Assembly (NCBI GenBank): GCA_017517845.1
Contig: JAFWXW010000020.1
Coordinates: 1-49,314, forward strand
Source of the DNA: Paludibacteraceae bacterium
Lineage (GTDB): Bacteria; Bacteroidota; Bacteroidia; Bacteroidales; Paludibacteraceae
Direction: 5' to 3'
DNA length: 49,314 bases
In this document: piece by piece, positions 1 to 49,314 of the stretch
Layout: the number at the start of each line of letters is the position of its first letter
Numbering within the stretch: the first letter of the stretch is position 1
The notes under the pieces: model-generated
Told to the model about the DNA's origin: nothing
Databases searched by the model: none
The model's input: the letters and a program-made list of their open reading frames with translations, nothing else
Made by a program: the position numbers and the translations under genes

Positions 1-459
1 CACCCGTTCAATGATGGCAACGGACGTATGAGCCGTTTGCTGACCTTGCTGTTGCTCTATCGTAGCGGTTATATCGGAGGGAAATATGTCAGTATGGAAA
101 TGTTGATAGAAAAGACAAAGGAAACCTATTATGAGGCCTTGCAGAACAGTTCCATTGAATGGCATAATGACAAGAGTGATTACACCTCATTTGTACGATA
201 TTACTTGGGAGTTGTATTGAAAGGATATAATGAGTTTCAAGACCGCATAGAACATCTGAAATATCGTAAGTTGTCAAAGGCTGATAGAGTAAAGGCGGTG
301 TTTGAGAAAAAGCTCGGTGTGGTCAAAAAATCAGACATAGCCACACTTTGCCCTGACATTAGCGAAACAACCATTGAACGTACCTTGAAGGAATTGCTTG
401 AGGCAGGTTTCATTGAGAAAGTCGGCAAAGGACGGGCTACGGGCTATGCGAAAAAGTAA
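1..459 (+). CDS. Fic family protein, C-terminal part (partial)
   Basis: The open frame runs in from the window edge; the 5' part is missing. The first visible residues are HPFNDGNGRMSR, the Fic catalytic loop, whose His starts AMP (or other phosphate-containing group) transfer to a target hydroxyl and whose D/E and GNGR bind the nucleotide. After about 85 helical residues the last 60 residues look like a winged helix (KSDIATLCPDISETTIERTLKELLEAGFIEKVGKG), a common C-terminal addition in Fic proteins that suggests DNA binding and autoregulation. The internal ATG at 28 lies inside the motif and is not a likely start. A second, distinct Fic gene lies at 19258-20148. Confidence 0.9.
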   Translation, partial: HPFNDGNGRMSRLLTLLLLYRSGYIGGKYVSMEMLIEKTKETYYEALQNSSIEWHNDKSDYTSFVRYYLGVVLKGYNEFQDRIEHLKYRKLSKADRVKAVFEKKLGVVKKSDIATLCPDISETTIERTLKELLEAGFIEKVGKGRATGYAKK

Positions 460-544
460 TCTATTATTTTTCTGGAGGGAGTGCAGTTTCTCGTCTGCCC
501 AATTATGATTATATCTAAAAATTTCCCTCCTATGACATAGAAAT

Positions 545-600
545 GGGTACAGCGTACAAATCCGACTATCAATTATTGAGCTTGTTTGTACGCTGTACCC
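545..600. repeat. Perfect 16-base inverted repeat
   Basis: The arms GGGTACAGCGTACAAA (545-560) and their exact complement (585-600) flank a 24-base spacer. The right arm is followed by CTCCTAACGG rather than a T-run, so it is not a standard intrinsic terminator, although it sits downstream of the Fic gene. It could be a protein binding site or the relic of a small mobile element. Confidence 0.8.
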
Positions 601-639
601 TCCTAACGGGGGTGCTGATGTGGTTGGGTTACATTTACA

Positions 640-821
640 CAGGCGTCGCCGGCATCCGCCTCTGACACCTGCCTACAATAAAGAATCACACCCCTACGGG
701 CGTGATTACTATTTGATTTACCATGCAAATTTGAATTTCGGACAATGCGTGCATTGTCCCTACACCCCTCATTATTCGTTGTGCCGTACGGTTTTGATTC
801 ACGGACACAGCACGCTGTGTC
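640..821. repeat. Chain of four short hairpins in intergenic DNA
   Basis: Stems at 640-647/664-671, 684-707 (loop CTAC), 740-759 (GGACAATG, loop CGTG, perfect) and 804-821 (GACACAG, loop CACG, perfect). This stretch is more GC-rich than its surroundings and no frame looks like a protein. The first hairpin, on the minus strand, shares TTGTAGGCAGGTGTCAGAG with the intergenic repeat near 16049, so this is a dispersed family. Together with 545-600 and the terminator at 839-868 it accounts for the 445 bases between the Fic gene and the hydrolase. Confidence 0.7.
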
Positions 822-838
822 ACTACACACAAATACAA

Positions 839-868
839 AACTCCCTCTCAGAGTAGTGAGAGGGAGTT
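839..868 (-). terminator. Intrinsic terminator of the alpha/beta hydrolase gene
   Basis: Twelve-base perfect arms (AACTCCCTCTCA and complement) with a six-base loop, followed on the minus strand by TTTTGTATTTG. It lies 37 bases past the hydrolase stop codon. Confidence 0.8.
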
Positions 869-904
869 GTATGAATTGATAAAACCTCCTTGATTTTTCA
901 GTTT

Positions 905-1864
905 TTACTGCTTCACCATATTCTGCAAGGCTGCTACTACGGCATCCATGGCGGGTTTGGAAGGATAATGGGCTGAGTTTGGGATGACTTGGCAAGTGAT
1001 GGCGTTGTTGCCATGGGTAGTTTCTAAAACAGTTTTTGTAGATGCGACAATGTCGGAATCGCCTTGGATAATGACGTAAGGCACTGTAATAGAAGACAAT
1101 GCATCTGTCAAGTCCATGTGCAATAGTTCTTTCCACAGAGAAACATTTTTCAAATACCCATTGACCATTACTGCTATAAAATCTTTTTTACGATAATCGG
1201 GACTAGTAAGCAAGCCTACAACAATTTTGCCCATTTGCGGTTTATCGGCTTTTTTATGTTCGTAACCGTTGGTGTATTTTCGTATGGAACCAGAAACCAA
1301 CATCAAATCTTTGGTAGTAATGTTGTCGATATTGGCATTTTTAATAGCTTCAAGCTTTTTCGCAGACAGTTTTGTTTGGCTTAACGCATCAAACACCTCT
1401 TGGTTGTAGAATAGATTTTTTACCAGTTGTCCATAGACAACTACCCCTTTTATCACATTTGGCTTTTCTTGTAAAACCTTAACAGTCAACACACTACCCC
1501 ACGAAGTTGCAAAGACATAAAGGTCGTTTTCTGGAAATAATCGTTTTATTTCTGCAATTAAATCCTTGGTCATAGCCACAAACATATCAACGGTAAAACT
1601 ATCGTCTATTTTGTGATTGTTTGCTCCACAACCCAATTGGTCCCAATATACCATGATAAATTGGTCTGTAAACTCTGGGAAAAGTCCCCTACAACCTACA
1701 GAGAAAGGGATTGGTGTGCCAGGTCCGCCATGTAAACAGATTACCACAGGCAATGTTTTAGATTTGCCCTCTACCAATACTTTTTGGTTATAACCACCCA
1801 AATTAAAGGTATAAAGGTCTGACACCTCGTTATTTTCAATGATTTGTTTACGCTGTTTGTTCAT
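905..1864 (-). CDS. Alpha/beta hydrolase, proline iminopeptidase-like (S33 family)
   Basis: 319 residues without a signal peptide, so probably cytoplasmic. HGGPG at residues 45-49 is the oxyanion-hole motif typical of prolyl aminopeptidases and relatives. The nucleophile is Ser121 in TSWGS, where the family usually has GGSWGS; Asp269 or Asp271 (QGDSDIV) and His299 (NSAHYP) complete a plausible triad. The fold is secure. The substrate is not: the family includes aminopeptidases, lactonases and other hydrolases. The ATG at 1864 is the first good start. It is separated from the CPBP gene upstream by 210 bases of repeats, so it may be transcribed separately, and it ends before a clear terminator. 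Confidence 0.85.
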   Translation of the reverse strand: MNKQRKQIIENNEVSDLYTFNLGGYNQKVLVEGKSKTLPVVICLHGGPGTPIPFSVGCRGLFPEFTDQFIMVYWDQLGCGANNHKIDDSFTVDMFVAMTKDLIAEIKRLFPENDLYVFATSWGSVLTVKVLQEKPNVIKGVVVYGQLVKNLFYNQEVFDALSQTKLSAKKLEAIKNANIDNITTKDLMLVSGSIRKYTNGYEHKKADKPQMGKIVVGLLTSPDYRKKDFIAVMVNGYLKNVSLWKELLHMDLTDALSSITVPYVIIQGDSDIVASTKTVLETTHGNNAITCQVIPNSAHYPSKPAMDAVVAALQNMVKQ

Positions 1865-1875
1865 AATCTATTATT

Positions 1876-2057
1876 TTTTGTCGCTTGTCGTTTGTCGCTT
1901 GTCGCTCCCATTCGGTCACTTGAATATTTCTTTTGCGACTCGGCATAATCAATGCAAGCATTGCTTCTGCACTCGCTGCTCAAGAAACTCGACAAGCTCA
2001 GGGACCGAATGGAATCGACTCACCAAATCACCGCTTCACCGCATCACCGCCTCACCA
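1876..2057. repeat. Intergenic patchwork of short repeats
   Basis: A TTTGTCGCTTGTCG unit occurs twice in tandem at 1877-1905. A ten-base inverted repeat CCATTCGGTC pairs with 2003-2012 from 1908-1917. TCACCGC-type heptamers follow in tandem near 2027-2057. No frame looks like a protein. Confidence 0.6.
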
Positions 2058-2074
2058 GAGCGAAGCGACATTTA

Positions 2075-2704
2075 TCATATCGGGAACCAAATAAAAACGG
2101 CACAGTCCCAAAGGGCGTGAGATAAAATAATTGCACCCAGACGGTTGGGAAAGAAACGGTACAATAAGCCCCAAATAAATCCAGCCACAGCAGCAGCCAT
2201 AATGAGCATAAAATTGAACTTAAAGATATGCACCAAACTGTATGCCAACGTGGTTAAAACAAAGCCCATATTAGGGTTGAAACGTTTAGAAAGGTTGTTT
2301 TGAAGGTATCCACGCCAAAAAATCTCTTCGGCAGGACCTATGATAAACAAAAGTAGCAACGACAAAATCCAAGGATTTTCGCCATCTTTCACGCCGTAAA
2401 TATTGTTCACCTGTGGACGAGCAAAATCGAACATCCACGAAGACACCTTGTCCCCTATCCAAAATACGCCCCATAGAGCCACTGCAATACCTATACCCAA
2501 TAAAATATCCACCCAGTTCATTTTAATGCCTTTAAGGCAGGTTTTATCAGCCCACAACGAGTATGTAGTGAGTATCATGCCAGAAATGGTCATGGTAATC
2601 CAAAAATTGACATAAGGCGATGTCCAGGGCGAAAACATTATGCCCCAAAGCACTGTGGCAATGCCAATACCCACAATAGGTTTTATTGAATTAGCTGTTT
2701 TCAT
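2075..2704 (-). CDS. CPBP family intramembrane glutamic endopeptidase
   Basis: 209 residues with about six hydrophobic segments. The family motifs are present in order: EEIFWR (Glu126-Glu127, Arg131), His159 in a YSLVH helix, and HALWD (His196, Asp200). These match the Rce1/CPBP (Abi) membrane proteases, which use Glu and His residues within the membrane. Bacterial members act in peptide processing, bacteriocin immunity or unknown roles; the substrate here is not predictable. Its ATG overlaps the stop codon of the upstream prenyltransferase by one base (TAATG), implying translational coupling. Confidence 0.88.
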   Translation of the reverse strand: MKTANSIKPIVGIGIATVLWGIMFSPWTSPYVNFWITMTISGMILTTYSLWADKTCLKGIKMNWVDILLGIGIAVALWGVFWIGDKVSSWMFDFARPQVNNIYGVKDGENPWILSLLLLFIIGPAEEIFWRGYLQNNLSKRFNPNMGFVLTTLAYSLVHIFKFNFMLIMAAAVAGFIWGLLYRFFPNRLGAIILSHALWDCAVFIWFPI

Positions 2705-3594
2705 TAAACAATAAATTTAGAAACTACCAAACATACAGATAAAACAAGCGAGAACACCATTTGCAACTGTGCTGTACGCATATCGAGCATAGCAATGGCA
2801 TTTATATCATCATAACCATTAATCATGATTTTAGCACATTTTGCAGACATTGGAATGGTAAGTGCAATGAAAAGCACTGGCCAAGGAAGGTAACCTCCAA
2901 CAACAAGAGCACCAAGCCAAATGCAAGGGAAGGTCATTTCAAAACCATAAAGCCACGCTGCACTCTTTTTGCCCATACTCATGGCCATTGTAACAATACC
3001 TGCACGTTTGTCGGTAGCCATATCACGAGTATTGTTGGCATGTAAAATACCATCGGTAATAAGTCCTACTGGCAACGCAATGTAAAGCACACTCCAATCT
3101 ATCGCACCTGTAATAGCATATGAAGTACCGATGGTTGGAAGAAATGCAAAGGTTATTAGAATATCCAAATCGCCCAAAGCGTTGTATTTAAGAAATGGGT
3201 ACAACAACATGCACACAGCACCTGCCATGCCTATCCAAAGAATAGGAAGCCCAGTGCAATACAAAATACCCAATCCAGACAATACAGACACCACCAACAT
3301 AGCAATAGCAAAATTACGTATTTCGTTAGCCTGGAATAGACCACTTGTAATGGAAGTAGCTCCAAAAGTATCTGTATCATCTACTTTCTTTTTAAAATCG
3401 AAATAATCACTCCACAAATTACCTGTAATGTGAAATAAAACCATCCCTATCAATGTCCAAACTGCCAAATACCAGTTAATATCTGCATTTTTTGAGAATA
3501 AATAAGCAATAGAAACAATAATAGGCATAGCCGATGCAGGGAAAGACCAAGGTCTGGTTGCTATGAACCAATCTTTAATTGTACGTTTTTTCAT
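2704..3594 (-). CDS. UbiA-family prenyltransferase (MenA-like)
   Basis: A polytopic membrane protein with both UbiA aspartate motifs: NLWSDYFDF near residues 59-67 and NNTRDMATDKRAG near 187-199, which bind prenyl diphosphate through Mg2+. Similarity to 1,4-dihydroxy-2-naphthoate polyprenyltransferase suggests a menaquinone step, but other UbiA enzymes are possible. I start at the ATG at 3594 (296 residues). An in-frame TTG at 3624 overlaps a promoter -7 box at 3614-3621 and is therefore unlikely. It is followed directly by the CPBP protease gene. Confidence 0.85.
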   Translation of the reverse strand: MKKRTIKDWFIATRPWSFPASAMPIIVSIAYLFSKNADINWYLAVWTLIGMVLFHITGNLWSDYFDFKKKVDDTDTFGATSITSGLFQANEIRNFAIAMLVVSVLSGLGILYCTGLPILWIGMAGAVCMLLYPFLKYNALGDLDILITFAFLPTIGTSYAITGAIDWSVLYIALPVGLITDGILHANNTRDMATDKRAGIVTMAMSMGKKSAAWLYGFEMTFPCIWLGALVVGGYLPWPVLFIALTIPMSAKCAKIMINGYDDINAIAMLDMRTAQLQMVFSLVLSVCLVVSKFIV

Positions 3595-3613
3595 TTTTTT
3601 CTTTTTTACGCGA

Positions 3614-3621
3614 CAAATATA
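3614..3621 (-). promoter_or_regulatory. Bacteroidetes -7 box (TATATTTG) for the prenyltransferase operon
   Basis: Matches TAnnTTTG and lies about 20 bases upstream of the chosen ATG, which helps to decide that start. No clear -33 TTTG is seen. Confidence 0.6.
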
Positions 3622-3730
3622 CAAAAAAATAAGAGACCAACCGAAGTTGATCTCTATTTTGTATTATTTAAGTTTATTGTTGCAGGGAACTTTATTCCCA
3701 GCACCCAGAGAGTTTAAACAGATCGAAGCA

Positions 3731-3855
3731 TTTAGGTTTATTTGAGAGAGGGATTTCAAGGCGTGCGTAGTGCGAGAAAGCGGAGTTTACAAAGCGTAAA
3801 TGAGCATTTCGAGCACAAGCAACAACGCAGAAAGCACCTCTCAAATGAGCCTAAA
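3731..3855 (+). repeat. Structured intergenic repeat, copy C
   Basis: The terminal arms 3731-3748 and 3838-3855 pair over 18 bases with two G-T wobbles. The core contains CGGAGTTTAC, then CGTAAATGAG, then AACGCAGAA. Copies A (41745-41863) and B (40236-40343) share the core but have different terminal stems. The right arm ends exactly at the stop codon of the DUF3078 gene, so it probably also ends that transcript. Confidence 0.85.
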
Positions 3856-4776
3856 TTATTTCTCAAAGCGATATGCTAGACCCAAACTCACAAACTCCTT
3901 AAATTGGATTTTTTCGTCCCAACCATCGCCAACAGTAGAGTCGTAACGAGGATTTAGAGACACGCGAGCGGTAAGCCATTTGTATAGTTTGAAATCACCT
4001 ACGATTTGCCAATCTACTTCTATGCCTTTGTAGTTGGTATAGAAAGAAAGAATACTTGATAAGGTAATGTAGTCATTGAATTGTTGACGATAATCTACTT
4101 TTAAACGGCTACCTACCATATCGTAGTCTAACATTTGTTTGTGAGCATAACCTAGATGTGTACTGATGCTACCAAGAGAACCATCTTCCATAACGTATTC
4201 GGTAGTATCGTTGATGTAGGTTAAACGGAAATCATAAGGAGAAATCATTACAGAAATATCTATTTTCTTTTCTGTGTTAGAATATTTATAATCAAAACCA
4301 AGACCTGTGTTGAAACGAAGTGGAGACACTATAGCTGCAGTTTTTTCGTTGGTATCGATTTTATAATTATTGAATAAAGTTGTAGAAACTTCACCTGTCC
4401 ATGCTACATTCCAACCTTTACCTATTAAGTAACCTAATTTGGTTGCATATTGAGACTTATCATCTGTTAAGTGGAAAGCACGACCAGCTTTGTCTTCTGT
4501 AAATGTTGTAGTAACACCATATTTAAGGTCCACTTTATTATCCCAAGAGAAACCATTTTCTCCAGCATAATTCCACCAACCTTGTAAAGCACCTAAAACA
4601 GATAGGTTGCTATTTCCACCGTCATACCAGTTGTCTGTTACATAGTTTTGTGTTGCTTGTACAGAAATATCAACACCTTTTTTCCAATTAGAAGGAGTAC
4701 CTGCTTCTTCTGCTTGAGCCCATACTGTAGCTATTGAAGCTACTAATAATGTAATAATTAAGTTAATTTTTTTCAT
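3856..4776 (-). CDS. DUF3078 domain-containing outer-membrane-type protein
   Basis: 306 residues. A clear signal peptide ([22 protein letters not shown]) is followed by [25 protein letters not shown], the pattern at the start of DUF3078 proteins of Bacteroidetes. The rest alternates aromatic and polar residues in likely beta strands and ends in GLAYRFEK, as expected of an outer-membrane beta barrel. Function is unknown. The gene overlaps pyrD by four bases and so sits in the pyrK-pyrD transcript, although nothing else links it to pyrimidine synthesis. Confidence 0.85.
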
Positions 4777-5684
4777 AATTCAAGTTTTCCAATAATTTGT
4801 TTTATAGATTCATAATTATGTCTTTTTAAATAATCTTCTATGCCATCTACCACTTTCATAGTAACTGATGGATCAATAAAGTTTGCTGTACCAATTTCTA
4901 TTGCAGTAGCCCCTGCCAAGAAAAATTCTATAGCATCGGTAGCATTCATAATACCACCAAGACCAACAATAGGAATATTTACCGCTTTTGATACTTGCCA
5001 AACCATACGTAGAGCAACAGGTTTAACACATGGACCAGAAAGACCTCCAGTAACAGTAGATAAAACTGGTTTACGAGTTTCTGCATTAATAGCCATACCC
5101 ATTATGGTATTAATTAGTGATACAGAATCTGCACCTTCGGCTTCCACAGCACGAGCAATTTCTGCTATGTCAGTCACATTTGGAGAAAGCTTAACGATAA
5201 GAGTTTTGTTGTATGCTTTACGCACTGCTTTTACTACTTCGGCTGCAGCAGAACAAGAAGTTCCAAAAGCCATACCACCTTGTTTCACATTAGGACAAGA
5301 AATATTTAATTCAATGGCTGGAATTCCTTCCAAATCGTTAATTTTTTCTGCTGTTGCAACGTAATCTTCTATACTCGCACCCGATACATTTACGATTACA
5401 TTTGTATCATAATTTTTTACAGTTGGATATATGTTTTCACAGAAGTAATCAACCCCTTTATTTTGCAATCCAACGGCGTTTAACATACCTGAGGGCACTT
5501 CTGCAAGGCGTGGATAGGCATTTCCTTCGCGATGGCGAATAGTAGTTCCCTTTACAATTATACCACCCATTCGCGAGAAGTTTACAAAATCCTCAAACTC
5601 GGTTCCATACCCGAAAGTTCCAGAAGCAGTCATCACTGGATTTCTAAGTGATAAATCACCTATTTTTACACTTAAATCTACCAT
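4773..5684 (-). CDS. pyrD: Dihydroorotate dehydrogenase B, catalytic subunit
   Basis: 303 residues, usual for class 1B. It oxidises dihydroorotate to orotate using FMN, in the fourth step of UMP synthesis. Visible signatures: [16 protein letters not shown] near residues 15-30; ELNISCPN, with Cys130 as the catalytic base of class 1 enzymes; KLSPNV; and GLGGI and [12 protein letters not shown] for FMN phosphate binding. The partner PyrK lies immediately upstream with a seven-base overlap, which confirms the NAD-linked 1B type. Confidence 0.96.
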
Positions 5685-6448
5685 GGTAATTCGTTAATAT
5701 TAAATACTGGCCCATCGGTACAAACACATTTGTGTCCTTCGTGGGTTTGAGTTACACAACATAAACATGCACCTACTCCGCATGCCATTTTATTTTCCAA
5801 AGAGACTTCACAGTCTATATTTTTTTCACGAGCCACTGTGGACAATGCTTTCATCATAGGAGTTGGACCGCAAGAGAAAATGCGAGCATAATCTGCATTT
5901 TTCCACAAACTATGGTTGGTTACAAAACCTTTATCTCCTACACTTCCGTCTTCTGTGGTGATGAAAACTTCACCCACTTCTTTATAGGCATTTAAAGGCA
6001 AAATATCCGCCTCTTTTCTAAAACCTAATAGGAAGTGTACTTTTCTACCTTCACTTGATAATACGCGACCTAAATGAAGTAAAGGAGCAATTCCTACACC
6101 ACCACCTACTAGTAAAACAGGTTTGTTTTCTGCAACATCAGTATCAAAACCATTACCTAGTGGGAAAATAACGTTTACTTTGTCATCTTCTTTACGGGTA
6201 GATAGCCAAGCTGTGCCATCACCAACCTTTTGGATAAGTAAATCCATTTCTTTATTTTCTGGACGAACATCGTGAATGGAAATAGGACGACGAAGAAATA
6301 CAGTAGGGGTTTCATCTATACGCAGTTCTGCGAACTGGCCTGCCTTTATTTCTGGTAAAGTTTCAAATGATAGGGTCATTTTAAAGTATGTAGAAGTAAC
6401 CCATTCATTCTTTATTACAGTACCATCTAATTGGTATTTTTTAGACAT
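5678..6448 (-). CDS. pyrK: Dihydroorotate dehydrogenase electron transfer subunit
   Basis: 256 residues. It passes electrons from PyrD through a 2Fe-2S cluster and FAD to NAD+. [11 protein letters not shown] is the FAD-binding RxxS motif; [15 protein letters not shown] starts the NAD domain; the C-terminus has the cluster cysteines Cys223, Cys228, Cys231 and Cys241 or Cys243 (CGVGACLCC). It overlaps pyrD by seven bases. The ATG at 6448 is preceded by a TATCTTTG box, so pyrK is first in a pyrK-pyrD-DUF3078 operon. Confidence 0.95.
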
Positions 6449-6475
6449 CTTTATTAAGAGATTTTAAATTTTGTG

Positions 6476-6483
6476 CAAAGATA
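6476..6483 (-). promoter_or_regulatory. -7 box TATCTTTG upstream of pyrK
   Basis: Exact match to TAnnTTTG, 28 bases before the pyrK ATG. No -33 TTTG is seen at the usual distance. Confidence 0.6.
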
Positions 6484-6553
6484 GTAAAAATAAAGGAGAG
6501 TTTAGAAAGGAGAAAGGAGAAATTTATATAAAGGAGAGCAAAGATGAGTTCTC

Positions 6554-7000
6554 TCATTTAGAGAACTCATCATACGTATTATCTGTATAGTAAACTACTA
6601 TGCGTTGAATTTTTTTAGGAGGAATTTCTTTTACAACTTCTTTTACTATTGTATTAGTAGCAACTACTTGATTTTCTGTATTTTGTGATAGTTTTTGTAT
6701 AGGTTTAACAGGATTTTGAGGCTCTGAGAATTGAATATTTGACTCTTCTGTGGGAAATAAGTCAAATAAACCTGGCTGAGCGAGCTTTTCATGCTTATAC
6801 ATGGGTTCTTTTCCTGATAATAACCACTCAGTATTCAAAGACGGAAAAGCTGTCATAATTTTCTGTATAGTATCCAAACTTGGTTTGCTTCTTCCTGATA
6901 ATAAGTGAGATACATTAGAAACTTGTATGTCACATAGATTAGCAAACTCCTTTGAAGATAGTTTTTCTCTTTCAATAATTTGTTTAATACGATCTTTCAT
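6554..7000 (-). CDS. XRE-type helix-turn-helix transcriptional regulator
   Basis: 148 residues. Residues 1-60 form a Cro/C1-type HTH (MKDRIKQIIEREKLSSKEFANLCDIQ..VSHLLSGRSKPSLDTIQKIMTAFP) followed by LNTEWLLSGKEPMY, a frequent extension in Bacteroidetes regulators. The C-terminal half is Glu/Pro/Val rich and probably flexible. I choose the ATG at 7000, which has GGAG nine bases upstream, over an in-frame TTG at 7015. The gene faces a long non-coding field of TGTAAA/TTTACA motifs, which may be its own operators. Confidence 0.88.
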   Translation of the reverse strand: MKDRIKQIIEREKLSSKEFANLCDIQVSNVSHLLSGRSKPSLDTIQKIMTAFPSLNTEWLLSGKEPMYKHEKLAQPGLFDLFPTEESNIQFSEPQNPVKPIQKLSQNTENQVVATNTIVKEVVKEIPPKKIQRIVVYYTDNTYDEFSK

Positions 7001-7038
7001 AAAGAAATTCTCCAAATAAATACAAATAGTGTTTATTA

Positions 7039-7523
7039 ATTTTGCTACAAATGTAAAACTTTAATTTTACATTTGCAAATTTACAAAACTATAAATTTAC
7101 AATTTAAAGGATATACTTTTGTAAATAAAATCATCACTACAAATGTAAACAAGTGTAAAATACCCATTTTTATATATTTAAGTATTAGTTTAATTAATTT
7201 TTATAAATAACTAGTAAATAAATATATAATTCATAATAATTTATCATTTTCAAAGACTTATAACATAAATTTACATCATATTTATAAATATTACAAAACT
7301 ACTTTAACTAAATATATGTAAAATACTGAATTAAAGTATTTTATACCTTTCTTTATTTCATAAAGATTACAATATAATTTTGTAAAACCACAAATGTATT
7401 GAAAGTAAAATTAAATTCTAGAATGTAAAATATATTGACTGTAATTTACAAATTACACTTGTAATATTTATTTTAATACTATACTATTTACGTTTGTATC
7501 AAATTTTGCTACACATTTGTAAA
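7039..7523. promoter_or_regulatory. Field of 13 TGTAAA/TTTACA motifs between XRE and mazG
   Basis: TGTAAA starts at 7052, 7120, 7144, 7154, 7317, 7381, 7424 and 7518. TTTACA starts at 7066, 7080, 7096, 7270 and 7445. CTACAAATGTAAA occurs twice (7045, 7137), and ATTTTGCTACA occurs at both ends (7039 and 7503). The first pair forms TGTAAAA-6-TTTTACA at 7052-7071, an operator-like inverted repeat. There is no ORF of note; the stretch is about 90 percent A+T. Repressor sites or a DNA maintenance site are both possible. Confidence 0.65.
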
Positions 7524-7628
7524 GTAAACTCCCACCCTATTTTTCAATATTTTTATTCTTATGAAAATTTTACTCCTAATTTTTTTCTAATATTTTGGAG
7601 ACTCTCCTATCATTAAATAAAAAAATGC

Positions 7629-7636
7629 TAACTTTG
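7629..7636 (+). promoter_or_regulatory. -7 box TAACTTTG for mazG
   Basis: Matches TAnnTTTG 21 bases before the ATG at 7657. An in-frame GTG at 7636 overlaps the box and is therefore not the start. Confidence 0.6.
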
Positions 7637-7656
7637 TGTATCAATTAAAAATTTAT

Positions 7657-8439
7657 ATGGAAAAGAAACTTAAAGCATTTAAAAGAACCTTGGAGGTTTT
7701 AGATAGATTACGTGAAGAATGCCCATGGGATAGAAAACAAACCAACGAATCTCTCCGCCCTCTTACTATAGAGGAGTGTTACGAATTAACAGATGCAATT
7801 ATAGCAGAAAATGATGAAGAACTGAAAATAGAACTAGGCGATGTGCTACTTCATATACTTTTCTATGCAAAAATCGCAGAAGAGAAAAAAAAGTTTAACA
7901 TTGAAAATGTATGTAACTCACTCTGTGACAAGCTAATATATCGCCATCCGCACATTTTTAGCTCTGCTGAGGCCAAAAATTCAGAAGATGTGGAGAAGAA
8001 CTGGGCAATTTTGAAGCTACGCGAAGGTAAAAATAAGACCACACTGGGAGGGGTTCCTAAATCTTTACCTAGTTTGATTAAAGCATGGCGTATTCAAGAC
8101 AAAGCAAGAAGTGTAGGTTTCGATTGGAATAAAAAAGAAGATGTTTGGGAGAAAGTAAAAGAAGAAATAGCTGAGGTCGAAGCAGAAATTAAGCAAGACT
8201 CTCCTACCTTAGATTTAGAAAAAGAATTTGGTGACTTAATGTTTAGCATAATTAATGCAGCTCGTCTTTATGGTGTAAACCCAGAAAATGCCTTAGAACG
8301 CACTAATCAGAAGTTTATAAATCGCTTTAATTACATAGAATCAAAAGCCTCTGAGCAGGGGAAATTCGTTAAGGAATTGACGCTTGAGGAAATGGAAGAG
8401 TTGTGGTGTGAAGCAAAACAGTTAGGAGTTAGGAGTTAG
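7657..8439 (+). CDS. mazG: Nucleoside triphosphate pyrophosphohydrolase MazG
   Basis: 260 residues. It hydrolyses NTPs or dNTPs to NMP and pyrophosphate, cleaning the pool or lowering ppGpp. There are two tandem MazG domains. The first has CPWDRKQTNESLRPLTIEECYEL and EELKIELGDVLLHILFYAKI (the EExxE...ExxD metal motif); the second has KVKEEIAEVEAEI...LEKEFGDLMFSIINAARL. Length and domain pair match the E. coli enzyme. The last codons and the stop lie inside a TTAGGAR heptamer repeat, so the C-terminal QLGVRS is encoded by repeat DNA. Confidence 0.95.
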   Translation: MEKKLKAFKRTLEVLDRLREECPWDRKQTNESLRPLTIEECYELTDAIIAENDEELKIELGDVLLHILFYAKIAEEKKKFNIENVCNSLCDKLIYRHPHIFSSAEAKNSEDVEKNWAILKLREGKNKTTLGGVPKSLPSLIKAWRIQDKARSVGFDWNKKEDVWEKVKEEIAEVEAEIKQDSPTLDLEKEFGDLMFSIINAARLYGVNPENALERTNQKFINRFNYIESKASEQGKFVKELTLEEMEELWCEAKQLGVRS

Positions 8440-8462
8440 GAGTTAGGAATTAGGAATTAGGA
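8421..8462. repeat. TTAGGAR heptamer tandem repeat (six units)
   Basis: Four GTTAGGA units followed by two ATTAGGA units. It overlaps the 3' end of mazG. Similar runs occur at 15966-15993, 38853-38880 and 49290-49310. Confidence 0.9.
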
Positions 8463-8551
8463 ATTTTGCGAGTAAGCGAGAGCAGAAGAAAAGCTTGTTT
8501 TTATTATGCCGAGTGCAGCCAGCAATCATGAGCGTATCACAAAAAAAAGTT

Positions 8552-8605
8552 CCAATGAAAATTGGACCATACGTTACTGAAGGTAACTAGCACCCTTCTG
8601 GGTGC
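8552..8605. repeat. Chain of three short hairpins
   Basis: CCAAT-GAAA-ATTGG at 8552-8565, GTTAC-5-GTAAC at 8573-8587, and GCACCC-TTCT-GGGTGC at 8590-8605. These resemble the chains at 640-821 and 16024-16129 in style. They fill the mazG to tRNA-Lys gap with no visible gene. Confidence 0.6.
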
Positions 8606-8635
8606 CGTACCTTAGCACGTATATAAAATATGATA

Positions 8636-8677
8636 GGTCACAAAAAAAGCGTTCTTACGAACGCTTTTTTTGTGACC
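8636..8677 (-). terminator. Bidirectional terminator overlapping the tRNA-Lys 3' end
   Basis: Nineteen-base perfect arms (8636-8654 and 8659-8677) around loop TTAC, with a seven-base T-run within the arm in either direction. The outer five bases, GGTCA, repeat the end of the tRNA acceptor strand, so the hairpin and the mature tRNA 3' end overlap. Confidence 0.85.
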
Positions 8678-8745
8678 TCGGAGGGGCTCGAACCCTCGAC
8701 CCATTGATTAAGAGTCAATTGCTCTACCAACTGAGCTACGAAGTC
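8673..8745 (-). tRNA. tRNA-Lys (anticodon CTT)
   Basis: A cloverleaf can be folded: acceptor GACTTCG/CGAGGTC with discriminator A, D-arm AGCTCAGTTGGTAGAGC, anticodon stem ATTGA/TCAAT around loop CTCTTAA, and T-arm GAGGGTTCGAGCCCCTC. CCA is not encoded. It is preceded by a TATCTTTG box and followed by a strong terminator. Confidence 0.96.
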
Positions 8746-8757
8746 TAATTGGACGCA

Positions 8758-8765
8758 CAAAGATA
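8758..8765 (-). promoter_or_regulatory. -7 box TATCTTTG for tRNA-Lys
   Basis: Exact TAnnTTTG, 13 bases before the tRNA 5' end. CTTG lies 18 bases further upstream as a possible -33 element. Confidence 0.65.
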
Positions 8766-8773
8766 CAACTTTT

Positions 8774-9352
8774 TTATGAAAAACAAGTATGTTCTATTAA
8801 TATTTTTGTACCAATTAGTATTAAAATCACTCCTCCTAACACTCCCCATTTAAACGACAGTCTCTTTCCTATATTAAAGCCTATCTGAGTGCCTATTAAG
8901 GACATAACAAAACTTACTAAACCAATACTACTCACACCCAAAAACAATCTATCTGGACAAGGCACAAATACCACTCCTGTGGCTAATGCATCTATACTAG
9001 TAGCAACTGCTAAAATGATTATCTTACCGTATGAAAGATTTACATCACAAAGGTGTTTTTCGTCGCCATGTTCGTCAGATTCCTTAAACTCCTCTACTAT
9101 CATTCTCACGCCTAAAAAGCCTAAAACAATAAACGCTAGCCAGTGGTCGTATGCAGTGATAATATCAGAAAACAACTGCATCACATAATAACCTATAAGT
9201 GGCATAAGTCCTTGGAATAGTCCAAAAGACAAGGACATAACAATCCACTTAGACCAAATAGGGCGTTTAAAACAAGCGCTCTGGCTTATTGATACTGCAA
9301 AACAGTCCATAGCCAGAGCAACTGATAAGAAAATTATAGTTAATAAGCTCAT
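8774..9352 (-). CDS. mntP: Putative manganese efflux pump MntP
   Basis: 192 residues and about six membrane helices, the usual size. It exports Mn2+ from the cytoplasm. The paired motifs LAMDCFAVSI (near residues 13-22) and TSIDALATGV (near 117-126) carry the conserved Asp residues of the two halves. The gene overlaps the transketolase stop by four bases (ATGA), so the two are co-transcribed. No yybP-ykoY-like leader is visible, as expected for a distal gene. Confidence 0.93.
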   Translation of the reverse strand: MSLLTIIFLSVALAMDCFAVSISQSACFKRPIWSKWIVMSLSFGLFQGLMPLIGYYVMQLFSDIITAYDHWLAFIVLGFLGVRMIVEEFKESDEHGDEKHLCDVNLSYGKIIILAVATSIDALATGVVFVPCPDRLFLGVSSIGLVSFVMSLIGTQIGFNIGKRLSFKWGVLGGVILILIGTKILIEHTCFS

Positions 9353-11394
9353 TTATTCTGTGTAGATAAATATTCCATTACTTGTTGATAGATGTTTTCT
9401 GCGTTGAAACCAAATTTTTCATCAAGTACTGTATATGGTGCAGAATCACCGAAGTGATCTAAACCGAATACTTTACCATTAAGACCTACCAAACGTAACA
9501 TACTTAATGGAAGACCTGCGGTAAGACCAAAAATTGGTAAATTGTAATCTATCACACTACGAATGTAACTATCTGGCTGTGAGAAGAATAATCCTTCACT
9601 AGGAACAGAAACTATGCGAACATTTAAGTTTGCACGAGACTCAAGAAGTTCTGTTGCTGCAAATAATGTAGAAACTTCTGAACCACTAGCTAAAAGAATT
9701 ACATCTGCTGTACCAGCACAATCTTTTACTATATAAGCACCTTTTGTTGCACCTAATGCTTCATTATATTTATTTTCTTTGCGTGGTAGGCTCTTTACAT
9801 TTTGACGAGAAAGAATAAGTGCGGTAGGAGTATCTTGGTTTTCCAATGCCATCTTCCATGCCACTGTGGTTTCGTCCACATCTGCAGGACGAAGTACTAA
9901 CATAGAGTTTTTACCTTTATGGTTTTTAAGCGATTCCATTAAGCGAACTTGTAATTCATGTTCCACTGGTTGGTGTGTAGGACCATCTTCACCCACGCGG
10001 AATGCGTCGTGTGTCCATACATAAATTACTTGTTGACGCATCAAAGCAGACATACGGAAAGCTGGTTTCATATAATCTGAGAATACAAAGAATGTACCAC
10101 AAATAGGTATGATACCACCATGAAGTGCCATACCATTCATAATACATGCCATAGTTAATTCACTTACACCTGCATGTAGGAATCCGCCAGAAAAATCACC
10201 TTTTTTAAATGGTTTGCTATTTTTTAAGAAACCTTCTGTTTTATCAGAATTGGAAAGGTCTGCAGAAGAAACCACCATATTTTCTATTTTTTCAGAGAAT
10301 AAAGCTAACATAGCACCAGAAGCAGAACGTGTAGCTTGATCTGCTTTTTGTTCTATAGCTGAATAATCTATATCAGGAAGATTTTTATTATAAAAATCAT
10401 GGAATTTCTTAGCAAGTGCTGGATTTGAAGCTTCCCACTCAGCTTGTTCTGCATGACGTTCAGCAACAATTTTACGAAGTTCGTTTTTACGATTTTCGTA
10501 CATTTCTGCCACTTCTGGGAAAATCACAAATGGATTTTCTGCATCACCACCTAAATTTGTTATTGTATTGGCAATAGAAGCACCAGCTGCACCTAATGGC
10601 TGACCGTGAGTAGAAACTTTGTTTTCAAAGCTTTCACCGTTAGGTCCCATTGCACCTTTACCCATAATAGTTTTACCTATGATAAGTGTTGGTCGCTCTG
10701 TTTCTTCATTTGCATTTTTAAGAGCAGCACGAATTTCTGCAGCATCATTACCATTGATAGTAATAACGTTCCAGCCCCATGCTTGATATTTCATAGCAGT
10801 GTCTTCTGTACTAACTTCATTAACAAAAGTAGAAAGTTGCACATCATTAGAATCGTAATACATAATTAGGTTACTTAAACCTAATAAACCTGCAATACGA
10901 CCTGCTCCTTGAGAAATTTCTTCTTGAATACCACCGTCAGAAATAAAAGTATAGATTTTATGTTTAGTCCATTCACCAAAGCGTGCAGCAAGGAAGCGTT
11001 CCGCAATAGCAGCACCAACTGCCATAGTGTGACCTTGACCTAGAGGACCAGATGTATTTTCAACACCTAACTCAAAATTTACCTCTGGGTGACCAGGTGT
11101 ACGACTACCCCATTGACGGAATGAACGAATATCATCCATATTTAAGTTTCCTATCAATGCTAGTTGAGAATACAACATTGGTGACATGTGACCTGGGTCA
11201 AGGAAGAAACGGTCACGATTTTCCCAAGTTGGTCTATCAGGGTCATAAGTAAGAAACTCAGAGTATAATACATTAATAAAGTCTGCACCTCCCATAGCTC
11301 CACCAGGGTGACCAGACTTAGCTTTCTCTACCATTGCAGCAGACAAAATACGAATATTATCCGCAGCTCTGTTCAATAATTTTATATCGTTCAT
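9349..11394 (-). CDS. tkt: Transketolase
   Basis: 681 residues, full length. A thiamine diphosphate enzyme of the pentose phosphate pathway that moves two-carbon units between sugar phosphates. Visible: KSGHPGGAMGGADFINVLY at the N-terminus, GPLGQGHTMAVGAAIAERFL, the ThDP motif SDGGIQEEISQGAGRIAGLLGLSNLIMYYDSNDVQ, and the pyrimidine-domain HDAFRVGEDGPTHQPVE. It is first of a tkt-mntP operon with a well-formed promoter upstream. Confidence 0.97.
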   Translation of the reverse strand: MNDIKLLNRAADNIRILSAAMVEKAKSGHPGGAMGGADFINVLYSEFLTYDPDRPTWENRDRFFLDPGHMSPMLYSQLALIGNLNMDDIRSFRQWGSRTPGHPEVNFELGVENTSGPLGQGHTMAVGAAIAERFLAARFGEWTKHKIYTFISDGGIQEEISQGAGRIAGLLGLSNLIMYYDSNDVQLSTFVNEVSTEDTAMKYQAWGWNVITINGNDAAEIRAALKNANEETERPTLIIGKTIMGKGAMGPNGESFENKVSTHGQPLGAAGASIANTITNLGGDAENPFVIFPEVAEMYENRKNELRKIVAERHAEQAEWEASNPALAKKFHDFYNKNLPDIDYSAIEQKADQATRSASGAMLALFSEKIENMVVSSADLSNSDKTEGFLKNSKPFKKGDFSGGFLHAGVSELTMACIMNGMALHGGIIPICGTFFVFSDYMKPAFRMSALMRQQVIYVWTHDAFRVGEDGPTHQPVEHELQVRLMESLKNHKGKNSMLVLRPADVDETTVAWKMALENQDTPTALILSRQNVKSLPRKENKYNEALGATKGAYIVKDCAGTADVILLASGSEVSTLFAATELLESRANLNVRIVSVPSEGLFFSQPDSYIRSVIDYNLPIFGLTAGLPLSMLRLVGLNGKVFGLDHFGDSAPYTVLDEKFGFNAENIYQQVMEYLSTQNK

Positions 11395-11426
11395 TTTTAT
11401 AAAAAGGTTTTCTTAAAAAATTTCCA

Positions 11427-11458
11427 CAAAATTAATGAATTATGTAATTATTTGCAAA
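11427..11458 (-). promoter_or_regulatory. tkt promoter (TTTG - 20 - TAATTTTG)
   Basis: The -33 TTTG (11455-11458) and -7 TAATTTTG (11427-11434) are separated by exactly 20 bases, the Bacteroidetes housekeeping consensus. Just upstream, 11469-11492 is a perfect inverted repeat (GGTTTATTT, six-base spacer, AAATAAACC) that could be an operator. Confidence 0.8.
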
Positions 11459-11514
11459 TATTAAGAGAGGTTTATTTACAAACAAATAAACCATACATTT
11501 TTGAAGCAATAAAA

Positions 11515-11546
11515 ATAGAGCTACTTGACGAATCAAATAGCTCTAT
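11515..11546 (-). terminator. Terminator hairpin with TTCG loop after the metallophosphoesterase gene
   Basis: On the minus strand, arms of 14 bases (ATAGAGCTATTTGA) around TTCG, one G-T pair, then TTTTATTGC. The metallophosphoesterase stop codon TGA is part of the stem. Nearly the same hairpin occurs at 26614-26645 and 27441-27471. Confidence 0.8.
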
Positions 11547-12039
11547 CTCGGCATGCTAGTTCCATAATTTCTAGGTTGGAGAATTTGCCGTTATCAATGG
11601 TAAAACGTATGAGAGTGCGTACCTTATGAAAACCATAAATTCCTGCGGCACCTGGATTTATATGAAGTAAGTTTAAAACCTTGTCATTCATTACTTTAAG
11701 TATATGCGAATGACCAGAAATAAAAAGACCTATATTTTCACTTCGCAGTTTATTGATAATACCAGGAGCATATCTACCAGGGTAACCACCAATATGTGTT
11801 AGCAAGACATTCACTCCCTCTACATTGAAGATTAAAGTTTGAGGAAGCATACCCCTAAGAGGATGCCCATCTATGTTTCCATAAACAGCACGCACGGGTT
11901 TAATTTCTGAAAGTTTATTGTAGATTTCAAGTGAGCCTATATCGCCTGCGTGCCATATTTCATCGCAGTCTGAAAAAAAACTTGCGTACCGGTCATCCCA
12001 GTACGCATGTGTATCTGATATAAGTCCTATCTTTTTTAT
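11533..12039 (-). CDS. YfcE/MJ0936-type metallophosphoesterase, apparent ATA start
   Basis: 168 residues if started at ATA (12039). This start gives IKKIGLISDTHAYWDD, where (M)KKIGLISDTH is the classic start of the family with the first metal-binding D-x-H. Further motifs follow: DEIWHAGDIGS, VYGNIDGHP, LLTHIGGYP and FISGHSHILKV, together the complete di-metal site. No ATG, GTG or TTG lies between the upstream in-frame stop and these motifs. The first conventional start (GTG at 11895) would remove two metal motifs. The ATA overlaps the bactofilin stop by two bases (AATAA), suggesting coupling. Family members hydrolyse phosphodiesters such as cAMP; the substrate here is unknown. Confidence 0.8.
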   Translation of the reverse strand: MKKIGLISDTHAYWDDRYASFFSDCDEIWHAGDIGSLEIYNKLSEIKPVRAVYGNIDGHPLRGMLPQTLIFNVEGVNVLLTHIGGYPGRYAPGIINKLRSENIGLFISGHSHILKVMNDKVLNLLHINPGAAGIYGFHKVRTLIRFTIDNGKFSNLEIMELACRDRAI

Positions 12040-12431
12040 TTTACGCTTTTTTTATCGTTGTTAGCAGGAGCAGGTTGTGGTGCCTTTTTAATATCGTCAC
12101 CCATTACACAAGTGCCGTTAAATTCTGCATTTTGTTCTATTTCTAGAATATTTGTTTGAATCTTACCTCTAACTTTACCTGTAGATTTAAGTGAAAGTGT
12201 ATTTTCTGCCATTACCTCTCCTTCTACAGACCCCATAATATCCACGTTGGTAGCTTGAATAGTTCCTATAAACTTACCTTCATTTCCTATAATTATTCTG
12301 CCTGCAGATTTAATCTCACCTTCTACTGTTCCGTCTATACGAAAATCACCTTTGGTAATGATTTCACCTTTTACAATGGTATCTTTAGCAATAAGATTAT
12401 GTGATGTATCAAATATTTCTGTTTTAGCCAT
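12036..12431 (-). CDS. Bactofilin (polymer-forming cytoskeletal protein)
   Basis: 131 residues. A central bactofilin beta-helix with repeating turns (GEIITKGDFRIDGTVEGEIKSAGRIIIGNEGKFIGTIQATNVDIMGSVEGEV) is flanked by short Pro/Lys-rich tails. Bactofilins polymerise without nucleotide and scaffold envelope or cell-shape proteins. I start at the ATG at 12431; a longer frame to 12488 would read through the SRP RNA tail and is rejected. The gene follows the SRP RNA by 35 bases and precedes the metallophosphoesterase. Confidence 0.9.
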   Translation of the reverse strand: MAKTEIFDTSHNLIAKDTIVKGEIITKGDFRIDGTVEGEIKSAGRIIIGNEGKFIGTIQATNVDIMGSVEGEVMAENTLSLKSTGKVRGKIQTNILEIEQNAEFNGTCVMGDDIKKAPQPAPANNDKKSVK

Positions 12432-12466
12432 GATTATGATTGTTTGATTAAAATTAAAGAAAAAAA

Positions 12467-12563
12467 GGAAAGGCGATCTGCATCGCACCGCTCAACCAAT
12501 GTACCCTTGCTGCGGTCAAGCCCTGGGGGGATTAAAAGGGAGCTGGTCGTGCAGAACCTTTCC
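12467..12563 (-). ncRNA. ffs: Signal recognition particle RNA (4.5S, small bacterial type)
   Basis: The sequence folds into one long hairpin: GGAAAGG pairs with CCTTTCC at the ends, then TCTGCA with TGCAGA and GACCA with TGGTT. The apex reads CCCCCCAGGGC...GCAGCAAGGGTA, the conserved SRP helix 8 that binds Ffh. The loop between GGGC and GCAGC is TTGACC instead of the common CGGAAG. It is preceded by a consensus promoter and followed on the minus strand by TTTTTTTC, a likely terminator tail. Confidence 0.85.
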
Positions 12564-12568
12564 GAGCA

Positions 12569-12600
12569 CAAAGGTATATTATTTTTATTAATCTTCCAAA
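12569..12600 (-). promoter_or_regulatory. SRP RNA promoter (TTTG - 20 - TACCTTTG)
   Basis: The -33 TTTG at 12597-12600 and -7 TACCTTTG at 12569-12576 are separated by exactly 20 bases. The predicted start, about seven bases downstream, falls at the first paired bases of the RNA. Confidence 0.85.
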
Positions 12601-12616
12601 TTTAATTTTTAAATAT

Positions 12617-13960
12617 TTACCTCAATAGATTAATATCGCCCTTCATAAAGTATTTTATTTGCTTGCCATCTTCATCATAATCGTCACCAGTAGCTTCTAT
12701 GATATAGAAATATGTACCTTCTGCAGCAGGATTACCGCCTATGGTTCCGTCCCAACCTTTTGAAGGATCTGTCCACTCATGTAGAAGTCTTCCATTTATG
12801 CTATACACTCTTGCACGAAAAGAGGTTAAAGACTGATATGCCACTTTAAACTCATCATTTACCCCATCTCCATTTGGAGAAAATACATTAGGAACATCTA
12901 GTTTAGAATTCAACACCTCTATTATAATGGTATTAGTTGCCAAACAGTTTCTCAATGAATCTTGAGACATTTCTGAGTTGGTAATTTCAGATTTTATATA
13001 ATAAGTGCCTTGTTGTTCAAATGTATATCTAAAATCTTTGGTAGAAGAACTAATGTTACAAGAATTATATTCCTTATCCATAGAAATACACCAATCATAG
13101 AAGAAGGCTGATGGCGAAGCATTATTTATTAATTCTATATTCAAAGGAGCTGAACCACTGAGTTTTACCTCTGTTGATGTATCCTTATTAGTTTCATTAG
13201 TAGCATCTTCCCTCACCCTTACAGAATATTCTGGAACCACTTCTATGGCGTATGAAGGAATTAGGTCTGTCTCTGTTTCCAAAGGTTTATTCCATTCTAA
13301 CAAGAAGTTGTCACCTATTAGTTTATAGGTAGTAGATGCAAGCGGTGATGGAACAGAATAATCTGACACTAACGGAATACTATAAGCAATACTATCAGAC
13401 ACCCAATTCCCTTCAGCATAATATGTAGAATCGTATGACATTGTAAACTCACGATTCACTTCAAATGGAGTTCTATCATGACCTAACGTATCATAAAGAA
13501 AAGCATCTGCTTGAATATTAAAATTTAATTGGTAAAATTTACACCTATCTTCCAATTCTGAATTGACCACTATTTCTCCCAATTCTAGATTATGTTTAGA
13601 ATGGTCAAAAATCCATGCCCAAAATATTTTATTATCATTTACTTTAATAGCATAGCCAATCGAACTATCAGAAAGTGCTTCTAATGTAGATTCTGTTACA
13701 TTTTCTTCTGTTTTAACCAATGATAATTCTTCTGCATCTTTAATATAGGTGTACCAATTTATCGTAGAAGGTTCCTCTACGTTAAATTTTAACACTAAAT
13801 TTTCTGTGGTTTCAGCAACTAAAACAGTATCTATATTCTCTTGAAATACACCTGTAATATTTTCAACTCCTGATATTGAAAAATTATTATTGGCTAAAGT
13901 AATTGCATTAGCCGATAAGCTTAATAAAAATATTGATATAAATCTGATTATTTTTTTCAT
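12617..13960 (-). CDS. Gliding-motility-associated C-terminal (CHU_C) secreted protein, T9SS type B sorting
   Basis: 447 residues. N-terminal signal peptide (MKKIIRFISIFLLSLSANAITLA), a long unrecognised extracellular region that probably includes a PKD-like fold near residues 265-345, then a CHU_C domain: NVFSPNGDGVNDEFKV near 358, RVYSINGRLLHEW, KGWDGTIGGNPAAEGTYFYIIEA. This C-terminal domain directs export through the type IX secretion system across the outer membrane. The function of the passenger is not visible. A TAATTTTG box lies 24 bases upstream. Confidence 0.88.
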   Translation of the reverse strand: MKKIIRFISIFLLSLSANAITLANNNFSISGVENITGVFQENIDTVLVAETTENLVLKFNVEEPSTINWYTYIKDAEELSLVKTEENVTESTLEALSDSSIGYAIKVNDNKIFWAWIFDHSKHNLELGEIVVNSELEDRCKFYQLNFNIQADAFLYDTLGHDRTPFEVNREFTMSYDSTYYAEGNWVSDSIAYSIPLVSDYSVPSPLASTTYKLIGDNFLLEWNKPLETETDLIPSYAIEVVPEYSVRVREDATNETNKDTSTEVKLSGSAPLNIELINNASPSAFFYDWCISMDKEYNSCNISSSTKDFRYTFEQQGTYYIKSEITNSEMSQDSLRNCLATNTIIIEVLNSKLDVPNVFSPNGDGVNDEFKVAYQSLTSFRARVYSINGRLLHEWTDPSKGWDGTIGGNPAAEGTYFYIIEATGDDYDEDGKQIKYFMKGDINLLR

Positions 13961-13983
13961 GTAAACATATAATTTGCAAACGA

Positions 13984-13991
13984 CAAAATTA
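13984..13991 (-). promoter_or_regulatory. -7 box TAATTTTG for the CHU_C gene
   Basis: Matches TAnnTTTG at a suitable distance from the ATG at 13960. There is no clear -33 element. Confidence 0.5.
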
Positions 13992-14037
13992 ATAAAAAAA
14001 ATAGGAATATTATACCTTATTATATCGTAAAATTAAT

Positions 14038-14045
14038 TAAATTTG
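14038..14045 (+). promoter_or_regulatory. -7 box TAAATTTG for aspS
   Basis: Matches TAnnTTTG about 30 bases before the aspS ATG. It is divergent from the CHU_C promoter. Confidence 0.5.
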
Positions 14046-14074
14046 CAGTCTATTTGTGTATTAAACAATAAAAT

Positions 14075-15829
14075 ATGTATAGAACTAATAATTGCGGAGA
14101 GTTAAACCTTTCTAATGTAGGACAAGAAGTTACATTGGCAGGTTGGGTACAAAAGGCTCGTAAAATGGGCGGTATGGTTTTTATCGACCTTAGAGACAGA
14201 TTTGGAATTACACAACTTGTGTTTGAAGAAGATACAAATGCAGAACTATGTGAAAAGGCTTCTAAGGTGGGTCGTGAATATGTTTTGCAAGTTAAAGGTA
14301 TTGTAAACGAACGTACCAATAAGAATAAAAATATCCCTACTGGAGATATAGAAATCATTGTAAGCGAACTTAATATTCTTAATGCGTCAGAAGTTCCACC
14401 TTTTACTATAGAAGACGAAACTGATGGTGGCGATGATTTAAGAATGAAGTATAGATATTTAGACTTACGTCGTGCCAAAGTGCGTAAAAATCTAGAACTT
14501 CGTCATCAAATGGCATTTGAAACACGCCGTTACTTAAATGATAATGGTTTCTTGGAAATAGAAACTCCTGTTTTAATTGGTTCTACACCAGAAGGTGCTC
14601 GTGACTTCGTAGTTCCTTCTCGTATGAATCCAGGTGAGTTCTATGCCCTACCTCAAAGTCCACAAACATTTAAACAACTTCTTATGGTATCTGGCATGGA
14701 CAGATATTTCCAAATTGTGAAATGCTTCCGCGATGAAGACCTACGTGCAGACCGCCAACCAGAGTTTACTCAAATAGACTGCGAAATGTCTTTTGTGGAA
14801 CAAGAAGATGTAATCCAAATGTTTGAAGGTCTAAGCAAACACCTATTTAAAACTATTAAAGGAATCGATCTTGCAGATATGCCTCGTATGACATGGCATG
14901 ATGCTATGAAATATTATGGTAGCGACAAACCTGATACACGTTTTGATATGAAATTTGTAGAACTTATGGACGTGCTTAAAGGTTGTGGTTTCTCTGTATT
15001 TGATAGTGCAGAATATATAGGTGGTATTTGTGCAAAAGGTGCTGCTACATATACTCGCAAACAAATAGATGCTCTAACAGACTTTGTTAAACGTCCTCAA
15101 ATAGGTGCCAAAGGTATGGTTTATGCCAGAATAGAAGCCGATGGCAATGTAAAATCTAGCGTTGACAAGTTTTATACTCAAGAAAAACTTCAAGAACTTA
15201 AATCTGCAATGAATGCAGAGCCAGGAGACTTGATTCTTATATTAAGTGGTGACAATGCAAATAAAACTCGTAAACAACTTTGTGAACTTCGTCTAGAAGT
15301 GGCTCGTCAACTTGGTTTAATGAAAACCAATGAATACAGCTGCTTATGGGTTGTAGATTTCCCACTACTTGAATGGGACGATGAGACACAGCGTTTCTAT
15401 GCAATGCACCACCCATTCACAGCTCCTAAACCAGAAGATATTCCATTATTAGACACAGATCCTGGTAAGGTTCGTGCCAATGCATACGATATGGTTATTA
15501 ATGGTGTAGAAGTTGGTGGCGGTTCTATTCGTATTCACGATAGCAAACTACAACAAAAAATGTTTGAAATCTTAGGATTTACTCCAGAGAAAGCCAATGA
15601 ACAATTTGGTTTCTTAATGAATGCGTTTAAATATGGAGCTCCTCCTCATGGTGGTTTGGCATATGGCCTAGACCGTTACGTTTCATTATTTGCAGAACTT
15701 GACAGTATTCGTGATTGTATAGCATTCCCAAAAAATAATGCTGGTCGTGATGTTATGATGGGTTCTCCATCTAGATTGGATCAAGCTCAATTGGATGAAT
15801 TACAGATTAAACTTGATTTAAAAGAATAA
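14075..15829 (+). CDS. aspS: Aspartyl-tRNA synthetase
   Basis: 584 residues, full length for the bacterial type. It charges tRNA-Asp with aspartate. N-terminal OB fold ([30 protein letters not shown]); class II motif 2 around [23 protein letters not shown]; the bacterial GAD insertion in the middle; motif 3 [14 protein letters not shown] near the end. The gene for its substrate, tRNA-Asp, lies at 19122-19195. Confidence 0.98.
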
Positions 15830-15862
15830 TATTGTTAGGTTTTAAACAATTAACAAACACAC

Positions 15863-15904
15863 CGACAGTTCATTAAGACCATCCTGTCGTTAAAAAAAAC
15901 TAGG
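15863..15904 (+). promoter_or_regulatory. Possible preQ1-I-like riboswitch leader of the que operon
   Basis: A six-pair stem CGACAG/CTGTCG (15863-15868, 15884-15889) encloses a 15-base loop rich in pyrimidine and ACC, followed by TTAAAAAAAACTAGG. The stem, A-rich tail and terminal CTAGG recall the small preQ1-I aptamer, and a strong terminator follows 12 bases later. The expected pseudoknot pairing of CTA with a TAG in the loop is not perfect (the loop has TTAAG). The context, just upstream of queD-queE, is right, but this is a weak call. Confidence 0.35.
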
Positions 15905-15916
15905 CTATAAGACTCA

Positions 15917-15966
15917 AAAGTTCGTACTTTTTGGTATCTTTGCCTATAGAGTACGAACTTTTTTAA
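15917..15966 (+). terminator. Intrinsic terminator downstream of aspS
   Basis: Eleven-base arms AAAGTTCGTAC (15917-15927) and complement (15951-15961) followed by T-rich sequence. It ends aspS transcripts and could be the expression platform of the candidate riboswitch. The loop contains TATCTTTG, a promoter-like string, perhaps by chance. Confidence 0.75.
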
Positions 15967-15993
15967 TTAGGAATTAGGAATGAGGAATGAGGA
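15966..15993. repeat. TTAGGAR-type heptamer repeat (four units)
   Basis: Two ATTAGGA units and two variant ATGAGGA units directly after the terminator. Confidence 0.8.
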
Positions 15994-16023
15994 ATTACAC
16001 GATGCGTAGAGTCTAGTAATTTT

Positions 16024-16129
16024 AACCCGCATAGCGGGTTTGTCTTGGTTGTAGGCAGGTGTCAGAGCGTAGCGTCGACGCCTGTATGCAAGTAATCCCA
16101 CAAGGGCACCCCCGTAGGTGGGTGCAACC
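16024..16129. repeat. Hairpin-chain intergenic repeat
   Basis: AACCCGC-ATA-GCGGGTT (16024-16040), CAGGTGTC/GACGCCTG (16056-16084, one G-T), and GCACCC/GGGTGC (16106-16125). GGTTG at 16047 pairs with CAACC at 16125-16129 around the latter two. It shares TTGTAGGCAGGTGTCAGAG with the minus strand near 664. It lies in the leader between the terminator and queD; no gene is visible. Confidence 0.7.
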
Positions 16130-16174
16130 GAGCAATAGCAAGTATTTTCATATAAACAATAAAACATCCGAACT

Positions 16175-16588
16175 ATGTTTATTATTAAGAACGAAATTCA
16201 ATTTGATATGGCACACTTCCTTACAGGATATGAAGGAAAATGTGCAAACATACATGGTCATAGATACAGATTGATAGTAAAATTTTCTGCCAACGAACTT
16301 CATAAAGAAGGACACAAACGTGGTATGGTAGAAGATTTTAGTATTATCAAACCTGTACTTAGAGAAATAGAAGAATACTTTGACCATAAGCTTGTGGTAG
16401 AAGACAATGATCGTGGTCGCGAAGTGGCGTCTAGTCTTGCAGGTTTTGAAATTCGCTTCGTGCCATACCGCCCTACCGTAGAAGAAATGTCGCGTCACAT
16501 CTATAATATGCTCCGCGACAAGGGTTTACCTATCATGGAGGTGGAATTATTCGAAACACCAACAAATAGCTGTATTTACAAAGAATGA
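16175..16588 (+). CDS. queD: 6-carboxy-5,6,7,8-tetrahydropterin synthase
   Basis: 137 residues. It converts dihydroneopterin triphosphate to 6-carboxytetrahydropterin, the second step of preQ0/queuosine synthesis. Zinc ligands are visible in FDMAHFL (His14) and NIHGHRYRL (His29, His31); VEDFSIIKPVLREIEEYFDHK and the late EVELFETPTNSCIYKE are typical of the PTPS/QueD family. No nearby Cys-x3-His makes a bona fide PTPS likely; the overlap with queE (four bases) fixes the role. Confidence 0.93.
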   Translation: MFIIKNEIQFDMAHFLTGYEGKCANIHGHRYRLIVKFSANELHKEGHKRGMVEDFSIIKPVLREIEEYFDHKLVVEDNDRGREVASSLAGFEIRFVPYRPTVEEMSRHIYNMLRDKGLPIMEVELFETPTNSCIYKE

Positions 16589-17235
16589 AAATAGTAGAAA
16601 AATTTATATCAATTGACGGAGAAGGTCCTACTGCGGGTGGACTTTCTGTATTTATTAGATTGGCAGGGTGTAATCTTAAATGCATTTGGTGTGATACCTG
16701 TTATGCACAAGAGTATAATAGTTTCAACGAAGAGCTTAGTGTAAATGAAATAGTTGATTACGTTAAAGAAACTGGAATTCATCACGTTACTCTTACAGGA
16801 GGCGAACCTTTGATACATAATGATGTAAAAAATTTACTATCTGAGTTATCCAAAGTGGTGCATATTCATGTAGAAACTAACGGAAGTGTTGATGTGAGCG
16901 AGTATAGAGTTTCAGAAAAAGTTCACTTCGTAATAGACTATAAATTACCAGAAAGTGGAATGGAAAATGAAATGTGTTTACAAAATTTGGCAACTGCCAA
17001 TAAAAATGACGCATATAAATTTGTAATTTCTTCTGAGAGCGATGCTTACAAAGCAATAAAAATAATTAAAGAATATAATTTAGAAAACACCACACAGGTA
17101 TATCTGAGTTGTGTTTTTGAAAATTTTACTCCAAAAGAATTAGTAGAAATTATGAAAAAAGAAAAACTTAATGGAGTAAAACTTCAACTTCAAATGCATA
17201 AATTCATTTGGGACAAAAACAAAAGAGGAGTGTAA
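16585..17235 (+). CDS. queE: 7-carboxy-7-deazaguanine synthase (radical SAM)
   Basis: 216 residues. It rearranges 6-carboxytetrahydropterin to 7-carboxy-7-deazaguanine. The start ISIDGEGPTAGGLSVFIRLAGCNLKCIWCDTCYAQE contains the CX3CX2C cluster that holds the SAM-cleaving 4Fe-4S (Cys30, Cys34, Cys37). HVTLTGGEPLIH is the SAM-binding GGE motif. It overlaps queD by four bases and is followed by folE. Confidence 0.95.
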   Translation: MKIVEKFISIDGEGPTAGGLSVFIRLAGCNLKCIWCDTCYAQEYNSFNEELSVNEIVDYVKETGIHHVTLTGGEPLIHNDVKNLLSELSKVVHIHVETNGSVDVSEYRVSEKVHFVIDYKLPESGMENEMCLQNLATANKNDAYKFVISSESDAYKAIKIIKEYNLENTTQVYLSCVFENFTPKELVEIMKKEKLNGVKLQLQMHKFIWDKNKRGV

Positions 17236-17277
17236 AAAAAATTAGGAATTAATAAAAGAATATATAAAATCAATATA

Positions 17278-17862
17278 ATGGACAGAGAAAAAATTGCATA
17301 TCACATTCGTGAGATATTAAAGGAGATTGGTGAGAATCCAGACAGAGAGGGACTTATAGAAACCCCTACTCGTGTGGCACGCATGTATGAGGAGATATTT
17401 AGAGGCATTGGATATACCAATGCAGAAATTGCAGAAAAATATGCTAAAACATTTAATGAAGAAGAAGACCTATTTGATGCAAATGGAAACTATGTAATAG
17501 TGAAAAATATTCCTATTTTTAGTTATTGTGAACATCACATGGCACTAATGTACAACATGAAGGTGTCTGTGATTTATCGTCCTACAGACAAAATTATTGG
17601 TCTGAGCAAGATAGCACGCATTGCTACCATGGTGGGTCAAAGACTTCAACTTCAAGAACGCATTGGTACAGATATAGCAGAAATTATTCAACTTGCTACT
17701 GGTAGTGAAGATGTTGGAGTAATAATAGATGCAGAACATAGTTGTATGACAGCTCGTGGCATCAAGAAACCAGGAGCAAAAACTCGCACCACATGTTTTA
17801 AAGGAAAATTCAATAGCGACCCTATGGCTCGCAACGAAGCATTGTTATTATTAAGAAAATAA
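17278..17862 (+). CDS. folE: GTP cyclohydrolase I, type I
   Basis: 194 residues. It converts GTP to dihydroneopterin triphosphate, the precursor for both folate and queuosine. Motifs: [23 protein letters not shown], the zinc and active-site block [33 protein letters not shown], and [22 protein letters not shown]. Position after queD-queE indicates that it feeds the 7-deazaguanine pathway; queC, which makes preQ0, is not in the window. Confidence 0.96.
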
Positions 17863-17864
17863 AG

Positions 17865-18434
17865 GTGAAAAAGAGTATTTTATATATTATAATAGGTATT
17901 TTGGCACTTATCTCAGCCACAAGTTGCGTGAAACACAGCCCAAAACCACGAGGATATTTCAGAATTGAACTAAAAGATAAGGAATATTCTAGAAGTGATT
18001 CTACCCTACCTTATAGTTTTGAATATCCCAAAAATTTGTCGCTTATTATTCCTAGTAAACAAGACAAGGAATGGTTTGATATTGTTTATCCACGCTATAA
18101 CGCCAGAATTTATTTTAGCTATAAACCTGTAAATAAGAACTTTAGAGAAATATCTGAAGACTCTCGCAACTTTGTGTACAAACACGCATTTAAGGCAGAT
18201 GCCATAAGCGAACAGTTTTATGCCAATGAAGAAAATAAAACATACGGCATCCTTTATGAAATAAAAGGCAATACTGCTTCTGCTGTGCAATTTGTGTTAA
18301 CTGATAGCGTAAATCACTTTTTGCGCGGAGCGTTGTACTTTAATAATAGGCCAAATAAAGACTCTATCGCCCCTGTAGTGGATTATATTACAGAAGATAT
18401 AGTAAAAATAATGGAAACTACTCGCTGGAAATAA
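17865..18434 (+). CDS. gldD: Gliding motility lipoprotein GldD
   Basis: 189 residues with a GTG start three bases after the folE stop. Lipoprotein signal peptide with lipobox ISATSC, Cys21 being the lipidated residue, followed by PKPRGYFRIELKDKEY, the hallmark of GldD. In flavobacteria GldD is needed for gliding; in many Bacteroidales that do not glide it is retained as a periplasmic/inner-membrane lipoprotein of unclear role. Its stop overlaps the next ATG by one base (TAATG). Confidence 0.9.
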   Translation: MKKSILYIIIGILALISATSCVKHSPKPRGYFRIELKDKEYSRSDSTLPYSFEYPKNLSLIIPSKQDKEWFDIVYPRYNARIYFSYKPVNKNFREISEDSRNFVYKHAFKADAISEQFYANEENKTYGILYEIKGNTASAVQFVLTDSVNHFLRGALYFNNRPNKDSIAPVVDYITEDIVKIMETTRWK

Positions 18435-19015
18435 TGCTTATTTTTAGAGAACATATTGACGATACAGAACTGATTATCTGGCGAATAGATGAATCTTTGG
18501 AAGAACTTCTAGAGATTTCTCTACATCATTATGACCACGAATTAGAGGGAATTTCCAACATAACACGCCAAAAAGAGAGAATTATTTCTAGACTTCTGCT
18601 AGAAATGATTGTGGGAAGAAAAGTTGAAGTTAAATATGAGGATTCTGGCAAACCTTTTTGCGATGGAGTGCATTTTTCTATCTCTCATACCAAAAATTAT
18701 GTAGCAGTAATTGTAGGAAAAACTGTTATGGGAGTTGATATTGAGTTTAAAAATGATAGGATTTTTAGGGTTACAGAGAAATTTATGCATCAAGACGAGC
18801 TAAAAACTCTATCTGAATGCACCGAAAAACAAAAATTTGCCCTACTCTGTTGGTGTGCCAAAGAAACTGTCTTTAAAATGATAGATGAAAGTGGTGTTGA
18901 TTTTGCAGAAATGAACTGTAAAATAGGGTCTGATAAAATAATTTTAAGTTATAAAAATGCCGATTTCATCCTAAAATATATGGATTTCACTGATTTTTTC
19001 GTGGTTTTTAGTTAA
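18434..19015 (+). CDS. 4'-phosphopantetheinyl transferase superfamily protein (Sfp-type)
   Basis: 193 residues. It transfers the phosphopantetheine arm of CoA to a carrier protein. Motifs in order: KPFCDGVHFSISHTKNYVAVI, the Mg-binding GVDIEF, and CWCAKETVFKM (WxxKE). The size suits an Sfp/HetI/AcpT-like enzyme rather than the shorter AcpS. The target carrier is not in the window. It is translationally coupled to gldD, a pairing that I believe recurs in Bacteroidetes. Confidence 0.9.
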   Translation: MLIFREHIDDTELIIWRIDESLEELLEISLHHYDHELEGISNITRQKERIISRLLLEMIVGRKVEVKYEDSGKPFCDGVHFSISHTKNYVAVIVGKTVMGVDIEFKNDRIFRVTEKFMHQDELKTLSECTEKQKFALLCWCAKETVFKMIDESGVDFAEMNCKIGSDKIILSYKNADFILKYMDFTDFFVVFS

Positions 19016-19049
19016 AATGCAATTTTTATCAAAAAAAGTTCGATAAAAA

Positions 19050-19081
19050 TTTGCAAGAACAAAAAAATCATCATATCTTTG
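19050..19081 (+). promoter_or_regulatory. tRNA-Asp promoter (TTTG - 20 - TATCTTTG)
   Basis: TTTG at 19050-19053 and TATCTTTG at 19074-19081 with exactly 20 bases between. Confidence 0.8.
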
Positions 19082-19121
19082 CATCGCAATTAAGGGAAAC
19101 ACCTAATGCAAAACAAAACCT

Positions 19122-19195
19122 GGTGCGGTAGTTCAGTTGGTTAGAATATCGGCCTGTCACGCCGGAGGTCGCGGGTTCAAGTCCCGTCCGCACCG
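19122..19195 (+). tRNA. tRNA-Asp (anticodon GTC)
   Basis: Acceptor GGTGCGG/CCGCACC with discriminator G, D-arm AGTTCAGTTGGTTAGAAT, anticodon stem CGGC..GCCG with loop CTGTCAC, T-arm CGCGGGTTCAAGTCCCG. CCA is not encoded. Confidence 0.97.
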
Positions 19196-19197
19196 CA

Positions 19198-19230
19198 AGA
19201 GAATCTCAGAAATGAGGTTCTCTTTTTTTA
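19198..19230 (+). terminator. tRNA-Asp terminator
   Basis: Arms AGAGAATCTCA and TGAGGTTCTCT (one G-T) around GAAA, then a T-run. Confidence 0.85.
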
Positions 19231-19257
19231 TTTTATATACCTTAAGGGAGTTGAACC

Positions 19258-20148
19258 TTAATATTTTATTCGATAATAGTCTAGTAATAATTTATATTGG
19301 TCTTGAGCAGTAAAACAAGTATCACGAAGAAAACCTTTAATATTAGGCCAATTTTGTAGTCCTCTATAGTAGAACATTTTTAGTTCGTCTGTAATAATAA
19401 ATGGCACAATATTGTTTGCTAAACATTCTTTAAAAAGAATTAGACGCCCCACCCTGCCATTTCCATCTTGAAATGGGTGAATTTGCTCAAAACGATGATG
19501 AAAGTTCAACAAATCATCAAACGATTTCTGCTTTTTCGCATTATATTCCTTTAGCAACTGTTTTATATCATCTGCCACACATTCTGGCAAAGATGTTTCT
19601 ATTCCGCATACTTCATTTGGCAAACGTTTATAATCTCCTACAGCAAACCAATCCTTATTACTATCTGTTGTGCCGCTTTTTAATATAAAATGCAATTCTT
19701 TAATAAACCCTTCAGAAATTTTATCCATAGCATGCTCTATAATAAAATCAATGCATCTAAAGTGATTTACTGTTTCTATAATATCATCTACCTTTACGCC
19801 TTCGTCAGTTACGCCAATAGTATTAGTTTCAAAAATATAACGTGTTTGATCGTGCGTTAGGCGACTACCTTCTATATGATTTGAATTGTATGTCAAATCT
19901 ATCTGAGTGCGATGATAAATACTACCCTTGAGACGCATTTGTTTTTGCTCTCGCAACACTTCAAGCAATGGCATTACTTGCTCTTTATGTTTGTTTTTAA
20001 CTGGCAAAGCCGCATCTGCAGGAATATTCCATGTTTTCCCAATCAAATAAGCTCCTTCGATTTTTCCATTAGCACAATAATTACGCACGGTGCGTTCTGC
20101 TACACCATATTTATTGGCAAACATCGCCACTGAAATATATTTTTTCAT
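19258..20148 (-). CDS. Fic family protein with N-terminal helix-turn-helix
   Basis: 296 residues. Residues 1-50 form a MerR-like HTH (ISVAMFANKYGVAERTVRNYCANGKIEGAYLIGKTWNIP). TYNSNHIEGSRL near residue 90 contains S-x3-EG, the inhibitory motif whose Glu blocks the ATP site, here placed N-terminal to the catalytic core (class II arrangement). The catalytic loop HPFQDGNGRVGR lies near residue 230. It probably AMPylates a target and is autoinhibited. It is distinct from the Fic fragment at the window start. The HTH and TTGCCGATA motifs in its promoter suggest autoregulation. Confidence 0.92.
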   Translation of the reverse strand: MKKYISVAMFANKYGVAERTVRNYCANGKIEGAYLIGKTWNIPADAALPVKNKHKEQVMPLLEVLREQKQMRLKGSIYHRTQIDLTYNSNHIEGSRLTHDQTRYIFETNTIGVTDEGVKVDDIIETVNHFRCIDFIIEHAMDKISEGFIKELHFILKSGTTDSNKDWFAVGDYKRLPNEVCGIETSLPECVADDIKQLLKEYNAKKQKSFDDLLNFHHRFEQIHPFQDGNGRVGRLILFKECLANNIVPFIITDELKMFYYRGLQNWPNIKGFLRDTCFTAQDQYKLLLDYYRIKY

Positions 20149-20181
20149 ACTATCGGCAAACTTTATTAATTAATTCTCCCA

Positions 20182-20213
20182 CAAATATACAAAAACTTGC
20201 CGATATCGGCAAG
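20182..20213 (-). promoter_or_regulatory. fic promoter embedded in a palindrome
   Basis: -7 TATATTTG at 20182-20189 and CTTG at 20210-20213, 20 bases apart. The upstream element and most of the spacer lie in the 26-base palindrome at 20192-20217. A further TTGCCGATA half-site sits between promoter and ATG (minus strand, near 20151-20160). Confidence 0.65.
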
Positions 20214-20217
20214 TTTT
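20192..20217 (-). terminator. Perfect 26-base palindrome: permease terminator and possible fic operator
   Basis: The core TTGCCGATATCGGCAA is flanked by AAAAC and GTTTT. Read on the minus strand it lies 53 bases past the permease stop and is followed by TTG, consistent with a terminator. It also overlaps the fic promoter. Confidence 0.7.
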
Positions 20218-20270
20218 AAGAAGATAAAAAAAACAAATTCCATCACTTATCACATAAGTGCCAATATTTT

Positions 20271-21542
20271 CTAGAAGGCACTAAACCCTAACTCTTCTAT
20301 TGCCTTTTTCACCTCGTCTGGGGTGAAATTGCCTTTTACCAATACTGTATTGTCTTCTAAAGAAACTTCTACAGACTCCACACCTTGGATTGAAGACACT
20401 GCTTTTTCCACATTGGCTTTGCAATGGTTGCAACGCATGCCTTCTACTTTAAATTCTTGCATCTTGGTTTCGCTTGTAGAACAAGTGTCGTTTGCACATG
20501 TACAAGAAGAGCAACCACAATCGGAGTGAGAATGTCCGTGACTATGTTTTCTTACAAAGGCATTTACCAGCAGACCTATCATTACCAAGGTACAAAGACT
20601 ATTAAACGACAAGAATGAATGTGAATGTTCTACCAGTGATTGCATTTGAGTCCAAGGCATTACAAACCATTCTCTTGGCAGTAAATAATCTATTGCAAGA
20701 CCACATAAAAACGAACCTAAAACAACCGATAATAGATAAATAAACAAGGTTTTCTTGCCTAATACCTTACCTACCACCAACATAGAAGCAAAATTTACTG
20801 CAGGCCCTGCCATTAATAAAACCAAAGCAGCACCAGGCGACAAACCTTTTAACATAAGAGCTACCGCAATTGGAATAGAACCTGTAGCACATAAATACAT
20901 TGGCAAAGAAAAAAGCAATACCAACAACATACTAAGCAGAGAATTATCGGCAAACAAGGCAAAAAATTCGTTTGGCACAGCCACTGTAATAATTCCTGCC
21001 ACTACTAGACCTATAATTAGGTATTTGCCAATATCTTGCATCATTTCTACATAACCATATTTTAATGCAGAAATAAATTTACGAGCAAAACTAACTTTCT
21101 CTTTAGTTTGTGGCTTTACTTTTGCCTCTATATTTACTACTTCTTCACATTTGTTTCTGAAAATATTCACCAACGTGCCACCAAAAAGTGCAGTTAGCAG
21201 AGCAGCCACAGGACGCACAATGGCAAAAGGCAGTCCCATCAATGAATATGTAGCAATGATTGAATCTATGCCAGTTTGAGGAGTGGCTATTAAAAACGAC
21301 ACTGTTGCACCCTTTGATGCACCCTCACGACGTAGCGACATTGCAGTAGGAATCACTCCACAAGAACAAAGAGGAAGAGGTATTCCAAATAGTGTAGCCC
21401 AAAATATCGAAGCAAAATTGTCTTTTGCTAAATACCTGCTATATAATGTATTAGGCACGAATGCATGCATAATACCTGCCAAAAAGAAGCCCAACAATAA
21501 GAAAGGCGACATGGCATTGATTAGTTCTAATATTGTAATCAT
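20271..21542 (-). CDS. SO_0444-type Cu/Zn efflux permease with C-terminal HMA domain
   Basis: 423 residues. The first 330 are a DUF318/ArsP-like permease with two homologous halves; GIPLPLCSCGVIPTAMSLRREGASKGATVSFLIATPQTG and LPMYLCATGSIPIAVALMLKGLSPGAALVLLMAGPA are the paired repeat motifs. A His/Cys-rich linker (HSHGHSHSDCGCSSC) leads into a heavy-metal-associated domain with GMRCNHC near residue 365. This layout matches the SO_0444 family proposed to export copper or zinc. Metal specificity is not certain. Confidence 0.9.
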   Translation of the reverse strand: MITILELINAMSPFLLLGFFLAGIMHAFVPNTLYSRYLAKDNFASIFWATLFGIPLPLCSCGVIPTAMSLRREGASKGATVSFLIATPQTGIDSIIATYSLMGLPFAIVRPVAALLTALFGGTLVNIFRNKCEEVVNIEAKVKPQTKEKVSFARKFISALKYGYVEMMQDIGKYLIIGLVVAGIITVAVPNEFFALFADNSLLSMLLVLLFSLPMYLCATGSIPIAVALMLKGLSPGAALVLLMAGPAVNFASMLVVGKVLGKKTLFIYLLSVVLGSFLCGLAIDYLLPREWFVMPWTQMQSLVEHSHSFLSFNSLCTLVMIGLLVNAFVRKHSHGHSHSDCGCSSCTCANDTCSTSETKMQEFKVEGMRCNHCKANVEKAVSSIQGVESVEVSLEDNTVLVKGNFTPDEVKKAIEELGFSAF

Positions 21543-21567
21543 AATTTTATATTTTAAATTTTATAAA

Positions 21568-21600
21568 AAATGGAATTGTTCGTTTTGAGCAATTCCATTT
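21568..21600 (-). terminator. Terminator after yccF-like gene
   Basis: Perfect 11-base arms AAATGGAATTG/CAATTCCATTT, then on the minus strand TTTATAAAATTT. It separates the yccF operon from the permease gene. Confidence 0.75.
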
Positions 21601-21620
21601 AAGTTTTATAAATAATTCTT

Positions 21621-21992
21621 TTAAGCAAAAGTTTTGCCAAAAGGCCAAAATGCCAAAGACATTAGTTTAAAGTGTTGTTTCCCAAAAGGAATACCAATGA
21701 TAGTGATACACAAGAGAACTCCAAAGAGCAAATGAGTAAGGGCTATCACTAATCCACCTGTAAACATCCAGATTATATTAAATATACTATAAATACAACC
21801 TGTTCCAGATGGTGGAGTAACTGCTTGTTGTCCAAAAGGGACTAATGCCATAAGTCCTAACTTAAACATTTGAATACCAAATGGAATACCAATAATGGTA
21901 CAACACAATGTAATGCCAGCAGCAAAGTATTCTAACGCAACTGCCAAACCTCCAAATATAATCCAAAGTATATTGCCTAAAAAACTCATCAT
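21621..21992 (-). CDS. YccF domain-containing membrane protein
   Basis: 123 residues and four hydrophobic segments forming two YccF repeats, each with the motif TIIGIPFG-x2-x-FKL (CTIIGIPFGIQMFKLGLMALVPFG and ITIIGIPFGKQHFKLMSLAFWPFG). It is an inner-membrane protein of unknown function. A second ATG three bases inside is equally possible. It lies two bases downstream of the 64-residue membrane protein gene, implying one operon. Confidence 0.88.
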   Translation of the reverse strand: MMSFLGNILWIIFGGLAVALEYFAAGITLCCTIIGIPFGIQMFKLGLMALVPFGQQAVTPPSGTGCIYSIFNIIWMFTGGLVIALTHLLFGVLLCITIIGIPFGKQHFKLMSLAFWPFGKTFA

Positions 21993-21994
21993 TA

Positions 21995-22189
21995 TTATTT
22001 ATTTTCTTTATCTTTTTCTGAATTTTCACCCAAGCTACAAGCCGCTAAACAAGTTACAGCTAGAGCCAACAAGTAAGCAGCCTCATTTACAGCTATTTTC
22101 TCCATTCCAAGTAAAGTTAATGTACCTAAACCCAATCCTAAGGCTACACATCTAAACACCAATAAAGGTAATTTCTTATCAAATTTCAT
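21995..22189 (-). CDS. Small membrane protein, unknown function
   Basis: 64 residues: a basic start (MKFDKK), two hydrophobic stretches (LPLLVFRCVALGLGLGTLTLLG and AAYLLALAVTCLAACSLG), then a charged tail EKDKENK. No family recognised. A TATCTTTG promoter box lies 27 bases upstream, and yccF follows after two bases, so it is the first gene of that operon. Confidence 0.7.
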   Translation of the reverse strand: MKFDKKLPLLVFRCVALGLGLGTLTLLGMEKIAVNEAAYLLALAVTCLAACSLGENSEKDKENK

Positions 22190-22215
22190 AGTTCAATAGT
22201 TTAAAAATTCGACTA

Positions 22216-22223
22216 CAAAGATA
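22216..22223 (-). promoter_or_regulatory. -7 box TATCTTTG for the small membrane protein-yccF operon
   Basis: Exact TAnnTTTG match at a suitable distance. No -33 element seen. Confidence 0.55.
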
Positions 22224-22309
22224 CGGATTTTTGGTAAAATATGGAGAGAATTTCTTTACTTTTGTTCCGCTTTAAACTTATACCCACTTCCCTGCTTTAA
22301 CTAAGGTGA

Positions 22310-22702
22310 TTACAACACATCTGCAATTTCGGCTTCATCGTATTTACCAAACCATTCTTTAAGTTTTGCCTTGGCTTGTGCTTCAATTTCTGGTGAAATA
22401 CATTTTGCAACAGCAAGTATTGCTCCAGCAATAGCAGCCACGTCGTCTGTATAACCAACAGCAGGTACAAAATCTGGAATCATGTCTAATGGCACAATAA
22501 AATAACCTAAAGCCCCTATTATCATTGCTTTATACTTTTTTGGAGTAGAATCACTTATCAAAACATAATAAAGCAACAACACCATATAAACTGTTTTCAA
22601 ACCAGCCTTTTTAGCTACATTACCTATCTTCTTCCAAAGACCATCTTCTGAGTAATTTTTCTCATACTTAACTAGATCTTCTGTTTTAATTTCTTTTTCC
22701 AT
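22310..22702 (-). CDS. DUF1232 (YkvA-like) membrane protein
   Basis: 130 residues. The DUF1232 signature is complete: YYVLISDSTPKKYKAMIIGALGYFIVPLDMIPDFVPAVGYTDDVAAIAGAI, a pair of membrane segments with a conserved PxDxIPD turn. The ends are charged and cytoplasmic. Function unknown. It is last in the row of minus-strand island genes and is separated from the ribbon gene before it by a terminator-like hairpin at 22821-22856, so it may be an ordinary chromosomal gene rather than part of the island. Confidence 0.88.
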   Translation of the reverse strand: MEKEIKTEDLVKYEKNYSEDGLWKKIGNVAKKAGLKTVYMVLLLYYVLISDSTPKKYKAMIIGALGYFIVPLDMIPDFVPAVGYTDDVAAIAGAILAVAKCISPEIEAQAKAKLKEWFGKYDEAEIADVL

Positions 22703-22820
22703 AATATTAAAGTTTTAAGAGTTTTACTTATTTTTATTTCCCACCTGTTTGATATAACAAAAATCTTTTCATTGCCTATATGTGAGACTGTGAGAAATGT
22801 TTTCAATTTATAAAGATAAC

Positions 22821-22856
22821 AAAACCTAGCCAATTTAGCAATGTTTTTGAGGTTTT
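22821..22856 (-). terminator. Island-type hairpin after the zinc-ribbon gene
   Basis: Outer arms AAAACCT (22821-22827) and AGGTTTT (22850-22856) around a partly paired interior containing GCCAATTTAGC. It is a decayed relative of the AAACCTTGC hairpins at 26423, 27501 and 35833. On the minus strand the stem is followed by GTTATCTTTATAAATT. Confidence 0.5.
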
Positions 22857-22872
22857 AATATAATTCTTCGTA

Positions 22873-23016
22873 TTAGAATTCATCATCTTCTTCAAAATCA
22901 TCATCTGGGATTACACTACAAGGCCATGTTTTTCCACAATCAGGACACTCGTATTCCACCCCATTACAGTAAGCATTTTCACTTCCACAAAATGGGCAAT
23001 CAGTATTTAGAATCAT
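22873..23016 (-). CDS. Tiny six-cysteine zinc-ribbon protein, paralogue 1
   Basis: 47 residues: two CxxC knuckles, CPFC (Cys7, Cys10) and CPDC (Cys24, Cys27), plus Cys17 and Cys33, then an acidic tail PDDDFEEDDEF. This is a rubredoxin/zinc-ribbon layout that should bind one Zn2+ (or Fe). The spacing of all six cysteines is identical in the paralogues at 24709-24864 and 36316-36471, and all three share VIPDD after Cys33. It lies 28 bases after the 61-residue gene. Function unknown; perhaps an adaptor or nucleic-acid-binding subunit. Confidence 0.8.
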   Translation of the reverse strand: MILNTDCPFCGSENAYCNGVEYECPDCGKTWPCSVIPDDDFEEDDEF

Positions 23017-23044
23017 AAGTTAATTTTTAAAGTTAATAACTAAT

Positions 23045-23230
23045 CTATTTCTTTGAAAGAGCTTCTATTGCTTTTCCTACGGTCTTAATAGTGGCGGTTC
23101 CCACTGCAACTGTTGCCAATGCCAATGTTGCAATTGTTCCTTTTGGATTCTTTTCAAATATCTCAGTAATTTTGCTAATTCCAGATGCGGTTCCTGAAAC
23201 TAAATCCATTTTTGATTTTTCTAATTCCAT
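23045..23230 (-). CDS. Small Gly/Ala/Thr-rich protein with one likely membrane segment
   Basis: 61 residues. A charged start MELEKSKMDL, then KGTIATLALATVAVGTATIKTVGKAIEALSKK, a small-residue-rich hydrophobic stretch of about 18 residues with a basic end. This could be a single membrane helix of the glycine-zipper kind. No family recognised. It lies between the 128-residue membrane protein gene and the zinc-ribbon gene at one end of the island. Confidence 0.65.
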   Translation of the reverse strand: MELEKSKMDLVSGTASGISKITEIFEKNPKGTIATLALATVAVGTATIKTVGKAIEALSKK

Positions 23231-23273
23231 AATGACTAAATTTTTAATTAAACTATTCCAAGTGTAAACATCA

Positions 23274-23660
23274 TTATCCTTTCTCCATTATAACAGAACC
23301 ATCTTTATTAAAGGTAATTTTTTTAAATCCTGCCGCAATAGCAAGACCACTCAATAACCCTCCAACTAATATCGCCAATTCTGCTGTAGAAACAACAATA
23401 GTCGCTGTACCAATAGTTGCTGTTAATCCAGCTGCTGTTGCTCCTGCTATTAAAGAAGCTCCTCCTGTAAATGGTGCTGCTATAATTGAACCTAAGGCAA
23501 TAGCTGACACACCTAATAAGGATCCCGCTAAGATCTTTTTCTTCTTTGCTTTTGAGCGCATTTTTTGAGCTAAAGGTCCTTCTACTCTAATTTTATCTAC
23601 ATTTTTGTTTTTTAGAACTTCTTCTAGTTCTTTTTCTGTTGTAACTGTTACTGTTTTCAT
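23274..23660 (-). CDS. Small membrane protein with VTVTT N-domain and Gly/Ala-rich core, paralogue 1
   Basis: 128 residues in three parts: a cytoplasmic-looking start (VTVTTEKELEEVLKNKNVDKIRVEGPLAQKMRSKAKKKK); a hydrophobic Gly/Ala/Thr core of about 70 residues that could form two or three helices; and a short beta-like end (ITFNKDGSVIMEKG). The paralogue at 35866-36255 keeps all three parts (VTVTTKNELDEALKNKNVNRIRVEGSLANEMRAKAKK; IKFNPDGTVSIERN). No family recognised; a pore-forming or membrane-anchoring subunit is one possibility. A conserved AACCTAAAAAATAA leader precedes both ATGs. Confidence 0.75.
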   Translation of the reverse strand: MKTVTVTTEKELEEVLKNKNVDKIRVEGPLAQKMRSKAKKKKILAGSLLGVSAIALGSIIAAPFTGGASLIAGATAAGLTATIGTATIVVSTAELAILVGGLLSGLAIAAGFKKITFNKDGSVIMEKG

Positions 23661-23800
23661 ATTATTATTTTTTAGGGTTATTATAATCTTTATTATATAT
23701 ATTTGCGATACGTAAACAAAATAAGTGCGGAGCTTTTTTATTTACAATTTTAATAATGCAGGTAGACTCACTTTTACACTCATCTACCCACATTACTTTT

Positions 23801-23953
23801 TTAGTAAAAGATTTTCCAATCTTTAGGAAATTTTGGTTCTTTTGTTTTTGGAAATCCACCTCTACCTCTGCCACTAGGCATATCTGGTGATGAAGGAGTT
23901 CTTCTTAAACTCGCAATAAGAGATTTCAATACTTCTAAATTTGGAATATACAT
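23801..23953 (-). CDS. Possible 50-residue small protein
   Basis: ATG at 23953, 18 bases after the UDG-like gene stop, giving a Pro/Gly/Lys/Arg-rich peptide containing MPSGRGRGGFPKTKEPKFPKDW. The overlapping frame at 23665-23874 needs a GTG start and is less likely. Spacing fits an operon member, and the sequence is not low-complexity AT translation, but there is no homologue in the window to support it. Confidence 0.4.
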   Translation of the reverse strand: MYIPNLEVLKSLIASLRRTPSSPDMPSGRGRGGFPKTKEPKFPKDWKIFY

Positions 23954-23971
23954 AAGCAACTTACTTAAAAA

Positions 23972-24685
23972 TTACATACTAAACTTTTTAATCATTTCCA
24001 AAATTACACCGATATGTTCTTTTTCTGGTTTGCCTTGAGGATGCACACTACCAATAAAGTAGGTTTCTCCAATTTTGTAAACATAAACCATATAGTTAGA
24101 ATCGTTCCAAAATTTACTATCTACTATATCAAGATTTATCGTACCAAATTCGTCGCTTCCAGCTAACTTGCATACGAAGTCTGCATACCAATCAGGGCCA
24201 TTGAGTAGAACCACAAATTTAGGTTTAAATACTTCCAACTCTACTTTCAGTATTTCTAAACAGGTTTCAAACTGAACTTCACGCAATTTGTAACTTGGAT
24301 TTCCACCTCCAGTAGGTGAAAGTTTGTATAGGTTTGACCAAACAATATGCTTAAACCAACCTTTCTCGTCTTTTGATAACAGCTGAGCAATAGATTTAAC
24401 CACGCGCCAAAAGGCAGATTTTTTATCATATCGCTCTGTTTCCACCCATTTCACTTGGTCATCGCACATGTATATCTGATTTGGCGAGCCAACAGTAAAC
24501 ATTCCTTCTGTATTTCTGTCACCTTGCGCCTTCCAATCATTTACAGCTCTACCCATAAACATTATACCACCCTCTTGGTAATCCTCACCCCACTGAGCAC
24601 AAAATGTTTCGTACTCAAGGTGTGGGTCTATTAAAGCCAATTGCTTATAGAGCGGAAATAATAGATTTTTTAATTTATTATTCAT
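23972..24685 (-). CDS. Divergent uracil-DNA-glycosylase-superfamily-like protein 1
   Basis: 237 residues. UDG-fold landmarks appear in order: a first strand and loop IMFMGRAVNDW (residues 41-51, in place of the usual GxxP/GEAPG loop), FKHIVWSNLYKLSP (111-124), LEVFKPKFVVLLNGPDWY (150-167), and a late YFIGSVHPQGK with His215, comparable to the HPS motif that contacts DNA. It lacks the classical catalytic loop, so base excision activity is uncertain. It shares the KPxxVxLLxGP block with the gene at 27539-28261. A zinc-ribbon gene lies 23 bases upstream. Confidence 0.6.
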   Translation of the reverse strand: MNNKLKNLLFPLYKQLALIDPHLEYETFCAQWGEDYQEGGIMFMGRAVNDWKAQGDRNTEGMFTVGSPNQIYMCDDQVKWVETERYDKKSAFWRVVKSIAQLLSKDEKGWFKHIVWSNLYKLSPTGGGNPSYKLREVQFETCLEILKVELEVFKPKFVVLLNGPDWYADFVCKLAGSDEFGTINLDIVDSKFWNDSNYMVYVYKIGETYFIGSVHPQGKPEKEHIGVILEMIKKFSM

Positions 24686-24708
24686 TGTAACAAATCTTTT
24701 AATTAAAA

Positions 24709-24864
24709 TTAATCATCAATATCATCCCAATCGTCTGCTTCATAAGCATCATCTGGAATTACATCACAATCCCAGGTTGCATCACAATCTGGACATTCAT
24801 AAATAGAACCATCGCAATAAGCGCTATCACCGCCACAATATGGGCAATCTACATTAAAACTCAT
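24709..24864 (-). CDS. Tiny six-cysteine zinc-ribbon protein, paralogue 2
   Basis: 51 residues: CPYCGG, Cys17, CPDC, Cys33, then VIPDDAYEADDWDDIDD. Spacing of the cysteines (7, 10, 17, 24, 27, 33) is the same as in the other two copies, and it is nearly identical over residues 1-40 to the copy at 36316. It is 23 bases upstream of a UDG-like gene and is probably the first gene of a six-gene transcript running down to 22873. Confidence 0.85.
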   Translation of the reverse strand: MSFNVDCPYCGGDSAYCDGSIYECPDCDATWDCDVIPDDAYEADDWDDIDD

Positions 24865-24984
24865 AGTATAAAAAATTTAAGTTAATAATTAAACATTTTA
24901 GCAATTTCTATAATAACGTTATTTCTTTATTGCTTCTGCAAAGTTGAGGATTTGTTTTTGCATGGCAATTTTTTTTAAGCCTCT

Positions 24985-25006
24985 AAAATCCCCGTACGGG
25001 GATTTT
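24985..25006. repeat. Perfect 22-base palindrome
   Basis: AAAATCCCCG then TA then CGGGGATTTT. It lies between the terminator of the gene at 25079 and the zinc-ribbon gene, and could be a second terminator or an operator for the operon starting at 24864. Confidence 0.7.
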
Positions 25007-25033
25007 TACCCATATCATTAGATTTCCCATAAA

Positions 25034-25062
25034 AAATCCCAATGGTTCTACCATCGGGATTT
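25034..25062 (-). terminator. Terminator of the 429-residue UDG-like gene
   Basis: Twelve-base arms with one mismatch (AAATCCCAATGG/CCATCGGGATTT), followed on the minus strand by a T-run and 17 bases past the stop codon. Confidence 0.75.
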
Positions 25063-25078
25063 ATATGATTTAACACCA

Positions 25079-26368
25079 TTAGGATTTATTTAGTTCTTGT
25101 TTTATCTCTTTCATATAGTAATCTAAAATAATCTTTTTTATATAATCTTTAATCTTTAATTGTTCTAAATTTTCTTCTTTAAAACCATTAAACTTATTAT
25201 CTTTCTCAAGTTTTTTTATATACTTTATAATTTTAGTAGAAATTTTATTCCCTCTATTTCTAGAGTATTCATTTCTCCTACTTCTTTGCCAATCATGAAG
25301 TGACGCACATTCTATCCCCAGCGCTTTTATAAAATTAAATTCATTCATTTTATTAGCATCAAGAGTTTCATCCAATAATTTAAATAATTCAATTCTCACA
25401 CCATCATTCATGTAAGTTGCGGAATATTTAGGAATATTATTATTAATAATCCTTATTACTTCATCTATATCTAATGTAATATCTTTCTCTAGTTCTAATA
25501 CATTCTTTAACGCCATTCTCAAACCTACCTCTATTTCCTTCTTGTGCCAATAGTTTTCCAAAAATCCTACAAATTTCTTATCTAAAGCATACGAATAAAG
25601 CACTTCATCAACCCTATCTATATTTTTCCCAGTAACAGAAAACGTCAAATCCTTAATAGCATTTATTTTATCTAAAAGTATTTTATAGGGATTACCTATT
25701 AACTTCAGATTAGATTCCCCTAACTTACTTTCTATCTCCTTTAATATATTTTTTGGAGTGTCTTTTGACTGTAATTTGTAAGTAAAACGATAAATAGGCA
25801 CTTGCCAATTTTCATAAGAATCTACAAATTCTAATCCATTAATTTCATTACCTTTAGCACACAAACAATCTTTTACAGCTCTGCTAATAACATAAATAAC
25901 CTCTGGTTTCAAAAGTTCAAGCAATTCCTTAAAAGCCGCCAAATTATCTTTAAACTTCTTTTTATTATCTTTATATTTCAGAGTATCATAACTACCATGC
26001 ATGTTCTGTAGAAAATTTGTAAAAGCAATAGAATCCCAAAACTTTCTTTTATCATTTTCTGACACAGACTCATTGGTTCTAAGGAAGTACTTCGTAATGT
26101 AAGAATACGAATAATGCGAATCACATTCCTCCAAATAGCTTTCCACCTCTATTTCATTACTATTTGACAAAGAATAATATTCTTCCCTCCCTTTATACAC
26201 AGGACACTCTCTATCATATTTAGCAGTATTCTTAAAACAATCTTCTCTAAACTTACATTCAGTTCTACACACATGAAAAACGCCAAGGATTAGCGTTCTA
26301 TAACCCTTATAACCTTTCTCATACTTCTCTTTATCATACCTTGGTTTAAAGAAAATATTTGATTTCAT
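25079..26368 (-). CDS. Divergent UDG-superfamily-like protein 3 with N-terminal cysteine cluster and long extension
   Basis: 429 residues. The first 200 resemble the two shorter UDG-like proteins: GYRTLILGVFHVC (strand and loop, 22-34), FWDSIAFTNFLQN (110-122), LLELLKPEVIYVISRAV (150-166). Cys34, Cys38, Cys44 and Cys55 (CRTEC..DC..EC) could bind zinc or an iron-sulfur cluster, as family 4/5 UDGs do. The last 220 residues are charged and helical with no recognised domain. AT and Lys/Asn/Ile content is high even for this genome. Activity unproven. Confidence 0.5.
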   Translation of the reverse strand: MKSNIFFKPRYDKEKYEKGYKGYRTLILGVFHVCRTECKFREDCFKNTAKYDRECPVYKGREEYYSLSNSNEIEVESYLEECDSHYSYSYITKYFLRTNESVSENDKRKFWDSIAFTNFLQNMHGSYDTLKYKDNKKKFKDNLAAFKELLELLKPEVIYVISRAVKDCLCAKGNEINGLEFVDSYENWQVPIYRFTYKLQSKDTPKNILKEIESKLGESNLKLIGNPYKILLDKINAIKDLTFSVTGKNIDRVDEVLYSYALDKKFVGFLENYWHKKEIEVGLRMALKNVLELEKDITLDIDEVIRIINNNIPKYSATYMNDGVRIELFKLLDETLDANKMNEFNFIKALGIECASLHDWQRSRRNEYSRNRGNKISTKIIKYIKKLEKDNKFNGFKEENLEQLKIKDYIKKIILDYYMKEIKQELNKS

Positions 26369-26422
26369 ATTTTTGAGATTTTAATTTTTAACACAACATT
26401 AAATTGAATTATAAAAATAACG

Positions 26423-26447
26423 AAACCTTGCCAAAATAGCAAGGTTT
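26423..26447 (-). terminator. Island-type hairpin terminator (AAACCTTGC)
   Basis: Nine-base arms around CAAAATA, nine bases past the stop of the LPD3-like gene. On the minus strand it is followed by CGTTATTTTTATAATT, similar to the tail at 22821. Confidence 0.7.
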
Positions 26448-26456
26448 TCCCAATTC

Positions 26457-27239
26457 TTAATGCCAAAATATGACTCTGTTGTAAAATTCTTCATCTTTTT
26501 TTGATTCTTCGAGCAAAAATTTCCCCTTATCGTATGACTTTTCAACATTTTGTAGTAAATTTGCAGTGTTAATAGTCAGACCTCCTAGCGAGTTAGGATC
26601 ATTAGCCGTCAAGATAGAACTGTTTGATTCGTCAAACAGTTCTATTTTTATTACCTCAAATGTATAAGGTTTGTTTGGAGTTGTATCACGGAATTCATAT
26701 ATAGTCGTTTTTACACTATAGATTTTACTAAAAAAAGATATAGCCCCATAAAACCTATGAATCAAAACATTCTCATTAATAGGATTCTCAACAGAGCGCA
26801 CACTATCAACTTTAGTATAATCTGCATGTATCTCTACTTCAATACTATTTTCTATAATATCTGGCAGAACTTTCAACACAGATAAGTGAATAGGTAAATT
26901 TTCACTCTTATTAATTGCTTTTGCACTTAAGTATTTCTTTATTGATTTTTTAGTAATCTTATATTTAAACTTATTCAGGGTGCATTCATGAGAAGTATAA
27001 ATCCCTACAAGATTTTTCTCTGCCCATATTTTAGACTCTCCCAAAGGGTCGTCACTATTAAAATCATGCGGCTCAACTTCTACTATATCCACATAACTTT
27101 CATTTAAATAAGGCATTACAATACCCTTATTTATTTCCGCTAATTTTTGAATTAAATCAAATTCTTCTAGAGGTTTTGAAGAATTATAACCTACAAAAGG
27201 TTCAGAAGCAACTGAGTTGCTGAAGATTTGTTTTTTCAT
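26457..27239 (-). CDS. LPD3-like (polyvalent-protein-associated domain) protein
   Basis: 260 residues. Residues about 92-205 (FKYKITKKSIKKYLSAKA..HLSVLKVLPDIIENSIEVEIHAD..NVLIHRFYGAISFFSKIYSVKTTIYEF..YTFEVIKIEL) follow the pattern I know from LPD3-type domains, found in phage, ICE and plasmid polyvalent proteins and related to BECR-fold nucleases. This is recognition by eye, so moderate. It is not part of a polyvalent giant here. The coding DNA at 26614-26645 includes a hairpin identical in style to a terminator, and 121 bases of the gene are repeated at 27370-27489. Confidence 0.5.
   Translation of the reverse strand: MKKQIFSNSVASEPFVGYNSSKPLEEFDLIQKLAEINKGIVMPYLNESYVDIVEVEPHDFNSDDPLGESKIWAEKNLVGIYTSHECTLNKFKYKITKKSIKKYLSAKAINKSENLPIHLSVLKVLPDIIENSIEVEIHADYTKVDSVRSVENPINENVLIHRFYGAISFFSKIYSVKTTIYEFRDTTPNKPYTFEVIKIELFDESNSSILTANDPNSLGGLTINTANLLQNVEKSYDKGKFLLEESKKDEEFYNRVIFWH
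26614..26645. repeat. UUCG-type hairpin inside the LPD3-like coding sequence
   Basis: Fourteen-base perfect arms ATAGAACTGTTTGA around TTCG, followed on the plus strand by TTTTATTACC. It encodes IELFDESNSSIL on the minus strand. Related copies are at 11515-11546 and 27441-27471. Confidence 0.75.
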
Positions 27240-27272
27240 TTTATAACAATTTAAAATTAAAAATTACGCAAC

Positions 27273-27292
27273 AGTGCACACGTGTATGCACT
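27273..27292. promoter_or_regulatory. Near-perfect palindrome in the LPD3-like gene leader
   Basis: AGTGCA and TGCACT flank CACGTGTA, with one mismatch over 20 bases. It sits between the promoter at 27332-27339 and the ATG at 27239, a good place for a repressor. Confidence 0.55.
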
Positions 27293-27331
27293 ATTACAAT
27301 TAACAAAATTTCTTCAGCTTTATTCTCAGTA

Positions 27332-27339
27332 CAAAGATA
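27332..27339 (-). promoter_or_regulatory. -7 box TATCTTTG for the LPD3-like gene
   Basis: Exact TAnnTTTG; a TTG lies 22 bases further upstream. The leader is about 85 bases. Confidence 0.5.
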
Positions 27340-27369
27340 CTATTTTTTTACAGGGTTTATACAATTTCT

Positions 27370-27489
27370 CAACATTTTGTAGTAAATTTGCAGTTCTAAT
27401 TATCAGACCTCCATAGGAGTTAGGATGATTAGACGTCAAGATAGAACTGTTTGATAATCAAACAGTTCTATTTTTATTACCTCAAATGT
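27370..27489 (-). pseudogene. Duplicated, decayed fragment of the LPD3-like gene
   Basis: Aligns with 26543-26663 over the whole length with about 13 differences and one deleted base. The frame is broken (stops within what was VIKIEL..TINTANLLQN). The hairpin at 27441-27471 is preserved with a changed loop (TAA instead of TTCG). The copy sits directly upstream of the intact gene and downstream of the UDG-like gene. Confidence 0.8.
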
Positions 27490-27500
27490 TTATAAACAAC

Positions 27501-27527
27501 AAACCTTTGCCGATATGGCAAAGGTTT
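27501..27527 (-). terminator. Island-type hairpin terminator (AAACCTTTGCC)
   Basis: Perfect 11-base arms around GATAT, 11 bases past the stop of the UDG-like gene. The apex TTGCCGATATGGCAA is close to the fic palindrome at 20192. Confidence 0.75.
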
Positions 27528-27538
27528 AAATATAATAG

Positions 27539-28261
27539 TTAGTGAATATTAGTTCTTATTAACTCTAATATTTTTTGCTTATATATATCAACATTATGAT
27601 TTATGATTAAGTATATAGGATTATAACACCTATATGTTACTGGCAATTTCTTATTAGTAAACTTTATTTGAGCAAATTCTCTACAGGTAAATGGGTCCAC
27701 TTTTCCAAAATCAAAATCCCCTAGAAAAGTTTCTATATTCTTATCATAATTAGGGCCTGTTAAGAGAATAAGCATATCAGGTCTGAGAATATTAATTTCT
27801 TCTATTAATATATTAAAATTTTTCAATATCAAATTATTAATATTCTTATCACCATCGGTTTCTCCTCTTTTTTCTATTTTTACAAGATTATTAATAATTA
27901 TCTGCGTATCAATAGGTACATCAGCTTGTATATTATTAGGAAAATCGAAAAATAGTGAATTATCTCCTCTCTTTATATTTACAAATAAGTCATATAACTT
28001 CATCAGATTCTCAGGGGTCTGATCCTCATAATTTTCTAATTCATTTCCCCAACTATTCGTTTTTTTTCCAAGAATCATTATTTTTATAGACGAATTAAAA
28101 TATGCATCAGTGGGCACCACTAAAAATGGCAATTCACATTCCGTCTGTTTTAGAATGTTTTCCTTACATTTATACCATTGATTTTTATACAACTCTAATA
28201 ACTTTTTAGCCATTTCATTCTGTGGAAATTTATGGCTTATAATTTCATCTATTTTAAACAT
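27539..28261 (-). CDS. Divergent UDG-superfamily-like protein 2
   Basis: 240 residues. IKIMILGKKTNSWG (59-72) matches the first strand and loop of the gene at 23972 (IMFMGRAVNDW). INNLVKIEKRG (123-133) and ILRPDMLILLTGPNYD (158-173) match its WSNLYKL and FKPKFVVLLNGPDWY blocks. The late YRCYNPIYLIIN has an NP where UDGs have HP. The two proteins are clearly of one family, though less than 25 percent alike by eye. Catalytic residues cannot be assigned, so this could be a nucleic-acid sensor rather than a glycosylase. Confidence 0.55.
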   Translation of the reverse strand: MFKIDEIISHKFPQNEMAKKLLELYKNQWYKCKENILKQTECELPFLVVPTDAYFNSSIKIMILGKKTNSWGNELENYEDQTPENLMKLYDLFVNIKRGDNSLFFDFPNNIQADVPIDTQIIINNLVKIEKRGETDGDKNINNLILKNFNILIEEINILRPDMLILLTGPNYDKNIETFLGDFDFGKVDPFTCREFAQIKFTNKKLPVTYRCYNPIYLIINHNVDIYKQKILELIRTNIH

Positions 28262-28610
28262 AAATTTAATTTAATTTTATTTATTCTATTAATATTGTTG
28301 TATAAATTACACCCACGCTAAAGTGTAAAATCATTTTAGTAGAAAATCATAAGATTCATAAATAAGTTATCTTAGTCTCTTATATTTCCTTATATTATTT
28401 CTATTTCAACTAAAGAATCACAATCTTATTGTAAAAATTCTTCTATTATTTGTATTTTATTTAATCATAAGCATAATAATTTCTTTTAAATTTTACACAT
28501 AGTTAATTTCACGCAAAGGTAATTATTTCTCTGTACTCTTCTCTCGTTTGATTAAATAATTCAATTATTTCTCCTAATAAATTATGAAATTTCAATTCAC
28601 AAAAGACATA
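28262..28610. other. AT-rich intergenic region, possible regulatory sites
   Basis: No coding frame of note. TTACAC (28307-28312) and GTGTAA (28323-28328) form an operator-like inverted repeat 46 bases from the UDG-like ATG. A TACCTTTG box (minus strand, 28514-28521) is the only clear promoter-like string; it would give a leader of about 250 bases. Confidence 0.45.
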
Positions 28611-30731
28611 TTATTTCTTATATATTTTTTTGTATGATTTTATTGGTTTCGGCCCTATAGTTTTTATTTTGCTTATTATCTCAAGCAATTCTGCACGATT
28701 CTGATTTGTTTTCATTTCAGGGAACTCATTATCCAAAATATTCAATCTGCTTTGGATAGACTTTTTTTGCTCAAAAGAGACACTCATGTTTCCTATATTT
28801 TTTGCATCGTCTAATAGTTTTGAAATCTCTGTTTTGTAGTAATATATTCTTGAATTCTTAATATTTTCTTGTTTAGTCAACATTATATCTTCATATTTAT
28901 CATCCAAAAGTTGTATCCCTTGTCCAATAAATGGTTTAAGTTTGCTGAAATTGTACATATTTAGAGTCTTCAAGAAGGATTTATCAATAATTTTATCTTG
29001 TGAACATAATTTATTTATATCCTCTTTTGCTACATTGAAGTACTTTTCTGCAAATATTAATAGTAATTTCTTGTATTCTTCTTCATCTTCATTTAACCAT
29101 TCTAATTTTGACATTTCCTCTTGACGATAATTCAGTTTTCCTAACTCTACAAAGAAAGAAAGTATATTATAACTTCCAGTATAATTTAATTTTAAATCTT
29201 CTTGTCTCAACCATACACGTTTATAATGAAATGCAGGCAATTGAAGTATATAAAAATTATGATATTTTTTTTCTAATTCAAGTAATTTATCTAAGGCCCT
29301 CTTATCTGCCATAATCTCCTCTTTATCTTTTGATATTGTTCGTGAAACTACATATCCTTTGTATTCATTCCAATTATCTTTATTCTCTGGATATGAGAAT
29401 GCTATAAAAATTCTCCCTCCTTTTTTCAAATATTCTTCAAAAAAAGGTAATCTTTTAAAGGTTGCAGATTTTATCCAAGGACTAATTATCCACATTTCAT
29501 CTTTTGTGTTATCAAAAAGATGTTTAAGTTCTATTTCAAATTCAATAGAGTTAAAACGGCGTTTTGAAACAAGTAATTCTCTCTTTATTTCTTCTGCTTT
29601 ATTGTAGTTATTTTCTGCAATTGCCTTATCTATCTCATCTTGTTTTTCTATAAGCTCTTGTTCTACAACAAGTTGAACTGTATTTTTCTGTTCATCCGTT
29701 GGTAATATTGGAGATTCATCAGAAGTCGTCTCAGAAATTAATTTCTCAAGAATATTTTTTTTCTGATCTTCTAATTTACTTAATGCAGTTGATAATTCTT
29801 CAATTATTTTTCCGCTCTTTTCATCATAAACCAAAACACGATAGTCATTAGTTTTGAAATTTTCCAATAACACAACCCAAACCTTCCCTATAAATCCTTC
29901 AGGACATCCAGCAGGTTTACATGATTGCAAAATGTAGTTTCTACTAGGATAATGAATTTCTGGAGCTTGCAATTCTGCTATCGGTTTTACATCTTCAATA
30001 TTATTAGGAAGCTTCTCCTTAATGAATGTTGACTGCTTTTCACTAACTAAGCTACTAAAAATAGATTTAGCATTTTCTCTAACATCAGCAATAGCATCTA
30101 TATATAATTCAAAAGAACGAGTATATGTTGAAAATTTTACGCCATTTGCTACATATCGCTTACCTAAATCTGTAAGACAATAAACACTCTCATCTCCTTC
30201 TATCATTTGATCTTTCCTAAGATCATTTATAGCATTTAACAAGATGCGCTTCTCTGCAGGATCACATTCAATATCAAAACCTAGTACCTTCCCTATCTTT
30301 GATAAGGACATTTGTTCAATCTCAAGAAGTTTACATATCACCTCATCAAAAAGTGTAAATTTAATTGGTTGAGAACATATTCCCTGAAATCTAACAACAG
30401 TATAGTGCCAATCAAAATTTGTAAAACCAACTATTCGCTCAACTAATTTCTTTTTCTTACTAGCCGCTTCTATTAATTTTATTTCTAAAGGGAGATTATC
30501 AAGCGTTGATAGAAACTTCTTTGCTTCTTTTTTAGGGTTTAGTTCATCAAGTTTACTAGATGTTTCAATTAAATAAGACTCTATGTTATTCTTAATGAAC
30601 TCTACGATCTCTTCTGAGACGTTCTCTGCAGGATCTTCTTCGCACTTATAACCATTTCTATTAAGAAATTCAGCAATAGTGGAAATACCAATATTTAATT
30701 CTCGTGAAATTTTAGATAGTCTTTTACTCAT
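28611..30731 (-). CDS. PLD-type nuclease-like protein with IF2_N-like N-terminal domain
   Basis: 706 residues. Residues 1-52 (RLSKISRELNIGISTIAEFLNRNGYKCEEDPAENVSEEIVEFI) resemble the IF-2 N-terminal domain and are clearly similar to the start of the helicase. Residues about 125-195 look like a winged helix. A coiled-coil linker precedes a PLD-like domain (about 405-560) with WIISPWIKSATFKRL, AFHYKRVWL (HxK near 500) and NYTGSYNILSF (GSxN near 515). Only one HKD-like half is evident and the Asp seven residues after His is Arg, so activity may need a dimer or be altered. It starts two bases after the helicase stop. Confidence 0.7.
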   Translation of the reverse strand: MSKRLSKISRELNIGISTIAEFLNRNGYKCEEDPAENVSEEIVEFIKNNIESYLIETSSKLDELNPKKEAKKFLSTLDNLPLEIKLIEAASKKKKLVERIVGFTNFDWHYTVVRFQGICSQPIKFTLFDEVICKLLEIEQMSLSKIGKVLGFDIECDPAEKRILLNAINDLRKDQMIEGDESVYCLTDLGKRYVANGVKFSTYTRSFELYIDAIADVRENAKSIFSSLVSEKQSTFIKEKLPNNIEDVKPIAELQAPEIHYPSRNYILQSCKPAGCPEGFIGKVWVVLLENFKTNDYRVLVYDEKSGKIIEELSTALSKLEDQKKNILEKLISETTSDESPILPTDEQKNTVQLVVEQELIEKQDEIDKAIAENNYNKAEEIKRELLVSKRRFNSIEFEIELKHLFDNTKDEMWIISPWIKSATFKRLPFFEEYLKKGGRIFIAFSYPENKDNWNEYKGYVVSRTISKDKEEIMADKRALDKLLELEKKYHNFYILQLPAFHYKRVWLRQEDLKLNYTGSYNILSFFVELGKLNYRQEEMSKLEWLNEDEEEYKKLLLIFAEKYFNVAKEDINKLCSQDKIIDKSFLKTLNMYNFSKLKPFIGQGIQLLDDKYEDIMLTKQENIKNSRIYYYKTEISKLLDDAKNIGNMSVSFEQKKSIQSRLNILDNEFPEMKTNQNRAELLEIISKIKTIGPKPIKSYKKIYKK

Positions 30732-30733
30732 AA

Positions 30734-33700
30734 TTAAAGATTTTTAAGTTGAGCGATGTCTACTCTATGCATTTTTTGAATTGCTTCCGCATACTCAGGT
30801 TTATTTGAGAAATGTTTTTCATTCCCAATAACGATAAGAAGTCTTTTTGCACGAGAGAAACCGACATTAACACGTGGGCACTCTCGAGCAAATCCTAATG
30901 CATAAGGATACTTTTCATTTTTAATTATTTTTCCATCAGCCAATTTTTGACAATTACTGCGAACTGTTGATATAATTATGATATTTCTTTCCATACCTTG
31001 AAAACGGTCAACTGTATTTATTCGGAAAGGAATTTGAAATTCATTATTATACTTATGCAATTCAAAATTACGCCATTCATTTTTTGAAAAATTAGGATAA
31101 ATGGAATTACGAATAGCTATCATTTGTGACATATAGTATGTTATAATTCCTATTTCCTTATCCTCCTCCTTTTTACAACTATCAAAATACTCTTTAAAAC
31201 CTTCTGATTGTTTCAATGCATGTAGAACAATTTTGATAGCATCTACCTCACCTTTATTTTGGTATGATTTATTTTTATGTGGATCTTCTTCTGGAGTATC
31301 AACATTTACCCATATTGCATGATCTTCATGGCTTATAAATGGTGCTAAATTCATTCCATGCCACCTACTTGCTTTATTCGTGAAATCACGAATATTCATT
31401 TCATTTTTTATTCCACAAATTAAACCATTCTCCAACTCCTCTTGATCCTGATAAAATTGTGATATACATTTCATAATTTGCTCATGCATACGGAATTGTG
31501 TATCTAAACTTGCAACAACTGGACGCGGTGCATTAACAAATAGTTTTTCAAATTGAGATGTCTTATAATCTATTTTCGTCCAATCTTCTACAAGTTTCTT
31601 TGCTCCTACAGCATCAAGAGCCTCAGTAAATTCATTTTCATCTATCATTGGTGGCAACTGTTTATGATCTCCAATCACAACAACTCGTTTACCTAATGTT
31701 AATGGTAAAATTAGTTCTGGTGGAGTTGCCTTACTTGCTTCATCCACAATAACCAAGTCAAAAATTGGTTCTCTTTGATTTTCTTTATCCTTCAAAAAGA
31801 TTGATTGATAAGTTTCGCTAAAATTTCGACTACCACATTCACTACATGTTGCTGCAAACACATTTACTTGTTTCAAATATTCAGTTGCAAAGGCAGTCTT
31901 TATTAATGAACATCCTTTTTCGAGGCCTTCTGCCCATTTTTTTACTATAGGCGCAAAACGGTTATCACTATTATCACTATTAGCAACCACATTATTTATC
32001 CAGTGAGACACAGCATTATCTGAGTTATTTCGTTCTTCTTCGGTACCTATTTTTGCAACATGCCATTCATTTATTCTTTTATCTGAATACATTTTGCCTT
32101 CATCCTCAAACTTATCAATATTACCTATACGTATTGGCCTTACAAGTTTCTTTCCTTTCAAACGTTCAAGAGCATTATCGACTGCCAAATTAGTTTGTGA
32201 TGTTATCAAAATCTTAGCAACAGGATTATTTAACAAAGTTTGCCATATAATTTCAGCAATAACGGTTGTTTTACCTGTTCCTGGCGGTCCTTGAATAATT
32301 GCTATATCAGGGGAAATAAGTGCTTTGGCGACTGCCTCTAATTGCTTAGATTGATTTTTCAACATTGGCTCATTTAAGTTATTAACAATCCTCATCTTTT
32401 CAATTTCTAAGTCTGTTTGAGGAAGTCTAGCCATATTAGGATCAAATAAGAAATTAGAAAGGTTTGCATTTGCAGGATACCCGACTTGTTCTGGTTCTGT
32501 TACTTTCTTCATAGCCTTGATCATTCGAGAAATATTTGTTAATTCACCAGGGAATATTGGTTTAATAAACCCTTCCTGAATTTCTAAAATATCTTTCCTG
32601 TCTAATAATTCTTCAAATTTAGATTCTCCTAACCTAGAAGTTTCTAAACGAAATTTTAACTTTTCTCTTTCTTTACGAATAAGTTTACCAATAGATATAC
32701 CACCTTTAAATATAGCATCATCTCCATCCTTTTCCACAGTTTCTCTATATTTCTTATAATCCTCTCTTGTTAAATAAATAAACAATGCTTGTTTAACATT
32801 ACGAGCAACCTCTTTCTCTTTATCAGCTTCTAATTTAACATTTTTATTAAATTGGAACAAAGTAAAACCATCAACATTATCAAAAAACAATTCAATGGCA
32901 CCTCCTATTTCATCACATATCTTCTGAAGATTTTCAACAAATAGATCACGTTCTTCCTCGGTATTATATGTAAAATCAAACAATGTACGAGAATAATTCT
33001 TAATAGAATCATAAGTAATTCTATCATAATTTCTCTTTCTAAGTTCTTTTTGTATTCTTTGTATAATTTCACAACGTTCTATTACGAGATTCTCCTTTAA
33101 TTTTAAATAATAAACAGGACTAAATTTTTTATCTTCAATAGAAACACCTTTAATTTCCTGTATTTCTGATATGAGTTTTCTATATTCATCTGCATCAGAA
33201 GCATTAATAATTAATTCAGAAGTATCTAACGAAAAAGTACGACTACCTTCATTATCAACTGACGATTTATATTCTCTAAGGGTGTCTATATCCACCATAG
33301 GTGTTGGCAGTTCAAAAATGTATCTTGTTGGTAGAATTCTATATGAGTCATCAGACAACGTAGAATGTATTGTTTTAAGTATTTCTTTTGCTTTTTCGAT
33401 TCTTATATCATCTGCACAATAACGTCCATTTTCTATATAAAGACCATCTATAGGTTGTAAAGCTTTTTTATTATAAGAACTAAATGAAAAAACATTTTTT
33501 ACATGATTCAAACCTAATTTAGAGAAAGCATCATGTCGAATAAAAGAATTCACACTTATTGCAACTTGCCTTCCATCTTCAGAAATCTCTACCTTTACTC
33601 TATCTAATGACAACCCCAAATTAACAATCTCATCTTTAAGAGCATGCAAATCTATTCGTTCATTATTTGACATATCAAACGAGACTTTTAAACGCATTGT

Positions 33701-34924
33701 GGAATCTTTTTTTACTATTATTGAAGCACCATGTCTACGTTCTGCTACCTTTATTACATGGGGAAGTTCTTTCTCTAAACAATTAATTTTCCCATCTCTT
33801 CCTATAGACATAGCAATCTTGTATTCTGAATCCATATATTGACAAATATCATCATATACATCAGCTATATTATCGTCACTTGCTTGATTAAATTTAATTT
33901 CACCAGATATAGAATAAATTGGTTGAGAAATAAATTCGTAGAAATACTCAAAAGCAAGAGATTGAAGTTTCTCTCTTTCTGTTTGACTTAATTCTCGAAA
34001 AGAAGAAAATTCTATAAAACCATTCTCATCATTTACCCCAAAATCTTCTAGTTCATCAGAGAAAAATTCTTTTAAATCTCTCTCAAACGCTTTACTCATT
34101 TCCTTCTCATTTATGTATATATCTATATACGAAGGACGTGAATCTCCAATATAATCTTCTTGATATGGTCTACTAATTTTCTTTATTTTCCAAATTTGTT
34201 CTTTTTCTCTTACAAGTTTTTTTAGTGCCGTAACATAACTTTTCCAGATTGATTTATCTTTTTCCTTATTTAGTTCTATTTTAGGAAGATTAAGAGCTTC
34301 TACTTTTTTATATAATTGTTGAAAATCTTGTGCACTAGAACCTTCTATCTGTGGGTCTGACACAAAATGTATGTTACACTCAGCTTCATACACTTCACTT
34401 TCAGGAACCTTAATAAACGGAACCTCCTTTGATTTAGAAACAAAATAAGAATATAAGGTTGTAAACTCATCCACCTTAGATTGACATAATGAAACTCTAA
34501 AAACAATCGCTTTTTCATCATTTAATTGTATAAATATTGAATGATGTGAACGATTTTTCTTTACATCTGATTTTGCTTTTTGAAAATAACACCTCCTAGA
34601 ACCATTTGTAAGAATAGATTTAAGTTCCATAAAACGCATTGTATTGTTGGCATTTTTATCCCACTTATCAGCTATATCTTCATGAAATCGTAAATATACA
34701 TCAAACTTAGAAAGTTTAATATTTTCAAAACTCACTGGATGAAAACCCTTATTCTGATTTTGATCTTTACCAAATTCTTTTTGTAGAATTTCGTATATAT
34801 CATCAGAAATGCGAGCATTAGGATTTCCTTCTTCTACCTCAATTCCTTTCTTTTGTAAGAAATCAACGATAGTAGGAAGACCTACATTTAAATCACGCAT
34901 TATTTTATTTAACCTTACTGGCAT
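30734..34924 (-). CDS. Large SF1 helicase (UPF1/DNA2-like) with IF2_N-like N-terminal domain
   Basis: 1396 residues. Residues 1-50 ([32 protein letters not shown]) are IF2_N-like and match the PLD partner. Residues about 60-850 are unrecognised and may hold target-recognition modules. The C-terminal helicase core is intact: Walker [10 protein letters not shown] (near 877), [18 protein letters not shown] (near 1058), [22 protein letters not shown] (near 1143), [20 protein letters not shown] (near 1305) and [16 protein letters not shown] (near 1352). It should move on DNA or RNA using ATP. It is coupled to the PLD gene (two-base gap) and follows the sigma gene by 135 bases. Confidence 0.85.
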
Positions 34925-35059
34925 ATTTTTTAGAATTTAATTTACAAACAATACAAAATTAAGTATTTTTTACAAATTTTCAAAGAACTAAACAGAGTAT
35001 TTACCAACTTTCACAACTCAATACTTTTATAGATACTAAACAATCATTATAATAGTCAG

Positions 35060-35671
35060 CTATGCCCTTTGTCGATAACTACTAATATTGAATTGCATAC
35101 ACATTTTTTCTATGTTAGAGTTACTTTTAAGTTTATTGCGGACCCTAGAGATTTGGGTACGACAAGCTCCAGAACTTAAATTAAGTTCATCGCAAATATT
35201 TTGATTCGTATAATTGTTTAATAAAAGTTCTATAATGCGTTTCTCCGTTGGAGACATCGAAGATATTAATGAAGAGATAGAGTTTAAATTCTCTTTTGAT
35301 TCTATATTATAATCAGAACTATAACTCTCAGAGGCCTTTATTTGCAAATAAGTACCAGAAATAGGCCTTTCATCCTCATTATATAAAGTATAAGAATCTA
35401 AGGAAATAAAATTTTCCCTTTTCTTATTAGCTTCAATATAATCTAGAGTAGTATTTTTTGCTATTGCCTTAAACCAATTATCATGAGAAATTTCCTTATT
35501 ATATCTCACTTGATTTAACCATATTTTTTCTAGCACTTGACTTACTATGTCTTCAATATCTTGTTCTTGAGCAGTAAAGTTAGATATAGCAAATGTTTTC
35601 TTTATTGTAGGAAATAAAGTATTAGAAATAACTTTGTTTAAGTTTTTGGTAGTTGTTGTGAATCTGTTCAT
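35060..35671 (-). CDS. Sigma-70 family (ECF-like) RNA polymerase sigma factor
   Basis: 203 residues from the ATG at 35671, which has AAGAAGAAAA upstream; the ATG at 35701 would add ten residues. Sigma region 2 is seen in DIEDIVSQVLEKIWLN..ISHDNWFKAIAKNTTLDYIEANKKRE; region 4 in MSPTEKRIIELLLNNYTNQNICDELNLSSGACRTQISRVRNKLKS, an HTH. No anti-sigma factor is recognised next to it. It is upstream of the helicase on the same strand and may control the island. Two-domain ECF factors are common in Bacteroidetes, usually with FecR; here the context is different. Confidence 0.82.
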   Translation of the reverse strand: MNRFTTTTKNLNKVISNTLFPTIKKTFAISNFTAQEQDIEDIVSQVLEKIWLNQVRYNKEISHDNWFKAIAKNTTLDYIEANKKRENFISLDSYTLYNEDERPISGTYLQIKASESYSSDYNIESKENLNSISSLISSMSPTEKRIIELLLNNYTNQNICDELNLSSGACRTQISRVRNKLKSNSNIEKMCMQFNISSYRQRA

Positions 35672-35726
35672 ATTATTTTCTTCTTTTAATAGATTAAACA
35701 TACGATGGGGCTAATATTTAAATAAT

Positions 35727-35745
35727 GGTCAAACTTAGTTTAACC
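35727..35745 (-). promoter_or_regulatory. Sigma gene promoter overlapping an imperfect palindrome
   Basis: -7 TAAGTTTG (35730-35737, minus strand) lies within GGTCAAACTTAGTTTAACC, a palindrome with one mismatched pair. This suggests repression or autoregulation of the sigma gene. Confidence 0.5.
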
Positions 35746-35832
35746 ACTTGGTTCTGTCCAGTATTCATATAGCAAATTCTATGCCAAAAACATATAACAA
35801 TAAAAAAATATTTATTTTTCAGTAAAATTACA

Positions 35833-35856
35833 AAACCTTGCCAAATAGCAAGGTTT
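35833..35856 (-). terminator. Island-type hairpin terminator (AAACCTTGC)
   Basis: Nine-base arms around CAAATA, ten bases past the stop of the 129-residue membrane protein gene. Confidence 0.7.
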
Positions 35857-35865
35857 GTTAACTAC

Positions 35866-36255
35866 CTAATTCCTTTCTATAGAAACAGTACCATCAGGGT
35901 TAAATTTTATTTTATATCCATGTTTCATTGCTAAAGTAGCTAAACCTAGACCACCACCTATCAACATAGCTAATTCTGTTGCTGTCATAGTAACCGTTCC
36001 TACTGTTAAAGCAGTGGCTGTAAGTCCCGCCGCACCTGCTATCAAAGATGTTCCAGCCGTAAAAGGAACTGCAATAAGAGCGCCAGCAGTAATTAACGAA
36101 CCTGCTATAAGTGAACCTCTTCTTATTATTTTCTGCTTTTTTGCTTTTGCTCTCATCTCATTTGCAAGTGATCCTTCTACTCTAATTCTATTTACATTTT
36201 TATTTTTTAGAGCTTCATCTAATTCATTTTTTGTGGTAACAGTTATTTGTGTCAT
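35866..36255 (-). CDS. Small membrane protein with VTVTT N-domain and Gly/Ala-rich core, paralogue 2
   Basis: 129 residues; the same three-part plan as the gene at 23274-23660, with N-terminal VTVTTKNELDEALKNKNVNRIRVEGSLANEMRAKAKK, a hydrophobic Gly/Ala/Thr core and C-terminal YKIKFNPDGTVSIERN. Roughly half the residues of the N-domain are identical between the two. It follows a zinc-ribbon gene by 60 bases in a three-gene operon starting at 36854. Function unknown. Confidence 0.75.
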   Translation of the reverse strand: MTQITVTTKNELDEALKNKNVNRIRVEGSLANEMRAKAKKQKIIRRGSLIAGSLITAGALIAVPFTAGTSLIAGAAGLTATALTVGTVTMTATELAMLIGGGLGLATLAMKHGYKIKFNPDGTVSIERN

Positions 36256-36315
36256 ATCTATTTATTTTTTAGGTTAACGTCTAAGTTTTTAAGTATTTCT
36301 TTTAGTATTTACAAA

Positions 36316-36471
36316 TTAATAATCATCATCCAAATAATCTTCATCAGCATAGGCATCATCTGGAATTACATCACAATCCCAAGTTGTATCACAATCAGGA
36401 CATTCATAAACAGAACCATCGCAATAAGCGCTATCACCGCCACAATATGGGCAATCTACATTGAAACTCAT
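36316..36471 (-). CDS. Tiny six-cysteine zinc-ribbon protein, paralogue 3
   Basis: 51 residues: CPYCGG, Cys17, CPDC, Cys33, then VIPDDAYADEDYLDDDY. Residues 1-40 differ from the copy at 24709 in only a few positions, whereas the acidic tail has diverged, suggesting a conserved zinc fold and a tail selected mainly for charge. It lies between the 107- and 129-residue membrane protein genes. Confidence 0.85.
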   Translation of the reverse strand: MSFNVDCPYCGGDSAYCDGSVYECPDCDTTWDCDVIPDDAYADEDYLDDDY

Positions 36472-36477
36472 AATATA

Positions 36478-36515
36478 TTTTTTTAATTAGTAATTATTTT
36501 TTTAATTAGTAATTA
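36478..36515. repeat. Exact tandem duplication of a 19-base AT-rich unit
   Basis: The unit TTTTTTTAATTAGTAATTA occurs twice without a gap, just upstream of the zinc-ribbon ATG. Confidence 0.85.
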
Positions 36516-36530
36516 TTTTTTATCACTTTT

Positions 36531-36854
36531 CTATGATTTACTCCTATTACGTTTACGAGATTTATAAATTGCTACACCTGCACCAATTGCACCTGCACCT
36601 GCTAGTGCCCATCCCACTGGACCTAATAATCCTAGTATTGCAGAACCTGCGGCCATACCACCACCGCCAGCAGCTAATGATCCACCGCCTACCCATGCTA
36701 AAAAGGTAGAGGTTTCAGCAGCACCAGCTAAAGTTGCACCTGGACCTGCACTAAAGATTGACCATAAGATTGCCTTACCACCTACAGCTGTTGCTGTACC
36801 CAAAGCACTAGCGCCCGCGCTAGTACCTACAATTACTTTATCAGATTTTTTCAT
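36531..36854 (-). CDS. Small Gly/Ala-rich membrane protein (glycine-zipper-like)
   Basis: 107 residues, more than half Gly, Ala and Ser, with three or four weakly hydrophobic stretches (GTSAGASALGTATAVGGKAIL, GSLAAGGGGMAAGSAILG, LAGAGAIGAGVAIYK) and a basic tail KSRKRNRSKS. The composition resembles glycine-zipper and bacteriocin-like membrane peptides. No family recognised. It is the first gene of the island, divergent from lepA. No TAnnTTTG box is visible upstream. Confidence 0.7.
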   Translation of the reverse strand: MKKSDKVIVGTSAGASALGTATAVGGKAILWSIFSAGPGATLAGAAETSTFLAWVGGGSLAAGGGGMAAGSAILGLLGPVGWALAGAGAIGAGVAIYKSRKRNRSKS

Positions 36855-36916
36855 AACAAAAGATTTATTACGTTTAGGTTTATAATGAATTATATACTTT
36901 TTCGAGCCTCTATTAT

Positions 36917-36938
36917 ATAATACGACAGAACGTATTAT
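36917..36938. promoter_or_regulatory. Inverted repeat upstream of the island's first gene
   Basis: ATAATACG, six-base spacer ACAGAA, CGTATTAT, in the 211-base divergent region between the 107-residue gene and lepA. A candidate operator. Confidence 0.5.
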
Positions 36939-37036
36939 TTGTTACAATAAAAAATTACTTTTTTTTAATAATTTTCTAATCTATAAGAAGTTTCTAACAT
37001 TTTATTATATAATATAAAATATTACTGATTTTTCAC

Positions 37037-37044
37037 TATCTTTG
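37037..37044 (+). promoter_or_regulatory. -7 box TATCTTTG for lepA
   Basis: Exact TAnnTTTG, 21 bases before the lepA ATG. Confidence 0.6.
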
Positions 37045-37065
37045 TACCTTATTTAAAAGAGACTA

Positions 37066-38853
37066 ATGAAACATATAAGAAACTTCTGTATTATAGCCCA
37101 TATTGACCATGGTAAGAGTACTCTGGCGGACCGTTTGCTAGAGGTGACACGCACTGTTGTAGGCAAGGATATGCAAGCGCAGGTGCTAGACAATATGGAT
37201 TTGGAGCGTGAGAGAGGCATCACTATCAAGAGTCATGCCATTCAAATGGACTACACATACAACAATGAGAAATACACCTTAAACTTGATTGACACCCCAG
37301 GACACGTGGACTTTGCATACGAGGTATCACGTTCTATTGCAGCTTGCGAGGGTGCGCTACTTATTGTGGATGCCACTCAGGGTATTCAAGCACAAACAAT
37401 TTCCAACCTTTATATGGCAATTGAGCACGACTTGGAGATTATTCCAATCATGAACAAAATGGATATGGACAACGCCATGCCAGAAGAGGTGGAAGACCAG
37501 ATTGTAGAACTTCTTGGTTGCAAACCTGAGGAAATTATTCGTGCCAGTGGTAAAACAGGTATGGGTGTAATGGAAATTTTGGACGCGATTGTGGAACGCA
37601 TCAAACCTCCAAAGGGCGACCCAGAAGCTCCACTTCAATGTCTAATTTTCGACTCTGTATTCAACCCATTCCGTGGCATTATCACTTATATGAAAATAGT
37701 GAATGGTTGCATCAATACAGGCGACCTTGTAAAATTCGTTAATACAGGAAAACAATATAACGCAGATGAGATTGGTGTTCTACGCTTGGATATGGAACCA
37801 AGAAAGGAACTTAAGTGTGGTGATGTGGGTTATATTATCTCTGGTATCAAGAATTCTAAAGAAGTGCGTGTGGGTGATACCATTACTCACGTAAACGAGC
37901 CTTGCGACAGTGCGATTGACGGGTTTGAAGAAGTAAAACCTATGGTATTCGCAGGTATATATCCTATAGATACTGATGATTTTGAAGACTTGCGTGCATC
38001 TATAGAAAAACTGCAACTAAACGACGCTGCACTTACCTTCCAAGCTGAATCTTCTATTGCTCTTGGCTTTGGTTTCCGCTGCGGTTTCTTAGGAATGCTT
38101 CACATGGAAATTGTGCAAGAACGTCTAGACCGTGAGTTTAATATGGACGTTATCACAACCGTGCCTAACGTACCTTATAAAATCTACACCAAAAAAGGCG
38201 ACGTGCTTGAAGTGCACAACCCTTCTGGCATGCCAGACATTATGCTAATAGACCACGTGGAAGAACCATATATCCGTGCTTCTATTATTACAAAAACAGA
38301 TTTCATTGGTCAAATCATGACACTTTGCTTGGGCAAACGTGGTGAACTTATCAAACAAGAATACATTTCATCAAACCGTATTGAGCTTATCTACGATATG
38401 CCAATGGGCGAAATTGTGTTCGACTTCTACGACAAATTGAAATCTATTTCAAAAGGTTATGCATCTTTCGACTACCACATGAATGGTTTCAGAACTTCTC
38501 GTTTGATAAAACTTGATATTCTATTAAATGGTGAACCTGTGGACGCGCTTTCTACCCTAACCCACTTCGACAACGCTGTGACTATTGGTCGTAGAATGTG
38601 TGAAAAACTGAAAGAGCTAATCCCACGTCAACAGTTTGAAATTGCTATTCAAGCTGCTATTGGTTCTAAAATCATTGCTCGCGAAACCATTAAACCTGTG
38701 CGTAAAGACGTAACTGCTAAGTGTTATGGTGGTGACGTGTCTCGTAAACGTAAGCTTTTGGAAAAACAAAAGAAAGGTAAGAAGCGTATGAAACAAATTG
38801 GTACGGTAGAGGTGCCACAAAAGGCGTTTATGGAGGTCTTGAAGCTTGATTAG
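37066..38853 (+). CDS. lepA: Elongation factor 4 (LepA)
   Basis: 595 residues, full length. A ribosomal GTPase that back-translocates or remodels ribosomes. GTPase motifs: [15 protein letters not shown] (G1), [11 protein letters not shown] (G2), DTPGHVDF (G3), NKMDMDNA (G4). The LepA-specific C-terminal domain ends in [27 protein letters not shown]. Codon use here is less AT-biased than in the island next door, as expected of a highly expressed conserved gene. Confidence 0.98.
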
Positions 38854-38880
38854 TTAGGAGTTAGGAATTAGGAGTTAGGA
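38853..38880. repeat. TTAGGAR heptamer repeat (four units)
   Basis: GTTAGGA, GTTAGGA, ATTAGGA, GTTAGGA starting at the last base of the lepA stop codon. Confidence 0.9.
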
Positions 38881-38932
38881 GTTAAAATATAAATAATAAA
38901 TAACAAATAATTAATAAACAAACTAAACAATT

Positions 38933-40228
38933 ATGGAAATTCCAGTATGGGCGTTGATCCCGTTTGTGGTGATGTTGCTTTGCATTGCCATTGGCCCGCT
39001 AGTTGCTGAGCATTGGTGGGAAAACAATAAGAACAAACTTATTGTTTCATTAGTACTAGGTGTTCCTACAGCCATTTGGCTATGCCTAAACGGTATGTCA
39101 CATGACTTAATGCACCAAATGATTTTCGACTACATTCCATTTATCATCCTGCTTACAGCGCTATTTACTGTAACTGGTGGTATCCACTTGAGCGGTGATA
39201 TACCTGCTAAACCAAGTGTAAACACATTATTCCTTGGAATTGGTCTTATTTTAGCTTCTATCATGGGTACTACAGGTGCAGCTATGCTTCTTATCCGCCC
39301 ATTAATTGAAACAAACAAAGAACGTAAAAACAAAGTTCACACAATTTTATTCTTTATTGCTATCGTAGCAAACTGTGGTGGTCTTCTTACTCCACTTGGT
39401 GACCCACCATTGTTCCTTCTTTATTTAAAAGGTGCTCCATTTACATGGTTCCTTAACCTATTTGTAGAATGGGCATTTGCTGGTATCTTGCTTCTTGTAA
39501 TTTACTATTTTGTAGATTCTTACTGCTACAAACAAGAAAAGAAAGAAGACCTTATCAAAGATTTCCAACGTGTTAAACCATTGAGACTTTCTGGTAACAT
39601 CAACTTCCTATACCTTGCAGCAATTGTTTGTGCAGTGGCATTTATCAACCCAGGTACTATCCCTGCAATGGGTGAAGAACACGCTCCTATTTATATGAAA
39701 CTTCTTCGCGAAATTGTATTAATAGGTATTATTCTTGCTTCTCTATTCACCACTAGCAAAAAGGTACGTGAAGACAACAAATATTCTTGGGGTCCTATCA
39801 TTGAAGTTGCAGTGCTATTCTTAGGTATCTTTGCTACTATGACTCCTGCTCTTTTATTCTTGAAAGAAGCTGCTCCAAACCTAGGTCTTACAGAAAGCTG
39901 GCAATTCTACTATTGCACAGGTGCTTTAAGTTCATTCCTAGACAATGCTCCTACAGCTCTTGCATTCCACAGTGTGGCTAGCGGTCTTCCTGTAGTAGAA
40001 GGCGCTACAATGGTAGCTGGCATTCCAGAAATCTTACTTAAAGCTATCTCTATAGGTGCAGTATTCTTTGGTGCTATGACCTACATTGGCAATGGTCCAA
40101 ACTTTATGGTTAAAGCTATCGCTGAAGAAAACAAAATCGAAATGCCAAGTTTCTTTGGTTATATGATTAAATTCTCACTTATAGTATTATTACCAGTTTA
40201 TATTATAACACAACTAATATTCTTATAA
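38933..40228 (+). CDS. NhaD-like sodium:proton antiporter (ion transporter superfamily)
   Basis: 431 residues and about eleven or twelve membrane helices. Two inverted halves carry the IT/ArsB-superfamily hairpins: ANCGGLLTPLGDPPLFL (near residue 150) and SSFLDNAPTALAFH (near residue 350), followed by GAMTYIGNGPNFMVKAIAEE. The PLGDPP motif is typical of NhaD-type antiporters, which exchange Na+ or Li+ for H+. Substrate is inferred from family only. Confidence 0.85.
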   Translation: MEIPVWALIPFVVMLLCIAIGPLVAEHWWENNKNKLIVSLVLGVPTAIWLCLNGMSHDLMHQMIFDYIPFIILLTALFTVTGGIHLSGDIPAKPSVNTLFLGIGLILASIMGTTGAAMLLIRPLIETNKERKNKVHTILFFIAIVANCGGLLTPLGDPPLFLLYLKGAPFTWFLNLFVEWAFAGILLLVIYYFVDSYCYKQEKKEDLIKDFQRVKPLRLSGNINFLYLAAIVCAVAFINPGTIPAMGEEHAPIYMKLLREIVLIGIILASLFTTSKKVREDNKYSWGPIIEVAVLFLGIFATMTPALLFLKEAAPNLGLTESWQFYYCTGALSSFLDNAPTALAFHSVASGLPVVEGATMVAGIPEILLKAISIGAVFFGAMTYIGNGPNFMVKAIAEENKIEMPSFFGYMIKFSLIVLLPVYIITQLIFL

Positions 40229-40235
40229 TAGAGCC

Positions 40236-40343
40236 GAATAAAAAGTGTACTTCTTCGTTACGCTTGTCTTCGAAATCCTCATTTACGTCCAGTAAACTCC
40301 GGTTTCTCAGACTTCGCAAGCCTAGAATTACATCTTTTTATTC
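40236..40343 (-). repeat. Structured intergenic repeat, copy B (inverted)
   Basis: Terminal arms GAATAAAAAG/CTTTTTATTC. Read on the minus strand it matches copy A with roughly 88 percent identity, including CCGGAGTTTACT and CGTAAATGAGGATTT. It lies upstream of purB. Confidence 0.9.
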
Positions 40344-40384
40344 AATTCAAACAACAAGGAACTTGTTATCATAAATAATTAACT

Positions 40385-41728
40385 ATGGAACTATCAATTT
40401 TAACTGCAATTTCTCCAGTAGATGGTCGTTATAGAAATAAAGTAGAGGCACTAGCACCTTATTATTCTGAATTTGCTCTTATAAAATATAGAGTAAGAGT
40501 AGAAATCGAATATTTCATTGCACTTTGCGAACTTCCAGTGCCACAACTTGCAGGTGTAGATAAAAACTTATTTGAAAGCCTACGCGACATCTACAGAAAC
40601 TTTTCTCTTGCTGACGCAAACGTGGTGAAAAACACAGAAAAAGTTACAAACCACGACGTGAAAGCAGTAGAATATTTCATCAAAGGTAAATTTGATGAAA
40701 TGGGACTAAGTGATTATAAGGAATTTATCCACTTTGGTCTTACCTCACAAGACATCAACAACACATCTGTACCAATGATGGTAAAAGAAAGTTTGTCTGA
40801 TGTATTTGTACCTGCTATAGAAGAACTTATAGCCAAACTTAACGCATACGCAGAAGAATGGAAAAACATTCCAATGCTTGCTAAAACTCACGGTCAGCCA
40901 GCCTCTCCTACTCGTTTGGGCAAAGAAATAAAAGTATTTGCTTACCGCTTAGAAGAACAACTTGCTACCCTAAAAGTAGTGAAATATACTGCTAAATTTG
41001 GCGGTGCAACAGGTAACTACAATGCTCATAATGTGGCATATCCTGCTATAGATTGGAAAGCATTTGGTAATAAATTTGTGAGTGAATACCTTGGTCTAGA
41101 ACGCGAACAATGGACTACACAAATTTCAAACTACGACCACCTAGCGGCTATTTTTGATGCTATTAAACGTATTAATACCATCATTATAGACCTAGACCGC
41201 GACTTCTGGACATATATTTCTATGGAATACTTTAAACAAACTATTAAAGCTGGTGAAGTAGGTTCTTCTGCTATGCCTCACAAAGTAAATCCTATCGACT
41301 TTGAAAACTCAGAAGGCAACTTAGGTATTTCAACTGCTATTTTAGAACACTTAGCACACAAATTGCCAGTTTCTCGTCTTCAACGAGACCTAACAGACTC
41401 TACAGTAATACGTAACATCGGTGTGCCATTAGCTCACTCACTTCTTGCTGTGGCTAGTACAATGAAAGGTTTAGGCAAACTATTGCTAAACGAAAGTGCA
41501 ATTAAAGCAGACCTAGAAAACTGCTGGAACGTATGTGCAGAGGCTATTCAAACTATTTTAAGACGCGAAAACTACCCTAAACCATACGAAACTCTAAAAG
41601 AACTTACACGTACCAACGATGTGGTTAATGCAGAGTCTATCAGTAAGTTTATAGAAGGATTAAATGTTTCAGAAGAAGTAAAAGCTGAATTACGCGAAAT
41701 CACTCCATACTCATACACTGGTATTTAA
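40385..41728 (+). CDS. purB: Adenylosuccinate lyase
   Basis: 447 residues. It cleaves SAICAR and adenylosuccinate with release of fumarate, in IMP and AMP synthesis. The fumarase/ASL signature SSAMPHKVNPIDFENSEGN lies near residues 296-314; FIHFGLTSQDINNTS and AKTHGQPASPTRLGKE are the other two active-site blocks. The gene is bracketed by inverted copies of the structured repeat. Confidence 0.97.
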   Translation: MELSILTAISPVDGRYRNKVEALAPYYSEFALIKYRVRVEIEYFIALCELPVPQLAGVDKNLFESLRDIYRNFSLADANVVKNTEKVTNHDVKAVEYFIKGKFDEMGLSDYKEFIHFGLTSQDINNTSVPMMVKESLSDVFVPAIEELIAKLNAYAEEWKNIPMLAKTHGQPASPTRLGKEIKVFAYRLEEQLATLKVVKYTAKFGGATGNYNAHNVAYPAIDWKAFGNKFVSEYLGLEREQWTTQISNYDHLAAIFDAIKRINTIIIDLDRDFWTYISMEYFKQTIKAGEVGSSAMPHKVNPIDFENSEGNLGISTAILEHLAHKLPVSRLQRDLTDSTVIRNIGVPLAHSLLAVASTMKGLGKLLLNESAIKADLENCWNVCAEAIQTILRRENYPKPYETLKELTRTNDVVNAESISKFIEGLNVSEEVKAELREITPYSYTGI

Positions 41729-41744
41729 AAATAATTAATAAATA

Positions 41745-41863
41745 GGAGTTGAATAAAAAGATGTAATTCAAGGCTTGCGAAGCCTGAAAAACCGGAGTTT
41801 ACTAACGTAAATGAGGATTTTGAGGGCAAGCGTAACGCAGAAGTACGCTTTTTATTCAGCTCC
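41745..41863 (+). repeat. Structured intergenic repeat, copy A
   Basis: Terminal arms 41745-41760 and 41848-41863 pair over 16 bases with one G-T. The core matches copies B and C. It lies between purB and the ABC transporter; a spurious 22-codon N-terminal extension of the transporter frame would be encoded by this repeat. Confidence 0.9.
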
Positions 41864-41876
41864 CTTAATAAAAATT

Positions 41877-43703
41877 ATGTTCAAAACCCTATTAAAACGT
41901 TTTGTTCCACCTTATAAAAAATCAGTGGTTGGTGTGCTATTTTTTAGCATACTATCCACTGTTTTAAGTTTATTCTCATTTGCTCTTATTGTCCCTATCC
42001 TAGAGATTTTATTTGGAATTTCCAATCCAGTGGAACAAGCTCCTGAATATAACGGATTTGGTAATGCTTTTGATTTCTTAAAAGACTACCTATTCTATTA
42101 TGTTACCATTTTTATGACTACTTATGGTAAAATCCAAACTTTGGGAGTATTGGCTGTAGGCCTAATAGTAATGACATTCTTAAAGGTAATTACCTATTAT
42201 CTGAGTTCATTATTTATGGCTTATATGCAAACAGGAGTAGTAAAAGACCTAAGAAACAATATATTAGACAAGATATTAACCCTTCCTATAGGTTTCTTCA
42301 CCGAAGAGAAAAAGGGTGATATTATGTCTAGAGTGAGTGTAGATGTAACAGATGTGGAAGCATCTATTATGGGTTCTCTAGATATGCTTATCAAGAATCC
42401 TATTATCATTTTAATCTATCTATTTGTGCTTATTTCTGTAAGCTGGGAACTTTCATTATTTGTATTTATTATGCTACCACTAGCAGGACTGCTTATGGGA
42501 GTGGTTGGTAAAAACTTAAAGAAAGATTCACTAGAAGTGGGTAAAGAACAGGGAAATCTTACTTCACAGATAGAAGAAATGCTAGGTGGATTACGTATCA
42601 TAAAAGCATTTAATGCAGAAGGAAAGATTTCTAATCGTTCACACAATCAGACTAGAAGAATAAGAGATGCTATACTAAAGGTAGTAAAAAGACAATACCT
42701 AGCCCACCCTATGAGTGAATTTCTAGGAACTATGATAATTTCTATAGTGGTTTGCTATGGTGGTTATCTTATCCTATGCACTAATAGTGGTCTTCAAGCC
42801 TCTGTTTTCATCTATTATATTCTTATTTTTTATAGTATCATAAATCCTATAAAGGAACTTTCTCGTGCTTCATATAATGTACGCAAAGGTATGGGTTCTC
42901 TGGAACGTATTGATAAAATTATGACTGCAGAAAATCCTATTTCTTCTCCAGAAAATGCTGTTGTACTAGACAACTTTAAACACGAAATAGAATATAAGAA
43001 CGTTTACTTTAAGTACAAAAATGATTGGATTCTAGAGGATATAAACCTTACTATTAAACGTGGTAAAACAATAGCACTTGTAGGTCAATCTGGTTCTGGA
43101 AAATCTACTTTGGTAGATCTACTTCCTAGATTTTGGGACGTAAACGCAGGTGAAATTCTTATTGACGGAGTAAATATTAAGAATATACCATTAATATCCC
43201 TACGTTCTCTGATGGGCAATGTAAATCAAGAAGCTATCCTATTTAATGATACTTTTTATAATAATATAGCATTTGGCGTAGAAAGTGCCACAGAAGAAGA
43301 GGTTATCAAGGCTGCAAAAATTGCTAATGCTCACGACTTTATCTCGGTTACAGAATTTGGTTATGACACAAATATTGGCGATAGAGGTTGTAAACTTTCT
43401 GGTGGTCAAAGACAAAGAATTAGCATTGCCAGAGCTATATTAAAGAACCCTCCTATCCTCATTTTGGATGAAGCTACTTCTGCTCTAGATACAGAATCTG
43501 AAAAACTAGTTCAAGAAGCATTAGAAAACCTAATGAAAAATCGTACCACAATAGTGATAGCACACAGACTTTCTACAGTGAGAAATGCCGATGAAATTTG
43601 TGTACTAGAAAAGGGTAAAATTATAGAAAGAGGTAATCATGATGAGCTTATGGCACAAAAAGGTGCTTACTTCAACCTACAACAAAGCCAAAGTCTCAAA
43701 TAA
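41877..43703 (+). CDS. ABC exporter, MsbA-like (fused permease and ATPase)
   Basis: 608 residues from the ATG at 41877; the longer frame from 41811 is repeat sequence. Six membrane helices in the first 330 residues, then the ATPase: GQSGSGKST (near 403), LSGGQRQRISIARAIL (near 508), ILILDEATSALD (near 527) and IAHRLSTV. The type exports lipids, such as lipid A core, or drugs. MsbA is one candidate, but Bacteroidetes have several such proteins. Its last 27 bases overlap the convergent GGGP synthase gene. Confidence 0.9.
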   Translation: MFKTLLKRFVPPYKKSVVGVLFFSILSTVLSLFSFALIVPILEILFGISNPVEQAPEYNGFGNAFDFLKDYLFYYVTIFMTTYGKIQTLGVLAVGLIVMTFLKVITYYLSSLFMAYMQTGVVKDLRNNILDKILTLPIGFFTEEKKGDIMSRVSVDVTDVEASIMGSLDMLIKNPIIILIYLFVLISVSWELSLFVFIMLPLAGLLMGVVGKNLKKDSLEVGKEQGNLTSQIEEMLGGLRIIKAFNAEGKISNRSHNQTRRIRDAILKVVKRQYLAHPMSEFLGTMIISIVVCYGGYLILCTNSGLQASVFIYYILIFYSIINPIKELSRASYNVRKGMGSLERIDKIMTAENPISSPENAVVLDNFKHEIEYKNVYFKYKNDWILEDINLTIKRGKTIALVGQSGSGKSTLVDLLPRFWDVNAGEILIDGVNIKNIPLISLRSLMGNVNQEAILFNDTFYNNIAFGVESATEEEVIKAAKIANAHDFISVTEFGYDTNIGDRGCKLSGGQRQRISIARAILKNPPILILDEATSALDTESEKLVQEALENLMKNRTTIVIAHRLSTVRNADEICVLEKGKIIERGNHDELMAQKGAYFNLQQSQSLK

Positions 43704-44384
43704 TTCTGGATATAGTTCTGGTTTTTCTTCTAGAACATTTCCTATAACCACAACGTCTGCGCCAGAAGCGTAGGCGTTTTTTAATGCTTCCACTGTGCGT
43801 ATTCCACCACCCACTATAAGAGGAACTGAAATATTCTTTTTAACTGCACTTATCATCTCTGCAGGCACAGGTCTATCTGCCCCACTACCCGCTTCTAGAT
43901 AAATGGAACGCATACCCAAAAGTTCACCTGCCACAGCTGTGCAAACAGCTATTTCAACTTTGTTGGAAGGAATAGGTTTGGTATTACTAATATATTCCAC
44001 ACTAGTCATTCTGCCACTTTCTATGAGCATATAGCCCACAGGCACAACCTTTAAACCAGATTTCTTAATTGAAATAGAAGACAGTACATGCTGACCTATC
44101 AAATAATCTGGATTTCTGCCAGAGATAAGTGAAAGGTACATTAAGGCATCAGCTTGGGGAGTAAACTGAGATGCATTTCCAGGAAATAAAATTATAGGAA
44201 TATCTAGATATTGGCGTATTAGATTAATAGTTTCATCTATAGAAGCAGAAGTTGTGCTTCCACCCACCAATATATAATGAGGGGGTATTTGTTGCATTTT
44301 TTGCAACAAATCTATCAAACAATCGACCCCGTATTTACCGGGGTCGATTAATATTGCTAATTGTTTTTCTTTATTTGAGAACAC
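43677..44384 (-). CDS. Geranylgeranylglyceryl phosphate synthase family protein
   Basis: 235 residues, GTG start overlapping the branching-enzyme stop (TAGTG). A TIM-barrel enzyme joining a polyprenyl diphosphate to glycerol-1-phosphate. ILIDPGKYG, ILVGGSTTSA, ILFPGNASQ, YLEAGSGADRPVP and LIVGGGIRTVE are the phosphate-binding loops of the PcrB/GGGPS family. In Bacteroidetes the chain length and role are not settled. It converges on the ABC transporter gene with a 27-base overlap of coding ends. Confidence 0.93.
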   Translation of the reverse strand: MFSNKEKQLAILIDPGKYGVDCLIDLLQKMQQIPPHYILVGGSTTSASIDETINLIRQYLDIPIILFPGNASQFTPQADALMYLSLISGRNPDYLIGQHVLSSISIKKSGLKVVPVGYMLIESGRMTSVEYISNTKPIPSNKVEIAVCTAVAGELLGMRSIYLEAGSGADRPVPAEMISAVKKNISVPLIVGGGIRTVEALKNAYASGADVVVIGNVLEEKPELYPELFETLALL

Positions 44385-46417
44385 TATTTTTTAGGTTTTC
44401 TACCTCTCTTTTTAGGTTCTGGTTTTTTGCGTAATACAAACGCAGAACGAGAAGGTATATAAAGACTTAACCAACCCTTGTCTGGATATTCTTCTGATGG
44501 TCTGGTGAAGTGGTGAATTGTTTCATCAGAAAGACCGAAACCACCAAATTCTTTAGAGTCTGTATTTAATACCATTTCATATTCTCCTGGTTGAACAAGC
44601 ATACCATAATCTGAGAATGATTTATATGGGTGGAAGTTAAATACAAATAATAAGTCTCCACGACCGTATGCAATAACTTGGTCACCAGAATTATCCCAGT
44701 ATTTATATAAATTGACACCTATATAATTTTTTTCTGAGGTAATAAGATTAACCATTGCTTGGTCAAATTTTGCAAGGTCTTGATATAGATAATTTTCATT
44801 ATCCACAAGTTCCCATTGTCTGCGAGCATATTTGTGTGACCAACCATTTCCTTCACGTGGGAAGTCTATCCATTCTGGGTGACCAAATTCATTACCCATA
44901 AAGTTTAGATAACCACCATTGATAGTAGAAGCTGTGATAAGGCGAATCATCTTGTGAAGAGCAACACCTCTATCCACCATATATGTAGTATCACCTTTTT
45001 GCATGTGCCAATACATATCTGCATCTATTAGGCGGAAGATAATAGTTTTGTCACCTACTAGTGCTTGGTCGTGGCTTTCTGCGTATGAAATAGTTTTTTC
45101 ATCTGCACGACGGTTTGTCAATTCCCAGAACAAGTGACCAGGTTTCCAGTTTTCGTCTGTATATTCTTTGATATATTTAATCCAAAGATCTGGAATACCC
45201 ATTGCCATACGATAATCAAATCCCATACCACCATCTTCAAATTTGCTTGCAAGACCTGGCATACCGCTCATTTCTTCTGCAATAGTAATAGCATTAGGAT
45301 TTACTTGGTGTATCAATTTATTTGCTAATGTTAGATAACAAATAGCATCACCATCTTGGTTAATATTATAATAATCTGCATAACCACTGAATGCTTCACC
45401 TAAACCATGACTTAGATATAACATAGAAGTCACACCATCAAAACGGAAACCATCAAAATGATATTCGTCTAACCAGAATTTACAGTTGGATAATAAGAAG
45501 TGTAACACTTCATTTTTACCATAATCAAAACACAAAGAGTCCCATGCTGGGTGCTCTCTACGACCACCATCGTGGAAATATTGATATGGAGTACCATCAA
45601 AACGACCTAAACCTTCAACCTCATTTTTCACTGCGTGAGAATGAACAATATCCATGATAACAGCAATGCCCATACCATGTGCAGTATCAATTAGTTCTTT
45701 TAATTCTTCTGGTGTACCAAAACGAGAAGATGCAGCGAAGAAACTAGATACATGATATCCAAAAGAACCATAATATGGGTGTTCTTGGATTGCCATAATT
45801 TGAATGGCATTATATCCAGATTTCTTTACACGAGGTAATACATTTTTGGTAAATTCTGCATATGTCCCTACCTTTTCTTCATTAGTTGCCATACCTATGT
45901 GGCATTCATAAATCATCAAAGGATTTGTATTTGGAACGAACTTATTATGTTTAAACTTGTATGGTTTAGCAGGATTCCAAACTTGTGCACTAAAAATCTT
46001 AGTATTGTCATCTTGAACCACTCTTCTGCACCAAGCAGGAATACGTTCTCCACTGCCACCTGGCCAACATACAACTAATTTATATAATTGTCCATGTGTT
46101 AATGCTTTTTCTGGGAAGAATCCTTCAAATACACCATTGCCGATAGGCTTAAGTTTATAAGATTCTAAGCGTTGCCATTGGTTAAAGTCCCCTATAACAA
46201 AAATGTCTGTTGCATTAGGTGCCCACTCACGCAGAACCCAACCATCAGGTTGTTTGTGTAAACCAAAATATAGGTAACCAGAAGCAAAATCTGATAAAGT
46301 GGTTACACCATACTGAGTTAGTTCTTTTTCTCTCTGTAATGCATACGCATATCGTCCTTCTATTGCTGAGCGATATGGTTCCAACCAAGGGTCATTTTGA
46401 ATAATTTTTAGGTCCAT
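44384..46417 (-). CDS. glgB: 1,4-alpha-glucan branching enzyme (GH13_8 type)
   Basis: 677 residues. It makes alpha-1,6 branches in glycogen-like glucan. N-terminal CBM48-like domain (WVLREWAPNATDIFVIGDFNQW), then the GH13 barrel: DIVHSHAVKN, the nucleophile region FDGFRFDGVTSMLY (near 326), the acid/base in AEEMSGMPG (near 380), and YAESHDQA (near 448). FRFDGVTSMLY with the short N-terminus is characteristic of the eukaryotic-like subfamily 8. The Lys/Arg-rich tail KKPEPKKRGRKPKK is unusual. Confidence 0.95.
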   Translation of the reverse strand: MDLKIIQNDPWLEPYRSAIEGRYAYALQREKELTQYGVTTLSDFASGYLYFGLHKQPDGWVLREWAPNATDIFVIGDFNQWQRLESYKLKPIGNGVFEGFFPEKALTHGQLYKLVVCWPGGSGERIPAWCRRVVQDDNTKIFSAQVWNPAKPYKFKHNKFVPNTNPLMIYECHIGMATNEEKVGTYAEFTKNVLPRVKKSGYNAIQIMAIQEHPYYGSFGYHVSSFFAASSRFGTPEELKELIDTAHGMGIAVIMDIVHSHAVKNEVEGLGRFDGTPYQYFHDGGRREHPAWDSLCFDYGKNEVLHFLLSNCKFWLDEYHFDGFRFDGVTSMLYLSHGLGEAFSGYADYYNINQDGDAICYLTLANKLIHQVNPNAITIAEEMSGMPGLASKFEDGGMGFDYRMAMGIPDLWIKYIKEYTDENWKPGHLFWELTNRRADEKTISYAESHDQALVGDKTIIFRLIDADMYWHMQKGDTTYMVDRGVALHKMIRLITASTINGGYLNFMGNEFGHPEWIDFPREGNGWSHKYARRQWELVDNENYLYQDLAKFDQAMVNLITSEKNYIGVNLYKYWDNSGDQVIAYGRGDLLFVFNFHPYKSFSDYGMLVQPGEYEMVLNTDSKEFGGFGLSDETIHHFTRPSEEYPDKGWLSLYIPSRSAFVLRKKPEPKKRGRKPKK

Positions 46418-46422
46418 AATAA

Positions 46423-48012
46423 TTAGGTATTTTGATGTTCGTGACGAAGTAAATCGTTAATTCTCTTTACTGGGTTAAAATTTTTAATAGGAATCTCTAC
46501 AAATATGGTATTCCAATCAGACATTCCTCCATTCCAAAGTCCTGCTCTTTCCAATCTTATAGCTTCTTGACCAGCAGATCTTTTTGGGAGTAACATATAT
46601 TCATCTGGATTAGAATATTTATTTAGATCAAATTTTCTACCTTTATAGTCTGCGATATAACATACCATATCAACAGGATTAAAATGTGTAGAAGATATGA
46701 ATAATTTTTCGTATTCTGTGTTACCAGCAATTTGGTAAAAATCTATTATTTGCAAAGATATAGTTCCGTCTGAGTTCTTAACCCAACAAGGCATTCCCCC
46801 CATTTCCTCTTCATTCTTAACCATTCCACACACTCTCAGAGGACGATTTAATTTATTTCTTAAATATTCATATTGTTCTTCACGTGCCATAAGTAGAATT
46901 TTATCACGCTTCACATTTAGAACATTTTCTACGAAATTGATAATTTCTATTAATTGGTCATCAGGTACATCACCTTTGTCTAATAGTCTCAAAAATTTAC
47001 TAATAGATTTTTGGCAATTAATTAATATGCCACCCATCATCTTCCTATACTCTACTACCTGTTTTTTTAATATATCTGGTGATTGATTATCTATATTTTT
47101 GATAAACACCAAATCATTTTTTAGGGAGTTCATATTTTCTAATAATGCTCCGTGACCTGCTTGTTTCAATACTAAATTACCGTGTTCATTTCTGCATGGG
47201 GCACCAGTTTTAGTAAGCATTATAGCATCTGTGGCATGACTCTGAGTTTGAAGTATAACAGAAAAATTCACTCCTAGTTTCTTTTCTATAGGAAGTTTAA
47301 AATCTCTGATATAATCTTGAATCATCTCTTTATGTTCGTCATTCACCGTGAAACAAACATTCACTTCCTTATTTTTTCCAGACAACATAGCACATTCTAT
47401 CAAGGTCTCTTGAATAGGTGTGCGTGTATCCTCAAATGAAGCATAATATTTCTGGATTTTTTTGGGAAGGTATTTTTGGATAGAAACAAATCTTTTTGAT
47501 TTATCAGTGTGGAACTTAAACATTGAAACAGGGTACTTCAAATAATTCAACCCTTTCTCTGTCAACATATAATCCACAATTCTTTTATATTGTCCTTCTT
47601 CTAATAATTCCTGAACATCTTTTTTGTCTAGAGCCATAAAAAATTTATTAAGCTCATTATAAAAAGCGAAAGAAGGTAAATGTTTAAAGAAGTTTTTCTC
47701 AAAATTGGTAGTAGGTTCTGTTTTGTCAGACTTCAAGAAGTTGTTTAGATTTCTCAAAAATCTATTGGCACGTCCAGAAGCTGGAATAAAATGCACTACA
47801 GAAGATTTTTTAGACAAATAAGTTTCCCAACGGTTAATATAGTTTTCTTTTTCGGAATCATTAAAAATCAATATACCATCATCAATAGATGCTGTTCTAA
47901 TAATATTAGGCACATTCACTCCTTTGGAGATTTTGACCATTTGGTCTTTAACCTCTTCTGCAGAAATGCCTTTTTGGGCCAAAAATTCTATATCTAACTC
48001 TGTTAAGTTCAT
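46423..48012 (-). CDS. DUF4301 family protein (nucleotidyltransferase-like)
   Basis: 529 residues matching the Bacteroidetes DUF4301 family. VHFIPASGRANRFLRNL near residues 73-89 resembles the nucleotide-binding loop of sugar-phosphate nucleotidyltransferases, and KQAGHGALLENMNSLKNDLVFIKNIDNQ resembles the UDP-sugar pyrophosphorylase GHGD...NVDN block. So it may activate a sugar phosphate; that is inference. It lies five bases upstream of glgB in a three-gene operon, which supports a role in glucan or sugar-nucleotide metabolism. Confidence 0.85.
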   Translation of the reverse strand: MNLTELDIEFLAQKGISAEEVKDQMVKISKGVNVPNIIRTASIDDGILIFNDSEKENYINRWETYLSKKSSVVHFIPASGRANRFLRNLNNFLKSDKTEPTTNFEKNFFKHLPSFAFYNELNKFFMALDKKDVQELLEEGQYKRIVDYMLTEKGLNYLKYPVSMFKFHTDKSKRFVSIQKYLPKKIQKYYASFEDTRTPIQETLIECAMLSGKNKEVNVCFTVNDEHKEMIQDYIRDFKLPIEKKLGVNFSVILQTQSHATDAIMLTKTGAPCRNEHGNLVLKQAGHGALLENMNSLKNDLVFIKNIDNQSPDILKKQVVEYRKMMGGILINCQKSISKFLRLLDKGDVPDDQLIEIINFVENVLNVKRDKILLMAREEQYEYLRNKLNRPLRVCGMVKNEEEMGGMPCWVKNSDGTISLQIIDFYQIAGNTEYEKLFISSTHFNPVDMVCYIADYKGRKFDLNKYSNPDEYMLLPKRSAGQEAIRLERAGLWNGGMSDWNTIFVEIPIKNFNPVKRINDLLRHEHQNT

Positions 48013-48033
48013 CTAAATATCATATAAGATAAA

Positions 48034-48065
48034 CAAAGATAGATATTAAAACACTAAAAAGCAAA
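48034..48065 (-). promoter_or_regulatory. DUF4301-glgB operon promoter (TTTG - 20 - TATCTTTG)
   Basis: The -7 TATCTTTG (48034-48041) and -33 TTTG (48062-48065) are separated by exactly 20 bases, 21 bases before the ATG. Confidence 0.8.
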
Positions 48066-48086
48066 TTTTATAGTTTATTTTTTACC

Positions 48087-49241
48087 TTATTTTTGCTCTA
48101 CAACCTCACTTTCCTCTATTTCTTCTACTTCTGCTTTATTCCAATAGAGATAAAGCCTATCATTTGCCTTAGATTCTTCTTCTTTTATCACAAAAAGTGG
48201 AATTTCTTTATTCCAATTTTGGTATTGAGCATTGCGGGTTGTATCTTCTACAAATGATTTCACATTGTATGCCCAATCTATCCATTTTGAATCTTCCGCT
48301 CCACGTAAATCTCTATATCTACTACTCCTTCCCACATGATTATTATGCAAATCCATAACCATATCACAAGGAGCATTAGAGGCAGCATTCTCCCAATACA
48401 CATCCATAATCAGCCACGCCAAAGGACTTCCCACATAATTTCTAAGCATAGTATTTACAAAAAGGTGTTTATATGCATCTCCTTTTCTACCATCTTTGGT
48501 CAAACCGGGATAGAAAAATTCTGCCACGTATGTGGCACGTGCCTTACTCTGCATTATTCTAAAAAACACATGAGAACCCATTCCCGAAGTCAGCAAAGAG
48601 ATGAGCATACTTTCTTTCATATAATAAGGCACACTATCTTCTGAAAGTTTTTTATCTACATTCCACAAACTATCTTTCACCTCTATTTCTGAGATATGTT
48701 CCAATGTTACAAAGTGAGCAGTATCGGCAAGAGCATTAAGTTTATTAAATATTTTTTGTTCTGAATTTGATAGATACAAAAAACCTACTTCATCGCTGTC
48801 TGATTTCTTCTCCAAACTAACTTTTTCTGCGAATGAAGGCATGTGATAACCATCTTGACATCTAAAAGAAGGAGTTCTTCTTGTCATATCAGGAATTAAA
48901 TCTTTTGCCCTACCCTCTATCTTTTCCACCAAACCAATATATGCCAAATTTGGGAATAAAGTAATAAGTCTTTTTTCTAAATAAGATTTTATAGGAATAT
49001 TATTCTCCCTTATATACTTTGCCTCCACTGTATTGTACTTATCCCTAGTACTATCCCATACACTTTCATACTCTCTAGAAAGCACATATAAGACCTCCGA
49101 TGGGAAAGATGGTATTAATGTAGTATCCACCTGAATAGTTGGTTCTATTTCTATTTGTGGAGTCTCTACTGCTTTCTTTGTCTTACATGAATAAAAAGTA
49201 AAAAGTAGTAATGTTAATAATATAATGTATGTAGGTTTCAT
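48087..49241 (-). CDS. Lipoprotein with DUF6973-like domain
   Basis: 384 residues. Lipoprotein signal with FTFYSC, Cys19 lipidated, so anchored in the envelope. The region near residues 255-310 (KGDAYKHLFVNTMLRNYVGSPLAWLIMDVYWENAASNAPCDMVMDLHNNHVGR) has the DAxxH...D..E...MDLxNNxxGR layout of DUF6973. The conserved His, Asp and Glu suggest a metal or hydrolytic site, but no activity is known to me. The acidic C-terminus EVEEIEESEVVEQK ends the protein. A TATTTTTG box lies at 49264-49271 on the minus strand. Confidence 0.75.
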   Translation of the reverse strand: MKPTYIILLTLLLFTFYSCKTKKAVETPQIEIEPTIQVDTTLIPSFPSEVLYVLSREYESVWDSTRDKYNTVEAKYIRENNIPIKSYLEKRLITLFPNLAYIGLVEKIEGRAKDLIPDMTRRTPSFRCQDGYHMPSFAEKVSLEKKSDSDEVGFLYLSNSEQKIFNKLNALADTAHFVTLEHISEIEVKDSLWNVDKKLSEDSVPYYMKESMLISLLTSGMGSHVFFRIMQSKARATYVAEFFYPGLTKDGRKGDAYKHLFVNTMLRNYVGSPLAWLIMDVYWENAASNAPCDMVMDLHNNHVGRSSRYRDLRGAEDSKWIDWAYNVKSFVEDTTRNAQYQNWNKEIPLFVIKEEESKANDRLYLYWNKAEVEEIEESEVVEQK

Positions 49242-49289
49242 TTAAAATAACAATTTAGAAGTACAAAAATAACAAATAATTACTAAATA

Positions 49290-49310
49290 ATTCCTAATTC
49301 CTAATTCCTA
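49290..49310. repeat. TTAGGAR heptamer repeat at the window edge
   Basis: At least three ATTCCTA units (TTAGGAA on the minus strand), running off the window. Confidence 0.8.
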
Positions 49311-49314
49311 ATTC

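Follow-up and report, generated by a model that had tools for sequence, protein, structure and literature searches.

A Mokosh type I-like helicase-PLD pair in a Bacteroidales gene island, with a helicase that begins like the host's own infB

The window analysed here is the whole 49,314-nucleotide stretch of a Paludibacteraceae contig (JAFWXW010000020.1). Between positions 22873 and 36854 it carries 14 minus-strand genes in a row (Table 1), as an earlier note on this DNA had observed. Gene duplication, a common orientation and long open frames mark these as real genes, and chance ORFs were rejected on the same grounds. An extra ORF at 23665-23874 is doubtful. Several labels given in that note hold up, including those of the sigma factor (TIGR02937, E 8.1e-16), the LPD3 protein, the SF1 helicase (matches to AAA_11 and AAA_12, and helicase motifs read in the protein) and the PLD-like protein, which has an HYK...GSYN motif and a match to MkoB in PADLOC, with no PLD match in Pfam. 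The three tiny zinc ribbons are copies of one gene, and all their Pfam matches are sub-threshold, both to the YjdM ribbon (E 0.0047, 0.0028 and 0.0009) and, for copy 3, the better one to zf-Mss51 (E 0.00023). Four small genes of the Gly/Ala-rich type are present as described, two of which, gly128 and gly129, are paralogues (58% identity; 51% by tblastn). Another, gly107, matches the middle of its candidate-defence family (profile positions 141-242 of 330), and its relative in L047 is longer, at 469 amino acids (aa).

Table 1. Features of the island, in order of position in the window.
Feature	Position	Strand	Basis or remark
Terminator-like hairpin after zinc ribbon copy 3	22823..22845	-	Imperfect stem, by eye; missed by scan
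Zinc ribbon copy 3	22873..23016	-	Repeat comparison; Pfam sub-threshold
gly61, small hydrophobic protein	23045..23230	-	ORF
gly128, paralogue of gly129	23274..23660	-	Sequence comparison
udg237, UDG-superfamily-like protein, 237 aa	23972..24685	-	PF03167 E 0.00023, below gathering score
Zinc ribbon copy 2	24709..24864	-	Repeat comparison; Pfam sub-threshold
Hairpin then T-run after udg429	25036..25060	-	By eye; missed by scan
udg429, Cys-containing, candidate UDG fold	25079..26368	-	Relatives of 199-330 aa
Terminator-like hairpin after LPD3 gene	26423..26447	-	Sequence and scan
LPD3-domain protein	26457..27239	-	Pfam E 3.6e-8
Partial duplicate of 3' part of LPD3 gene	27366..27492	-	Repeat families D3, D7
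Terminator-like hairpin after udg240	27500..27528	-	Sequence and scan
udg240, UDG-superfamily-like protein, 240 aa	27539..28261	-	PF03167 E 0.0039, below gathering score; relative in L048
MkoB-like protein, 706 aa, IF2-N-like N-terminus, one HxK...GSxN PLD motif	28611..30731	-	PADLOC, alignment
IF2-N-like stretch of PLD protein, more diverged	30558..30731	-	Kept in L032, L033, L074; absent from L053
MkoA-like UPF1-type SF1 helicase, 1396 aa, IF2-N domain at N-terminus	30734..34924	-	Pfam, PADLOC, motifs
Stretch matching 5' end of own infB	34749..34930	-	6 nt before ATG to about codon 59
ECF-like sigma-70 factor	35060..35701	-	Pfam; TIGR02937
Terminator-like hairpin after gly129	35833..35856	-	Sequence and scan
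gly129, small membrane protein, PHROG 25580	35866..36255	-	Relative follows helicase-PLD pair in L074
Zinc ribbon copy 1, acidic tail	36316..36471	-	Repeat comparison; Pfam sub-threshold
gly107, Gly/Ala-rich protein	36531..36854	-	Candidate-defence family PDC-M09A, E 8.6e-17

The proposal of three UDG-like proteins fared less evenly. It stands for udg237 and udg240 at the level of sub-threshold PF03167 matches, and the relative of udg240 in L048 narrowly passes that profile (24.8 vs 24.3 bits), but udg429 has no UDG match in Pfam, and its label is unproven; profile comparison of udg429 with the other two gave a probability of 2.9% (E 0.015). A match of the udg429 profile to the exosome protein LRP1 (E 0.0021) was taken as chance, as were the only matches obtained when udg237, udg240, the PLD protein and profiles A5 and A3 were compared with solved structures.

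A 21-bp motif lies upstream of three genes and has three matches in the window; its 18-bp form, at up to 2 mismatches, likewise occurs three times in the 81%-complete genome, in the island only. It was considered as a promoter of a sigma regulon and rejected, because terminators (AACCTTGC...GGCAAGGTT) have it as their right arm; the terminator scan recovered two of the three. The sigma factor itself has no relatives in 100 other genomes at E 1e-12. The one shared motif detected does not support the sigma control envisaged earlier.

At the corresponding site upstream of lepA, no island gene was found in 10 congeners (E 1e-3), in keeping with the earlier view of a patch that acts on nucleic acid, is probably defensive and occupies a variable site. 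In this comparison 13 congeners had a lepA match, 11 were fetched and 10 were readable upstream, two of these over about 1 kb or less; G002 and G012, which have lepA, were left out, and L066 ends at lepA. A phage or plasmid origin of the island was considered and set aside. In 50,697 phage records (E 1e-5), udg237, gly128 and the PLD protein had no relatives; none were found of gly129 among plasmid records, and none of the zinc ribbon, udg237, gly129, sigma factor or LPD3 protein in viral_contigs, where the scan reaches close relatives only. The udg429 profile has one distant partial match in viral_contigs (L089), and the zinc ribbon resembles a single sequence from an uncultured phage (58% over 31 residues, E 7e-4) and, marginally, a Burkholderia YjdM.

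The helicase and PLD genes, separated by 2 bp in the window, recur as a pair in L032, L033, L053 and L074, giving five Bacteroidales loci with the window. Although the earlier note knew of no named system with this gene set, PADLOC identifies the core pair as Mokosh type I-like. In the window the helicase matches MkoA (PDLC03920) with E 5.6e-111 over residues 691-1385, and the PLD protein matches MkoB (PDLC03922) weakly, with E 8e-8 over residues 161-453, the PLD motif lying outside. The scan, which covered the window, L032, L053 and L074, gave 1.2e-107 for MkoA and 2e-7 for MkoB in L032, 3.2e-112 and 3.8e-5 in L053, and 2.6e-107 (helicase part) and 3.2e-10 in L074. The HxK and GSxN residues are kept in all five aligned PLD rows, that of L033 being the first piece alone of a gene whose record breaks it into two frames. 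The PLD protein probably also contains a winged helix, judging by its sequence and by a weak WH match in L074 (E 2.3e-4).

Around the pairs of L032, L033 and L053, no other island gene was detected at E 1e-3; at E 0.05 the sole trace is a sigma match in L033 (26.9 bits, E 0.035), which we read as chance. The small genes and the nuclease core, which the earlier note had treated together, therefore lie apart in three of the five helicase-PLD loci (those in which no gly129-type gene was detected) but not in the window or L074. The L074 locus, on a 4.9-kb contig, belongs to a second genus, and a gly129-type gene comes after its pair. Co-occurrence elsewhere is also partial in another way, gly129-type and udg429-type genes lying 0.9 and 3.0 kb apart in the L075 and L076 genomes. 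At the genome level, the overlap of the pair with gly129 has P 0.001 with the window's own genome and 0.03 without it, the latter being fairer, since it was their content that led to the choice of the window's genes; the gly129 loci include L078 despite its score of 24 bits. Of the accessory genes, the gly129-type one, for a membrane protein, is alone in being repeatedly associated with the pair, and since it recurs with the udg429 type as well, the accessory set is not wholly random.

These distributions bear on the idea that all 14 genes form one sigma-controlled system, in which the UDG-like proteins recognise modified DNA, helicase and PLD protein degrade it, and the small membrane proteins stop the cell. 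The recurring gly129-type gene speaks for such a unit, as does the fact that UDG-superfamily proteins can be anti-phage effectors, going by the available accounts of Brig1 (PMC11078745) and Brig3 (PMC13160076). We nevertheless consider it improbable, because no second locus found here has all three sets (the short L074 contig being a limited test), the pair occurs without the others in three loci, separate terminators divide the island, and the sigma factor stands alone among 101 genomes at E 1e-12. The core of the island is a two-gene helicase-PLD unit, and the other genes form a loose accessory group interspersed with several terminators.

Among 72,556 plasmid records, five carry relatives of the helicase (E 1e-40), and in every case the next gene downstream is on the same strand. 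This gene encodes PLDc_2 in Aulosira and Cyanobacterium, the Aulosira protein matching MkoB at 1.7e-34, and is annotated as DarT-type in Nostoc and Hymenobacter; for that of Aliarcobacter the Pfam scan gave nothing informative. The Nostoc helicase sits inside BREX, and the Aliarcobacter one adjoins Qat. The annotation of the Aulosira helicase as 'IF-2 domain-containing' had no Pfam support and was dropped. The wide distribution of UPF1-type helicases, some with roles in the host, and the weakness of the MkoB match might suggest a housekeeping pair for RNA or DNA repair rather than defence. This is the least probable of the explanations that we weighed, given that the PLD partner is present in only 3 of 358 family genomes and that the plasmid relatives, in other phyla, have BREX, Qat or toxin-antitoxin and hsdR genes as neighbors.

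The start of the helicase gene is a different matter. Its codons 1-59 match infB of the same genome with 87% DNA identity over 182 nt, and 51 of 58 residues are identical between the two products; by DNA comparison the match does not continue beyond this stretch on either side. The host's infB was verified, as was the nusA gene preceding it. Pfam IF2_N scores the helicase (E 0.015) and the host's own infB product (E 0.017) alike, both below the curated cut-off, and the alignment identifies the helicase N-terminus as a homologue of IF2 N1. The 24 differences fall 5/1/18 by codon position, with dN 0.066 and dS 0.635 (NG86 as the single method, averaged over both branches and 59 codons), so selection has kept the IF2-N domain of the helicase. 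Among the loci compared, the helicase start shares 51/58 residues with its own infB and at most 36/58 with remote ones. The host's infB start shares only 30-32/58 residues with those of six congeners; the helicase start may therefore come from an unsampled close donor, or the two copies may have exchanged sequence later. The infB-like start is missing from the helicases of L032, L033 and L053, and the L074 helicase start lies off the contig; the near-copy is thus known on one helicase. The N-terminus of the PLD protein, which has no Pfam IF2_N match, is older than the copy on the helicase.

Conceivably, the benefit of taking up the infB start was in expression, through a favorable start region and first codons, the peptide being unimportant. 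The copy does begin 6 nt before the ATG and sits at the exact N-terminus. However, no promoter or leader was copied and nothing farther upstream matches, 58 codons exceed the need, third positions account for 18 of the 24 differences, and the PLD protein has a similar domain, which together make this explanation unlikely. Alternatively, the domain may be bait, an integrated decoy: phage proteins directed against IF2 or NusA, or binding to either, would instead attach to the helicase and switch it on. A decoy needs likeness to its host, and the closeness to the own infB fits; on the other hand, the PLD protein carries a domain so diverged that it copies host IF2 poorly, and we regard the decoy as unlikely.

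We favor, at a probability of about one half, the reading that the island is a defence-type gene patch whose Mokosh type I-like core is tethered through IF2 domains to NusA-RNA polymerase or initiating ribosomes. The infB-like start hints that the pair may be docked onto the host gene-expression machinery. We infer that the UPF1-type helicase and the PLD nuclease probably work as a single complex that locates foreign RNA or RNA-DNA structures and cleaves them; the IF2 domains would tether it to the sites of the IF2 N-terminus, NusA-RNA polymerase and initiating ribosomes, where the pair would survey incoming transcripts during their synthesis. The gly129-type protein could serve as a membrane effector or anchor, and the remaining genes would be an accessory pool. 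More tentative, and on the doubtful side, is a fuller version in which both subunits use IF2 N1 to dock at these sites, the pair inspects newborn transcripts or is triggered by phage that disturb IF2 or NusA, and the gly129 family supplies a third partner. The available portions of the Mokosh literature offer no explanation of how such a system chooses foreign over host RNA. The near-copy of the host domain names a concrete candidate docking partner, NusA or the 30 S subunit; if this is true, part of a housekeeping factor of the host has been incorporated into a bacterial immune protein.

Several known systems resemble parts of this locus. The anti-phage DNA glycosylases Brig1 and Brig3 share with it UDG-superfamily-like proteins and a defence setting, but the window proteins are at best sub-threshold UDG matches, and the likeness is drawn at the level of the superfamily. 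Relative to host IF2, the shared N1 is here fused to a helicase, and the rest of IF2 is missing. Domain I of Escherichia coli IF2 is necessary and sufficient for co-purification of NusA and was crosslinked to it, and the predicted contact uses N1 plus residues 57-90 (PMC12297416, in the part available); the helicase copy, ending at about residue 58, is without the 57-90 portion. The same source describes the IF2 N-terminus and NusA C-terminus as not conserved across species, so NusA docking in Bacteroidota would be an extrapolation.

CoCoNuT CnuH-CnuE (types II/III) likewise combines a UPF1-like helicase, whose N-terminal domain is related to translation, with a nuclease encoded downstream; the available text describes the N-terminal domain of CnuH as SmpB-like and the downstream partner as a wHTH-nuclease (PMC11090510). 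The window helicase has IF2-N in place of the SmpB-like domain, and its partner has one HxK motif, whereas the CoCoNuT III-C effector has two PLD domains. No McrB/McrC-type match (the coiled-coil partners of CoCoNuT) was given by Pfam in the 10 island proteins scanned. Mokosh type I (MkoA and MkoB), like the window, has a UPF1-type helicase followed by a PLD-type protein, and both PADLOC profiles match. A kinase domain, too, is associated with Mokosh type I. A NERD domain (PF08378) is listed for type I, and a PLD-like domain for types I and II, in the consulted part of PMC10952713; among the Pfam matches of the window helicase and PLD protein (E up to 1), neither NERD nor kinase domains occur. 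Further differences from Mokosh type I are that the best MkoA match leaves out helicase residues 1-690, that MkoB is matched weakly, that a gly129-type neighbor is present, and that both subunits have IF2-N-like domains. Judged on sequence, we therefore call the pair Mokosh type I-like rather than placing it as a member of that type. The new point, as we see it from the alignments, is a helicase that carries, under selection, an N1 domain of IF2 close to the copy of its host.

All fourteen minus-strand genes that an earlier note had placed between lepA and the DUF1232 and yccF genes were present and matched its list. The 1396-aa helicase matched MkoA, a member of the UPF1 group of SF1 (PMC10925250), with an E value of 5.6e-111 (PADLOC profile), and contains the SF1 motifs. 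The 706-aa PLD protein, encoded 2 bp downstream of the helicase gene, weakly matched MkoB (8e-8) and has a single HxK...GSxN motif, retained in 5 of 5 aligned relatives. A profile of the PLD family, used at E 1e-15 on 358 genomes from the taxonomic family of the source, recovered three: the source genome (a 1.68-Mb draft, 81% complete, with the window as its contig C19), G441 and G503. L032, which holds a pair closely related to that of the window, comes from a Paludibacteraceae record and is most likely the pair locus of G503; with G503 taken as L032, the pair loci total five, namely the window, L032, L033, L053 (from genome G099) and L074 (from G441).

The window helicase begins with a sequence closely related to the translation initiation factor IF2. 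A search with this helicase returned the infB gene of the source genome at 73% over 74 residues, while infB genes of other genomes reached at most 64%. This infB is genuine (TIGR00487), with nusA (TIGR01953) directly upstream. The DNA match (182 nucleotides, 87% identical) begins 6 nucleotides 5' of the ATG, stops near codon 59 and does not extend beyond that span on either side. The helicase N-terminus shares 51 of 58 residues with the genome's own IF2; among the loci compared, the next closest IF2 shares 36 of 58. Since the own IF2 shares just 30-32 of 58 residues with the IF2 of six congeners, the donor was the source lineage or a close unsampled one. The 24 differences in 59 codons include 18 at the third position, with a dN of 0.066 and a dS of 0.635 (NG86; 59 codons), and a later exchange between the infB and helicase copies is possible. 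The helicases of L032, L033 and L053 begin without an IF2 domain, those of L032 and L033 starting where the window helicase has reached roughly residue 58; the start of the L074 helicase lies off its contig. The N-terminus of the PLD protein is also related to IF2 but more diverged (mostly 35-50% over 28-50 residues against infB, and 46-49% over 41 residues in another comparison). L032, L033 and L074 share this N-terminus, whereas L053 lacks it. In the literature searched (titles and abstract openings of open-licence papers), none of the matches listed described a Mokosh protein that carries an IF2 domain.

The surroundings of the pair differ between loci. In L032, L033 and L053, the pair is followed by a 208-211-aa protein (mutual identity 50-61%). 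Next in L032 and L053 comes an AAA ATPase (528-533 aa, 59% identity; IetA-like in L032, E 2.7e-27), the L033 contig stopping at that point; a 140-150-aa protein precedes the pair in L032 and L053 (48%). This neighbourhood looks like a fuller Mokosh-type operon, and the window lacks all three of these partners. In L074, which belongs to another genus, a gly129-type gene (for a small Gly/Ala-rich protein, 43% identity) lies 569 bp after the pair, and the 4.9-kb contig then ends. The pair thus occurs in two or more types of gene setting, and in two genera its neighbours include a gly129-type gene. At the genome level, the overlap of pair and gly129 gave a P of 0.001 with the own genome and 0.03 without it. 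In a Nostoc plasmid (L091), the pglX and pglZ genes of a BREX operon enclose a helicase related to that of the window, together with genes annotated as a DarT-type ADP-ribosyltransferase and an ADP-ribosylglycohydrolase.

The accessory genes are rare and shuffled; they do tend to occur together, but only in part. Paralogues occur at both island ends (gly129/gly128 and the zinc ribbons). A profile search found the gly129 family in 6 of 300 genomes of the taxonomic family, and a wider profile, at E 1e-5, recovered it from 2 of 393 genomes of the order; at E 0.001, 5 of 101 genomes had a match to the putatively UDG-like udg429, and udg237 and the Gly/Ala-rich gly107 were found in 2 of 295 each, all counts including the own genome. 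The sigma factor was confined to the own genome among 101 at E 1e-12. The co-occurrence elsewhere that the earlier note proposed as a check held in part. Among six gly129 loci outside the window, one has the pair (L074), two have a udg429-type gene (0.9 kb away in L076, 3.0 kb in L075), and three have neither within the fetched stretch (L077, L078 and L088); the pair stands without the remaining island genes in L032, L033 and L053 at E 1e-3, and at E 0.05 the sole match in these loci was sigma in L033 (26.9 bits). The gly129 loci of L077 and L088 adjoin genes that look like nucleotidyltransferase or HEPN-type toxin-antitoxin genes, the L077 gene being without an NCBIfam match.

Several further features were seen. 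A 219-239-aa protein family recurs close to udg429-type genes (L075/L076 45%, L051/L075 29%), and in L075 two different ORFs share a near-identical starting peptide, M(N/S)VTVFE(D/N)PCP(Q/K)PGQ. In L051, a udg429-like gene is clustered with what reads as a WYL-like regulator, with lipoproteins and with a DUF1232-like ORF (E 0.002). This group, a candidate for another defence cluster, also includes a GTPase of the dynamin type (Dynamin_N, E 2.5e-20) that is similar to Leo (LeoA, E 6.6e-10). The window's three zinc ribbons resemble a small acidic-tailed one encoded in the record of an uncultured phage (LR756500, 462 kb).

Coordinates of island genes, related loci and associated features
Feature	Location	Remark
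Helicase gene	window 30734-34924	minus strand
PLD protein gene	window 28611-30731	minus strand
gly107; gly129; gly128	window 36531-36854; 35866-36255; 23274-23660	minus strand
240-aa UDG-like; udg429; udg237	window 27539-28261; 25079-26368; 23972-24685	minus strand
LPD3 gene	window 26457-27239	minus strand
Partial copy of LPD3 gene	window 27366-27492	copy of 3' part, 26539-26666
lepA	window 37066-38853	
Pair neighbourhood	L032:5555-14291; L053:9039-17925; L033:5963-12919	140-150-aa protein 2/3, 208-211-aa protein 3/3, AAA ATPase 2/3
219-239-aa family	L075:11875-12564; L076:8418-9077; L051:11356-12075	close to udg429-type genes
udg429-like cluster	L051:8187-14710	
Phage zinc ribbon	L079:1158-1361	record LR756500

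A lepA match was obtained in 13 congeners, of which 11 were fetched and 10 were readable upstream (849 bp to 16.9 kb). Several carry a common block upstream of lepA, different from that of the window. The right edge of the island, at lepA, is variable. Absence of the block between lepA and DUF1232 in close relatives, which the earlier note proposed as a check, was seen only on the lepA side: no island gene lies upstream of lepA in the 10 at E 1e-3, but DUF1232 and yccF are missing there as well, and no clean empty site was found. Compared with congener G009, LepA is 99% identical in protein and 90% in DNA, and the next gene's protein only 76%. The G+C content of the island is 26-34% against 34-40% in the flanks (2-kb windows, 23 to 36 kb versus a few kb on either side), although low G+C is not confined to the island (28.5% at 6-8 kb), and third-position G+C shows no clear separation (0.16-0.32 versus 0.21-0.39). 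The partial LPD3 copy, upstream of the intact gene and matching it in two blocks (88% and 97%), is a trace of local duplication. A small SRP RNA of the Bacteroidales kind, together with the Paludibacteraceae record of L032, assigns the window to Bacteroidales.

The earlier note's working hypothesis was a sigma-controlled system; no regulon was found. A 21-bp motif, with three copies, every one inside the island, was rejected as a regulon signal, its copies being arms of the terminators that follow gly129, the LPD3 gene and zinc ribbon copy 3. A terminator scan recovered two of these three terminators, although the 7 terminator-like sites that it found in all are not significantly more than the 5.0 expected, and a promoter scan was uninformative (68 sites versus 84 expected). 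Together with two extra hairpins, one following the 240-aa UDG-like gene and the other udg429, the three motif terminators probably split the island into several transcription units.

Mokosh is described, after earlier work, as a degrader of viral transcripts (PMC11291487). The helicase and PLD protein may form a complex that would act on RNA, and their IF2 domains might dock the pair on NusA-RNA polymerase or on initiating ribosomes. According to PMC12297416, Domain I of Escherichia coli IF2 is necessary and sufficient for NusA binding, and the contact is predicted across N1 and residues 57-90; the authors caution that the contact ends of IF2 and NusA are not conserved. The main alternative is that the IF2 domain serves as a decoy. 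The CoCoNuT helicases of types II and III-A bear an SmpB-like N-terminal domain; for helicases of their family a downstream wHTH-nuclease is typical and RNA targeting is predicted (PMC11090510).
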